Notes under the pieces: generated by a model
What the model was told of the DNA's origin: nothing
Database searches by the model: none
What the model saw: the letters and a program-made list of their open reading frames with translations, nothing else
Shown here: one piece after another, positions 1-64,000 of the stretch
How positions within the stretch are numbered: position 1 is the first letter of the stretch
Layout of the letters: the number at the start of each line of letters is the position of its first letter
Assembly (NCBI RefSeq): GCF_019649055.1
Contig: NW_026570309.1
Span: forward strand, 372,001-436,000
DNA length: 64,000 nucleotides
Direction: 5' to 3'
From: Paramacrobiotus metropolitanus
Lineage: Eukaryota; Tardigrada; Eutardigrada; Parachela; Macrobiotidae
Made by a program: the position numbers and the translations under genes

Positions 1-1718
1 AATGTCGGTCTGCTTCTTTGAAGTGTTGAGGGTCCATCCAGCCTTTAATCGACAGTTTTTTAATTTAGTTTGAAAGAGCAGTGTTCGTTTCATATAAAAA
101 ATAGGAAAACCAACATTTTAAAAAGCTCTGAATTTTTTACAAATTCTTTTAAAGAAATGGGTGGAGTTGGAGGATGTCCCGGAAACCCAAATTCAAATTT
201 GCTATTTCTCAATTCAAAATCGCCGTTATTCGACGACGTATTTTGTTGGTTTTCATGGTTGTAACTTTACTATTTCGGGTAAGGGAAATGTTTCTTGTTT
301 ATTTCCTCGTAAAAAACTATGACCTTTACTGGATTTATTCGGGGTAGAAGCGGTAACTACAAAACCCCACACATATGATTCTCGTGAAATCAGATGGCCG
401 TTGCTTTAATAATAAATTTCTCTCCGACGATTCAGAAACTGATAAGGCTTAAACGTGTTTCTATAAGAGCATTCATTTAGCTACATTCATCATCGAAATC
501 GGCTTATCTGATTGCACCCTGTTTTGCAGTAAAAAATTTTCCCTAAAATAAGCGAACAAAACTGACAAAAAACTTGCAGTTTTTCGAAATGCCACAAAAT
601 GCGGGAACTGCATAGCTCATTCAGAGCATGCACCATGCCAACAACTTTTTTTTTAAAAGCAGAAGATTTTCGCTACATAAATCAGCTGAAGAAGTTAAAA
701 TATTGCGCGCTGGAAAAACGTATCACCAGATTCAAAAGTTTGCGAGCTGGGACAAAATAAATTTCCACACGTTTTTAATTAACATCGTTATTAATGAGCA
801 TGTTTTAATTTTCTGAAATAAATTTCACCGTTTCTAGTAGCTAATTAAATTTTCTATCGAACGATTCTAACTAATTTACAATAGGACAAATGGTTCGCGA
901 GAAACAAACCACAACAGGAGACCGACATTTTGTGCGGCCACCCGGTAATTTCAGCATCCTGAAATAGCTTTACCTTACAGTAAACACGAAGCCGAACCGA
1001 TGACCCGCCTTTTCGTCGACGAAAATTCATTGATCGTCACTAAGACGAACATACGTATACGATGTCGACCCGTCACGAAGTCGACGTACCAACCTTATGT
1101 AAACCGCCTTAGCTTTCCTATGTTTCTTAGGTTTCCTTAGGTCTTCTTTATTTAGACAGTTTCTTAGATTTTTCCTTAGGCCATCCAGTTTTTTAATTAT
1201 TCTTAGATTGTCTTAGCCGTTGGCCTCGTGATCATCGACGTTTTGCTGCCGACCTCGGCGACCTCGTGGCTGTTGTCCTTGGTCGGCGGGAGTGTTAGTC
1301 GACATAATTTCGGCGGACCAAGTAAACCTTAACAGTTAGAAAAAACTTCTGATGTGTGCATTTTGCTCACTTAGTCGGTTTCAAAAAGTTACTTTCGATC
1401 CAAACGCTCGCGAGACAGCACAAATATCTGTGGTTCAATCCAGCGCGCTTTTTTAAAGAATGCTGTGCGATTATCGGTTTTGTCGTGCAGCCTATTCAGT
1501 ATCTTTTCAAGTTTTGTTTCCCCACAAAATCCTAGATATTCTTTTAAGGTATTGTATTTGTATAATAAATTCCGACATTACCAAGGCGTATTAAATTTTA
1601 ATGGCATTCAATCGTGCGTATTTATATAACCGCTACCGGCAGTCAAAGGAACTGTGCCAACTGCTGACCAAACATGGACAAGCTGGCACTATGGTAAGAG
1701 ATCTATAAAGGAGATAGG
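1..1718. other. Stretch without a supported gene
   Basis: Only short AT-rich open frames occur here, none with a convincing start, splice sites or protein-like composition. Around 1115-1185 there is a degenerate run of TTTCCTTAGG-like units. The last eight bases, GAGATAGG, are the left target duplication of the MITE that follows. Confidence 0.6.
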
Positions 1719-2339
1719 TAGTGTTGGGTAGTAAAAGTCCTTGCCAATATACTTATTTTTACTATCTGCTTTTGGAAGTTTACTTATTTTTACTTACTAT
1801 TTAAAATTTCTCGGGACTTTTACTTACTTTTACTTACTATTTCAATTTTTCCAAGGACATTTACTTACTAAATTAAAGTAAATTTACTAAATAAATGTAA
1901 TTAGGACTGAAAGTGTCGAACTGCGTTAGTTTCAAAGCGCTGAAAAGTACTGAAAACGGCGCAGAAAATTTTCTTATGCATTAATAGAGCTATACAGCGA
2001 TGCAGGCGCATACTGAAAAGTAAATACTGCTGCTTTTTAGGGCGGTAGGCTGTCAGCCAACTACTGCGCACACTCACTTTACCTGCGAGAGGCGGCGGCT
2101 AACACGCCAATTTTACATAACGCTTGATAAAACGAATTAGTAAATAATTTAGTAAATGATTTTTATTTAGTCAACGCTAAACCTTAATATTTACTTACTT
2201 TTTACTATTCCGGCAGCACATTTACTTACTTTTACTTATTTTGTTTCCAAAACCTTACTATTTACTAGACTTTTAATATTAGGCGGACTTTTACTAAGTA
2301 AATGGCCGTTATTTAATTTTATTTAGTAGCACAACACTA
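1719..2339. mobile_element. Non-autonomous hAT-type MITE
   Basis: A 621-bp element is flanked by a perfect 8-bp direct repeat, GAGATAGG, at 1711-1718 and 2340-2347. Its ends form imperfect terminal inverted repeats: the left end reads TAGTGTTGGGTAGTAAAA and the reverse complement of the right end reads TAGTGTTGTGCTACTAAA. An 8-bp duplication with (C/T)AGTGTTG termini is typical of hAT transposons. The interior is made of degenerate TTACTTAC and TTTTACTTAC runs and holds no transposase, so the element would need an autonomous relative to move. Confidence 0.85.
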
Positions 2340-2510
2340 GAGATAGGCTTAGCAAAAAATCCATTAAAAGATGTTTTACTCTTAATGTTCACATCGCAGA
2401 AGTTGCATCTGCTACGAGTAGTACGTAAATCACAGAATAAAGCAAGTCCACAGTCCATGGCGGGGAAGAGAACACGTCTGTACCAGAGTTCGGATGGTTT
2501 CTTTTGCCCT

Positions 2511-2642
2511 TCACTTGTTATACGTCGAGTAATAATCCGTGGTAAAATAACCATCTCTGAGGTTCCGGGGGGCGACGTATGTTATAGGAGCAATACTTTC
2601 TCCGCCCTGAGACTGATTGTTCTTTGTGATTAAATGGGCCAT
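2511..2642 (-). CDS. RDGY-family small peptide, copy 1 (43 aa)
   Basis: I recognise no described family. The peptide starts MAHLIT and ends RDGYFTTDYYSTYNK followed by TGA. There is no signal peptide or membrane segment; half of the last 14 residues are Tyr, Thr or Asp. I chose the ATG at 2642 because it begins ATGGCC like most other copies and lies about 150 nt downstream of a TATA-like box. The frame stays open upstream to 2936, but that part is promoter sequence read as codons. This copy is on the minus strand, unlike most of its relatives. Confidence 0.75.
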   Translation of the reverse strand: MAHLITKNNQSQGGESIAPITYVAPRNLRDGYFTTDYYSTYNK

Positions 2643-2787
2643 CTTGTTACAGCTGTTATACGGTTGTAACCCAAAATTAAAGAACGCCGAATCAGCGTTG
2701 AAAAGCCAGAAACTAATTTTTGTTGGGATTCTATTAGTATCGTAGTAATCCAAATTTTGAATGAAATTTTCTCGCTGGGCTTCAGCA

Positions 2788-2942
2788 ATATATACCGTAC
2801 CTGCAGTAGCGTCAATGTATTTTGCCATTGACAAACAGCTTGAGGCCGGTCTTGTCGGCAGACCCTTTACAAAGTTGCGGTAGACAATAAAAGTTTTATT
2901 ACAGCATATCCTATCCGTTATCTGATTGTCATTCATCCATTG
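2788..2942 (-). promoter_or_regulatory. Shared GATA-box/TATA promoter of peptide copy 1
   Basis: On the minus strand GACAATCAGATAACGG lies at about 2918-2933, followed by GATAGGAT. A TATATAT stretch lies near 2792, about 150 nt before the ATG at 2642. Order and spacing match the promoters of the plus-strand copies. The AGATAA core fits a GATA-factor site; that role is inferred. Confidence 0.65.
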
Positions 2943-3412
2943 ATAATTAGTGAATGAAACTGCTCATGACGCTGTTACTTCGCCATTTAGGTTGCTGCTG
3001 ACTTCACTGTAGGACGTAACTCATGCGACACTGAGGTTGGATGACCGCACTCAGTTTGCTAAGCGAACACGTGGTGACCTTGGTTGCGGTACCCCTTTGA
3101 TCGGTTACAGACGTTGAAGCCCCAGTGCGCGGGTTCATTGTTATATGTCCTCGACATCCATTATCGCGCCACCGTCAAGTAGGTACAAGGTACTTAGGCC
3201 TCGCAAAAGGCCAAGATAAATGTGTGCTCTTTTTTTGGCGCGTTTGATGAAGTGCAATCCTCCTATAATTCCACATGATTACTGCACTGCAAGAAAGTGC
3301 AACCAGTGAGGAATCAGTTAGTGGTCTAGGAAATGGCCGTGCACCTCGGCCACATCAAAAACTCATACAACGTAACTACATATATGATTCGCCAACATGA
3401 AGTAAGCATTAT

Positions 3413-3640
3413 TTTGTACGTTAAGTGCGGCCAAATGGTGACGTTTTGAGATGTGAAAACAACATTGTCAAGACAAAGCGTCGTCTTCATTCTGATGCGG
3501 TCTGAGTGACAACCATATTACGGCAAGGATCTGCAATCAAATAGGCACTTAATTTTAAGTCGCAATCTTGTGCAAATTGTTACTCGTAGCCCGAAGGTTA
3601 TCGTGCGCCAGACTTTGAGTCGACTGATATAAGCAGTCTG
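3413..3640 (+). promoter_or_regulatory. Promoter of peptide copy 2
   Basis: This region aligns with those before copies 5 and 9: a shared CAAAGCGTCGTC block near 3474, a diverged GACAA..ATTACGGCAAGG box near 3512, an AAGACTTTGAGTCG block, and a TATA element GATATAAGCAG at 3625-3635. The ATG follows 145 nt after the TATA box, leaving a 5' UTR of about 115 nt. Confidence 0.7.
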
Positions 3641-3779
3641 CAGTACAATCCCAGTCACCTCCAGTCGAATGAAAAGTTTCATTTCACCTGCTCATCGCAA
3701 AGTTACTGCCCGCACCGCCGTAATACTTTTTTTCCTGCTGTAAGAAGTGTTGGTTTTCCTGCACCCCGGGTTTAGCGCT

Positions 3780-3914
3780 ATGGCCAACATCTTTGCAACC
3801 CCCGGCAAGACGCTCGAAAATGCCGATAAGAACCGCGGTGTCATTGGCACTTCTATGGGCAATCCTCGAGATGGATACTACACCGCGGATTACTATTCCA
3901 CTTACAACAAATAG
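3780..3914 (+). CDS. RDGY-family small peptide, copy 2 (44 aa)
   Basis: The reading frame starts MANIFATPGK and ends RDGYYTADYYSTYNK, then TAG. It belongs to the YYTAD subgroup with copies 5, 8 and 9, which share the MAN-FAT type N terminus, promoter and 3' UTR. The N-terminal half varies freely between copies, whereas the last 15 residues are nearly fixed, which suggests the C terminus is the working part. No signal peptide or transmembrane segment is visible. A polyadenylation signal AATAAA lies at about 4105. Function is unknown. Confidence 0.8.
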   Translation: MANIFATPGKTLENADKNRGVIGTSMGNPRDGYYTADYYSTYNK

Positions 3915-5302
3915 ATTGTCAAGATTTAAATAATTACATAACTACTACATGACTGTTGTTTTTCGTTTTTGTGGTGGTTTTTTTTGGCGCCCAGCTCGGA
4001 CTCTGTTACGTCATGATCTCATTGTGTGATCTCCATGTTTTCGTATCCTGCTTATGGAAAGCTAATGTTGTAATAAGATCGTTGTTTAAGATAATTTTAT
4101 TAGTAATAAAAAGACAATCAGGATACTCTTCCGGTATTTTCACATGAAAAACCCGTTTAATATGAACCAGAACGTGGTTTTAACGAATATACTGCGTCAA
4201 AAAGCGCTTCCCTGTTGGAAGATGGTGCTGACGATTCATGCGCACCGGATGTTACCCTTTTGCACAATCTTTACTGATTTTGTTATTCAATTTTTAAACC
4301 GCTGACAAACGCGATCTCCGTTTTTTACTATCTCGTATCATTTCTAATAGCTGATGAAACTTTAGTAAGACATAGATGTTTTAGGGAACTGGTTAGCAAT
4401 CAAATGATAGAAGTTATAATCGAAAGAATATTTAAACTATCCGGAGCCGATAATAAGCCTTAGGCGGGTATTTGCAGGGGTTCTGTACAGATACACTGTA
4501 TTCGGCACATCCGCATCCTTCATCGCATTTCCGCGGAAAGAAATTCTGCCGCGACGGTCTCCAAGGTTTGCAGTGCGGGAAGCTGTCCCGCCTGACCAAT
4601 CATCTCCTCCCAGGTTTTATTAGAACCCAAGCACCCTACCAAACTTACCTTAGCAAGGACCACCGCTTCACCCGAGCTTGCCTTTTTTTTGATAAAATGC
4701 TTATGTATATACATGTATTAGAATGAAACCGGGTGTGCGCTTGTGTACAAATGCGCTGCTCGGAAATCGTATCGTTTTGAAAAAAAGTACCTCACTATGC
4801 CGTGTGCGAACATGCCTGTAAAAATTTGCTTCAACAATGCGATTATAATATCTCTAATTAATCAGTAAAGGTCACAAGTAAGATATGTTTGATTACCGTA
4901 TTAATATGTACAAATACGTGTTTCGCACTAATGATTGCCGTATTAATATGTACAAATAAAGTGCGCAGACGTGTTTCGCACTAATGAAAACGCACGTGTG
5001 CATTTATGTCTTCCAAAAACAAAGTACTTGTGCACAAATCAGCAAAAGTTGTTGCAAAAAATGCTGCCTGGGCTTTTGTGAGCTTTTAGCGGTCGACGCA
5101 GCATAGCAAAACAGCGTAGCACTAGACAGCGTAAACGCGTAAATACGTACCTTCATAAATCATAAGAGGCAATATCCTTGTTCACGATACACGAGAAACA
5201 ACGTAATTACTTGCATCAAGATCACTGGAGGAGCGCAACATTCATTCAAGATCAATTATTTTAAGTGCTTACAACCGTATAGCCACAAGGGAAAGGCTGT
5301 AT
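3915..5302. other. 3' UTR of copy 2 and a stretch without a gene
   Basis: The first 200 bases resemble the 3' UTRs of copies 5 and 8, including a GATCTC..GTGATCTCC block and AATAAA near 4105. From 4150 to 5300 I see only short random frames. A roughly 50-bp direct repeat containing GTATTAATATGTACAAATA occurs twice between 4890 and 4990. Confidence 0.5.
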
Positions 5303-5336
5303 GCATCGCGCGATGGACACGAGATGGCTCCAGGTA
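5303..5336 (+). repeat. Conserved upstream block, copy 1 of 6
   Basis: This reads CGCG.TGGACACGAGATGGCTCCAG and then GTAGGTGAG, resembling an exon end followed by a splice donor. It lies about 95 bp upstream of the GATA-type box of peptide copy 3, the same spacing as for copies 4 and 6. Confidence 0.5.
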
Positions 5337-5426
5337 GGTGAGCTGATAGTATTATTATTTGTAAAACTGCAGCATCAACCGTAAAAAGCAGAAAAACAAC
5401 GACGTCATGGTACGCCGTCTCTATGA

Positions 5427-5570
5427 GTGGCAATCAGGTAACGGAAAGGATCTACCATAATTAAATACTTAACGTCTACTACAATTTTGCAAATTATTTG
5501 GTTTTTGACAAACGTGGCCGGAAGGTGCAAGTTGAAGATAAAACACCTTGCCGCTTCTGTATACTGTATA
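5427..5570 (+). promoter_or_regulatory. Promoter of peptide copy 3
   Basis: A diverged box GGCAATCAGGTAACGG with AAAGGATCT lies at 5427-5453, followed at the usual distance by a TATA-like GTATAATAC near 5565. A CRE-like ACGACGTCATGG precedes it at about 5399. The AGATAA core has become AGGTAA here, so the GATA site may be weaker. Confidence 0.55.
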
Positions 5571-5747
5571 ATACGACCTAGGAAGGAGTTTTCATTCACA
5601 ACTTAAAGTATTAAACCCACACTTACTGCAAGCGTAACTCAGCTTGACTTTCTGGTTTTCTTGTAGCTAACTGAACAACGCGAATAGCATCTTCGCTTTA
5701 AAACTGCAGGCTGCCTTCTTTGCGATTCTTTACTTATGTGCAACACT

Positions 5748-5972
5748 ATGGCTCGTTTTATGGGAGTTTCAGTGGACAGTCTGGAAGGCTCAAGCCAATT
5801 TCCTGGATTCGGCTCGCCACGGGGCAGCCTCAGAGACGGATATTTTACTACAGACTATTATTCGACATACAACAAGTGCAGCGTGAAAAATTCTACCCTC
5901 CCTCGGATTCTCGGCATCTGTATTGCAGCTTCTGGGACCTTATCACGTGATTTTGTTAGCCGTAGCAGTTGA
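5748..5972 (+). CDS. RDGY-family peptide, copy 3, with C-terminal extension (74 aa)
   Basis: The start is MARFMGVSVD and the family signature RDGYFTTDYYSTYNK is intact. The stop codon found directly after YNK in most other copies is replaced here by TGC, so translation runs about 30 residues further to a stop at 5972. Copy 6, its closest relative, has TAA at that place. The extension has no recognisable motif and has lower-complexity, UTR-like composition, so it is probably read-through of former 3' UTR. Whether the protein is made and stable cannot be told from sequence. Confidence 0.6.
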   Translation: MARFMGVSVDSLEGSSQFPGFGSPRGSLRDGYFTTDYYSTYNKCSVKNSTLPRILGICIAASGTLSRDFVSRSS

Positions 5973-6884
5973 CTTCTCTATTTCAGTTATTTGTTAAAAG
6001 GTCGTTTTACGAAATTTTCTCAAACCAGATCTCTTTTGCGGATCTCACACCCGACTTACTGTAGAAGTGATTTTAAAAATAAACGTGCATTTGTTTGGTT
6101 CTTTGGATTACTACCGAATAAAAAGAAAAAATGGATGCGTCATTGATAACTTGTTTTCGAAAGGCTGCAGTAGAAAAATATACCGTACTCTCGTATTAAC
6201 GAAGGTTTGTTGGAAATATTCTACACGGTAAAATCGGAAACCGGTCAATAAAACGACCATACCGCTAAATCATGTTGTTGCAGTTCCTTAGTTCGTCAAC
6301 TAACTGTATGGAGTATTAAGAAGCGTGTTTTGGGTCACTGGACCTTTGAAAAGGGTAAAACGTGCCTGGACTTCGTTTTTCAAAACAGTTTTGAAAAAAA
6401 AACGTAAAGAAATTCGTAATTCTTGAAACAGGAAGTACAGTCGCCTTCAAGGTGGTAGCACTGATAGCGATAGTTTTATGCCTACGGGTGGATATGCGTC
6501 AACAATGTTTTGAAGTTCAGCTTATGCTTATGGGACAGGAAAATTTGTAAATCGTGGTATACAAAACTTTAGGATCAAGATTTGTATATTTTGGTGACCT
6601 CTGGCAAAAAACACACACCGGAAAAAATGCAAAAACTGATTGAATTAGTACAATAAAACATTATAACAATAATATCTCATGAATACTGAAAAATGGTTGA
6701 TTTAAGCAATGTAGGAACTGCTTGCAAGGATGGGGCTTCCTTGTTACGGATATTAAAACTATATAGTACATACCTGCAACCTTTGAAGTTCTAACTGACG
6801 GCATGATTGTCGTGTTGCCGCGGTTTCTGTCGGCGTACAATTTTATGTAAGTACGTAAGTGCAACCTTATTGTTAAGGCAGCGA

Positions 6885-6916
6885 GTGTCGTGCGTAAGAC
6901 ACGAGATGGTTTCAGG
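6885..6916 (+). repeat. Conserved upstream block, copy 2 of 6 (diverged)
   Basis: It reads CGTAAGACACGAGATGGT then TTCAGG. It lies about 95 bp before the GATA-type box of peptide copy 4, as in copies 3 and 6. Confidence 0.4.
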
Positions 6917-7008
6917 CGATTTTCCATGCAAGTACGATACAGTACGGAAATAGTGCGTGGAGACTAACAAAACGAAGCAACGCATGCTGCGGTAGCAAAA
7001 TCTCAAGA

Positions 7009-7170
7009 GTGACAATCAGATAAGAATAAGGAAACTAATTTCATACAGTCATTGCTTTACGAAAGCAAATTTATGAAAGTCAACTTTAGTCAATTGTTCT
7101 TTTAGCCTCAAGGTTCAGTCTGGCTTGCGAACGCTAAACATTAGAATATAAGGCACGTGCGTATATATAT
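7009..7170 (+). promoter_or_regulatory. Promoter of peptide copy 4
   Basis: GTGACAATCAGATAAG at 7009-7024 is followed by a TATATATATT box at about 7163. The ATG of copy 4 lies 126 nt beyond the TATA box. Confidence 0.65.
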
Positions 7171-7295
7171 TTTAGCCTCAAACTTCGCGATTTGTGCAAA
7201 ACTTCTATTTATTTTTTCAAAACACGGAGGAGCAGTTATACCTTGATTGCGTTGACCTTTTTGTACTCAGTGTTAACGTAATTTCCTTCTATAAA

Positions 7296-7442
7296 ATGAA
7301 TAACCATTTTGAAATTGACAGCGTATGGAGTTATTTCAGCAAATCCGGACAGACTTCTTCGAGTGCCGCTTTCCCTCGTGGTAGCATCAATTTCAGGGAT
7401 GGGTATTTCACAACCGATTATTATTCCACTTACAGTAAATAA
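7296..7442 (+). CDS. RDGY-family small peptide, copy 4 (48 aa)
   Basis: The frame begins MNNHFEIDSV and ends RDGYFTTDYYSTYSK then TAA; the penultimate Asn is replaced by Ser. The N terminus differs from all other copies and has no ATGGCC start. The ATG at 7296 was chosen over an upstream frame opening at 7194 because only it lies downstream of the TATA box with the family's spacing. No signal peptide is seen. Confidence 0.7.
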   Translation: MNNHFEIDSVWSYFSKSGQTSSSAAFPRGSINFRDGYFTTDYYSTYSK

Positions 7443-7573
7443 CCGGATTCGAAAGGTCATCACTGCATTGTATGAAGTTCGTATGAAGTTATTTACAGAG
7501 CAAGCCAGAAGGTTACGATAGTGATAATAACGCTATGCATTATCTGTACGGTAAGCGGTTTGTGTAAGTCTAC

Positions 7574-7954
7574 TGTCAGAGACCGCTCACTCGAGGCGGT
7601 AGACACCTCTTGTGGCTTGCTCTGTCGCCCGCCCGCACATGGCCACGCCATTCGTGCCGCTATATTACGCTGCTCACTCAGCGTATACTTTGTCTACGCT
7701 GACCAATCAGCGCATTTCTGCACTCTTGGGGGCGTAGCCCAGCGCTTACGAGCGATTCTATGCTTTGCGGCATCAGCTGTTGCATACCTGCAGCACGCTG
7801 AATCATTATCACGATTTCTTACGAGCTCGCTGGCAGCTACTTTCCACAGCTTAGACCGCATTGGTTTTCTGTGTTTGTTTGTGGTTGCTTTATTGATTCA
7901 CAATAAAGGGTTTTGCCCCATTTTCCTTGCTCTGCTTCCGTGTCATATCTGACA
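7574..7954 (+). mobile_element. Solo LTR of an LTR retrotransposon
   Basis: A 381-bp unit starts TGTCAGAG and ends ATATCTGACA, the usual TG..CA limits. It is flanked by the 4-bp direct repeat CTAC at 7570-7573 and 7955-7958. An AATAAA signal followed by GGG lies near 7902, as expected for the R region. No internal retrotransposon genes are adjacent, so it is a recombination remnant. Confidence 0.75.
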
Positions 7955-8659
7955 CTACAGATATTGCTTTTGACACTAATAACTTGATTCATTTTCACGA
8001 CATGCTTTAGAAGGAAAGGTTACTGAAATCCTGTACTGCACTTTCATTACCGAACAGCTAATTTCTAAAACAGGTTTCTTGTAGCGGATTTCCCGTACAA
8101 CTCGGCAACCGAAATAAACAAAATTACACTCAGCACTACGGTATACTACCTTTCGTGTTAGATTATTTGCTCAAGGAAAGGTTGGCTGGCTGCTTAAAAG
8201 CCCAGGGGTTACGGAAAACCGTATTCTGAAGTTAATATAAGAGTCCTTCAAAGTGAAGCACCTACCGCCACCAAGGGGCGGCATTTAACTTAAAGGTGCA
8301 AGCGTTAAACACGTATACAAGATCGCACTTACGAGGGCATGATATCAAGTACATTGTGCATTTGTGATCTACTAATTGCTATCAACCACTGATATCTCCT
8401 CCTCGGCATCCACTTACCATGTACACCTAAAGAAGGTACATGTATATTAAATACTATTATACAGTACATATCGCGCAGGTGACCAGGATATTAAAACGTG
8501 GGCTCTAGAATTGGCGCATATACAGTAACGGAGTGCAATCATAGTATGACGCTGTTTGTTTGTTGACAATAGTACGCGTCTAGCAACGAATCAGTTTGTG
8601 GTCCACCCAGCGCCAGGCAGATCCAAACTGTAATGCCCGGTTTGTCAGCATAAGGTTAG

Positions 8660-8890
8660 CATTTATTCTGTACGTCAACTACGGCAACACCGTGACGTCA
8701 TGAAACGTAAAAATAACGCTGTCAAACAAAGCGTCGTCGTCATTCTGATGCGGTCTGAGTGACAATCAGATAACGGCAAGGATCTACGGTCCATTAGACA
8801 CTTAATTTCAAGCCGCAATTTTGTTGCAAATTGTTATTTGTAGCCCGCAGGTGCTGGTGCACAAGACTTTGGGTCGGCTGATATAAGCAG
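8660..8890 (+). promoter_or_regulatory. Promoter of peptide copy 5
   Basis: This is the clearest example of the shared promoter: a CRE-like GTGACGTCATG near 8693, CAAAGCGTCGTCGTCATT near 8725, GACAATCAGATAACGG near 8761 followed by CAAGGATCT, AAGACTTTGGGTCGG, and a TATA element GATATAAGCAG at 8880-8890. It aligns along most of its length with the regions before copies 2 and 9. Confidence 0.75.
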
Positions 8891-9056
8891 TCGACAGAAC
8901 TGTTCCAGTCACCTCCATTCGACTGAACAGTTGTGTTTAAACCTGCTCAACGCAAAGTTTTTGCCTGTATCTGTAACGTCGTTTACATATATTGTACTAC
9001 TGCTGTTAGGAGTGTTCGTTTCGTCATACTACTCGCAGGCTTGAAATATTCGCACT

Positions 9057-9197
9057 ATGGCCAATACCTTTCCAGCGACATGCAAGCCGGGTTATGTCGA
9101 AAATTCCGGTCAGAGCTCCGGTGTCATTGGCGCTACACCAGGGAATCTTCGAGATGGATACTACACCGCGGATTATTATTCTACTTACAACAAATAG
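9057..9197 (+). CDS. RDGY-family small peptide, copy 5 (46 aa)
   Basis: The frame starts MANTFPATCK and ends RDGYYTADYYSTYNK then TAG. It is in the YYTAD subgroup. The 3' UTR shares a GATCTCGTTATGTGATCTCC block with copy 2 and ends with AATAAA at about 9389. One Cys at residue 9 is also seen at a similar place in copy 9. There is no signal peptide. Of all copies this one has the most complete promoter, start, stop and polyadenylation set, so it is the best reference member. Confidence 0.8.
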   Translation: MANTFPATCKPGYVENSGQSSGVIGATPGNLRDGYYTADYYSTYNK

Positions 9198-9399
9198 ATT
9201 GTACAGATTCAGTTAATAATAAAACTATTGTGTGTTCTATTTTTTCGTTTTTGTAGTGACTTCTGTCACCATAACTCGGACTCTGTCGCGATATGATCTC
9301 GTTATGTGATCTCCACGTTTTTGTTTCCAGCTTTTGTCAGGAGAATGTTACTGTTAGATTGTTTCTTCAGATATTAAAATTTACTGTCAATAAAATGCT

Positions 9400-12300
9400 G
9401 TCACGACAAACTTCCGGTCATTGAAATAAATTATTATAAAAACTTTATCTAAAATAATGAAAATTAAAATTGGGTGCTTACAAAAACCAACAGCAGAGTG
9501 TGCTAATATTTAATTAATAGTAATAAACGTGCCTATAAATTGCAGGGTCCAAAAAGGGGTGGCTATAAAAAACTTGGGTGAAAAGAAGTGGTTATAGACT
9601 TATTGTGATTACCTACTTTATGTGCACGTTTTCATTTACGTTTCTTTAGGTACTTTAAGAATTAACATCAACCAACGATAGTGATTAGGAGCAACGGTAT
9701 AATCAAATTTGAGCACGGGTCAGTAGTGTCAGTACCTCTTCCTTAGGTTTTACTGTACATACCTACTGTCATATATTTTAGCGCCGAGTTTGACGTATTA
9801 CCGGTACATCTGTGTTTGCTGGTAGAATATAATATGGTATTCAGTGACGGATGCATACAAGGCTATAAGCAGGCACAACTGCAGAAACTTTTCCGGTAGT
9901 TTTGTTAATCAGAAATTTTACTAGTATAGAAGGTCGTAACCGCCCTTAGTGCAAGCGAGCGAGCATCGTAAGATTTTTGTGAAAAAACTTCTTTGGATAA
10001 AACACCACCAACAGTAAACATGCGGGGATCTGTCTTACCGTTCCCAGCTGCATCATATGCTGAGGACATATCATTAAGCTGTCTACGTCAGACGTCCTGT
10101 GCTATGTCGGTCCTGGCACCCACTTTCAGGATAAGACGACCGTATTTGTTTGTACATCCTTTTATTGGGTATAAATAGAGTTAGAAGTTTGCTGTAAATT
10201 TTTATTAAGAACCCACAGCAAAACCCAATAAATGATTTACTGTATACAATTCTGGCAACCCGCAAACTTGTCTGTTTGTTATAGACAAAAAGCAAATATT
10301 AAACACATGTCTTTCTGTGCAGAAGTAGTGTTAACTATTTTTCAAATTAAACATGTTCAGGCTACCGGGTCACACCGCGTCGTAGCCGGCTTAGTGAGGT
10401 CAGCCGAAGATTCTGAGCCAGCTCTTCAACTTGACGGCCGCAGCAAGCCGATAAACAATGCTACACCTGGCGGCGTAAAAGATGGTCCCGAAAGAGCAAA
10501 GAGAAACAGAAAAATGAAACGAGAATAAAACATATCCTTTTTCAAAATACAATAAAGAAGAAACACTATTCCACTCAGTGGGATGCGTTTCTGCTATGAC
10601 TGCTAGAGATAAGAAGAGCAGCTGGCCTTCACTACGCGGAAAGCGTAGGCATAAAGCAGTCAAATGTAAAAGTATGATTCGTACAACCAAAAGTCAAGTA
10701 AAAGCGAAAAAATAAGGGTAAGTAGTGACGGAAAATGATAAGGTACTTATGATAAGACTGATAATGTATGTACAACATGAATAAATGAATGCAAAACCAA
10801 CTTTCCTAAAACTCTTTTGAGTCCATGATTTCGCGATGCCAGAGCCGCTGCAGCCAAACAAAAGTTGGTCTTGATTTTCTTGCGCGTACTGGCATGTGGA
10901 AGATTCGAAACAACGAAATTGGGTTTCTGTGATGAATAAAAGCAAAAGCAGATCAACGAGGATTTGTTTGGAAATAACGGTTTAAATTGGACAAAACATA
11001 TACTGATTATTTGACACTTTGTTTTTTGCGTTTAGTGGCGAGGTTATCTGGCTGCGGTGGTCGCTACGTGCAGTATTCGGTGGCACAACCCGTAATCGAT
11101 CGCCGATAGGGTCGGTTTGCCACCTTGAGTCAGCAGGCTGTTGACTTAAATAACTAACCTGGTTAGCATACCAAGAGTCTCCCGGATAGGCCTTGTTCTT
11201 TTCTTTCTTTCCCGTGGGGATGGGAACGACGATTTGCCGTCAAGTCAGGTCACGTATACCCTGAACGATATCCGTATCGCTATGCCAAATCTCGCATTCT
11301 ACTGTTAAGCAACGATAATTTGAGCCGTCCACGTGGTAGCCAATATTTCTTTTACCCCATTTCTGGTGTTGAACTGTAATTTCCTCGCATAAGGGCTCGC
11401 CATTGGTGCTAAACTTTTATGGGGCCTTTATTCTCATGAGATACTCTCTGCCACATGTTCCGCACGATGCTGGCTGGTATCTCGTTTTCCAGATGGGTGC
11501 GGGTATTGCATGGGCCGGCAGAAAGGCCTGTTTAAATCTAAGCGCGGCATTTCAAGGCCGTGTGGTACAGAGATCCCATACTCCATCAACTCTATATGGA
11601 GGACTATTGCCTGTCTTCCCGCTTGATGGCTTCTTCTTTTTAGGGTGTTGGAAGGATCAGAGATAGCCGTGTGATTCGCTTCAGTTTCGCTTTTCTTCTC
11701 AAGTGCCTCGTGGGTTCTGGTATCGGGATAGTCTGGGCACCCCATAGGTGCAGCTGGTTTGGTTTGCACGCCATTTTTTCTGTTTGCGGTTTTACCTACG
11801 GCGAGGTTTCAGCTCCATATCAATTATTACGGTTGTTGGCATTGGCCATATGTAGATTTGATGTGTCAATGCTCGAACGATTTTTTGTCTACCTCGGTAG
11901 AGTTTTGGAAAACAGCTTCTCGGATCCCTGATCTACCAGTAATTAAAGGCATTTGTCTGCAGTTATTTTTAACTGGTCTGTTTTTTACTGTTTTTACAGT
12001 GGAGTTTTAGCCGTCCCTGGATGTCGTATCACAGTTACCCAGGTATTGCACTTCCCGACGGGAGGCTTTTTGCTGCTATGGGCTGCGACTACGTTTTCTT
12101 GAGAGATGTAATCATGTTGTACAGCTCCAGCGACCACAATAGCTTTACAGCAAAGTGCAGCTTTTGCAAGAGTTCAGCACTGGCTCGAAACAACGTTGTC
12201 AAGAATCTGCATACTGCGACTCGATAGTAAAACGATATGGGTATTTTCGAGAAGTGGTGACCGATCGCTTCGAGTTTTGTCTGGTCGAATCTTTCGCTAC

Positions 12301-13486
12301 TTCGACAAGACACCCCACTGCCGTGCATTTACTGTACTGGTGGTCCAGTGGTGCCTCAATGTCTTTAAGTTTATTAACTGAACTACCGAAAAGCGGTAAA
12401 AACAGGGATAAATGGCCAGTAAAAGGTCTGTTCAAATGACCACAAAACTTTTACGAAAGGTTTGCCAATGCTGGACCCAGATTATGGATCGGCTGCTGAT
12501 CCACACTTCAATTCTGCAGAACAATTTGGTGCGATGCAATTCCGGCGACACGTCGGTAAGGACGAGTTGACCTCAACCAAAAACTTTAGATAAACTTAAT
12601 CGGGTTCAATTAAACGATTGATTTGAAATCGTTTGATTCTACGTTGCATAATTTGGACGTTGCATTACTGGATACTACGCTGCATTATTTACCTTTAGGC
12701 TTTGGTAACGGTATCCTGTGATTGCAATAAACGGCTTTAAGTAAGTTTCATAGCGCCAGCCACAAATTCGTTTGAAGCCCGCCTCAAAAGGCGCAATAAA
12801 TCAGAAACCTGCTTAAACTGTTGTAACTGTCGAGCAACGGGATCTACTGGTGGCTCAACCACCGCTCAAATTGAGCCGCCAATTCAGGTAATTGTAAACT
12901 TTGTGATAGCGACATCGGGTTTGCTTGAGAGCGTGATGGGTTCTGTCTCTTACTTGTTGCATCTGGCAACATTCCGGACGTTGCCGGATGCAACAAGAAT
13001 GCTGCATCTGTCTGTTATCTTATTAATAAAACAGAAATAAAAATTGTTTTAGTTCCTGGTCCGTGTAACGCAAGTACTATCAGTTTTTCAAGTTTTTTTT
13101 TGAGTCTCCACCTCTCATTTCTGGGTCTGGGCTATGGATTAATCTGCCGGGCTGGGTTGATCCTTTTATTGTCGGGTCGAGTAGCAGTCTGGAGATGGCG
13201 ACGGCACAGACGTAGAAGTTTGAGCAACAGGAAGTTGGCTTCGATTGGACCGGCTTGATTCTAAAATATAGCCCCGCCTTTTTACCCTGCTCGGTCTCTG
13301 CATCGTAAGAACCAAGCCGGTGCCTGCTAAAAGCTTGCCGAAAAAAAAATATTTAAAAGCTAAATCTGCTCCCTTCGTAAATGCTCAACGCCGCTTTGAA
13401 AGATCAGAAGTTCTTCAGTTTTGTAAAAACTCTGTTCCCGTAATTTATTTTTCCGTCGTGAAAAGAAGTTCCTAACCGACAATGAG
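9400..13486. other. Stretch without a supported gene
   Basis: Overlapping open frames occur on both strands between 11,400 and 12,440, none longer than 111 codons and none with a recognisable motif or splice structure. They could be decayed transposon sequence. An ATTTAC..GGCTATAAAA-like run lies near 9560. I could not assign anything in this stretch. Confidence 0.5.
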
Positions 13487-13853
13487 CTTTTCCGAGCAGG
13501 TCCAGGTTTACGGTCCCGCCAAACATTAGTACGGCGGGTTCGTCAATAATGCCCGGGTGGTTCTCCGTGTGGCGGTTATTCCAAAACACGCCACCTGGAC
13601 CGGTCAAAATTTCCGGACCGGGAGAAAACTTACGGTCCCGCCATACATTACTACGGCGGGTTCGTCAATAATCCCCGGGTGGTTCTCCGTGTGAAGGTTC
13701 TTCCAAAACACGCCACCTGGGCCGGTCAAAATTTCCGGACCGGGTCCAAATTTACGCCCCTGCCATACTTTAGTACGGCGGGTTCGTTAAAAATGCCCGG
13801 GTGGTTCTCCGTGTGACGGTTCTTCCAAAACACTCCACCTGGGCCGGTTAGTA
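13487..13853. repeat. 122-bp tandem repeat, three copies
   Basis: The marker TTCTCCGTGTG recurs at 13,561, 13,683 and 13,805, giving a 122-bp period. Each unit contains TACGGCGGGTTCGT and CCACCTGG(A/G)CCGGT. Units differ by a few substitutions. Open frames through it are by-products of the repeat. Confidence 0.85.
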
Positions 13854-13888
13854 CTGATAAATTTTGTGGTACCTTCTCAATTGTTTCA

Positions 13889-13973
13889 GCGGGGGGCTGC
13901 GCCCCCCGCACCCCCTGCTTATTGGGGCTCCGCCCCAAACCCCAGCCAGGGGCTTCGCCCCTGGACCCCGGGG
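13889..13973. repeat. Cluster of GC-rich hairpins
   Basis: Three short perfect inverted repeats follow each other: 13,889-13,909 (GCGGGGGGC, loop TGC), 13,922-13,938 (TTGGGGC, loop TCC) and 13,946-13,964 (CCAGGGGC, loop TTC). A CCCCGGGG palindrome at 13,966 ends the cluster. Base composition is far more GC-rich than the surroundings. A GCTC-type simple repeat follows at 14,011-14,034. No function is known to me. Confidence 0.75.
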
Positions 13974-14039
13974 ACCCAGCTCTTCGCGTGACGCACTACA
14001 ACTTAAAAACGCTCGCTCGCTTCGCTCGCTCGCTTGATG

Positions 14040-15258
14040 ATGATTTTAAAGTTGGCGCAGCGTTGCAGAGCAGTTTGGTTCTAGGCTGTGCAAATGCGTA
14101 AATAATGGCATGAGAGGCAGTATCCTTGATAATATGGGTGGTCAAAATCTTCTGTGTAATCGATGCATGTAGCGTAAAGGCCAGAACAAGTAAAAACAAC
14201 CCGATGAATCAGCCAAAAAGCTGTCAACAAATGATAAGACGAGTATGTTTGCGTGCCAGGAAAGAAACTGACCACCAAAGTGAAAACAAAAGTTACTTTT
14301 AATGCAAAATGCGGCGCCACATGAACTAGTCTGCATCATGTCCCGGCATAACGAAGACATCGCTGCGCCTGTCACGCTGCAGCTATTCTTTATTTGCGAG
14401 GCGTTCAAAAATTAATTGCACGTGTATAAATTACAGTAGTGGCAATAACTGTTGTGATTTCTGCAATGGCACCACCATCTAAAAGGCAGAAATTTCTTAA
14501 TCTATGCGACAAAAAGATTATCAGTTTAAAGATCGAATAGTCAATCAATGATGAAACGGAGCAAGCCTTGTTAGAAAGCGATTCCGAAAGCACCAGCGAT
14601 AGCGATTTTGATGCGCTTGAATCAGAAGACGACGATGTTGAGTTCATGTTGAAATTTAAAGTGTGTCTCCAGAGCCGTCGTTATTTAAGCCGGCAACAAA
14701 TGCAAAGTGAAAGTCAAACAGACTGAAATGCAAAATATGCTGGTAATTCCGTAATTAATCACGCAAGCGACATATCAGATCATTACATATGAAATTATAC
14801 AAATCCATTGTATACAGTTGTTGGCAAAATGTTGACAACGTTAACAAAGAACTCTGCTGGCTGACAAATTATACGTGTGTATGTCTGGGTAAGTAATGGT
14901 TGCGCTTCGATATCGAAGCGCAACGCTTACATGGAAGAGTAAGCTGATAACCCATCCCAGAATTCTTGTTTACGAATGAGCACGTTTGCTTGTTTACGCG
15001 CCGTTGACTCACGCTTTTTACCCAACTGCCGCGCAAACTGCCGCGTAAAGAATACACAGAGATTTTGACCACCCATAATGATCTGCGAGTGACAACGCAA
15101 TTCAAAAATTTATTATTATTATTATTATTACGGGACAAGAGCAGACAACCCCAAAGGGACTTCAAGTCTGGTCGAACAAAAACATTTTTAAATGCAATGT
15201 ACAGATTTGAGGGCAAAACTTAGCTTTGCAGCTGCATGCCTAACCGCAATGGAAAAAC
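14040..15258. other. Stretch without a supported gene
   Basis: No convincing coding frame. An (ATT)n microsatellite lies at about 15,109-15,130. Confidence 0.5.
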
Positions 15259-15295
15259 ACGCATCGCGCGTTACACACGAGATGGCTCCAGGTGC
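15259..15295 (+). repeat. Conserved upstream block, copy 3 of 6
   Basis: It reads GCATCGCGCGTTACACACGA then GATGGCTCCAG and GTGCTTAAG. It lies about 95 bp upstream of the GATA-type box of peptide copy 6. Confidence 0.5.
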
Positions 15296-15384
15296 TTAAG
15301 ACGATTTTAATTTCAACTGCGACATCATGCCGTAAATAACAACAAAGCAACGATGTCATGATGCGCAATCTTCAGCCACAATTA

Positions 15385-15520
15385 GTGACAATCAGATAAC
15401 AAAGAGGATCTACCGTAATTAAATACTTAACGTCTACCGCAGCGTTTTAAACGGCTTCTTGACAAACTTAACCCGAAGCGACTTATCAAATACCACAAAC
15501 TTTTTCGGTACTATAAATAC
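15385..15520 (+). promoter_or_regulatory. Promoter of peptide copy 6
   Basis: GTGACAATCAGATAAC at 15,385-15,400 is followed by AGGATCTACCGTAATTAAAT, which is shared with copy 3, and by a TATA box CTATAAATAC at 15,511-15,520. Box spacing agrees with the other members. Confidence 0.7.
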
Positions 15521-15672
15521 GTACAGCTTAGGAAAAAATTTTCATTCACAATTTCAAATACGAGTTATAAACAAGTATCTGCTGTGAACTTCTCGTTGTT
15601 AGGTTTTCGTCCTAACTGGAGAAAGCGGTTAGCAAAATACGTGTTACAATTGGTTCGCAGGTGTTTAGCATC

Positions 15673-15810
15673 ATGGCACATCCAGTGGAAGTATCGATTA
15701 CAATGAACAATCGAGTTAGCGCAAGCGAAATTCCTGGATGCGGGACTCCTCGGGGCAATCTCCGAGACGGCTATTTTACTACGGACTATTATTCTACATA
15801 CAATAAGTAA
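15673..15810 (+). CDS. RDGY-family small peptide, copy 6 (45 aa)
   Basis: The frame starts MAHPVEVSIT and ends RDGYFTTDYYSTYNK then TAA. It shares the segment PG.G(T/S)PRG(N/S)LRDGYF with copy 3, its closest relative, and the two promoters also match best. No signal peptide, membrane segment or known domain. The ATGGCA start lies 153 nt after the TATA box. Confidence 0.78.
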   Translation: MAHPVEVSITMNNRVSASEIPGCGTPRGNLRDGYFTTDYYSTYNK

Positions 15811-17788
15811 AACGTGATAAAACCCATCAGGGATCAAGAATATTATTCCCGGCTCCTGCACAGATTGCTTGACCGTGGCCCTGTCTCTGTGATTTTATTA
15901 GCGGTAGCAGTTTACATACTGTATTTCGCTACTACGGGTGTTATGATTTTTGATAGATAACAAAAACCGTTTTTTATACGGATCTTTTTTATCCAGATCT
16001 CTTTTATGGATCTCCTGTTGTTCGTAAATCGTAACACATTTGACCAGTGTGCATTCGAGTAGTTGTGTTGAATGTCGACATTGACCTCGTAAATACTGAA
16101 TCAAAAGTAAAAATAAATATTGCTTCCATGTCTTCATTGGCGATAATTATAACTGTTGAAGGGCCAAGATAGCACTATCTAAGTGTTGTAAGGGCGGGAC
16201 GCTCCGCCCTCCTGAGTAGCTATTCGCTGTTTCTGGGGATTTCCACCCCGCACATTGCTGCGCTCTTTTGACGGATCTGCAGCACAGTTGCACTGGCTGC
16301 AGAATCCTTCCTGGTTAGTCTGGTGTTGCTGCGCCACGGTGCGCATTAGATTCGGCAATAAAGCCTCATCCGGGTTCACCGCTGTTCGCTGTCGAGGATA
16401 CGCGTGGCGCCCATACGGCCCCGCGTTATAGTGTGCTCTAAGAAAATTGTGTCATTGAAATATTTAAAAGGCAAAAATATGAGGCAGTTCTTGAAGCGAC
16501 AGTTGTGCTTCGTAACTTCAGCACCGTTTATTAGCATGACGACAAAATTGGCAATCTACCTATTTGTCAGCTAGCCGCTTAAGTGTAAATAAGAACGTTT
16601 TCGAAGTCAGTGAATTCAAGTGCTTTCTTTGAATACGCTAGAAGTTATTATGGGGTCGCTTTTTCGAATTCCGGTAAGGAGTCATAAATTAATGTGATAG
16701 GGTCAAAGGACACCGTAATGTAACAAAAAGGATGCTGACAACGGTGGGAGTGCATAGTTTTCTGCAGTGCATAGTCATACTTACCGACCACGACTCTTAA
16801 TTGAACTGTATTGTGTCCAACCACCGTGGTGGTTAAATTGGGGCAAGGAAAATAAGAAGGGCAGCTAGGAAAAAGGAGAAGACAGTTGCCAAGAAAATTG
16901 AATGTATTTAGGTAAAACAAGTAAACCGTTTGTTGAGCAATATATATTCATTTACGGTTAAGAAATCATTTACATCATCCAATAAATTTTTTGACAAGTT
17001 AGCTCTCGAGCTCACGTTGGACAGAATGGCGCCTTGAATTATATTTACGCGATTTGTTATGCGGTGAAAGCTCGAAGGTACACTAACCTTCAGGAAAGGA
17101 CTTAAGGAAAAGGTCATTGAAATAGGTGTTGATTAAGGCTTTATCGAATGCAAAATCTGAACCAAGTTTTTTACATTGAATTTGCTGTGAATTGTTTTTG
17201 CATTAGCCGAAAAGTAATTAGATGATAAAGCAAAATCTCCACATTTGCTACCGTGCCGGTCCAGTTTAGAGGTTTTAAACTACGAACAGGTTTGCTGTTG
17301 ATGGTGCTCATTGAATTAACCCCAGAAACGATACTGCAGTGCGTATGCATGTATACAGCCAAAGACGCGCCCACTAACTCCTGACTTTGAGCGACGGGAG
17401 CAAGAAAACATTAAAAATTTTGTTTTTTTATTTGAAATAGGAGCAATATTAAAGAGTCCAATGGGTCAACATTGTATTCTAACGGTGCATCAATGAACTA
17501 ACCCGATCGAACATGTCTGTGGGTGCTTTATTTTGTTTGAAGGGGGCACTTTACGCGCACAAAAGAACCGGTTCGAATACTTAGGGTAGGTTTTGTAATG
17601 GTTTGTAGGTTTTTGGGTTTTGGGTTTATTCATTGTAGGCGAAGCAAGCTTAACATTGCATTTTGGAGCACATGCAATTTTGAAAAACATGAGAAAATTA
17701 AGAGATAGAAAATTATTCTGAGACCATGACGTAGTTAAATCGGAGTTTCGAGAGAATCCGGACTCCACAATAATTCTATCGAAACGCA
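15811..17788. other. Stretch without a supported gene
   Basis: Short minus-strand frames occur at 16,179-16,379 and 16,648-17,117. The first has a gag-like, Gln-rich composition and lies next to a TGGGCGCCACGCG motif that resembles a primer-binding site, so it may be a retrotransposon leftover. The evidence is too weak to call. Confidence 0.4.
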
Positions 17789-17929
17789 CTACCTGTTGTA
17801 CGTGGAATAATAATCCGTTGTAAAGTATCCATCACGAAGGTTACCCGGAGAAGAGCCCTAGACCAAGGAGCTAGTACCGGCATTTTGGACATAGGCCGAC
17901 ATGTTTGTGGCGGCAGAGATAATGGCCAT
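17789..17929 (-). pseudogene. RDGY-family peptide, copy 7, interrupted by an in-frame TAG
   Basis: The minus-strand frame begins MAIISAATNM at 17,929 and carries the signature RDGYFTTDYYSTYNR. Codon 24 is TAG (17,858-17,860), which would cut the peptide before the conserved C terminus; one C-to-T change from CAG would explain it. The promoter is well preserved, so the locus may be a recent pseudogene, a read-through case or a sequencing error. Confidence 0.65.
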
Positions 17930-18069
17930 AGTGCGAGTAAATTTGTGAAATATCGTGGTTAACCAACACTTGCAATAACACAAAAACCAGTGAGAAAGAA
18001 CGCTACTGCTAAAGAAGAAGAAGGTGTGTAGTCGATTGAATGTCGATGGTATAAATGCAGCGGTCCCGC

Positions 18070-18260
18070 TAGCTGTTTATATCTGCCGACTTAAAGTCTT
18101 GCGAACAAGAACCTTCTGGCTACGATTTAGTAATTGGCACAATGTTGCGACTTAAGTTAGATGGCCAATTTAAAAAAAGATCTTTGCTGTTATCTGATTT
18201 TCACTCACGCATATGGCCATATCACAATGACGACGGCGTTTTGTTTGGCGCTGTTTAATT
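18070..18260 (-). promoter_or_regulatory. Promoter of peptide copy 7
   Basis: Read on the minus strand: CGCCGTCGTCATTGTGAT, AAATCAGATAACAGCAA with AGATCT near 18,180-18,205, CGCAAGACTTTAAGTCGG, and a TATA element AGATATAAACAG near 18,072-18,085. The layout matches copies 2, 5 and 9 although the peptide itself has the FTTDYY form. Confidence 0.7.
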
Positions 18261-18622
18261 AGGTTTCATAACGTCCACGGTACATTGTACTGATGCAGAT
18301 TATTAACGGACAAAATAGCTGGAAAAAGATAAATTATTTGATCCTGGCCAGTTAAGATTTCAAAGCATCGCAATTTGCAGTGCAATAAATAGCCACTTTA
18401 TGAGAAGCGTGTATTCCGTCTTCATACCGTACTTATTGCTTTACTTTTGTTTTTATTGTGCCGGTGCGTGCGTGTTTTTGTGTTGTGCGGGTTATGACTG
18501 GATGCCGAGGCAAACATGCCAGCAGTGATATTGATAAGTCGATAACAACGCAATATCCTGCAACAATAACAGCGCATGCGACGCACGCTTTCACAAATTA
18601 AATGTTTCCCGCAGGCCAATAC

Positions 18623-18659
18623 GCTGCAACGCGCGACGCACACGAGATGGCTCGAGGTG
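18623..18659 (+). repeat. Conserved upstream block, copy 4 of 6
   Basis: It reads GCGCGACGCACACGAGATGG then CTCGAGGTGAATA. On the opposite strand it can be read as codons LEPSRVRRA. In that direction it is followed about 60 bp later by TTATTGTTGCAG and GATATTGCG, resembling an acceptor-exon junction. Confidence 0.5.
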
Positions 18660-18943
18660 AATATAGCGTAGTCTAACGTGGGAATGTGCATTAAAGTTGA
18701 CTAAATGTACACATACGACCGGTATCAACAGGTAACAGAAACAATTACCGGGTATTAGCAAAGTTTTATTGATTGACATTAAGAGATTTGCCGTTAAGTA
18801 TGCCGGCATCAGTTTATTTAATTGTCATTCATCAAGACTTTGCCAAAACTCCAGCCTTCCTTTCTGTCGGCTAATGTTGTCGATCGTAAGCTTAAGAGAG
18901 CGCTCACTCAGGTTTAATGGTTGTTCGCACTCTCCGTATGTGT

Positions 18944-18995
18944 ACCCCTGGAGCCATCTCGTGTGCGCGAATCGTATAACGTTTCGCCTGCGGTA
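18944..18995 (-). repeat. Conserved upstream block, copy 5 of 6 (inverted)
   Basis: The plus strand reads CTGGAGCCATCTCGTGTGCG then CGAATCG..GTTTCGCCTGCGGTAA. A downstream TTGCGACAGGATATTGCG (about 19,033-19,052) repeats the pair seen near copies 4 and 6 of the block. Confidence 0.5.
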
Positions 18996-19097
18996 AACCA
19001 TCGTGAATACATGCCTCGCACACGTTATTGTTATTGCGACAGGATATTGCGTTGTTATCACGTATTGGTATCACTTCTTCCGTATCCTTTTACCATT

Positions 19098-19167
19098 CGG
19101 CGCGTCTCTGGGCAACCTTCGCGATGGATACTACACCGCAGATTATTATTCTACGTACAACAAATAA
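19098..19167 (+). pseudogene. RDGY-family peptide, copy 8, C-terminal half only
   Basis: Codons for GASLGNL and RDGYYTADYYSTYNK followed by TAA are intact, but there is no ATG in frame between here and a stop near 18,990, and no GATA-box promoter lies at the family distance. The 3' UTR is still recognisable, with GATCTCGTTAGTTAATCTC and AATAAA at about 19,272. It is either a headless pseudogene or the last exon of a spliced gene whose first exon I cannot identify. Confidence 0.6.
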
Positions 19168-20145
19168 GTTATCAGTTGTTCTTATTACTAGTTGATCTCG
19201 TTAGTTAATCTCAGTGCTTTCGTTGTTCGCTTATGCCAAAGATATTCCAATGTTGTTGTTATTTATTTGGTAATAAAATCCAATCAGAATATCCCTCGAG
19301 TTTTTCTAAGAACAGAAAATTAGTATTTTTTTAATGGCCATAACACTAATCCAAATAATATTCAGTCGTAGTTCCATTCTTATTACTTAATTGCTAACTG
19401 CCAGCGTAGCCAAAATGAACTGTTTTTATTAAGATAAATGTCGATAAAAAAATTCCAGGCTGTCTTTGCGGTTCAGGACTGCCACGCTTAATCGCCTAAC
19501 AGAAAATACTGCAGCAACTACACCGGTAAAACCTAATTGCCTATCCGAATGCCGCAACCTGTTAACGTAAGAGTAGGACATCCTTTTGCCGATTCAGAAG
19601 AAGTGGTTTGTATGAAGATAAAAAAGCTCAGAACCATATTAAGCCGCAAGAACTTCATGTCGCTGGGGCCGTTCCTGCATTAGCTGACGTCATGGCATGG
19701 TATTGTACAATACATGTAATTGTATACGGTATTGTATACGTCTCCTACAACGTGCATGCATTGCGAGAAACGTTTGCTAACCAGTATTAAATTCCATCAT
19801 TTGTATATTATGATCATGAGCTACAACGGTCATTGCCATGCAGTAATTACGTTGCAATTGTGAGATGCCGCTTTGAACAGATTGGTTTTGCACAATGCCG
19901 GTAGTAACTTAGGATACTACGTACCTTCTAAGCGTCAATGAATGACATTCAGACAACGGAAACGATATTGGTGGCAATTACAGATAAGTACTAACAATAG
20001 GCCGTTGTATCATTACGATCGTTAGTTTGTATTGCACGTAATTTTGCCCCAAGGAACTGTCTGGTTATAAGGACAGTCTGTCAACTACAAAACGAAAGTT
20101 CACGGACCACATAAAACAATTAAAGCACTTCGCTAGACTGATAAT

Positions 20146-20200
20146 TCACCTAGAGCCATCGCGTGTGCGTCGCGCGATTCCTGAACCGTTTCGCCTCCGG
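20146..20200 (-). repeat. Conserved upstream block, copy 6 of 6 (inverted)
   Basis: The plus strand reads CACCTAGAGCCATCGCGTGT, then GCGTCGCGCGATTCC and GTTTCGCCTCCG followed by a strong donor-like GTAAGTACT. An acceptor-like TTGTTTCAG with GATATTGCG follows near 20,250. The pair looks like two exons split by an intron of about 60 nt. Confidence 0.5.
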
Positions 20201-20639
20201 TAAGTACTAAATTCTTTATTATAGCGTATTAGCGTACATAAAATTTTGTTGTTGTTTCAGGATATTGCGCAGTCATCACTCATCAGTATGTTTTCTTTAT
20301 CACTGCCATCTTGCCTAGGCTCCAGGTTATAACACAGCCGAGAGAAGCATGTGAAAAATACAAAATACAATTTTGTAATACAAGGCAGTGTTTTTGTAAT
20401 GTTATGCTTAATACTCGTAGCATACAATGGAACTGGAAAAATTACTACATTGTTTTTATAAGCGGTGCAAGCCATATTATTTAATTAGCGATAAACTCAT
20501 AAAAAGTTAGCGGCACACCAGGCATAATATGTATATATTAATAAGCACCTTTATCACGATAACACCTAATTTCTCAGCACGAACTCTTCACGAAGGTACT
20601 TATGGTTAGCTATTTCATTTTATGCCTACTCTGTACCGC

Positions 20640-20860
20640 AGCTGCGGCAACATCGTGCCGTTATGAAATCCGAATACAACGGTGTCAACTGTCAAGCAAA
20701 GCGCCGGCGTCATTTTGATGCCGTTTGATTGACAATCAGATAACGGCAAGGATCTTTTGTCAATTAGGCACTTAATATTAGTCGTAATTTGTGAAAATTT
20801 TTAATTGTAGCCTGGAGGTTCTAGTACGCAAGACTTTAGGTCTGCTGATATAAACAGGGG
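20640..20860 (+). promoter_or_regulatory. Promoter of peptide copy 9
   Basis: Shared blocks in order: CAAAGCGCCGGCGTCATT, GACAATCAGATAACGG near 20,731 with CAAGGATCT, CGCAAGACTTTAGGTC, and a TATA element GATATAAACAG at 20,847-20,857. The ATG lies about 175 nt further on. Confidence 0.72.
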
Positions 20861-21029
20861 ACAGGACAGTTTCAGTCATTATTCAGTTAAATGAGAAATT
20901 TGTCTTGCGAAACCAACTCAATGCTAAGTTTTCTCCTATCGCAGTAACGTGGTTTTACATTGGATTTCCCACTGTTTAGCAGTGTCGGTTTCTCCACACT
21001 AGTCTGAATTGCATTACCGCGGTCACACA

Positions 21030-21170
21030 ATGGCCAACGTCTTTGCAACCACAAGCAAGCTGGGTTGTGCCGGAAATGACGGCCAGAACGTCAACGTATT
21101 TGGCGCTTCTGCAGTCAATCTTCGAGATGGTTATTACACCGCGGATTATTATTCCACTTACAACAAGTAG
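21030..21170 (+). CDS. RDGY-family small peptide, copy 9 (46 aa)
   Basis: The frame starts MANVFATTSK and ends RDGYYTADYYSTYNK then TAG. It is in the YYTAD subgroup with copies 2 and 5; the N-terminal ten residues are close to copy 2. No signal peptide. AATAAA lies at 21,347-21,352. The start has the same ATGGCCAA context as copies 2 and 5. Confidence 0.8.
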   Translation: MANVFATTSKLGCAGNDGQNVNVFGASAVNLRDGYYTADYYSTYNK

Positions 21171-21352
21171 ATTGCTCAGATACTGCATGATCTACAGTAT
21201 ATCAACTGGATCCTTTGCTTGTTTGCTTGTGTGTAGTTATTTGGGCACCTTGATTTTGTTGAATCATGATCTCTTAACTTGGTCTCGATGTTTCGATTTC
21301 TACTTATGTTCCTGAAAACTTGTAGTTTGTTATGGCTGCAATTATTAATAAA

Positions 21353-22549
21353 AAAACCAGAAAATCTCTGCCGCTGTTTTTCGATTGGATAATCCTTGTA
21401 TTATACAGTAGACAAGCACCAAAACACGAATTACTCTTAATATTCTATATTCTTGCTCTTAATATTCGCGACTGCTCCTGATATTCTGTTTCTTCATTAC
21501 GGCATTTGTATGAGTGGCTATTGCGAGGAGTCAATGAAAAATTTCGTGGTACGGTTGTCGACTATTTCGCAAATTTTACTTTTGCTGCATAAGGTGTAAC
21601 GTTACTTTGTAATGATCTCACAAAACTGGGCAACTGTTCAAATTTTTTTTGCTTCCACGGGAACTTTCGGATCGGATGTAGCAACTTAATGGCTTCCTGA
21701 GTGGCTGCTATATGCGGGCCGACTGATCTCAACACTTCCGTATTCAGCAAAGCTGGTTTACAATTCCCATGCTTGGAATCTAACGCAAAATTTTTGAAAA
21801 ATGTATCTTTAACAAATATTTTGACCGCAGAAGTGTGCATACATCCTAATCAAGATTTAACTCAATAAATGTGCGTCTCGGGTCCATATCTTTTTGACCT
21901 GCAAACCTTGTGCGCACAATCTACATGCAGCGTTCAGGTCAGCCGTCTATGTTTAATAGTGTATCATTGCGTACAGTATGTATTGTATCGTACAATGCAC
22001 ATTGCACACTTAAAGTAGACGGTACCTGATACTGTACATCATGCAACAGTGCGTGCAGCAGCGCAACTTTCAATCGATAATACCACACGACCCTTCCGCT
22101 ACATGCTCATTCCTTCCGCTGCAAGTAGTGTATTGTGAAGATGGATCGGCGAGTACATGACTGAGGCACGGATGAACGTGTTATCCGCAATGTCACTGGC
22201 CAACATGATCCCACTAGAGATGAGTGGCGCAGTGACCAACATTTCGATCGACAGAGCTTTATATCTGATAATTTGCTTAATGTAAACCAACATTCATTTG
22301 TCAGGCCATGCTTATCTCATCGCGTACAGGTTTTTACATTTTTTGGCCGCAGTGCTTGCTTAAAATGCTTTACCAATTCCTCATGGCAGATTATGTATGG
22401 TATTATGGTCGATTAGCCTGACGTCTATCTTCAAAGTAATACGAGTATCTCGTATAATAGTACATACTACATACTGTACAGTGTACAATTGTTCAGTCCT
22501 ACGTGTTTCAAAGCATTTCCACCAGCGGTCCCTTTAGCTGTACCACATT
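21353..22549. other. Stretch without a firm gene
   Basis: A minus-strand frame at 21,562-21,840 (92 codons, lysine-rich, no known motif) could be a fragment of an exon but has no supporting splice sites or promoter. The rest holds AT- and GTAC-rich noncoding sequence. Confidence 0.4.
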
Positions 22550-24980
22550 ATGGAACTGGGTTTGTTACCACGGGTTAGCAGGCATCCGCTGATCGCTGGC
22601 ACGTACGATCGCTTTATTGTGGATATCCTGGGCGATAATGCAACGTATCGTGGATACGTTTGTGGGGTTGATAGTGATCACTGCATGGTGCGAGTTGGTG
22701 CCATGCAGCAGTTACAGCGCATTCCTATGGGTAAACTGTACTTACCGGATCCGGAAGAAGCGGTCATGGTTCCTCCAGATGGCCTTATAGAAAAAGACAT
22801 TGAAGTCTTGGTCAGTGTGAACGAAAACGAGCCTGAATCCTGGCAACCAGTATCTTCTCTTGATGGAAAGTCCAATAAATCGTTCCTACTGGGAACCGTC
22901 AAAGTGCATCGACCAGATAACATGGTCAAATTTTACCGCGTGCTGGATGGTGGCGGTCGTGCTTTCAGGTGTCTTCGTTACGAGAAAAGTCGAGGACCCC
23001 CCGTCACACCGCAGTTATTTCGCCAGGTGCAAATTCCGCTCTCCGAAATCACTTCACCCTGTTTAACAGACCAGGTGTTTCGCGATTTTGGAGATTATTT
23101 CCAGAAAAACGCCCCCTTTACTGATAGCACTGCCGGCATTTTGGAACGAATTCGAGAATTTTCTTTCTTTCAAAGTCTTTTTGTGAAAAAGAGTCGGGAC
23201 TTCATGTTTCTTGGAATTTTGAACGGCTGCATTGACATACTGGTTTCTCAGGTCAAGCGCAGTTACACAGACTACGACATTCCCCGCCTTATAGTTATTC
23301 AGGATAGGTTTTTTAAAAGGTTTAAACCATCGACAGCCGTAAATAAAGCCGTGCGCTGCGTTCTGGAAGAAATACTGACCATTGTTCCGGCTCAGCATGG
23401 TAAATTGGTAATCACAGCAAAGTTTTAAAAGGTTTTTTTATTAATACGAGTAAGAAAAGCATGGCTAAATGTTAATATAAAAAATTTTCGCTATGATAAA
23501 TTCAATGGTGTAGTGGAGACTGTGGAGTTATATTTCGCAACACTCCACGAACCTGCTGGCTTTTTCAGAATCCAAAGACCCAAACGACGTCCGCTTTGAC
23601 GATTTATACGCGGAGCTTATTCTGATGATCTTCGCTTATCTGGAAGTTTACGACCAGCACCAACTTCGCAGGTAGTATATGAACGACGTAATTAATATAC
23701 TAATTCTTGGTTAAAATAATTAAATCTCATTGTGTGTTTTACGTACTTACTTAAATACATGTTGCAACGTTGCAGTAGCAGCACTGAGTGTTCCAGTAAA
23801 ACCGTAATACATAAAACATTTTTCAGTTTTTTCGTATAAACAGGTACAAGTACAGGTTAGTCGTTGCTGTTTCCTCTGTTGTTGACATTGTCCATAAAAA
23901 ATGTTGATTTTGTTGTTAACCAATAACGAACGTTAACACACATTGTTTTAGGACGTGCAATATATTCTGTCACTTGCTATTTTCGGATGCCATACAACAA
24001 TCCGTAATACTGCCTTACAATCCCGATCATATCACGGAAGTTTTGAGTATATATACGTCGCGTGGAGAGGACTGCGAAATGGCATACAAAATCGGGAATT
24101 CTGTTACCAAGAATACCAAAGTCTTGTACTTTGTCGGTGACAGGAAAGAGCGCCTGCGTATCCTATATGTTCTGAAGGCGTTTGACATGAAACTTGATTG
24201 GCTAGTCATTGCCAACAACACCACACTCTTGCTAAATGAATTCCTGCCATTTCCGGATCCCGAGTACATGTTGTTTACTAAGGAAGATAACTATGGTAAT
24301 ACCAAGAGGAATTATTCGTGGCCGAACGGCTATACGATGCGACTTGATTTCGATTTGGTTTGTCGCAATTTCATGCTGAAGAATTGCTGCTTTAATAGCA
24401 AATTATCCATGTGCTTCCTAGTGATTGTGTCGTTTTGGGAAGCCGGCGTAATGCGGGAGTTTCGCGCTGGTCGTTCATCCCTCAGATGTTGCAAGGACCC
24501 GTTTTTTATCACGATACTAAACTGGCATTACAGCTTTACGGAATCAGTTCAGCCTAAGTTCGAGACTGCTTTCCAGACGGCTCTCGAGAAATTTTGTCCA
24601 GAAATGGAAAACAATAAATTCGAAAATCTTGTCCAATGGCTGGATTCCCTTACAGACGAAGATTTGGATCCGAAAAATTACATTTGGCCGTTTATTTTGC
24701 TGATCTATGGGCTGTAAGCTGTATGTACAGAAACCAGGAATTAGACCAAACTATTCATAAATTTTACAGGTGGAATGAGGAACTCCCAAAATGCCTGGCA
24801 GACGTCAAAAGAGACATTTCCACCAAGTTTCCTCGGAGAAGTCTGATGGTGCAGACGTTGGCTTTGCTATTTCCCTGCAATCCCGGGATGTTTGGCAACG
24901 TAGCTGATACGGCGACCAAGTGCAAAGATTTACCAAGCCAATCCGATCCAATCCAATCCAGGAATTTATGCGAGCTGTAA
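22550..24980 (+). CDS. Four-exon gene with F-box-like segment, function unknown (641 aa)
   Basis: Exons 22,550-23,399, 23,569-23,671, 23,952-24,713 and 24,770-24,980 join in frame with GT-AG introns in phases 1, 2 and 2, giving 1926 nt. Exon 1 (residues 1-283) is an unrecognised domain rich in beta-forming residues. Exon 2 holds a helix DLYAELILMIFAYLEV followed by QLRR and, in exon 3, TCNIF..LLF; this resembles the core of F-box domains, where a Leu/Ile-rich helix recruits Skp1 for ubiquitin ligase complexes. Exon 3 is cysteine- and aromatic-rich without a motif I know. Exon 1 alone would end at a TAA at 23,426 if intron 1 were retained. The splice model is my inference from frame continuity. 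Confidence 0.65.
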
Positions 24981-26417
24981 TATTATCCGAATAACGACAT
25001 TTTCATACATAAACTAAGCAATAGCTGCTTCATCTTGCTCTGAAACCATACTTATAGTGATAAAATAATATGCAAGACGGCCATCATCCGGTATTACTCA
25101 GCTAGCCGGCGGCCGGTAGGAAAGTTAGTATAACTATGGCATAATCAACCGGAGGCTGGCATAAGGTCCTCTAATTCAAGAGAAGTGGAGAACTATCTAT
25201 TTGTCAGTAAAGAACGTACATGACACTTCCTTGTTACGTCAACACTTCCTCATCACAGCATCGTTTAAAGGCGGCAATACGTAAGGTAAAATACGGTACA
25301 TCAGGGCCATGCTCAGCCACAATGTAACACGTCAGCTGGGTGACACATTTCCCATTCCCATAAACACATTTCCCATAACAAACAAGCAGGAAGATAAAAT
25401 CACAGATTTGCTTGTAATGAACAATCCTCTAAGGACAATAGACACTGTATGGAGCAGTAACACGTCCGGGAACGGGTAATACAAAAAGGAATCAGGCGTT
25501 TACCCCACGAAAAATATTCCGCGGAATACTGGTGCTTCGCAGGGTAACAATTTTTTGGGGTAACTAATTCTTCATTTGTTGTAGATGGTATAATAGTCCA
25601 CAGATGGTATAATAGTCCGCAGTCGATAAGTGCCCAAGATGGATTCAATCCATCTTGGGCACTTATCGACTGCGAGCCAGCACCGGAAACCATATTGTCG
25701 TTATTTATGTTACAGGCCATTTTTCGTTTTGTCTTGCGAATCGAAATAGCGACTGCAGAAAAGAAAATTTAGTTGCAGGTTCAGAGTTTAGATTAATCGA
25801 AACTTAGTTGCAGGTTCAGGGTTTAGACTAATCGAAACTGTAAAACAAAGGGCAGTTTCAGCCAAAAGATATTGAAATTTCGGTTGCAGTGAACTGGGAT
25901 GAACAGATTGACTTCCCGCTCACTTATGTACTGTAGAAAATAGCTTCTGCAACTCATCGTTGCCTGAGGGCTCGTGATCGTCACACATTTGTACGTTACG
26001 TTTGAACTTGATCGACAAAACGGCATTATGACATCCTCTGACCCAATTGTACACTCATTTTAATGGCTTCACCAACGTGTGAAAGCGCTTGTTTTACAAT
26101 TGCTTTGCTGGAAGTTACAAATTTAGTGCAACCCATGCAGACGTAACGGCAGTCGCGGTTCCCGGTACATTACCTGGACACGAGAGAGCGAGTGCGGAGC
26201 CCGCGGGCACTGCGCAAGCGTACCAAGTTCATTACCGCTTACTGAGTTACTCGCCTCTGTCGTGCATGCGATCAGATAAGCGGTTTTCACAGTCCAAAGT
26301 AAACTTGTTGTTGAACACAATAATTTTCCGAACGCATAGGGGTATTTTTCACACGCTTTGTGGATTCTCGCGAGGGTCTACAGTACAAGTTTTGAAATAG
26401 TACAATGTAATAAAAAA
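24981..26417. other. Stretch without a supported gene
   Basis: No convincing coding frame. It contains a near-duplicate phrase GGTTCAG(A/G)GTTTAGA at about 25,780-25,830 and the palindrome described separately. Confidence 0.5.
25618..25674. repeat. Perfect palindrome with 28-bp arms and one-base centre
   Basis: The sequence reads CGCAGTCGATAAGTGCCC and onward to the centre base C at 25,646, and then its exact reverse complement. No loop is present. Just to the left, AGATGGTATAATAGTCC occurs twice in tandem. Such tight palindromes are unstable in DNA and can also arise from assembly or library artefacts. Confidence 0.85.
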
Positions 26418-26576
26418 TTGTTTTGTAGCCGCTAGATGGAACTGCACTACAGAGTTTGGTACACGGAAACTGCGCACACGCAGCTGGATGTTCTATTTAA
26501 CGTGTGTGATGGCAGGATGCAGGCAGCGACCGAATCTGAAATTGGTACAACCTCATCTAGCGGCCACAGTAAAACA
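26418..26576. mobile_element. Small MITE-like inverted-repeat element
   Basis: The left end reads TTGTTTTGTAGCCGCTAGAT and the right end, reversed and complemented, reads TTGTTTTACTGTGGCCGCTA; the arms continue into GATG. The element is about 159 bp, has no coding capacity, and no clear target duplication could be fixed. Confidence 0.5.
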
Positions 26577-26635
26577 AAGTACGGTGCAGTACTGCATTTG
26601 TTTTCCGGAACATAATTTTTCCCGCCAGGGAAAGA

Positions 26636-27576
26636 TTGCCTGCCATTACAGCTGCCTTTACAGTAGCTGCCGAAAATTCTGGTAAATCGTCGTATTCAAT
26701 ATGCGACCGTGCTCGAGCGCTGCGGGCTTACACATTGTTTCTTCTATTTGTATCTGGAGCTAGAATCGCAGTGATGACAGTCAACATCCTGTGTAGCGAG
26801 GTTTTCGCATTTACAATAAGGTACGGACAGTGTACGGGAGATAATACAATTTAGATACTGCATTTATAGAAGCTCAGAAGGTTTTAGAAATGCGGGAACC
26901 ATCAAACTTTTATGCGCTAAAGCGACTCTAGAATAGAGAAAAGTCAAGATCGTCCTAACATAACAGCAATATTAACGCCTATGCATTCATGACTGCTGAG
27001 TACAGAGTGCCTTGAATAACAATTTCTAAAAAGGATAAAGGATGAAAAAAAAGCTCGCTAAATCGATTTTATATTTAACTTCAGTCGGAAGAGGCCGGTT
27101 TCTCCGCACGAAATAAAATTCTGCTAGCAATTGGAGTGCCAGGGGCGCTATGGTCAACAGCATGTCTTGGAGCCGCGCTGTATGCACAGGAGATACTGCG
27201 GTTTATAACGAACTGCCGTCGAAACCCGTTTCCAATGCTGCCCGGTGAGGTAATCTTGTCATCCTGTTCGCGACTTCGTGTCATGTGCCGGAACGCTCTG
27301 GATAATGTCAGACGCATTACGATCGCTCCCTATCTGGACATCCTTTTTCAAATCTACCTTCTCTCGAGGGATGATCTTGATTGCAGTTTGGTGTCCAAGT
27401 TTACTTTTGTGTTGCCAATGCTGCTGGTTGATGGCGTAATGTGCATCATTATACGTTGCTGCGCGAAGGCCGCCGGTTGCCTGCTTTGGGATATTGAACG
27501 TCTAACCGCGGCCGTTGAGGGGCAACCGCCAGTGGCGGAACAACATGACGAAGATAATGGCGGAAGAACAACATGA
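26636..27576 (+). pseudogene. Multi-pass membrane protein, copy A (probably frameshifted)
   Basis: Two exons match those of copy B downstream. Exon 1 ends at 26,820 (AATAAG before GTACGG) and contains SGARIAVMTVNIL, a membrane segment. Exon 2 runs 27,085-27,576, starts SEEAGF, and is exactly as long as exon 2 of copy B (492 nt). In copy B the exons join in phase 0; here exon 1 ends one base short, in phase 2, so the join leads to an early stop. No in-frame ATG is seen at the start. Hence a likely pseudogene, unless another donor is used. The family looks like a four-helix membrane protein; a link to chemoreceptors is only a guess. Confidence 0.6.
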
Positions 27577-29176
27577 CGAAGATATTGACTAGAAAGTAGA
27601 CTTATAGTAACTAGACCGCATAATATATTAATCTACGGGACTGCTTTTTGTTGGTATGATTGAGCTCGTAATTCCGTTTTCAGTGCTAATTTTGCCTGCT
27701 ACAAGGAATACTGCTGAACAGAGTCATCACGAAGCGTATAACTGGGAGTTTCATCCGGGGCCTCCACGTAGCCAAGTTAGCTAACGGTTCTTCCATTTCC
27801 ATACTTTCTTCGTGAAATGTTTTAAGTACTCATATTCTACTGTTGCTTTGATGTCAAGATTTTTTCACGCTTGCAAAGCGTTGCCGCTAGCCGCATCCCA
27901 CCAAATCAAAACGGCAGCGCAGTCAGGACTGTTAAGCTACTGTCCTAACTGCTAATTCGGCTTCGCAAGTTACAGCAACCAAACGAGCCGATCCCGATGC
28001 GGCTTTGCTAGCTGCTGTTTGCTGTAATTAATTAAAGCCAAACCATCAATATGTCGCAGTTATTTAACAAAAGCGAAATTTTTTTATCCAGTTGATCCTC
28101 GCTGTGAGGCATTTCTCAGATCGAACATAACACGTATACCGGGAAGTACTTTCAAAGTATTTACCATACAGAAATAAACCGCAAGGTGCCCAGATATTAT
28201 AATAATTTTATCTGATGTGCATATCTGACAATGTTAATAATAGTATTCGTATTAAGGGTGGAATCTGATATTTCTGCAATTGTACGGAATTATTCACCGC
28301 ATCCTGTTGCGCAAGTAGTAACGTACTCGTATTATTATATGGTGATTGCGACCGTCGGTTGTACGCTATTTATAAAATATAAGAAGCAACGCAACTGTGC
28401 AGTGTACTACGAAACGAATAAAAATTAATGCTTTGCAAGTTTATTGCTGTGCCGGCAAGGCAATACTTAATGATGAAAGCAATACGAGGTTGTTGTTACC
28501 ATAACTGCGCTGCGGTTCTCGTTCTGTTTTATTGTGGATATTGTTTTCTGTACGAGCATTTTTAATTAATGTTAATCAAACACAAGCTAGAAACACTGGT
28601 CTGGAGAGTGTAGTGGCAGTCGGAAGCTATCGATTTTGTGGGTCTAGATCTAATATAAACTTGCATTTGACACAAGTTGCGGGAACTCGAAATGCAACTA
28701 ATCGGACTCTACCGGAGCTACTTGCTATCTAAGAACGTTTCATCCGCAGGGACACCTGCGAAGCAGCGATGGTTTCCGTTTTCGGTAAACATTGTGGCAA
28801 ACCTACCAGCTGGAAACGGAGAAACATGTCTGTTGTTGGTCTGCTTTAGAAACAGAAACCTGATCGCAGTGCCATAATGCCAACGCAAACTCAGTGACGT
28901 CCGCTGCTGTTGTACCGATGCAGCTACGCAAACAAGCATCGGACGTTAACATAGCATCGAGTTTCTCGCTCAGCGGCTTTCTTTTCTACTCTCATAACAT
29001 CCGCGTTTGTGCTGTAAACGAGCACTTCAGATGCAAAATCCATATAAAATAGCATGCTTTTACAGGTGACCTTTCCGATATTCGCAACAGTGAACTGCAA
29101 TTGTAGTACGATTTAGTATAGCAGCCCATGGACATGACGTAATTAAGGGATTCGGCTAGCCGGTCATCATTCAGAC
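27577..29176. other. Intergenic stretch between the tandem membrane-protein copies
   Basis: I see no coding frame with support in these 1.6 kb. Confidence 0.55.
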
Positions 29177-30117
29177 ATGATTAACTCGAGCGCATTCCAA
29201 AATGAATTCGAGTTTGGCGTTTTTATTCGAGATCAACGACACGGTGACACACCGAATATCGTAGCTGAGGGAATACAGAAACGTGCACGAAGGTTCGCCA
29301 GATGCACACGGCTTCTTCTGCTTTCATCGGGAGCCAGGATCGCAATGCTGATCATAATATTTCTGTGGACCAACATTTATGAATTCCCACATAAGGTAGT
29401 AAAAGATTTTACGAGTAATAACGTAAAGATGGTACTGGATGTTTCGGTAATACCTTACAACCTAAAAGGTTGTAAGGTATTACCGAATCAGTAGTGTCTG
29501 ATTATAGCCGTGATAATTATGAATCGAAATAAAGAGGGAATTAATTTGGGAGAACAGCAAAATTAATACAATCCTAAAACTTAACTTTGCCTTACTTGCT
29601 CGTCCAGTGTGCGGAATCTTTTCAGTCGGAAGAGTACGGTTCGACCAAACGCAAGAAATTGCTTTTAACAATTGGGATACTGGAGTTGCTGTGTGTCATA
29701 GCTTGCCTTCGGGCTGTACTGGATGCGCGAGCAATTGTGCGAATGACAGGACGTCCCGGACCCGGTGACAAGTTTGCATTGTGGTGGGGAGAAAAACTCT
29801 CACTCAGGTGTTCGGACTTACGTGACCGGTGCCGAGGTGTGCGGAATAATGTCGAGAATATTTGTTACGCCCCATTCTCTGACAGCTTTTTCCATTTCCT
29901 TCTTTACTTTTGTGAAATTGGTAACGACAGTGGTTACGGTTTGTATTCAAAGCTCACGTATGTGGTTCCGATTCCAAATCTGCTGTATGACATCGCGACG
30001 TTTATCGTCCTGCATCGCTGCTTCAAGGCCGCGGACCGCTTACTTCTTGAAATCGACCATTTGGAAGATGTCACTAACATATACCGCCGCCAGCTACGGA
30101 GAAGCGAATGTCACTGA
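29177..30117 (+). CDS. Multi-pass membrane protein, copy B (236 aa, two exons)
   Basis: Exon 1 is 29,177-29,395, ending AAG before GTAGTA; exon 2 is 29,626-30,117, beginning SEEYGS after TTTTCAG; the join is phase 0. Hydrophobic segments are in exon 1 (LLLLSSGARIAMLIIIFLW), at the start of exon 2 (KLLLTIGILELLCVIACL), in the middle (SFFHFLLYFC) and near the end (LTYVVPIPNLLYDIATFIVL), followed by a charged LLLEIDHLEDV tail. That makes about four membrane helices. I do not recognise the family; it lacks the TYxxxLxQF signature of insect gustatory receptors. It is the intact member of a three-gene set with copies A and C. Confidence 0.7.
29443..29487. repeat. Perfect hairpin in the intron of copy B
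   Basis: Arms of 21 bp beginning TTCGGTAATACCTTAC are separated by AAA. It lies about 50 nt after the splice donor of copy B and could fold in the pre-mRNA. Confidence 0.85.
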
Positions 30118-30193
30118 CGAAGGAAATACAGACCGTACCTAATGAAAACTATTCCTTCATGATCGTTTTCTGTTATTACTCGTAGTACGAATA

Positions 30194-30470
30194 AAATGAC
30201 AATTAACGAGTTAATTGATGTTAATGTTAGCTGGAGGACATGCGCTCCCGCTCTCTCTCCTTTCGCCGTGTGTTGCGAGTTACGTGAGTCTGTTGGTGGC
30301 GCTGCGCGTCGCCGTGGCGCTTAGATCAAAGCGGCCGCCGTCATGCACGGGCATGCTGTTTGCACTTGGCACTGTTTCGTGTGCTCGCATTGCATGGTTC
30401 TGCAGTTCTCATTGCTGTCTGTCTGTGCTCCTTCGATATCGTGTGCGCGCGAGTGATCTCTGTTCTTTTA
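30194..30470 (+). repeat. LTR-like direct repeat, 5' portion of the expanded copy
   Basis: These 277 bp are identical to 34,148-34,424. They begin AAATGACAATTAACGAG and end GTTCTTTTA. In the compact copy downstream the unit continues through an AATAAA region to GGTAACA; here it is interrupted after position 30,470. Confidence 0.8.
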
Positions 30471-33400
30471 TCTTGATCTCTCGCGAGTGATCTCTGTTCT
30501 CTGGGAGATTTTTCATCTTCCTAGATCTGCATCTTGGATTTCGGAATGTTTAGCCGTTCCGCGCGCCGTGTTCCGCGCACCTGCGACAGCTGATATCTAG
30601 CTGCCATCTGTGCGATGGTTCAGCTCTTCGTTTATCGCTCTCTAAGTCTGTCAGGCTGTCACCATCGGTAACTGGCTATATCCTCGCCAGAATTTCAGAT
30701 CAGCTCTTTATGCGTCATCAAAATCCACACCGCATCCGAAGAGCCAAGCCGAAGCGAACAGCTGCACTCAGCTTGAACGCGTTACGTCGCTCACACGTTA
30801 AGCGGCCCTCCAGAGGACCATCAGTGCGAAGGATAAAGCGCACACGATCAACCACTGCTCAGCGGACAAGTTACAGCCGTCATCAATTATCTGCTGTGGC
30901 TAGCCCAACGGGAAGACAGGCCACGAAGGAAAGCTGCACTACTTTTGACGCGAGCCCTTCATTGGACGGCAGGACAGGCCTCCAGCTACGGTGGCGACTC
31001 GCACCACGACGTCAGCCAAGCCACCGACGACGGCAACACAGGCCTTCAACTACGGCTGCATCTCCACCGGACAGCAAAGAAGGACCCTAACTACGGCCGC
31101 TCTACCTCCGGCAGCGACAACCCCCTTCCAACGGCCGGGCACCAAGCTAGGCCACTGGCGAGAGCTGCACCATCCTCGGACGGCAAGGTACCGCACCTCC
31201 CTTGGACGGCTGACAGGCTCGTTACCCTCGGCGGCCCACACATCCGACAGCAAGCTAGGGATCTAGCAAGGGCACTTTTCTCGGACACCAGACAGGTCCC
31301 TACTCAACGCAGGCGTGCACCTTCGACGGCCGGTGTGCCCCGCCAACGTCGGCTGCACCTTCCTCGGACGGCAGACAGGCCCCTTGGCTACGGCGGCGCC
31401 CTCCTCCGACGGCAAGCAGGCACAGCAACAACGGACGCATCTTCTTCGGACGGCAGACCGGTCCGCTAGCAACGGTTGCGCCTTCCTCGGACGGCTTACC
31501 AGGCCACCAACTTAGGCTGCGCCTACCTCCGACGGCAAGCAGACTCCCAGCGGCGGTTGCAACTTCCTCGGAGGGTATACCAGGCCACCAACTTCGGCTG
31601 CGCCTTCCTCCCACGGAAAGCAGACCCCCAGCTTTCCTCGGACGGCAAACAGGCCCCCTAGCAACGGCGGCGCCCTCCTCCGACGGCAAAGTAGGCCCAC
31701 CAGTGACGGCTGCATCTTCCCCGGACGGCAGTTAGGCCCCCTTCCAGCGGCGGCGCCCTCCTCCGACGGCAAGTAGGCCTAATGACCCACCAATGGCGGC
31801 TGCTTCTTCCTCGGACGGTAGTCAGGCCCCCTTTCAACGGCGGCGCCCTCCTCCGACGGCAAGTAGACCTAATGGCCACAAATGACGGCTGCATCTTCCT
31901 CGGACGGCAGACAGGCCCCCTTTCAACGGCGGCGCCCTCCTCCGACGGCAAGTAGGCCCACCAGTGACGGCTGCATCTTCCTCGGACGGCAGACAGGCCC
32001 CCTTCCAGCGGCGGCGCCCTCCTTCGACGGCAAGTAGGCTTAATGGCCCACCAATGTGGCTGCATCTTCCTCGGACGGCAGACAGGCCCCTTGGCTACGG
32101 CGGCGCCCTCCTCCGACGGCAAGCAGGCACAGCAACAACGGACGCATCTTCTTCGGACGGCAGACCGGTCCGCTAGCAACGGTTGCGCCTTCCTCGGACG
32201 GTTTACCAGGCCACCAACTTAGGCTGCGCCTACCTCCGACGGCAAGCAGACTCCCAGCGGCGGTTGCAACTTCCTCGGAGGGTATACCAGGCCACCAACT
32301 TCGGCTGCGCCTTCCTCCCACGGGAAGCAGACCCCCAGCTTTCCTCGGACGGCAAACAGGCCCCCTAGCAACGGCGGCGCCCTCCTCCGACGGCAAAGTA
32401 GGCCCACCAGTGACGGCTGCATCTTCCCCGGACGGCAGTTAGGCCCCCTTCCAGCGGCGGCGCCCTCCTCCGACGGCAAGTAGGCCTAATGGCCCACCAA
32501 TGGCGGCTGCTTCTTCCTCGGACGGTAGTCAGGCCCCCTTTCAACGGCGGCGCCCTCCTCCGACGGCAAGTAGGCTTAATGGCCCACCAATATCGGCTGC
32601 ATCTTCTTCGGACGGCAGGCATGCCCCCTTCCAACGGCGGCGCCCTCCTCCGACGGCAAGTAGGCCCACCAGTGACGGCTGCATCTTCCTCGGACGGCTG
32701 ACAGGCCCCCCTTCCAGCGGCGGCGCCCTCCTCCGACGGCAAGTAGGCCCACCAGTGACGGCTGCATCTTCCTCGGACGAGAAACATGCCACTTAGCAAC
32801 GGCGGCGCCCTCCTCCGACGGCAAGTAGGCCCACCAGTGACGGCTGCATCTTCCTCGGACGGCAGACAGGCCCCCTTTCAACGGCGGCGCCCTCCTCCGA
32901 CGGCAAGTAGGCCCACCAGTGACGGCTGCATCTTCCTCGGACGGCAGACAGGCCCCCTTCAAGCGGCGGCGCCATCCTCCGACGGCAAGTAGGCTTAATG
33001 GCCCACCAATGTGGCTGCATCTTCCTCGGACGGCAGACAGGCCCCCTTCCAGAGGCGGCGCCCTCCTCCGACGACAAGTAGACCTAATGGCCCACAAGTG
33101 ACGGCTGCATCTTCCTCGGACGGCAGACAGGCCCCCTTTCAACGGTGGCGCCCTCCACCGACGGCAAGTAGGCCTACCAGTGACGGCTGCATCTTCCTCG
33201 GACGACAGACAGGCCCCCTCCCAGCGGCGGCGCCCTCCTCCGACGGCAAGTAGGCTTAATGGCCCACCAATGACGGCTGCATCTTCCTCGGACGGCAGAC
33301 AGGCCCCCTTCCAACCGCGGCGCCCTCCTCCGACGGCAAATAGGTTCAGTGGCCCATCAATGTCGGCTGCGCCTTCCTTCGACGGCAAGCAGACCCTTAG

Positions 33401-33982
33401 CGGCGGTTGCACTTTCCTCGGACGGCATACAAGGCCATCACCTCCGGTGCGCCTACCTCCGACAACAAGCAGACCCACCAGCGAGGCTGCAACTTCCTCG
33501 GACGGGAGTCAGGTCTCTTAGCAACGACGGCGCCCTCTTCCTACTCCCAGCAGACCCCTAGCGGCGGTTGCACCTTCCTCGACGGCATACTAGGCGATCA
33601 CCTCCGGTGCGCCTGCCTCCGACGGCACGCAGACCCCAAGCGGCGGTTGCGTTTTTATTTTCCATTTTCCGGTGGTTGCAGTTTCCTCGGGCGGCATGCA
33701 AGGCCAACACCTCCTGTGCGCCTACTCCGACGGCAAGCAGACCCCCAGCGGCGGTAGCACCTTGCGCGGAAAAACCTGACCGGATCCTGACATACCGCGG
33801 ATCCTGCCATACCACGTCGGGATCATCACGCTACACCGCTCCGTATCGGCAACGTAACGACGCCGTAAAGATAGCCGAATTTTGCCTACTCCCAACGGAA
33901 CTCCGAATCTTCTCCAAATACATCCGCAGAACCGTGCAAACTGCTGCATCCATCCCTATATTGGGTTGTTTGGGGTTTGTTT
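30471..33982. repeat. 3.5-kb repeat-rich insert within the first LTR-like copy
   Basis: From about 31,340 to 33,750 the sequence is a tandem array with a unit of about 82-95 bp, containing CTTCCTCGGACGGCAGACAG and GGCGCCCTCCTCCGACGGCA. The first 870 bp are Arg/Pro/Ser-coding low-complexity sequence without a motif. Long open frames on both strands are by-products of the GC-rich period. The insert replaces 56 bp (34,425-34,480) of the compact LTR-like copy. Confidence 0.75.
31347..32577. repeat. Higher-order duplication inside the array (707-bp offset)
   Basis: About 520 bp at 31,347-31,870 recur almost unchanged at 32,054-32,577, including irregular units such as AGACCGGTCCGCTAGCAACGG. Shared irregular units show a segmental duplication rather than independent repeat drift. 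Confidence 0.8.
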
Positions 33983-34148
33983 GGGGCCTTCGGTTGCGCA
34001 GGGCACTGGTCGCTCTCTTCCGCCGACCCCCGGTCGGCCGGCTTCTCGCTGACCCACGGTCACCGCACACAGCCGATCACAGAGAGCACCAGCCTCCCAG
34101 CAGCCGGGGCTCCAGTGCCCCCAGTGGAGTCCGGAAGCGGTAACATTA
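33983..34148 (+). repeat. LTR-like direct repeat, 3' portion of the expanded copy
   Basis: These 166 bp, from GGGGCCTTCGGTTGCGCAGG to GCGGTAACATTA, are repeated at 34,481-34,646. With 30,194-30,470 they make up both ends of one LTR-like unit. Confidence 0.8.
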
Positions 34149-34646
34149 AATGACAATTAACGAGTTAATTGATGTTAATGTTAGCTGGAGGACATGCGCT
34201 CCCGCTCTCTCTCCTTTCGCCGTGTGTTGCGAGTTACGTGAGTCTGTTGGTGGCGCTGCGCGTCGCCGTGGCGCTTAGATCAAAGCGGCCGCCGTCATGC
34301 ACGGGCATGCTGTTTGCACTTGGCACTGTTTCGTGTGCTCGCATTGCATGGTTCTGCAGTTCTCATTGCTGTCTGTCTGTGCTCCTTCGATATCGTGTGC
34401 GCGCGAGTGATCTCTGTTCTTTTACCACCCGCCACACCCTGCTGTTTTCTTCTGCTGTTATTTCGCACTTGCTCAATAAAGGGGCCTTCGGTTGCGCAGG
34501 GCACTGGTCGCTCTCTTCCGCCGACCCCCGGTCGGCCGGCTTCTCGCTGACCCACGGTCACCGCACACAGCCGATCACAGAGAGCACCAGCCTCCCAGCA
34601 GCCGGGGCTCCAGTGCCCCCAGTGGAGTCCGGAAGCGGTAACATTA
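34148..34646 (+). mobile_element. Compact LTR-like unit (solo LTR)
   Basis: The unit of about 499 bp starts near TGACAATTAACGAG and ends GGTAACA, the TG..CA pattern of LTRs, and contains CAATAAAGG at 34,474-34,482. It follows the expanded copy directly, sharing a TTAAA junction; TTAAC follows its end, so the target duplication is imperfect. No gag or pol genes remain. Confidence 0.65.
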
Positions 34647-34649
34647 ACT

Positions 34650-35820
34650 CATAATTAAATAACCAAAAATGAGCGACTTGTTAAGCACATATTTTTTCAT
34701 TTACATAACCTTTTTAAATTCTTTTATGCGGAGCTCCTTTGCTAGGCAGTACTAAATGATTGCTCTTCAATTCACAATTGTGATCCCGACGATGGGAGAA
34801 CACATCGAAATTTCTACTACCAAAAAAAGTTGTCAGAAATGTTTTGTATATCTGTACAGGTACATAAAACATACGTACATACTCTTACTATAAAACATTG
34901 CATGTCTGTCCATTAAAAAGAGAACCGTACTTGTACCGAAAAAAAACGAACATAAATTTTTCTGCATTGCCTTTCGGTGTATATTTTGTTCTCCGATGGC
35001 TGACCGGGCTGGCTGATGTACTCAGCAAACAGTAGAATAGCACGGCACTGGTGCACCGCATTAAGTGCACGGAAGCCAGTCTTTTCCTGAACTTTATCGA
35101 CGATGCTAACAAAACAAAACATGGATGTGCTGAATGTTTGCTGTTGCATGGTCTGTTTTGCGTTTGTTATTGTCAACAATACATATTACATACACCGTAT
35201 ATCAAGATTCAGATCTATATTGCCACGAATGGGATACACCAGAGCCGGCAAACCAGAAAAGACTGACCAAAACCATTACTATATTCTGAAAGCCCGTAGT
35301 CGAAAACCCGGCCGGATAGTATTCATTTCTTTTAAAACCTCTTCCGCTTCGAGCGCCAAACCGGAAGAGCTTTGACTACCTACCAAATGTAACTAAATTA
35401 TTATAATAATAATTATCATCGTGGTATGTTTAACCAGGCAATGTTGCCACGTAAACCAAATAAAATATAGTTAAAAAATGAAAGTATTTTCCACTAATTA
35501 AAATATCAGAATGAATTTAATTAGCAGACTCGACAAGAACGACTACATATCCAACGTTGTCATCGAGGACAATTTCTAAACGAGTGCCGGCCGAGCAGCG
35601 ATAGACCGAACTACCGCCACTGTTCAGTGCACAAACCCGTTAGTTCAGCGAGTGACCAAAATACCACTGCATTCTAGTTAAAATAGCCCGAACAGCCTCG
35701 GCTTCACCTCCGCCTCGGCTTCGCCTCCATTCTAGTTAAAATAGCGTGAGTGGCCGAACTCCCACTATGGATAGCTAAGTGAGCGGTTGATCGAGCAGTC
35801 ATCACTGTCCAATGCCGAGT
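34650..35820. other. Stretch without a supported gene
   Basis: Only short frames. GCCTCGGCTTC(A/G)CCTCCG motifs at 35,695-35,735 resemble the core of the 38-bp inverted repeat at 37,173 and 52,938. Confidence 0.5.
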
Positions 35821-35829
35821 GACGAAATG

Positions 35830-36900
35830 AACGAGTGACGGAGTTAACACTACTTTTTGAAAGCCCGTTAGGGAACGAATGACCGAATTACCACTACTGT
35901 CCGTGCACAGAGCCCGTTAGGTCAGCGAGTGACCGAGCTACCACTGCTTTCCGGCGCAAAAAGCCCGTTCGGTGAACGAGTGACTAAGCTACTACCACTG
36001 TCCGTGCACAGAGCCTGGGAGGTGAGCGGCACCGAGCTGTCACTACTGTTCAGTGTACAAAGTCCGTTAGGGGAGCGGGTGATCGAGCTGTCACTACTGT
36101 ACAAAGCCCGTTAGGGAACCAGTGAATGAGCTAACACTACTGTCCGGTCCAGATCGCCCGGTAGGTGAGCGAGTGACCGAGCTGACACTACTTTTCAGTG
36201 TAAAAAGCCCGTTAGGGAACGAGTGACCGAGTTATCACGACTGTCCGTGCACAGAGACCGGTAGGTGAGCGGGTGACCGCGCTGTCACTAACGTCCGGCG
36301 CAGAAAGTCCGTTAGGTCAGCGGGCGACCGGACTACCATTGCTGCCCGGCGCAAAAAGCCCGTTCGGCGAACGAGTGACCGAGCTACCACTGCTGTCCGG
36401 TGCAGAGAGCCCGTTACTGTTAGGTGATACGAGTGACCGAGCTTTCACTACTATCCGGCGTAGAAAGCCCGTTAGAGAACGAGTGGCTAATCTACCACTG
36501 CCGTCCGTGCACAGAGCCGGTACGCGAGCGGGTGACCGAGCTGTCACTACTGCCAAGGGAACAAAGCCCGTTCGGTGATGGAGTGACTGAGCTACCACTA
36601 CTGTCCGTGCACAGAGCCCCGGAGGTGAGCGGGTGACCGAGCTGTCACTACTGTCCAGTGTACAAAGTCCGTTAGGGAACAAGTGACCGAGTTACCACTA
36701 CGGTCCGGTGCAGAGAGCCCGGTAGTTGAACGAGCGACCAAGCTGTCATTATCGTATAGTGTACTTGAGTGACCGAGCTACCACTACTGGCCGGCGAACG
36801 GAACCGGTTAGATAAGCAAGTAATCGAGCTACCGCTACTGACCGGACATACACCACTGGGCACACACCACTTTCCAGTGAAAAGAACCAGTGAAGTGACG
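35830..36900 (+). repeat. 50-bp satellite array, forward orientation
   Basis: Degenerate units of about 50-57 bp read GTGACCGAGCTACCACTACT then GTCC.GTGCA.AGAGCCCGTTAGG. About 20 units are present. Open frames through the array are repeat by-products. The same satellite occurs inverted at 53,270-54,510. Confidence 0.85.
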
Positions 36901-37172
36901 AGTCATCGAACTAGTGATCCAGTGCATTATCACTGTCTCGAAATTCACACCTTATTATGGACTGATATTTCGGCTTTCTTTTCGGGTAAGGGATATCGTA
37001 AAATTATCTGTATGTGCAGCCAAAGGGAATGCTTTCAAGGTTGAGAGAATCATGAGCTGATTTTCATAGAAAATTCGGGTTTGCTTTTTTGTATCTACCG
37101 ATCATGTTTCGACGAAATATAGATTTTATCTAATAAATAATCATTCAAATTCAAATAAAATGGCCATGGACC

Positions 37173-37210
37173 ACAAGAAACGCGGAGGCGAAGCCGAGGC
37201 TGTTTCTTGT
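37173..37210. repeat. 38-bp repeat, left copy of an inverted pair
   Basis: ACAAGAAACGCGGAGGCGAA through GTTTCTTGT. Its own ends, CAAGAAAC and GTTTCTTG, are complementary. The inverted copy lies at 52,938-52,975, on the other side of the disrupted gene. Confidence 0.8.
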
Positions 37211-37444
37211 ATATAACAATGCGGTACTATTGCCGACTAAACAAAATTAGACTCCATAGTACAGTAATCTTGAACGTACATATTAAGTTTCTTTCTGCCA
37301 AAGGAACCTTGATCTCATCCATAACTGTCTGTATACGACAGCGTAGAAGCTAATTTATAACGGAATGGGCAAGTTCTGCAGTTTAATCCGTAGTAGCAAC
37401 GGGGAGAAAAGCCGACATCAATAGGAAGTTGACACAGCCGTTTG

Positions 37445-38209
37445 ATGAGCCGGGACCTGGTCAGGATCATCCTAGTCAGTCGATTACGCAGATATGGAAT
37501 CGGCATTAACTGCGGTGGGATGCATGCTCGTGTAGTTCTTCTCTCAGCTGCGCTCAGAATTGCTCTCATGTTATTCACCGCCTTCTGGTTCCGGGCTGAG
37601 AAACAATTTTATCAGGTATGGTCTCCTCAAAACACAAACCCACTAGCTGGATTTATTGAATTTCACTTAAAGGTCACTGCAAATTGCAAAATATGCATAC
37701 GCCATTTTCTCTCCACAATAAATTGTTTACACCAGTATATCAAAAGAATAACTGTTTATAAACAAAAAGTATATATTGAAAGGCACTAAACGAATGTGTG
37801 GGCACCCTTTACGAATTATTCGCATAGGCGATCGACGGCGTGATGGTGAGAATGGTATTGGTAAATAGCAATAGAGAGCAAGGCCTGCTCTATAGCAGTG
37901 AAGAAGCATGAATCGTTTTGGTAGAAACTACTAATCCTGGTAGCTATCGGATTGTTGGATTACGTTCCGGTTAGAACCCGTGTTTATGCTGTCATTCGCG
38001 CCATCCAAACGGTTCACCCGGCCTGAAACGCTCGTCAACACCCGTTTTCGATCTACGGGGGAACCGCCGATCCCTCAAAGTTCTCGCACTGGAAAAGTGC
38101 TTGTGGCAATCTACTAGAAGCGGTGAGCAATATTCGCCTGATTCCGTGGACGAGTATCGTTTTCCAAACTATAATTCTCATCGGCTATGATCTCGTCAGA
38201 TATTATCTG
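37445..38209 (+). pseudogene. Multi-pass membrane protein copy C, exon 1 and first part of exon 2
   Basis: Exon 1 is 37,445-37,615 (phase-0 end before GTATGG) and contains AALRIALMLFTAFW, aligned with SGARIAM in copy B. Exon 2 sequence is recognisable from 37,925 (KLLILVAIGLLDY), with an in-frame TGA at 38,024 and a probable one-base loss at its start. It runs to the TAT CTG codons at 38,204-38,209, which are also the target site of the Polinton. The rest of the exon is at 51,531-51,583 and 52,682-52,790. Confidence 0.75.
38204..38209. repeat. Left target-site duplication of the Polinton
   Basis: TATCTG, repeated at 51,525-51,530. Six-base duplications are characteristic of Polintons. Confidence 0.85.
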
Positions 38210-38340
38210 AGAAGAAACAGTATACTGTATAAACATAAGATGGCGTCGGTTACGTCATAAACTGGAGTTGGGAGCTGGACTTTCTAGTTACAATTCCCGG
38301 TTGTACTTTGTACTTGCAGCTCCCAACTGCAGCATATGAT
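38210..38340 (+). repeat. Left terminal inverted repeat of the Polinton
   Basis: About 131 bp matching the reverse complement of 51,394-51,524 with few differences. Inside it, CTGGAGTTGGGAGCTG (38,262-38,277) and CAGCTCCCAACTGCAG (38,317-38,332) form an internal hairpin with a 39-nt spacer, also present in the right repeat. Confidence 0.9.
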
Positions 38341-38869
38341 TCAGCACAACTGCAGCATATGATTACTGCATATGTACACTGTATAGAAGTACACTAACTA
38401 ATTTACTCACTTACTGATAATCACACACACACACGCTGGTGCATCTGCTGTGCATACCTCAAGGATGCTCGCAGCCCAGATGCAGCTACCTGTGCAGCCG
38501 TGTTGCACGCGTGCAAGTGGTTGTTTACATTCTTTTACCGCATGGAGCGGCATTGGCACATTAGCGCAACTGGCTCGTCAGCGATGGTGCTGCATACCAT
38601 GCGCGTCTCTTATTGATTGAAAACACTTATAGTAATGCTGCGCACTTATAATATACAAATTATTTGTCAACTTATCGAGTAGTTTAATTGCTTAACTGGA
38701 TTGTGCACGGCTTATATATAATTGTGAAACTTGACATGCGCCCAATGGTTGGAGTACTGTACGGATGGATGGATGGTACTGTACTATATGGATACTACTG
38801 TACACTGTACAGTTATATTGGTTTACTTTCACTGCTTGATTCAACAAGTTGTTTACATTCTTTTGCACT

Positions 38870-39398
38870 ATGGAGGAGCATTTTAACGCATCTGGCTCGT
38901 CAAAGCCTTTCAACGCATAGTAAGTGAAATATAATTACTTTTCAGTGGATATTACTAGCTGCTCTATTCTCAATTTATTTATACATATATAATCATGGAA
39001 ACTAACAGGTACGATGGAATATTATCTTCTTTATTACTGTACATTATGCCTGTAGTGTGTAATCAATTTTGACAATTATTTGCAGTCTACTGCGTGCATG
39101 CTTATGCGTGCGTGCAGATCAACTGGAAAAAGTCCGCCAGGGTCGCTGCAAAATTTTTTCCACTGGAGCCAAAGCCACATTTCTGTTAACGATTACTCCG
39201 CTAATTGCAGAATTTATGAATTTCTTGTACACGAAGTAAGTGAAGCAAGTGTTTTTAGTTTATATTACGTTGTAACCCATGCTGTATTTGTCATGTGTAC
39301 ATAGCTTCGGGGCTGCTATAAACAACGAGGGTTTGAGTGGAAAAAGTTGGCCTGAACTTCTCAAAGAATTTTTCCACCTTGTCAACGGTATGGCGTAA
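38870..39398 (+). CDS. Three-exon Polinton gene of unknown function (97 aa)
   Basis: Exons 38,870-38,919, 39,086-39,235 and 39,305-39,398 join in frame through two GT-AG introns (GTAAGT donors, TTGCAG and ACATAG acceptors), giving 294 nt with a terminal TAA. The start MEEHFNASGSSK has good ATG context. The middle is helical and mixed hydrophobic (ATFLLTITPLIAEFMNFLY) and the end is EFFHLVNGMA. I recognise no family. A diverged copy of the first exon lies upstream at about 38,541. Position next to the terminal repeat is typical of variable cargo genes in Polinton-like elements. An all-alpha regulator is conceivable, but that is a guess. Confidence 0.6.
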
Positions 39399-39683
39399 TT
39401 TGCTGATTCCGCAGTTTCCTGATTACAAAAATTATTATTATATGCTTGTATGTTTGCTCAATGCTTTTATAACAAAAAAATACATTTCGTAATAAAATCT
39501 AATTATCATAATTAATGAGTAATGTATTGTACAGTATTGCACTGTATATGTAGTATGTACCAGATACTTTTAAGGGTAAACGTTCTTTACATTTCTTAAT
39601 AAATTTAGCACTAATGCTTTGTAATGCCAGGTAACAGAAATATGCAACGATAGCTTTTTTTGTAATTTTATTTACTGCTGCAT

Positions 39684-40211
39684 TTAGGTTCCTAATAACA
39701 GGCGCAATTCGTTTTCAGCAGTATGAAGAGTATCAGCATCTTTTGCACCTAATAAATTAATTTTTCCAGAATGGAAAATCATCGCCGTACAACCTTGAAG
39801 CCGGACTCGCATGGCCGGAAATATTTCAGGTTCAAACATGGCATCAGCTTTTGCTCTTATTGAGTTGTATAATTTCTCTAAACTAAGAAATTTCCCAAAA
39901 TTGAAAGTGGCGACAATGTTAACAATTCTTGGATTCTTTAACGATGCTTTTTGATAGCCGTATTTTTGCAGTTTCCGATAATAGTGATCCAATAACGCGA
40001 GAGCATCACTGATGGACTGTGCACCATTAACTGTGATCTTGCCGTTGCGGTACACTTGGCAGTGCGATTTGTAAGGACGAATGGAACGGAGAAGAAGCCC
40101 GGAAAATTTATGTGGTGCATAATGAGAAAGCGGATCGCGTTCGGATAAGCTGGGTAAGTCAATTGCGCAGCCAAGGTCAGCAGTTGCAACAACGTTAGTT
40201 ATTTTCGCCAT
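39684..40211 (-). CDS. TATA-binding-protein-like protein encoded by the Polinton (175 aa)
   Basis: Two tandem, related halves have the TBP fold signature. The second half contains IVNIVATFNFG, FEPEIFPAM and AMIFHSGKINLLGAK, matching the TBP core pattern (YEPELFPG..R, LIF.SGK..LTGAK). The first half contains VVATADLGCAIDL, YAPHKFSGLLLR, VYRNGKITVNGA and LQKYGY. Three of the four phenylalanine positions that kink TATA DNA in TBP appear conserved; the fourth is Tyr (VYRNGK). Length equals the bare TBP core, with no N-terminal extension. Its ATG overlaps the end of the neighbouring nuclease-like gene by 17 nt, suggesting joint transcription. It may redirect host RNA polymerase to element promoters; that role is inferred. 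Confidence 0.85.
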   Translation of the reverse strand: MAKITNVVATADLGCAIDLPSLSERDPLSHYAPHKFSGLLLRSIRPYKSHCQVYRNGKITVNGAQSISDALALLDHYYRKLQKYGYQKASLKNPRIVNIVATFNFGKFLSLEKLYNSIRAKADAMFEPEIFPAMRVRLQGCTAMIFHSGKINLLGAKDADTLHTAENELRLLLGT

Positions 40212-40653
40212 TCAGCCAATTTGCAAATGTCTCCGCTTTTGAAAGCGTTGTTTGTGGTAATGAAGTAAGCTCCTTAAACTTCGGGCACCCAATGTCTTCA
40301 AGATTAAACACTTCAGGCAAATAATTTTCCAAAATCTTTTGCTTTTCCAATCCTTTGGCAAAAAACGTCAAACGCGCAGGTCGTTCACCAATAAGCTCCA
40401 GCATATCCTGAATCGCCCTGGCGATGTCCAAGTATAAATAATCTCCACGATTATGCCAGACAAGTCCGTGTGAGTGACGCGATTGGCTCCTAAATTCAAC
40501 GCGGTAACGATTAAAGTGGGATGGAATGGTGAATGTGTAGCACCTGCTAACACTAGTTGGGCAATCACAAAATGCCAGCTGTTTTATAAGCCGTTGGGAG
40601 CCAGCGATAAACCAATCAATATCTAAGACAACCCTCCGCTTTGAAGTCTCCAT
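40195..40653 (-). CDS. Nuclease-like conserved protein of the Polinton (152 aa)
   Basis: The protein opens with VVLDIDWFIAG (an Asp-x-Asp pair) and contains HSHGLVWHNRGDYLY, FFAKGLEKQKILE and VFNLEDIGCPKFKEL. This pattern occurs in a family of 150-200 aa proteins common in arthropod genomes and mobile elements. I suspect an RNase H/DEDD-type nuclease fold from the spaced acidic residues, but cannot confirm it. The frame is intact. It is transcribed divergently from the ATPase gene, whose start lies 41 bp away, and shares its 3' end with the TBP-like gene. Confidence 0.55.
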   Translation of the reverse strand: METSKRRVVLDIDWFIAGSQRLIKQLAFCDCPTSVSRCYTFTIPSHFNRYRVEFRSQSRHSHGLVWHNRGDYLYLDIARAIQDMLELIGERPARLTFFAKGLEKQKILENYLPEVFNLEDIGCPKFKELTSLPQTTLSKAETFANWLNGENN

Positions 40654-40693
40654 TCTGTTATCGGTACGCTAGCAATAGCTCCGCCCTTTGGAA

Positions 40694-41389
40694 ATGGATT
40701 CCTTAAATAGGTATCCGCGCACGACAGCTGATTTGAGATTCCGACTACCCGCTTCAGTCCTTGTTGTGGGGCCAACGACTTCGGGGAAAACGACATATGT
40801 GTCAAAATTAATTATGGAGCGCGATAAATTATTTGACCAACCATTTGGACGAATTATTTTGGTGTACGGAGAAATGCAGCCAGCCTACGAAGTGCTTCAG
40901 CGCAAAGTCCCTTGGATTGAACTGACAAAAAATATTCAACAAATTGTGGAGGATGAAAATTATTTTGATGGTAAACAAAATATTTTGTTGATACTGGATA
41001 ACGTGGCAAGTGGCTTGGTGAAAAATGAGCATTTGGCTAAACTCTTCACTCAAAAAGTACACCATAAACGGCTTTGTGTATTTCTATTATTCAATAACCT
41101 ATATAAACAAGGGTCTGCTATGCGAGACGTGCATCTTAATGCACAATATCTTATACTGTTCAAAAATAATCGTGATGTGAACCAAATCAAGATTCTAGAA
41201 AGGCAGACTGGTTTAAAACATCTCAGCGGAGCTTACGAGGAAGTCGGCCAGGAACCATTTCAACCTCTCATTTTGGATATGAAACCGGACACACCTGCCT
41301 ATTTAAGGATTCGTTCAGCAATATTACCGGGAGAGTTGACTAAAATTTACATTAATCCACATACGACAAACTTGCCCAAGAATGTGTGA
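40694..41389 (+). CDS. Genome-packaging ATPase (FtsK/HerA type) of the Polinton
   Basis: About 231 aa with a Walker A motif GPTTSGKTT near residue 30 and a Walker B motif NILLILDN near residue 96, in the arrangement of A32/FtsK-HerA packaging ATPases that pump DNA into jelly-roll capsids. The frame is open end to end. The ATG at 40,694 is used; the frame extends two codons upstream without ATG. It overlaps the next small gene by eight bases (ATG at 41,382). Such ATPases are one of the defining Polinton genes. Confidence 0.9.
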   Translation: MDSLNRYPRTTADLRFRLPASVLVVGPTTSGKTTYVSKLIMERDKLFDQPFGRIILVYGEMQPAYEVLQRKVPWIELTKNIQQIVEDENYFDGKQNILLILDNVASGLVKNEHLAKLFTQKVHHKRLCVFLLFNNLYKQGSAMRDVHLNAQYLILFKNNRDVNQIKILERQTGLKHLSGAYEEVGQEPFQPLILDMKPDTPAYLRIRSAILPGELTKIYINPHTTNLPKNV

Positions 41390-41710
41390 TCAGATTTTAA
41401 AAGACTTTGCACCGTTTCTCCTTACCCTGCGATCGCTGAAACCCAAGCAGCGTCGTTTTCTTTTGGAAAATATTTCGAAACGACAACTTCGCTGTTTTGA
41501 AGAAATTTGTTTGAATTTGGTAAAGAATTCAGTGCCTCTTACCACCGATCAGCTAAAGGTGTGTCAGCGTTGGCGTCGACCATTATAGCTGATTGCCCTC
41601 AAAAAATATCCTTTACGAAGCAAGAGGGAAATTTTATTACAGCGCGGAGGATTCTTACCTGCGGTTCTACCTGTATTGGCAGCTGTTTTGGGAACTGCCT
41701 TACTGAAATG
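41382..41710 (+). pseudogene. Small conserved Polinton protein with in-frame stop
   Basis: Codons from 41,382 give a helical, basic protein (FLLENISKRQLRCFEEICLN) that stops at a TAG at 41,586. The same frame continues after the TAG into a basic stretch, then QRGGFLPAVLPVLAAVLG and a TGA at about 41,708, a hydrophobic tail known from small proteins next to the ATPase in Polintons and adintoviruses. A nonsense mutation is therefore likely. Role unknown; possibly a minor virion component. Confidence 0.55.
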
Positions 41711-42202
41711 AAACCGGAAGTGCATTATATTGTTCCCGCGAGCGAAATGAAAAGACTTGCAAGTGACACGGTTGGTCGTATTGTAACGGATGTCCAATTA
41801 CAACAGCAGCCTACTGAAGTTGTGGATATTGTAAAACTGGACGATTTGATGAGAGATATAATTTCACGGAATACGCTAAGCGAATGGGAGAAAGCGGAAC
41901 TGTTATCAAGAAACTTGGCTCGCTTTTGGCGCTGAAAGAGTCGGCGTTCGGCCCTGACCAAATGGTTATTCCGCCTCCAGCATCTGTGCCCCCATTCCAG
42001 TACAACTATTAAAGAAGCCGTGGGTACCCCTAATATGCCTGATCGTATGTTAGATGCTTTCCCTCCTATTCCACTTGCACCCCCGGCAAAACGCAAGCGT
42101 GCAAAGCGAGAAGTATTTGATGAAAACACTTTACAAATCGAAGGTCCCATCGGTTCAAGAACCAAATCCCAGTTCAACTGGATGACTATTAATAACAAAT
42201 GA
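41708..42202 (+). pseudogene. Conserved Polinton ORF with two frameshifts
   Basis: The ATG at 41,708 overlaps the preceding TGA. The first part (MKPEVHYIVPASEMKRL) runs to a stop at 41,935; homologous-looking sequence continues in a second frame (FGPDQMVIPPPASVPPF) and a third (AFPPIPLAPPAKRKRAKREV) up to 42,202. Single-base losses in runs of T near 41,928 and 41,989 would explain this. The Pro- and Lys/Arg-rich tail could bind DNA or protein. Function not known. Confidence 0.5.
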
Positions 42203-42277
42203 GTGGTGGTGGATGCGTTCCCTTTTCTTTGTCTTTGGGTGAAGGTATGACATGGAACTGCACATCTAGCTGTTGCG

Positions 42278-43246
42278 ATGGATCAAGCAGTAGCGACGAC
42301 GAATACGATGGCCAATCTACTGCTACGACAAGCGTATCTGAACCCTCAGCACCCGGGCAGCTTAACAGGGATTCAAAAGTTTCGCAGCCACTTTCCACAA
42401 GCACCAAACTATCAACAAACGCGGGAACAGCTGGAGCATCTGGATCCATATACAGTCCACAAATCTCGACGCAAAAGGTTCAAAAGAAACCCCGGAGTTG
42501 TCTCAAACCTAGCGGAGCAATATCAAGCCGATCTGGCAGACATATCAAAATATGCGAAGCAGAACAAAGGATACCGTTGGATATTGTTTGTGATCGACGT
42601 CTTCAGCAAGAAAGTGAGCTGTCAACTACTAAAGAATAAAAGCGGTCTAGAAGTAAAACTTGGGTTGGAAAAGGTGTTTGCAGAACTCGGAGCTCCCATT
42701 AAATTGCAAACGGACAAAGGTCTTGAATTTTACAATAAGGATGTTAAGAGTTTTTTGACAGCCCAAAAGGTTTTTTTGTTCTCTTCTGAAAATAAAGCAA
42801 TCAAAGCATCCTTAGCTGAAAATGGCATACGCAATCTCAAGAAACGAATATGGAAATTATTTCGACACCGACAGTCTAAAGTGTACTGGGACGTTCTGGG
42901 AGATTTGGTAAACAGTTACAACAACGCAATTCATTCTTCGCATAAAGTCACGCCTAATGAGGTAAGCCAGTCCAATTCTCTGCAAATATTCAATCGACTA
43001 TATGCAGAATTATTATTGGGAAAGCAGAAAAAGCCAAAGTACAGCGTAGGTGACACAGTACGAGTAGCCATCGACAAAACACTTTTTGAAAAAGGATATG
43101 AGTCAACATTTAAGGAGGAAATTTACAAGATACACCAAGTATTACCACAACAGCCCGAGCCCCTCTACGTATTACTGGATGAAGACGGGGACTTAATTCG
43201 CGGAAATATTACGAAGCCGAACTCAGTCGTGTCAGAAATGGCTCAT
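42278..43246 (+). pseudogene. Retroviral-type integrase of the Polinton, frameshifted near its end
   Basis: The rve-type core is clear: QADLADI with Asp85, LQTDKGLEF with Asp146, and ASLAENGIRN with Glu181, the D,D-35-E triad of integrases that insert the element. An SH3-like C-terminal part with YSVGDTVRVA follows. Near 43,203 one base appears lost: the expected ending resumes in another frame (YEAELSRVRNGS then TAA at 43,244). As a result the open frame fuses with the next gene and runs to 43,762. The first 60 codons are weakly conserved and the true start is unsure. Confidence 0.8.
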
Positions 43247-44165
43247 AATAGCTTTTATGTCACGCTTCCATCTGATGCCTGTATGCAACAGTTCCCAAAG
43301 AATAATGCAGCTGAATGGACCACAAAGTTAAAGAGCGTGATATCGCTACCGGGACAATGGGAAATGGCATTGGTGGAAATACAGTATCCTAATTCAATGT
43401 ACAATTTACCCAGTCCCCAAACGTTGCACGTTGACCAAATTACTTCTATGGATAGCAACGGTGTTTTCGCTATGGAGAGGGACACAATTACGGTACCTGC
43501 AGGGATCTATGAGAAAAGTGACATCATTAATTTTATCAACAGTAAAGTACCACGGTTAAAGCCATTTCGCGATTCTACAGCGAAAGAACAGGCGGCTTTC
43601 CAACTAGAATTATTTGCAACCGAGCCCAAGCTCAAAGTGAAATTTCCCAGCGTACGTGTTTTTCTGGATTTTCCTCCCTCATCTTTGCATCTATCCCGTA
43701 TGCTTGGATTTAAAGAACGACGATTTTCTGCTGCACAGTCTGAACAATATGAAAATTTTTAATGGAAAAACGAATTTTGCTTCCGCAGCTACAACACTGT
43801 CCGACCAGCTGAAAGCCCTGGCAGAGTTGCAACTGTTGGAGACGTCTATAACAATGACAGCAGATAAGCCCGTAAATATGCACATTGGGAACCAGTCAAT
43901 TTTGTCTACTGCAACAAGTGCGACTACAATATTGTGGGCGATGAAACTATGCAGCTTTTGCGCGCTTTCCCCATTAAAGCAAGTGTTCCTCGCTTCGAAA
44001 TTGTTTCCGAAAGGTTTGAGGATCCACATTATTTACCTGTTTTATACGATCGACTGGACACTATTGATATCAACATTGCAACTGATCTCGGAGAAGCGGC
44101 AATTTTTCAGACTGGAAAGTCAATGGTAAAGCTGCATTTCCGCCCCATTCAGTATTACTATCGCT
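43237..44165 (+). pseudogene. Penton-like/minor capsid Polinton protein, two frameshifts
   Basis: The ATG at 43,237 overlaps the original integrase stop. The start MAHNSFYVTLPSDAC, then FTTKL-like AEWTTKLKSVISLPG and WEMALVEIQYPNSMYN, is the hallmark of a structural protein found in nearly all Polintons, thought to be the single-jelly-roll minor capsid protein. The frame breaks near 43,757 (run of T) and again near 43,905; the last part, KLHFRPI, ends at 44,165. As it stands no full-length protein could be made. Confidence 0.7.
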
Positions 44166-44268
44166 AAAAAATGCCCGTAATCCTCTTTGAGCCGTCACCA
44201 TCGTTCTATCTGGATTTATTTGCGGGGCCGCCACGGGCGCTAGTAGCCAGCACGGCTATGGAGCCGTC

Positions 44269-44589
44269 ATGACACGCTATCGCGGGAGTTTAATGCAAAA
44301 TGGCAGCGGATTTATGCTACCTAATTTCCTGCGCGCAATGTTTAGTAAATTAGCGCATTTTGCTGCCCCGGTTATTAAAGCAGCGGCACCACATGCCAGA
44401 GCAGCAATGGAAGCAGCAAAGCCCCACTTACGCGACGCAGCGACAACAGTTTTAAGTGAAACATCCAAGAAGGTAGGAGAGAAAATTTCGGAAGCGTTAA
44501 CTGCGCAACCTCAACAGCAAGGAGGCATCAAACGGCTCAAGCAGCAGCACAAGAGGACAAAAGATAAAGAAACCTTCCTTCCGACTTAA
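44269..44589 (+). CDS. Adenovirus pVI/pX-like small virion protein (106 aa)
   Basis: The protein has an N-terminal RYRGSLMQNGSGFM, an amphipathic Ala-rich helix (APVIKAAAPHARAAMEAA) and a basic Lys/Gln-rich tail. This composition and the position between the penton-like and capsid genes fit the small membrane-active or DNA-binding virion proteins of Polintons. The upstream frame is open back to a TGA but has no earlier ATG. The frame is intact. Assignment rests on composition and gene order, not on a motif. Confidence 0.5.
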   Translation: MTRYRGSLMQNGSGFMLPNFLRAMFSKLAHFAAPVIKAAAPHARAAMEAAKPHLRDAATTVLSETSKKVGEKISEALTAQPQQQGGIKRLKQQHKRTKDKETFLPT

Positions 44590-44635
44590 ACGGCTTAAGC
44601 GGATTCCCCAAGAGAATTTGAGGACGCATTTTAAA

Positions 44636-45966
44636 ATGGCTTTTATTTTGGAAGGAAGCGTGCCAGCTATGCAGGTCGAGTCGGATTTATTCTCCGTTCC
44701 GGCCACTCTAGCGGATTTTGTGCGGACAGAAGAAGAACGCATTCTACCAACATCAGGGCAAACAGAAGAAATTAGTTCTGGAGAAATTTCCTTTTACATT
44801 CCCCTTCAACGTCGGCGCTGCTAGTGCTACCGGAAATTACGCTAGAAATGGATATTGCAATCAAAAAGCAAATTGCAGGACTTGGTGCGGCTACGCATAT
44901 TGAAAACACGGATCTGGTAGCACCAGTGAACTTGATTGCGCATTCTATATTCAGCTCGGTAGAGGTAACAATGGCCAACCGCCTGATAACTAATTCCACC
45001 CCATTATATGCCTACCGAGCGTACTTGGAAAATTTGTTGGGGTACACACCGGCTGCCCTAAAAAGCCAGGCAACAAGTGCTGGATTTTATATAGACACTC
45101 CCGGGTACCTAGAAGATCATGCCAATAACGCTGGAGAAGTAACGCGAAAAGCTATGTTTGTGACCAACGAGTACGTCCCGTTCAGCGCCAAATTATGTAC
45201 GGACATTTTTCAGCAGGGAAAAATTTGATCACCGGTGTACCGCTACATGTGCGCCTCATTTTGAATAAGCCGGAATTCTACCTGCGTTCATATGCCAATC
45301 TTCCAGTGGATACCTTTAAAGCATACATTCGCAATCCGCGGTTGTACGTCAAACGCTTTGTGCCTAATCCGGCATATTTGTCTGCGCTTACTGCCCAATT
45401 ATCGACAAAGACTGTGAAATACCCTATTGAGCGAGTGTGTATGCGTGTTAATGATATTGGTATGATTCAGAGCACAGTGCTGGCTAATTTACATATTGGA
45501 GCAGTACCCAAATGTGTTTTGTGGGATTTGTAAAAGCTCGAGTTTTCACGGGCTGCGCCGAGGTAATCCGTTTAACTTTGAACATTTCAATCTCAACTAT
45601 ATAAGTGTCGAAGTCGACGGACAGTCGTATCCCGCACAAGCCTACCGACCAAATTTCGCCACGGGTGATTATTTGCAATCATATGACGGTCTGTTGGAGA
45701 CGCTCGGCCGCTTGCACGCACCGGACGGGGCGCTGCCTTTCGACCGTAAAGCATTTGCGGAAGGATTTGCTATTTGGGGATTCGATCTGACACCTTCACG
45801 GACAGGCCGGGGACCGATGAGCACCGTGCGCCAAGGAAATCTATCAATCCGCCTGCAGTTCGCCGCCCAATTAACTGAACCAATTATGGCCATTACGATG
45901 ATGGTGTGGGATAATATTATTGAAGTCAATTCACATCGCCAGCTAATTGCGGATTTTACAGCGTAA
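44636..45966 (+). pseudogene. Major capsid protein (double jelly roll) of the Polinton, frameshifted
   Basis: The start MAFILEGSVPAMQVESDLF is the usual N terminus of Polinton major capsid proteins. Further recognisable segments are LVAPVNLIAHSIFSSVEVT, YAYRAYLENLLGY, VPLHVRLILNKPEFYL and FDLTPSRTGRG. They lie in three to four pieces in different frames, with breaks near 44,801, 45,200 and 45,495. Total span is about 443 codons, the normal size. The gene is therefore inactive in this copy unless the breaks are sequencing errors. Confidence 0.8.
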
Positions 45967-46099
45967 AAACCTAACGTAAGTGTTGTAAGACTTAAAAATG
46001 CCGTGTTGTTGCCTGCGCGGTAAGCTTCAGGGTCGCCAGCGGGGGTGGGCGCGCCGTCGGCCCCTTTTGACGCTGAAGAGAATCGTGACGGATGTGGTA

Positions 46100-46145
46100 A
46101 ACAATGGGCGACCGGAGCGCTTCGCGCTCTCGGTCGCCCGTTGTT
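46100..46145. terminator. Long hairpin between capsid and protease genes
   Basis: AACAATGGGCGACCGGAGCG pairs with CGCTCTCGGTCGCCCGTTGT across a short CTTCG-type loop, with one wobble and one bulge. It lies 135 nt after the capsid stop and 60 nt before the protease start. It could end or process the capsid transcript; that is inferred from position only. Confidence 0.5.
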
Positions 46146-46204
46146 CTAGGACAAAGTGTAAAAAAAAAATTCAGATTTTATTTTGAATGCAGATCGGCAC
46201 TAAA

Positions 46205-46711
46205 ATGGACACTGCTGAAATCGACCACGTGCTACGTTCAAGTACCGTGACGAAAGACGCTTTTATTGGTGTATTTGCTGCGGACATGTTACCACCGTCC
46301 CTGCCAATGAAGCTGCCATGGGCATGCGTTGTCAATACTGACGAAGCTGCAAAGCCAGGCTCGCATTGGTTGGCGTTCTACCAGGACGTCCCGGGAAAAT
46401 TGGAATATTTTGACTCTTATGGTCACGAACCGAGATTTTACGGCATCCATATTGAAAGTTTTTGCAAGAACGCCGAGTTAGTTATTTCGCAAGCGCATCG
46501 TTTACAAATGGAATGGAGTACCGTATGCGGACAGTACTGCTGTGCTGCATCCGTTGTGGAGCTGTATTCATTTCCGGTGAGGACCGCACTGAACAAAAAA
46601 GGATCGCGGATATTAACATGCCTGACATTTTTAGCGCATGAATCATTGAGCGATCTGTTTGGAAATTCAGATGATAACAAAAATGCTGTAGCGGAATTTA
46701 TTCATATATAA
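46205..46711 (+). CDS. Adenain-type cysteine protease of the Polinton (168 aa)
   Basis: The catalytic elements of the adenovirus-type maturation protease (C5/C48 fold) are in order: His in GSHWLAFY, Asp in LEYFDSYGHE, and the Gln-equivalent/Cys region STVCGQYCCA. The protein ends near the usual length of about 170-200 aa and the frame is intact. The ATG at 46,205 has a better context (AAAATGG) than the one at 46,187. It would cleave capsid precursors during virion maturation, which is why Polintons are believed able to form particles. Confidence 0.9.
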   Translation: MDTAEIDHVLRSSTVTKDAFIGVFAADMLPPSLPMKLPWACVVNTDEAAKPGSHWLAFYQDVPGKLEYFDSYGHEPRFYGIHIESFCKNAELVISQAHRLQMEWSTVCGQYCCAASVVELYSFPVRTALNKKGSRILTCLTFLAHESLSDLFGNSDDNKNAVAEFIHI

Positions 46712-46774
46712 TCTGAGTATCTTGGGTGCATCTTTGAGACTAGTAAAATCACGTTGCCAGAGCTCGTCTTTACG

Positions 46775-49700
46775 ATGACGCAAGTACCTGATCGTGTACA
46801 GGGCAACTCTAACGCCTGTACTAGTAACCCACAGTTTGCTGATACCGCACTTTTCAATCATGATTATGCTCTTCTTGATCATAATTATACTGTACCACGA
46901 GCTGATCTGCCAGCTTTGAATATAGCTGACGAAGTCGATCCAGACTTGAATGACATTAAAGATTATTATGTGCTCGAAAATATCGGAGCAAAATATTCCC
47001 AGAAATTTTCAGTTTCGTTCGAAACTTACAAATGTACAGTGACGGGGCTGGATAATCTATCGTTCAAGTATGCTGTTAAAACGATAACACTCGTTTTGAA
47101 AGATATTCTGGAGAGTGTGATTGCTGCGATTCCAGCGCATAACCTGGTGCGAATCCGCATGTATCAAAATGCTCTGCAGTATCCAATTTGGATGCCACCT
47201 ATTCGGCGGGACCAAATAACAACTGAACGGTGGATGACGACAATAAGGCGGATTCTAAACTCTAATCAGGCTTTTCTGCTAGACGAATCATTTGAACTGT
47301 CAGTCCAGCACACTGATTTGCCATCCGGATCATGCAGAAAAAATGTATCAAAATTGTTGCAGCGGATTTTAGACAACAAAAGATGTATTACCCAGATTCG
47401 AAATACGGACTGTTTGTGTATGGCCAGGGCTATAGTTGTGGCACAAGCGCATGCAGATGGCGACAAAGAGCTGTACACAAAGCTTTACCGAACCAAAAGT
47501 TGCAAGACCAGAAGACAAAAGAATTATTGTTGACTGCCAACCTGCCAAACAGAGAATTCAACGTGCAAGATATTCCCCGCTTTGAAGAAGTTTTACCGAA
47601 TTATCAGTTTATTGTGGTATCTGTGGATCATGGAAATTCTATCGTCTACTGCGGCGCCTACTGCGAAAAGCGAATTATGCTGCTGCATCACGATCAACAT
47701 TTTGATGTTTTAACATCTTTACCGGCCTATTTTGAGCACCACTATTACTGTTACCGTTGCATGAAAGGCTACGATCAAAGACAGTATCACCGCTGCGAGT
47801 TCAAGTGCCACCAGTGTTTGTCTGCAACTTGCAAAATGAATAAGCAAGAAACCATACACTGTCTGGACTGTAACCGCGATTTCTATGGGCAAGATTGTTT
47901 TGACAGACACCAAGCTGGGAGCAGCACCATCTGCGCAAATTTTTCATTTGCCGTGAGTGTAAAACCTTTGTCTCTATGGTAAATCGCCGTATGAAGACCA
48001 ATTACGATACAATTCATGGTGAGGACAATGACCAGGACCACGATATTGCTGAGGAAATCGAACTAGATGTTGACGATCAGCAACATCGATGTGGTGAGTT
48101 TTTTGTGCGACTTGCTCGTTATTCTATATGCCGGAGGAAAACCATGTGTGTTATATGAAACCCGTGGAATTTACGGATAAAGAAAAGGCCAAGCACCATA
48201 ACGACAAGCTGGCATACTTTGACCTGGAAACATATCAAGACGAGAGTGGAGAATTTAAAGTCAACCTAGCGGTGATCGCGACAAAAAATGAAAAATTTAT
48301 TCTTCCAGAAAACGGTAATATTAACGGCGACATTTCACAAGAACTTGGCGATTTCATTTTCAGTGAGCGTTTCCGTGGCTACACATTTATGGCGCACAAT
48401 TTGAAGGTAGCGAAAGTCAACACGTTAAGTAACTTCTTTATTAAATAAATTGATAATTTATTTTTCAGGGATTTGATGGATACTTCATTTTGAATTATCT
48501 CGTGAAAAACGGCGTTATTCCACGTCCGCTTATTTTCAACGGGAGCAAGGTTATGCAGATGGACGTGCCCAAACTCAAAATAAAATTTCGTGACTCTATG
48601 AACTATGTACCATCATCGTTAAAAATTTTGCGAAAGCATTTGGTTTGCAAGAAACCAAAGGAGATTTCCCACACAAACTTAATAAGCCTGAAAACTGGAA
48701 TAAAATAATTGCTTGGCCCGATCGTCATGACTATGGCTATCAGTCTATGAAAAGAAAGAACGAAAGCGCTTCATGAAATGGTACCGCAAAGAGCGACGCC
48801 GTCACAGGAACAAATTCGACTTTAATGCACACTTTATCAAGTAAGCTAAACCCTTATGCTATTTACAGAATCGAACTTATCCGATTCGTTTTAGGTATTG
48901 CTCACAAGATGTCCTCATTTTGCAACAAGCGTGCGAAAAATTTCGAGCGCTTTTCCAACAGGTAACCGATGGATTATGCCCATTTGCGTCTGGACTAACC
49001 ACACCCGGCATGTGCAATTACTTTTGGAGAGCGCGAATGCTGAAGGAAAACCAAATTGCGTTGATCGGCCCTCCTGGTCAGGGCAAAAAGTCATCTGTCA
49101 AAGGAGAGCGTTGGCTACGCTGGATTGAAATGGAAAATGATGTAAAATTGCAAAAGAGCATCGAATCGGTCACTGGACTGTGGATGGTTTTGATCGGGAT
49201 ACAAAAACCGCTTACGAGTTTTAGGTTAGTCAGCTCGATATAAATGTTATCGATCACATTCAAAACGCAATTCACCTTCAATGTTTTTGTGCAGGATGTA
49301 TGTGGCACGGCTGCAGCGAATGCACAACAAAAGCACGCTGCATCCCTTTCTGAAACGGCCAATGGAGGAAGTCAACAAAGCAACTGCCTTACGCCTTGAA
49401 GCTATCAAAACTATGGGCTATTCCGTAGTTTCGATCTGGGAACACGACTATGATAGCCGGCTCACTACTGACCTGGAATTTCAGAAAATAATTCAGTTGA
49501 CCGGTATTGAAGAACCTATGCACCCCCGAGACGCATTTACTGGTGGCAGGGCAAACGCTATCAAGTTGTACCACAAGTGCGATCCTGGAGAAAAAATCTA
49601 TTCGCTCGACGTTATCAGCGAATACCCTTATATTAACAAAAATCTACCTTATCCGGTGGGACCGCCTGTTATCATTACTAAAGATTTTCCGCCTGTGGAG

Positions 49701-51053
49701 AGTATTTTTGGAATAATTAAATGTCGCGTCATTCCTCCACCGTCGTTGTTTTTACCGGTGCTACCTTACAAAACTGATAAACTGACTTTTCCTTTATGCG
49801 CTAAATGCGTGACGGAACGCGTAAACGAACCATGTTCTCACGATGATGAGGACAGGGCTCTGGAAGGAACTTGGTGCACTCCAGAAATTCATCGAGCATT
49901 AGAAGTTGGCTATCGTATCGATAAAATATACTCGGCTTGGCACTATCCAGAACAAATGCAGTATTTATTCAGAGAATACATTGACCTGTTTTGAAGCTGA
50001 AAACGGAAGCTTCTGGATATCCACCACAGTGTCAAACGGAAGATGAAAAAGACAGATATATTCAAGAATTCCTTGCTAAAGAAAATATTCTACTGGATAA
50101 AAGAATATTGCGAAAAACGACGCATTGAGAGCTCTTTGCAAGCTTATGCTAAATAGTTTTTGGTACACATGTGAATTTATTTAATTTGTGCATGTTCATT
50201 ATTTTTACGCTCATTGCAGGGGAAAATTTGGTCAACAGGAAGACCGATCCAACACGGATATGGTGGAAAAGAAAGAGGTATTCCATGATTACTTGTTTTC
50301 TAACAAGTACGAAGTCGCCGGGTTCGATTTGGTCACCGATGAAGTTATGGCAGTTCAATACCGCTCCAAGAAGGACTACATTGCGACGAGCAAAAAAACC
50401 AATGTTGTTATCGCAGCTTTTACGACTGCGTACGCACGGCTACACTTATTAAAATTCATGGAAATGGTTGGAGACCGTTTGTTATACCACGATACAGGTG
50501 AAGGCGCGAAACAGTATTATCGGCAAATTGGCTCATCCACTTCTTTATTTTGCAGACAGCATTTTCTACATCCATAGAGACGATTTGCCCGATCCACCAA
50601 CGGGAACGTGCTTGGGTGATTTGTCCTCGTCTTTACAGCCTGACGAGTACATTGACGAATTTGTAGCGCTTGGTAAAAGAATAATTATCTAGATAATAAT
50701 ATGCGAGCAACTTAAAATGTTAATTCTTTGTTGTCCCAGGACCAAAAAGCTATGCTTACCGGACAAATACTGGATGTGAAACGATAAAAGTCAAGGGATT
50801 TACGTTGACACGGCAAGCGAAAAAACAGCTAAACCTGGAAAGCCTGAAAGAGATGCTACTGGAAAGCCTGGCACCACCGGACCAGCCAAGCGGAATTACC
50901 GTGAATTATCCGTTCAACATAACACGCAATAAGCGCAAGCTGGAAGTTTCGTCGGCGGAAATTAACAAACGATTTAAACTTACTTACTCAAAACGTAGAA
51001 TTGTTGACTCTGATTTTAACACTCGCCCATGGGGTGATGTTTCGATTGAGTAA
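46775..51053 (+). pseudogene. Protein-primed family B DNA polymerase of the Polinton, with six introns and several frameshifts
   Basis: An N-terminal domain (46,775-47,500) and a Cys/His-rich region (47,740-47,980) precede the exonuclease motifs YFDLETYQDE (Exo I), MAHN..GFDGYFIL (Exo II) and YCSQDVLIL (Exo III). Polymerase motif A is SLDVISEYPY (Glu where Leu is usual), motif B NSFWGKFG, motif C YHDTDS. Six short GT-AG introns fit frame and motifs: 48,407-48,468, 48,841-48,894, 49,225-49,294, 50,163-50,219, 50,498-50,555 and 50,673-50,739. Introns 1, 4 and 5 split Exo II, motif B and motif C. Frameshifts occur near 47,510, 47,930, 48,130 and 48,630 and between 48,740 and 50,000. The family copies the element using a terminal protein as primer. 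Confidence 0.85.
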
Positions 51054-51393
51054 ATCATCAACTTCCAGTGCGGTGCAATTGTTAATAAAGGTCCTGACAC
51101 TGTGGCTTGCTCCGAAAAATGCTTCCAGCAGTATTATAAGAATTAACATAACAATAATGCAAGTCCCCACCACGGCTTCGCAAAAGTTTTTTTTACACAC
51201 AATGCGCGCCATTGTAACAAAAGTCACTTGTTTTTTTTTTCTAGATTTTATGCGTTCCGTGGTGCCTTTAATACTTACTTCCTCCCGAAAGACTGTAATT
51301 AGTTAACTATTGTATAAAATTTTAACTACATATATATATATATATATAGTATTATAGTATGCACTATGGACATACACTATACAATTGTGATGA

Positions 51394-51524
51394 CTCATAT
51401 TCTGGAGTTGGGAGCTGTAGTCATAAAGTCCAACCGGGAATTGCAGCTGGAAAGTGCAGCTCCCAACTCCAGTTTATGACGTAACCGACGCCATTTTATG
51501 TTTATACAATATACTGTTTCTTCT
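51394..51524 (-). repeat. Right terminal inverted repeat of the Polinton
   Basis: Reverse complement of 38,210-38,340 with few mismatches. The internal hairpin CTGGAGTTGGGAGCTG / CAGCTCCCAACTCCAG is present and here nearly perfect. Confidence 0.9.
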
Positions 51525-51530
51525 TATCTG
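51525..51530. repeat. Right target-site duplication of the Polinton
   Basis: TATCTG, identical to 38,204-38,209. Confidence 0.85.
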
Positions 51531-51583
51531 GCATATTATCTTGCAAACATCGGAACATCTGAAGTTTTTCTGGGTTGTGCGAT
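51531..51583 (+). pseudogene. Membrane protein copy C, second part of exon 2
   Basis: These 53 bases continue the frame of 37,925-38,209 once the Polinton and one TATCTG are removed. They code for AYYLANIGTSEVFLGCA and end in TGCGAT, the target duplication of the fold-back element. Confidence 0.75.
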
Positions 51584-52675
51584 TGTAGCCGGCAGGAAGG
51601 TTGACGGGTTGATGGTTGACGCTCAATGAAGGTCATCAACCTTTCTGCCAGAGCTCATCAACCTTTCTCTAAAGGTCATCAACCTTTCTGTAAAGGTTAT
51701 CAACCTTTCTGAAAGGTCATCAACCTTTCTGTAAAGGTTATCAACCTTCTAAAAGGTCATCAACTTTTCTGTAAAGGTCATCAACCTTTCTGCCGGCGGT
51801 GTCTATTGATCTTATTGTGCTCATTGTACTTTATTGTGCAACACAATTATTTCGCTGTCGGTTAAGACATAATATTATATCGACTGTTCGTAGTTCGTAC
51901 GTTGCGTCTGCATGTTTGATCGTAGGTAAGCGGTTTAACTTATAAGGCAATACCGATGGTGAAAACTGTGACAGACAACTTTTGCAGTTGCGCAAAAGCT
52001 TGATGTGATGAATGGGTGCCGACACCGGTTCGGCAGAAAGGTTGATGCGTCAATGATTCTGTACTTGTCATATTATTTTTTTCGTGGCAGTTGTGCTCAT
52101 TGTAAGTCACTGTTGTCGTCAGTTCAAGGTGGATTCAGTGAACTGCTTCGCTTGCTTATTCAACATCCAAGCCAGGTGTTTAAAAAAACCATTAATTAAT
52201 TTGCTTTTCAACGAGCTAGAGGAACGATAAGCAAATGGAGCTACAATGGGTGCATTGGCGTCGTTGATAGGAGTAATGGATACCGTTGGGAGATTCATGG
52301 ATAACCTCTGGCAGAAAGATGGATGTCCTATGGCAGAAAACTGGATGTCCTCTCTAGTAAGGCAGATGGTCTCCGGCAGAAAGTAAATAGCCTTTCCAAA
52401 AATGTGAATAATCCTCGGCAAAGATGTGGATTACCACTGGTGGAAAGGTGGATCACTTCGGCAGAAAGGTTGATAACCTAAAGAAAAAGGTTGATGACCT
52501 TTAGAGAAAGGTTGATGAGCTCTGGCAGAAAGGTTGATGACCTTTAGAGAAAGGTTGATGAGCTCTGGAAGAAAGGTTGATGACCTTTAGAGAAAGGTTG
52601 ATGCGCTCTGGCAGAAAGGTTGATGACCTTCATTGAACGTCAACCATCAACCTGTCAACCTTTCTGCCGGCTACA
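51584..52675. mobile_element. 1.09-kb fold-back element with repeat-built arms
   Basis: Termini are TGTAGCCGGC and its reverse complement, flanked by 6-bp duplications TGCGAT (51,578-51,583 and 52,676-52,681). Arms of about 215 bp (51,584-51,800 and 52,455-52,675) are inverted copies made of tandem units of about 25 bp reading AGGTCATCAACCTTTCTG. The middle 650 bp hold degenerate versions such as ATGTCCT.TGGCAGAAA and no transposase. It is a non-autonomous fold-back transposon; the class is uncertain. Confidence 0.85.
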
Positions 52676-52681
52676 TGCGAT

Positions 52682-52790
52682 AAACTTCACACCGCTAATT
52701 TTGCTGGAGGGTGTCCACTATATTGCCACCGTTCACTGTCGGCGTTCAGCGCAATGCCTGCAGCTGGCAATGAAACACCTGGACGGGTAA
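52682..52790 (+). pseudogene. Membrane protein copy C, last part of exon 2
   Basis: After removal of the fold-back element and one TGCGAT, the frame continues with NFTPLILLEGVHYIATVH, aligned with the last membrane helix of copies A and B, and ends at TAA 52,788-52,790, close to the usual end. Confidence 0.75.
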
Positions 52791-52937
52791 TCGCAGCACT
52801 ACGCGATTTCACGATTGCTGCCCGAGTGCCTCCAACAAACAACCACGGAAATTCTGAAAATGGCTGGATTTAAACGTAGATGTTCAACTGCAGGAGGCTT
52901 CAGCAACTAACTAACATGTTTGCGTAATATGGACATT

Positions 52938-52975
52938 ACAAGAAACAGCCTCGGCTTCGCCTCCGCGTTTCTTGG
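52938..52975. repeat. 38-bp repeat, right copy of an inverted pair
   Basis: ACAAGAAACAGCCTCGGCTT through GTTTCTTGG; reverse complement of 37,173-37,210. Confidence 0.8.
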
Positions 52976-53269
52976 GTTCTAAACTCCTTGGCCGGTTTAC
53001 GGATTGTTAACTTAGAACGGATAAATCTGAAGAGCCCGACAACAAAAATTTTATAAAAAAAATGGATGTTTTGGTTTCGTGCAGTCGAACGCAGTTACTT
53101 TGACTTTACAGATCATTTTTTGTTAAATTTTCTTAGCGAAAAACCATCCGGATCTAATCACCCACGAGAGTATCACATTGCAAACTAAAAGGACGCTAAG
53201 ACTAGACAGTGGTGCTAGATAGGTCACCCATTAAGAACTTAGCAGGGCCTGCTCTATTTTGCTCAGTAA

Positions 53270-54510
53270 TATTGCAGTTTGGTCATACGTTCACCTAACG
53301 GGTTCTGTGCACTGGATAGCTTTGGTAGCTCGGTCACCCACCTACCTAACGGGATCTATGCAAAGGACAGTACTCGTAACTCGGTCACTAGATCACTTAA
53401 CGGAGTTTATGCGCTGGACAGTAGTGCTAGCTCGCTCATTAGATCACTTAACGGAGTTTGTGCACTGGACAGTAGTGGTACCTCGGTCACTAGATCACTT
53501 AACGGAGTTCGTGCATTGGACAGTAGTGGTAGCTCGGTCACGCGTTCACCTAACGGGCTCTGTGCACTGGACAGTATTGGTAGCTTGGTCACCCATCTAC
53601 CTAACGGGATCTATGCACTGGACAGTATTGATAGCTCGGTCACCCATCTATCTAACGGGATCTATGCATTGGACAGTAGTGGTAGCTCGGTCACGCCTTC
53701 CCCTAACGGGCTCTGTGCACTGGACAGTATTGGTAGCTCGGTCATCCATCTTCCTAACGGGATCTAAGCACTGGACAGTAGTGGTAGCTCGGTCACGCGT
53801 TCACCTAACGGGCTCTGTGCACTGGACAGTAATGGTAGCTTGGTCACCCATCTACCTAACGGGATCTATGCACTGGACAGTATTGGTAGCTCGGTCACCC
53901 ATCTACCTAACGGGATCTATGCACTGGACAGTAGTGGTAGCTCGGTCACGCCTTCACCTAACGGGCTCTGTGCACTGGACAGTATTGGTAGCTCGGTCAT
54001 CCATCTACCTAACGGGCTCTGTGCGCTGGGCAGTATTGGTAGCTCGGTCACCCATCTTCCTAACGAGATCTATGCACTGGACAGTAGTGGTATCTCGGTA
54101 CTCTTTCACCTAACGGGCTCTGGGCACTGGACAGTGGTGGTAGCTCGGTCACGTACTCACCTAGCGATTTTTTGACGCACTCAATCACTAGGTGAGTAAC
54201 TGACCGAGCTCAACCTGTCCAGTAACAAATATCGCTAGGTAAAGAGAAAAATCGCTAGGTGAGGATGTGACCCTGCTACAACTACTGTCCAGTGCACAGA
54301 GCCCGGTAGGTGAGCAAGAGCAAAGCCCGCTCGATGATTCACTCACCTAGAAATTCCGCTCAGTGGGCAGTAATGGTGTTTCGGTCACTCACTTGTCTAG
54401 TGATTTTTCTTACTGGTCAGTGGTGGTAGCTCGGTCACCCACTCACCTAGAGATTCCGCTCAGTGGTCGGTGATAGTGTTTTGGTCACTCACTCGTCCAG
54501 TGATTTTTCG
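53270..54510 (-). repeat. 50-bp satellite array, inverted orientation
   Basis: About 24 units of about 50 bp read GGTAGCTCGGTCACCCATCT then ACCTAACGGGATCTATGCACTG. They are the reverse complement of the array at 35,830-36,900. A 284-codon open frame through the array is a by-product of a period divisible by three. Units become degenerate after 54,180. Confidence 0.85.
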
Positions 54511-55840
54511 TATTGATTTTATATTTGATATTTTTACATTTTATATTGGTTTATTTTAAACGTGTTTCGAGCTCGGCAACTCCGGCAGCAATGTTTGAAT
54601 AACGCGAGTGTTTGAATAAGTACAATAATTTATTTATTTTTCGGTTTAATTAGTGTGATAATTATGTCAATTGGTATTTTGTATTGTATCTAGGCAAATA
54701 TTTCTAAGTTTCAAGGTGACCTTTAAGATGGGTTGGATCAATCTGGTCTTGATGGCGGCTTGATGCCGGCTCGATATTTTCATAAAAAAACACATGCCGG
54801 CCACTTCTGAACTATCCCGGATCTAATGGCGTTGTCCATTTTTCCAGAAGTTTTATGGTTATAGAGATCTCAAAACTATGGGGCGCCGCGCGTAGTATAG
54901 ATCTTGTACTTAATAAATAAAAGATTTTTCAGTTATTCGGTTCTACGATATAATTCTGTACATAAATCTATGATCTATGCTGTATGTATTATTCACGGTC
55001 AATTCTATGGTATAGGTACAACACATCATTCTGCGCTAAGTTTTTGCGGATAAAATGATGAAATAATCATTATCGGTAACTTCATACTCGTTTACCATCG
55101 GATCTCTTTATTTTTTCTTATATGCATTAATAAAATCCAGCCAAAGCGAAAGCAGAGTATTGATAAAGTTAAGTGAATGCGCCACTTGCTGTATTTATTT
55201 ACCTGCTGACTTCCGTCAGCAGAGCTGAGAGTAAGCGACTACATGTATGTGCCTTTTGTCGCTCAGTTTGTATGTTTTCGAGCATCCGCCTGCAGAGAAG
55301 GTTTTTTGTCGGTCTGACACTGCACGGCTTTCACATGCTTTATGCACAGGAAATCGCAATAAATATCGACAATTGACTTTTGCTGCAATGTTTCTGATGC
55401 AAGAAATGCAGAACAAAACTCGGAGTGATTCCCGCTTCTGCAAGAAGACAGCGTCGCATACGCTGACGAATCAACCGGCTCGTACAAGCAGCAAAACGCG
55501 GAAAATACATAATTTAATTTCCAATCCTACTCATTTTATTGCCATGTACTAGCACGTAAGGTACCTTGCGCGATTATAGAAGTGGTAATGAACTTGAACG
55601 ATGATGATGCCGACGTGCCCTGGGGCTAATCGACACGTTTCTTGCTCGTTCACTCATATCCAGGTTCTGTACGAGTACCGAGAAACCACAGCTGCCGTAC
55701 CGTCTGCGCCAGCAAATTCATTACGAGGTGTCAACAGAACAATAGTGTGGCCAGTGGCGAACACTTTTGCACGTCGGTGAAATGACTGTACACCTGATTG
55801 AAAGGATGTCTGGGTTGTCGGTTATCACGTTCAAACGTAA
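54511..55840. other. Stretch without a supported gene
   Basis: Short frames at 55,173-55,552 overlap on both strands and lack motifs. No gene is supported. Confidence 0.5.
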
Positions 55841-55841
55841 C

Positions 55842-55909
55842 GTGACAAACGTCTGACGATCTTTTAACTAGCTTTCAACTTCCGGGCATCACATTCTGCA
55901 GTATAAGTA
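55842..55909 (+). promoter_or_regulatory. Diverged promoter of peptide copy 10
   Basis: GTGACAAACGTCTGACGATC resembles the GACAATCAGATAACGG..GGATC box, and a TATA-like GTATAAGTA follows at 55,901. Spacing to the ATG (about 150 nt) fits the family. Confidence 0.45.
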
Positions 55910-56060
55910 AGCGTCAAACTGGTGCATCCACCACTTAAATCACCAACACCAATAGTGAAAATTTCTCTTTTTTATGCCCTTAATACGATTTCGGTAAACG
56001 ACTTTTTGCGGTTGAAAGTTTGACTTTGGGATTGACAGTACCAGAACTCAAGCGGAAAAA

Positions 56061-56156
56061 ATGGCCTGTATCATGAAAGACTACAAAACGGCAGTCGGTG
56101 CTGGCTCACCGTCAGTGAATTCCAGAGATGGTTTCTACACTTCGGATTATTATTAG
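56061..56156 (+). CDS. RDGY-family small peptide, copy 10, short and diverged (31 aa)
   Basis: The frame starts MACIMKDYKTAVGAGSP and ends RDGFYTSDYY then TAG, so the STYNK tail is missing. ATGGCC start, SP..N(S/L)RDG core and TATA spacing place it in the family 35 kb from its nearest relative. It may be an ancient, independently evolving member, or a decaying copy truncated by a new stop. Confidence 0.6.
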   Translation: MACIMKDYKTAVGAGSPSVNSRDGFYTSDYY

Positions 56157-56466
56157 AGATTTAATTGATTACACTTCAACTGGAACTGCACTTCTCTACG
56201 TCTGTAATTCGTCAGCATCAGAATAATTGCATTGTTTGGTGCTGGTAAAGCAATAGTTTGACGTTTGACGAACATTTAATGATATTAGGAACAACGAGGA
56301 TGTTTTTTTAGTTTTCAGATTGGCTGATCGGGAATTACAAGTGCCCGATGTTGTTTTTCTTGGCAGCTCTGCTGTGACTTTGTGTAACCAATATTAAAAA
56401 GCTCATCGTTTGACGACTGAACTTTCGCCCGGTTTAGACAGCTGATCGACGTGATGCACAGTATAT

Positions 56467-56652
56467 AGGGGGCAAAAGCAGGCATCTTCCACCGTTCCCC
56501 TGTACTGCTGCCGTCAGCAGGCTGGAGTTACGTTGTGGCTGAACAAGGCGCTTATGTACCGCGCCTGATTTAACCCTATGTATTGCTGTAACGTCACACT
56601 CAACGCGGCAGCAGTACAGGGGAACGGTGGAACGCGTTTACTTTCGCCCCTT
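56467..56652. mobile_element. Small MITE with inverted ends
   Basis: AGGGGGCAAAAG at the left and CTTTCGCCCCTT at the right form the termini. A strong inner pair, CCACCGTTCCCCTGTACTGC with its complement near 56,610, makes the whole fold back. Its right half recurs at 57,858-57,970. Confidence 0.6.
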
Positions 56653-57580
56653 ATATGTGCACTGTGCACATGACTGAAACAATGATCTACTGACGGTTTG
56701 TCTCGTTCAGAAATAGCGTGAAAAAAGTCTGATGGGCACTAAGCAAACACTAATTATTCGCACCTGCATTGACGTATTTCAATCCGTAAACTTCCCGTCA
56801 ATCATAATTTTCCGTGCGTCGCCCTCCTGCTGATTCAAGATGACAGCAAAATAATTCTGATCTTCGTCACCATTGTCCACACTTGGCTGATGTCCGGCTT
56901 CGTTCATTGTGTCCTCTACGACTACGAGTAATATGGAAGCAACTCCTGGGATAGGTGCGCTGCAGGCTAGCCGTTAAGGGATGTGCCAGTTATAAATGCA
57001 GCAGGTCTTCCGTAATAGCATGTTATTTCATGCAATTTATTTTTACATTTACAGTTTAACTTTACAGTTTACACGCAAATGCTGATGTCGAAAATGGTTG
57101 CTGATGCAGGTAACTGGAGCTAAATACATGTTTTTCTTTTGGAAAGTGGTGGTGACGAATGGCTTTATTGTTTTAGGAGTCTGAGTGTCAAGGAGAGTGT
57201 TAATCGACCATCAGGCATATGAATTAACCTCACAGCTAAAGTTTCCACCGGAATGGGCGAGCTATGGTTGGGTTCCGGTTAACGATGACATTCGCGGATA
57301 ACCGACGGAACAGATATTCGACGCATTTGTAATGCAATTTGAGTGGCCAAGTCTCTTTGAAGTCTGTACCATCTTTGTTAAAATCATTCGCTAAGAGGTG
57401 AAAAGCGTATACAACCACATTTTGTAACTCGCTCGAAATATTCTAAGGCGGTGGTGACGAATGCGCAGCGGTAACGCACGACAAAGCAGCTCAATAATTC
57501 TGGAAAACAGTTTCTTGAAAACAACCTAAGAAAAATGATTCAGGATAATCGTGTGAATGTAAGGCTGTGTGTGACTGTAT

Positions 57581-57704
57581 TTATAAAAACAGCTGTGTGG
57601 TACTTTTCTTGCAGGAGCCTCAGAGCCTGCTTTTTTCATTATCAAATGGCTGTCAACTGCAGATTTGCAGTTGAAGCATTACTTATTCTTGTTATCTGAT
57701 TGTC
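57581..57704 (-). promoter_or_regulatory. Orphan RDGY-type promoter without a peptide gene
   Basis: On the minus strand GACAATCAGATAACAAG at about 57,704-57,688 matches the family box, and a TTTTATAA TATA box lies about 105 nt downstream, the family spacing. No RDGY peptide follows within 400 nt; the only ATG frames there are 9 and 15 codons long. It looks like a promoter left after loss of its peptide. Confidence 0.5.
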
Positions 57705-57857
57705 GATCAGGATCCTTTCTATGCGATTGTTTTCATACTATTAACGCAAGTAGACTTCCGTCAAAGTAGCATTACAAACCACCCTTGCTGAACGTCAGCA
57801 GGAATGCAATGCGTGTCAGATTATCCAAACCGGCGTTTTTATGGCTAAACATATGTA

Positions 57858-57970
57858 GCGCTTATGTACCGCGCCAGATTTAACCATATGTACTGCCGTA
57901 ACGTCACACTCCAGGCGGGTGACGGTAGCAGTACAGGGGAACGGTGGAATACGTCTACTTTTGCCCCCTA
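57858..57970. mobile_element. Half copy of the 56.5-kb MITE
   Basis: GCGCTTATGTACCGCGCCAG through TTTTGCCCCC matches 56,549-56,652 with several changes, including an extra GGGTGACG. Confidence 0.6.
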
Positions 57971-58783
57971 TTTGTAATATCTATGTGCAGTACGTACGTA
58001 CTTCAGGATCCTTTCCATGTGCTATGTACTGCGCTGCCATACTCGGTTGTCCCAACGTATGGTTTCGAGCTTACGATGCTTTCTGCTGCCATTGCAAAGT
58101 CCACCCCAAAAATTTACCAGATTCTTTTCCGTCGCTATCATTCATTGCCTATTGGTTAACCCTTTTTCGCTGCAGGAACGGTCCAATACCAGTGTAATGC
58201 TTATTTCAAGATAACTGATCAATTAATTCTGGAATAATTAATTTGATGGTGGTCTAATAACTATTGACAATTTATTTTATAAAATTCTCTTCCTGTATTT
58301 TATTTCTCATTTAACATATTTATTATTCTTCCAAATAACCAGTAGAAATTCCGATTATGGATACAGAGCAGCATAAACGCGTGGAAAATATGATTTCGTA
58401 GTCGAATTTCGTAGTTGAAAATTTGAAAAAGAATTAAATATGATTTCGTAGTTGAAAATTTGGTCATGCATGCCTGCATGTGATAATTTGTTATATGTTT
58501 GTGCAACCACTAAAACTCCGTAACGGAGTTCGGTTCAGCGTGGCATTGCCTTTATTTCGAATGGGCGTTCGAAACATCTGTAGGGTTGATAGCAACGTAC
58601 ATTGGGTTCGAACTGCCTTTGTCATCTTGTGCCAGGTTTTAAGACAGAAGCCCCGGTATATACATTTTACAGAGAATTTACACAAGCATACCCAATAATT
58701 GTAGAATGAAATTTGCGCAGCGCCGAAAGCAGATAGAAGCCCAATTAAGAAGATATATACATTTGCAACTTGAAGCGCTCTCC

Positions 58784-59092
58784 CTACTTTTTTCCGTCCA
58801 CACGGACCTCAGCTTGCGATGCAATGGGTGCACGGGGTTGTTTCTTTGCGGGCTTGTCGGTACCAGTAGTTGGAAAAACCCATGGGCTGACCCGGCTGAA
58901 TATTCTTGCGAATGCGGTATCCGTCTCATCGGTTTCATCTTGCGGTTTGGCTGCAGATCCAGTACCATCCATAGAGCTGGGCGTGACCGAGCTGTTCTCC
59001 ACTTTGCTGCCGTTAGACACCGTCACGAGCATTAACATCGTCGTCAACGGAAGTAAAAAATAGCTTACAGCTTGATGAATAGCGTCGGCCAT
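58784..59092 (-). CDS. Candidate small secreted or membrane-anchored protein (102 aa)
   Basis: The minus-strand frame starts at a good ATG (GAAAATGGCC). MADAIHQAVSYFLLPLTTML and the residues after it form a hydrophobic stretch up to about residue 28 that could be a signal peptide, with TVSNG near the cleavage region. The rest is hydrophilic, rich in Ser, Thr, Asp and Lys, with FARIFSRVSPWVF in the middle and a basic end. No family is recognised. The opposite strand also has open frames, so it may still be chance. Confidence 0.4.
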   Translation of the reverse strand: MADAIHQAVSYFLLPLTTMLMLVTVSNGSKVENSSVTPSSMDGTGSAAKPQDETDETDTAFARIFSRVSPWVFPTTGTDKPAKKQPRAPIASQAEVRVDGKK

Positions 59093-61522
59093 TTTCAGTG
59101 CAAAAGAAATTTAGTAAGAGAATATTTTGAAATGCCGTATTGAGAAATATACTGTACAATGTGCTAATCATCAGCGCTTTAAATAATCAAAAAAAGCTTG
59201 CGTAGCGAAATTCATAAAAGCCGTGTATGATCGGAAGACTGACACCGGATACGGGGAACACACAGTAAGGTTTAGCACCACCGCAAAACGCCACACTGTG
59301 CAAATTATGAGTGTTGCGTAGAAATTCCCAGGCCTATTGCTCTGCCAGCAGTTAGCCACACATTCACGTAAGCCGAAAAGTCGGTACCATGAGACTGTTT
59401 GAAGTGTTCGGCTGAACCGACTAGCAATAATTATTAACAGAAACATTAAGCACTACTGACTGATTTCGCTGATGTCGTTGCATTATTTGTGCATTCGAAA
59501 ATCCTTAGTACTATTTTAATTCTGAGAGGCGATCATACCAAGCGATTGTGAGAAGCAGGCAAACTTTGACTACCCGATATGTAGTCAAAATATCACAGAC
59601 TAAAGCTAAAGTAAACTGCATAAATTGTTTTAAGTAACACCGCGCTGCCGACTCTGTGTGGCTGACCGCTTTGCACAAGCATGGCCCAAGGGCGAAAAAG
59701 CTTGTATTTGAAAAACATTTGTTGCCACTGTGCGCTCGAACTAGCTTTACAACTGCCCCTGTAATTTTTTCCGGTTAAATTTAAGAAAAACTGGAAGTCA
59801 AAATTAATTTGAATTTCGCAAAAATCGTTCATTTGAAACTCCACATTGAGAAATTGTGCAAAAAAAAACACTTGAACTTGAAGAGAAACCGTATCGCGAC
59901 GCTGTCTTCAATGTAATATTTTACACTTTTTCCACACCGCTGCCTTTTGATACGAAAAGGCTTTTTTTTGTAAAACAGGCTTGCGAAAAGAATAGCAAGA
60001 TCATTACATACAAACAATACAGAATTCTGTTCAGCCACCACATACGATAACGAATGTTCAAAAGGTCGAGAACGTCTTTCCTCTAATTTGTAGCAAGCCA
60101 TTCTCTGTCCAAAAAGAACTCAGTAAAGGCTGAAATATAATGTGGAAGGAAAGAAAGTGGACAGTTCCATGCGTGCGGCTATTCAGGTTTAATACAGTTT
60201 GGTCAATTTCGACAGTTGGGCCAACTTTTCCTTCTTCTGCGTTGTTTTGACTAGGAAAAATTTTGAGTTGAAAAGTGCCCAACCTACCAGCTGAGAAGGT
60301 GGCCTGTACTTAGCATCCCAAAGGACGGTTTGCAAGCTGAATTCCGTCAGAATCAGACAACTTCACATTTGATGCTGTAATATAATTAACAATTTCAATA
60401 CAGTTTCATCACGATAGAATCCCGTGATTACAAACAACAGGGAATTCTGGACCTGTTTGATTCAATAATACACGCTTATTGGAAGTAATCTGGATGATTC
60501 CTTTAAGTTTAAGCAAAGATGTCAATGGAATGTGTATGCCACTGGCCCACTCCGTTCGGCCATGCCGGGTGCAGCGGTGCTTACCACCAGTCAGAGTAAT
60601 CGCTTTGTACACATTTGTAAATAATTATGTAGTTTTTAATAGTTTCATCACGGTAGCAAATAGCCCCTAAACCTGTTGTGTTTTACATGCACAGCATAGA
60701 AATTTAAACCTGGCCGATCACAACACACGCCACTGCCAAACTCCGTTACACAAGGGCCAAGGCATATGATACAACGCAGCTCAGAGTTGCATTATTAGAC
60801 CCATGCACTGTCAGTTGGCAACTCCACCGACATTCCGAGACGTGCACTCGTAACCTGAACTCCAGGTGGTCAATTCGCGCTCGATGCAGTCCAAGTTGCT
60901 AAACCTAACGGCCAAACGCTTGAGCTAGACTGAGTGTTACTGCATCACCCGTTTCTAAGACAAAAACTAAACCCAACGTCACAACAATGATTTTGGCAAA
61001 GGTGGCAAATACACAAGCCACCATCCAAAGCTTTTTGTTTCCATTATTAAAATAGTAAATATTGATCACGCTATGATTTTTCTACAGTTGGCGCAGTTTT
61101 TGCATTTGCGAATTGCGATGGAAAGCTAGAGTAATAAGTTTGGGCCTGACAAATTAAAAATCGCCATAAAGTTAATGTATACACTGTGCGTAGATTTAAT
61201 TTACGATAATGCACGATACTCGTAGATATGACGCTTTCAGAAAGCTGTTTAAACAGAAATGCCGAAATAGTTTGTTTACCTTACCCTTCCATCTGATAAC
61301 ATGGCTGCGGAAAACGAAGTTCCAGCATGGTACAAAAGAGATGGGCTCATAATTGTTTAGAATTAGTCATCGGCAGCATGAAGCTGAGATCACACGTTCA
61401 CTTCCTGTGCCGATAAGATGCGGTACGTTCAGCTGGCTAAGCAAACAACAAGCGCAGCTGCGTTTTTGTTTTATAGCTTAAAATGCATTACTCTTACAGC
61501 ATAATCTGGTTGAAGTTGCGTA
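59093..61522. other. Stretch without a supported gene
   Basis: Several short minus-strand frames between 59,171 and 60,612 have no motif, splice support or promoter. The last few hundred bases are presumably the promoter of the following gene. Confidence 0.5.
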
Positions 61523-63684
61523 ATGGAGTCCAAGAAAATTTGGCTGATGATCGGCATAATTGCCATCGTTGCCGTAATCCTTGCTGTAACGCTGGGTTTG
61601 GTTTTCGGCTTGCAGACGGATGATACATCCAGTAATAATGACGTTCTGGACGACAAGATCAGTCAGGATGCAGAATTTCCTAACGGCAGTTACATTAAAT
61701 CAGTTGATAACTTTGCCTCGGGTCCCGTGGAAGCGGCCCCAAAAAATTTATCTGCCGATGATTTAAGTAGTTTTGGCGTTCGCGTGGAAGACTCATCATT
61801 TGTTGCTGAGACTGGACGAAAACACTTCTTTTACATTTGGCTACCGCCCATGGATACAAGACGAAGCAAAAGGGATACCTCCGATGCCCAAGATGGTTTA
61901 GCAATTCGTTTTGGGAATGCCCAAAATCTGAATGTCGTACCAGTGGCGCTAGCCGACGTTCCCCAATCCGGAGTACGGAAGATAACCGGCGGAGTCGGTA
62001 GTGGCACGCTGTATGAAATACAGGCCCGCATGCCGGAATCGCTTTGTCAACAAGCCGGTGTCAGTTCTTGTACAACGGTTAACTGGACACCGTACAGAAC
62101 AACAGGAACTTCGGCATCGGCTGGCTCAGGGAATGCGCTAGCGGTTTCCTGTGGGTCACAGTGTGATACGGATCCCAATTCGGCATGTGCCACTTCTTGT
62201 AGTACGTGCGACGCAGGCGGCACTGTCGACGGTAAGCAAAAATTACTCAAGTACCACCTTTGCATCCGTTCACTCTTAGCCCTTGTTATCAGCTAGGTAC
62301 TGTACTGTATTGTAAGCACATACGCACCTACAGATAACCTACGCCGATTAACTAGTAATCTATAATTACTTCCTGCATTACCATCGTTATGACTCGCGGT
62401 GTGGTCGCATCTGTTAATAGGCGCAGATACACCGGTGACTCGCCGGTACAACGTGGGCACAACTTCCGGAAGTTTTAAATTTTATTATAAAACCTTTAAT
62501 ATCAAGGATCGGGTAGCTGTGATATACGAAAACCATATTATCCATGATACCGGTTGTGTCGGCGAAGAGCAAACCGTCACTGTTACATTCAGCGGTCAAT
62601 CTTCGGAGGTGCGCGTCGACGTCGAACCCAACTGTGCAGGCACAACTGGTACCGCATGGAACTTCCGGTTGGCCTGTCCCGAAGCATGTGCGAACGGAGA
62701 AAGCCGCGTACGGCTGATGAACGGTGGCCGAGAAATTACCAGCGGAGGTGTGGTGTACATCAGTAAAGACGCCGAAACGCCGTCTCTTGCGGCGTACTAC
62801 TGCAATAATAACCAGCGCATCGACTGGCAGCTGAAATTGGATGCCTTTTCGCACACTACTGGCAAAGTGTTCTGCACCGAAACAACGCTTACTAGTCAGA
62901 AGAATCCTTGGACAAGCATACTATCGAGTTCGGGAATACGTGGAGGGCGCGCGACACTGACATGGACCGACGCCGCCGGTGTCACTGGTTCAATCACCTT
63001 CTCCATTGCCGGCACCCAACCTCCAACTGCCGAAATCCGGAATCTCATAGTGACTGCTTCCGGAAATTTGTGGTAAGTACTAGATCAGCTTTAGCTTGAA
63101 TTTTGCTGGGTTAACACTTCCGTATTCATTCTCTCAAGTGAGAGAGACAAACTAAATTTCTGTGATGTGATTCAAGGGAGTTACGCACTGCACTTTAAAA
63201 TTCGATGAAATCGGTTTCCAGGTATCCTCCATATGTTGCTGAGCATGAGAGTGGTCTACGCCAGTTCGTCAGTGGACAGCCGTTAATATCATCGGATAAC
63301 GGTGTCGGAATTTTCCAGCTTACCAATCCCGTGCCAACCTGCGAGCAAGTATGGAGCTGGAAGGCCAACGTACATGCTGGTGTTCAGTGGCTTAACGCGA
63401 AACAACGCGATGCAAACCAGTGGATGCAACGCCAGCGCCAGCAAGCTCTCGCTGAAATGGGCCGCAATGTGCCGGTGCCAGATCGTACAGAGGCTAACTG
63501 CCAGTTTAGCGACGGGACGACCCGTACGATCAACGATGCGGTAGCGATGAAGATGTTCAATGGGGCTAGCGGTGGTAATTATGCCGCCTGGGATAACGGT
63601 AAAGGGAAGTGGAAATTCAATCCCATGAACGACTTACCGAAACCGTTCAACTATGTTAACCGAGTTTGTCAACTCGTTCGCTAA
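61523..63684 (+). CDS. Type II membrane protein with lysozyme/transglycosylase-like domain (607 aa, three exons)
   Basis: Exons 61,523-62,231, 62,421-63,072 and 63,222-63,684 join in phases 1 and 2 (GTAAGC and GTAAGT donors) to 1824 nt. Residues 5-30 (KIWLMIGIIAIVAVILAV onward) are a signal anchor; RSKR at 114-117 is a furin-type site that could release the ectodomain. A Cys-rich linker (about 190-235) leads into a beta-sandwich-like domain containing GSFKFYYKTFNIKDRVAV and HDTGCVGE. Exon 3 has AEHESGLRQF with Glu463 and DNGVGIFQLTNP, the arrangement of goose-type lysozyme/lytic transglycosylase domains that cut peptidoglycan. This domain pairing reminds me of bacterial proteins, so horizontal origin is possible. 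AATAAA overlaps the stop. Confidence 0.75.
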
Positions 63685-64000
63685 TAAAATTCTTGTTATT
63701 CCGATGAATGATAACATGTAATCCCCGTTGTTGGTCGATACCGCCATTTTACGATGCATTTCTCGACGCATTCAGCATAAAAATATTAAACATGCATGTG
63801 ATTCTGTACAAACATAGTTAAACGTAAGAATTAAAGTTTAGTGGTTGAGTTAAGAATTAAAAACTCAACCAAGTATAAATGATCGAAAATTAGGTACGGG
63901 CAACAGCATTCGTGACGCGTCCAACAATTCGAGAGCAGTAAAGAAACGGGTACAGGTAGAAAAATAAATATCAGCTGAAAAGTTCTGTACATGTCTTTTT
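63685..64000. other. 3' flank of the lysozyme-like gene
   Basis: No further coding frame. AACTCAACCA..TGGTTGAGTTAAGAATTAA near 63,840-63,870 contains a short inverted repeat. Confidence 0.5.

Follow-up and report, generated by a model that had tools for sequence, protein, structure and literature searches.

The window analysed here (64,000 nucleotides of the tardigrade Paramacrobiotus metropolitanus, contig NW_026570309.1) contains a Polinton-like element carrying a gene for a TATA-binding protein (TBP). This TBP is almost certainly of virus type and has long belonged to the core genes of a large Polinton lineage. The best overall explanation, which we consider probable, is that an old core TBP of Polintons acts as a promoter factor of altered specificity. 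The promoter-choice reading has two leads, a remodelled DNA-reading face of the protein and a conserved TATTTAAGG box. The following features were found in the element (positions are those of the window).

35862..36750: left outer region of inverted repeat, with 51-bp tandem units
37170..37211: left inverted segment of 42 bases, paired with 52937-52977 on the right
38210..38352, plus strand: inner left inverted-repeat arm, 89% identical to the right arm
39684..40211, minus strand: TBP gene, 175 aa, two repeats (open reading frame, Pfam match, predicted fold)
40195..40653, minus strand: gene preceding TBP, 152 aa, predicted exonuclease-like (DEDD-type) fold, 17-base overlap with TBP (open reading frame, model)
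40688..41389, plus strand: putative A32/FtsK-like packaging ATPase, in divergent orientation to the TBP unit (Pox_A32 0.0078, FtsK 0.03, both below the Pfam cut-offs)
40701..40709, minus strand: TATTTAAGG box whose start is 56 bases ahead of the ATG of the gene preceding TBP (sequence match)
41300..41308, plus strand: TATTTAAGG box in the ATPase codons TAT TTA AGG (Y-L-R), with nucleotide-level constraint across lineages (codon test)
41501..41932, plus strand: conserved element gene c5 (similarity across elements)
42278..43762, plus strand: integrase (rve), 494 aa (Pfam)
44191..44586, plus strand: conserved element gene c11 (similarity across elements)
44501..45963, plus strand: putative capsid-like gene in four overlapping broken frames (label from its place in the gene order)
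46187..46711, plus strand: adenovirus-type cysteine protease (PF00770, 5.1e-6)
46712..51050, plus strand: DNA polymerase B in seven broken frames (one fragment by Pfam, the rest grouped by similarity to other copies)
51382..51524, minus strand: inner right inverted-repeat arm, 89% identical to the left arm
53280..54160: outer right inverted-repeat region, 51-bp tandem units

An earlier note, made from the letters of the window, had described a two-repeat TBP of 175 residues, and this description was borne out by the intact frame, the PF00352 match and the structure model. The Pfam match scores 124 bits against a cut-off of 22.9, and its two stretches correspond to both repeats. The saddle fold of TBP, proposed there as a check by structure prediction, is predicted confidently for the 175-aa protein; solved TBPs are only 26-32% identical to the model. 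We take F99, F116, F190 and F207 (yeast numbering) to be the DNA-kinking phenylalanines, and N69 and N159 to be the central asparagines. The window TBP retains F99, F190, F207, N69 and N159 and has tyrosine instead of phenylalanine at position 116, in agreement with the claim of three kinking phenylalanines out of four.

The carrier is Polinton-like, as claimed: an rve integrase, an adenovirus-type protease, PolB and inverted repeats surround the TBP gene. The genes are flanked by three nested inverted segments, that is, by terminal inverted repeats, and the element is about 18 kb long if the outer repeats are its ends. PolB of a related element (L023) has a Pfam match of 1.6e-49. The capsid-like gene is conserved, encodes 482 aa, and is situated at the place expected for the major capsid protein; Pfam and PDB sequence searches with it produced no match. 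The exonuclease-like gene likewise had no match in the PDB sequence search; its model (pLDDT 80, built from 4 rows) has weak Foldseek matches to RNase AS and DexA, and the database search found only P0039-P0041 as homologs. Judged from equal lengths only, P0017 and P0039 (each on 1728 bases, lgn) and P0040 and P0055 (1439 bases, jgi) would share contigs pairwise, which suggests that the pairing of the exonuclease-like gene with TBP is kept elsewhere. A GC-rich tandem-repeat array with units of 41 and about 80-90 bp was observed beside the element (31343-33650), and 21-bp tandem repeats in opposite orientation were observed outside the right inner arm (51629-51792 and 52463-52630).

The genome (169.8 Mb, 533 contigs) was searched with the window TBP (query P0001). 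The best 150 of 295 candidates were scored, and 147 places were used, three second pieces of copies being omitted. For the window's ATPase, 144 places among the roughly 150 matches listed were used, again without second pieces, so that all place counts are lower bounds and partners may be missing. The earlier note's view of a single element is too narrow: there are at least 147 TBP-related places, and at least 107 of these have an ATPase place no farther than 12 kb away. Conversely, 109 of the 144 ATPase places among the matches listed have a TBP within 12 kb (counting the 147 places and 16 more found by the Pfam model only), the chance expectation for such proximity being about 2%. Among the best 150 of 295 candidates, 19 places are 90-100% identical to the window TBP, 18 of them without a stop in the matched part; the other places are 31-76% identical, most of them stop-free and many partial. 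At least two of the 40 TBPs with no listed ATPase (in L016 and L023) adjoin an ATPase that is in pieces.

Three arrangements were distinguished among the matches listed. In type I, the type of the window, TBP and ATPase are adjacent and divergent (39 cases). In type II both genes are on the same strand, with the ATPase 3.7-11.5 kb upstream of TBP (49 cases). In type III TBP is on the same strand just before the ATPase (15 cases and 6 found by the Pfam model only). Only 4 of 107 TBP-ATPase pairs among the matches listed are outside these types. In 18 window-family elements with both genes, 17 TBPs have no internal stops versus only 9 ATPases that are full-length and uninterrupted, the ATPase being a third longer. 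The type III TBPs at L027:4620-5741 and L025:4436-5461 have C-terminal extensions of about 160-190 aa with no Pfam match. At L021:6532-7791 (plus strand) a cargo protein was observed in which an ADP-ribosylglycohydrolase (4.5e-29) is fused to a BIR (inhibitor of apoptosis) domain (2.6e-13); the ORF cluster linked to it has 16 loci, counted by cluster membership and not by the presence of both domains at each locus.

A second gene accompanies TBP in type II. A PC4-like gene was found in 48 of 49 type II elements, on the opposite strand and at most 3.5 kb from TBP, as judged by similarity to one member; examples of this coactivator gene near the TBP unit are L018:7199-8155 and L014:3414-4349. 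All six type II members scanned match PF02229 (best 1.9e-8), and the profile match to PC4 in the PDB is 0.004. Weaker PC4-like relatives are present within 10 kb in 8 of 39 type I elements and in none of 21 type III elements.

The age of the TBP gene was assessed by phylogeny. The careful tree has 72 rows; viral TBPs, some fragments, near-identical copies and the distant hits P0074-P0103 are not among them. Seven of the rows are cellular: yeast, human, the host, Sulfolobus, P0073 (Salpingoeca) and the database proteins P0036 and P0038, which were assigned to the cellular set because they grouped with cellular TBPs in a quick tree. Two clades result, both with 100/99 support: the 23 element TBPs together with 42 database relatives, and the cellular rows. 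In the quick tree, which has 91 rows, the 13 TBPs that stem from viral contigs, three of them short pieces, are on the cellular side and outside the Polinton clade. These 13 generic TBPs (L053-L065) come from IMG/VR contigs of 17-175 kb. No relative of the element TBP was found by searches of viral contigs (with P0001 and with the 29-row alignment A2) or of genome contigs (with A2). None of the database relatives exceeds 59% identity to the 40 TBPs of this genome that were compared, except for one named for this species: P0067, TATA-box-binding protein-like [Paramacrobiotus metropolitanus], is 71% identical to the L014 TBP over 113 residues. As far as these sequences go, the TBP family seems to extend beyond this assembly.

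TBP and ATPase trees agree, with a Mantel r of 0.71 for 26 elements and of 0.84 for the 17 elements of types I and II; in both cases none of 2000 permutations was as high. The dN/dS ratio in close TBP pairs, where defined, is 0.04-0.29. Eight of the youngest window-family copies have six non-synonymous and three synonymous changes, too few to show constraint. Since the element TBPs form one clade, diverge together with the ATPase and are under purifying selection, the TBP gene is older than the split of the sampled families and has been maintained since. Of the two explanations that had been offered for the intact frame, recent capture or selection, the latter is thus favoured by the dN/dS of close pairs in the lineage, whereas the former disagrees with the single separate clade and the concordant trees.

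In the host itself, TBP is of the ordinary animal kind (E 2e-87 against human TBP chains) and has an apparent intron. The phylogenetic check suggested earlier places the element TBPs apart from it and not nested among host TBP; a recent host paralog is excluded by these trees. In the host TBP exon (L009, about 3100-3740) there is a one-base slip in the assembly, and therefore single frame breaks in elements may also be assembly errors.

The DNA-reading face was analysed in yeast numbering by alignment. The list of 20 face positions, which we take to be the minor-groove contacts of TBP, was drawn up after the first alignment had been seen. Most element TBPs retain N69, N159, F99, F190 and F207. 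At positions 114, 116, 118, 122, 124, 213 and 215, which are L, F, S, V, T, V and T in cellular TBPs, the TBPs of types I and II and of the first database set have nearly invariant Q114, Y116, N118, T122, N124, N213 and L215. Four cellular TBPs agree at 66 positions; at 11 of these the sets just named have switched to another residue fixed at 90% or more, and 7 of the 11 are among the 20 face positions (Fisher p 0.014). The same residues prevail in the 23 TBPs of a second database search (P0042-P0064, counted without the fragments P0065 and P0066): Q114 in 22, Y116 in 22, N118 in 23, T122 in 22, N124 in 23, N213 in 23 and L215 in 20. Type III TBPs mostly have Q114, N118, N124 and L215 in common with types I and II, and have I122 and mostly F116 and V213; distant hits from P0071 onward do not have the full residue signature. 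E186 is lost in type II and in more than half of the database set. The window copy itself departs from the canonical minor-groove residues by L114Q, V122T, T124N, V213N and T215L, and because residues of canonical minor-groove reading are changed, its specificity cannot be assumed to be canonical.

The earlier note had also proposed to look for a TATA variant shared by the upstream regions, and a conserved TATTTAAGG box and enriched TATAAA and TTAAGG words were indeed found. In 167 non-redundant upstream regions, TATAAA occurs in 29 sequences (9.7 in shuffled sequences, 6 in the coding control), TTAAGG words in 20 (6.0 and 2, respectively), TATTAAGG in 7 (0.1 in shuffles) and TATTTAAG in 6 (0.4). 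The canonical form of the TATA box is TATATAAA; canonical TATA was observed in front of 6 of 9 type III TBP genes and, in 3 of 6 type II cases, in front of the gene that opens the TBP unit. Many boxes are situated within the preceding reading frame, which confounds a scan of upstream words only, and therefore a test at the codon level was made.

The ATPase gene of types I and II keeps the nucleotide string TATTTAAGG more strictly than its protein requires, a TATA-like box within coding sequence. The Y-L-R tripeptide is written TAT TTA AGG in 7 of 12 type I/II lineages and TGT TTA AGG in one more. This codon triplet is the best of 83 three-codon ATPase windows in the 12 lineages (z 12.5 versus 2.8 for the next non-overlapping one), the z-scores assuming that sequence pairs are independent. 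When all gene clusters were scanned with other row sets, its z was 5.9 (9 rows, from which type II ATPases were absent), as against 6.0 for a box-less stretch of TBP (22 rows) and values near 4 for several stretches with no TATA-like string; the latter two are taken as noise of related sequences. Since a box-less window reaches a similar z, more weight is given to genome-wide counts. The string TATTTAAGGNTNMGNTC has 97 matches versus 5 for the backwards control; 76 of the 97 are inside a listed ATPase, and of the 21 that are not, 13 are within 12 kb of a TBP. A degenerate pattern for Y-L-R-[ILV]-R-S-H, which allows Phe in place of Leu and Ser in place of Arg as well, fits 105 genome places; 70 of the 100 listed, which include places not confirmed as ATPases, are exactly TATTTAAGG, whereas about 2% would be expected from ATPase codon use. 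Many copies of the box are related sequences, so that these counts are not independent events. The arginine codon two residues past the box varies between CGT, CGA, CGC, AGA, CGG and once AGT in 16 distinct strings. The box precedes the ATG of the next gene by 56-98 bases in the four lineages read, one of them with TGTTTAAGG.

The box is not universal. Exact TATTTAAGG is absent from the ATPase site in 5 of 12 lineages and in 30 of the 100 listed places, and some lineages have TACTTACGT or TATTTGCGT where it would stand. At three ATPase sites (C5:1244331, C7:333455, C16:1300412) the same peptide is written TACTTACGT, which is either a second version of the box or its loss. Exact TATTTAAGG was also absent from six type II stretches of 10 kb around TBP (L010, L011, L012, L014, L015, L018), and in the window as a whole TWTTWAAGG occurs about as often as expected (4 times versus 4.23). 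The related boxes of type III run into coding sequence, and no signal emerged there at the codon level, with few usable three-codon windows in some genes. In seven type III loci (L019, L021, L022, L024, L025, L027, L028) TATTAAGG is situated exactly 100 bases before the second ORF of the integrase cluster, and in three type III loci it precedes the capsid-like gene by 78-84 bases; both sites are coding and may reflect protein constraint.

On balance, we favour the element TBP being a promoter factor of altered specificity. It would bind and bend core promoters of the element, including the TATTTAAGG box that precedes the gene following the ATPase, and by recruiting TFIIB and RNA polymerase II from the host it would make transcription of element genes independent of host TBP/TFIID. 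The first step of such a cascade may fall to host TBP, at the canonical TATA found in front of the TBP gene in type III and, in half of the type II cases read, in front of the gene that opens the TBP unit; the PC4-like protein of type II may assist. The fuller version, put forward tentatively, is a private core-promoter code of animal Polintons, in which the element TBP with its rewritten face (and PC4 in one family) would read boxes of the TATTTAAGG type, some embedded in coding sequence, and a temporal cascade would lead from host TBP, acting at a canonical TATA on the TBP gene, to element TBP acting on the other genes.

Several other explanations have to be weighed. The box could be read by host TBP/TFIID, with the element TBP reading another sequence or acting at another step. 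Canonical TBPs are able to use boxes of a similar kind; PMC5842622 names TATTTAAA for the TBP of Entamoeba. Canonical TATA is also enriched upstream of element genes (29 of 167 regions versus 9.7 in shuffled ones), as reading by host TBP would have it. The box is kept in elements whose TBP has changed its DNA face in concert, which may speak against host TBP as the reader, and we hold this explanation to be unlikely. Interference with the host is rather improbable: here the element TBP would compete for TFIIB/TFIIA or DNA, shut down host genes, or escape host control, and would choose no promoters of its own. Such a role agrees with the stirrup residues E186, P187 and E188 being kept in the window family and type III, and with the basic helix residues K133 and K138 being lost in most groups, all of them presumably partner contacts, but it leaves unexplained the fixed new residues of the DNA face and the constrained box.

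Similarly improbable is a DNA-bending protein that serves replication, packaging or integration and not transcription. TBP does adjoin the packaging ATPase in types I and III and follows the exonuclease-like gene in the window; in type II, however, it is 3.7-11.5 kb from the ATPase and near the PC4-like gene, and giant-virus TBPs are discussed as transcription factors in PMC12085832. Finally, a recent duplicate of host TBP picked up by the element has a negligible chance of being the answer: family membership is all that speaks for it, whereas host TBP groups with human and yeast, the element clade is separate (100/99), and identity to solved TBPs is 26-32%. Promoter choice with altered specificity remains our preferred reading. 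An old, selected TBP, intact in numerous copies and common to three families, would mean that Polintons also act on transcription initiation. The face switches and the constrained box provide a concrete pair of protein and DNA, possibly a natural altered-specificity TBP, and bear on gene start in small DNA viruses of animal genomes and on the divergence of the core-promoter code. If the private code is real, an element of about 18 kb would contain a complete virus-specific pair of TBP and box working with host RNA polymerase II.

Among known systems, the element TBP resembles cellular TBP (PF00352) in its two repeats, saddle fold, three of four kinking phenylalanines and both central asparagines, and differs from it by the low identity to solved TBPs, by seven fixed face switches and by its separate clade. 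Viral TBPs as such are already known. PMC10132985 reports TBP in 59% of mirusvirus genomes, and PMC12085832 treats TBPs of giant viruses. The element TBP is similarly virus-encoded, and BFVD has many such folds; however, its structural matches to the viral folds in BFVD are weaker (TM up to 0.80, 8-22% identity, rows with E < 0.001), and no named one is a Polinton. Polintons are usually described by their set of replication and capsid genes, and a 6-bp target-site duplication is a trait of Polintons/Mavericks. The window element resembles them in its rve integrase, adenovirus-type protease, PolB, putative ATPase and inverted repeats. The TBP-bearing elements differ from the described Polintons/Mavericks by the recurrent TBP, the PC4-like gene of type II and the conserved box embedded in coding sequence, for which no report was found in the open-licence papers searched. 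What we regard as established is an old, selected TBP as part of a Polinton lineage in one animal genome, with relatives in other public sequence collections.
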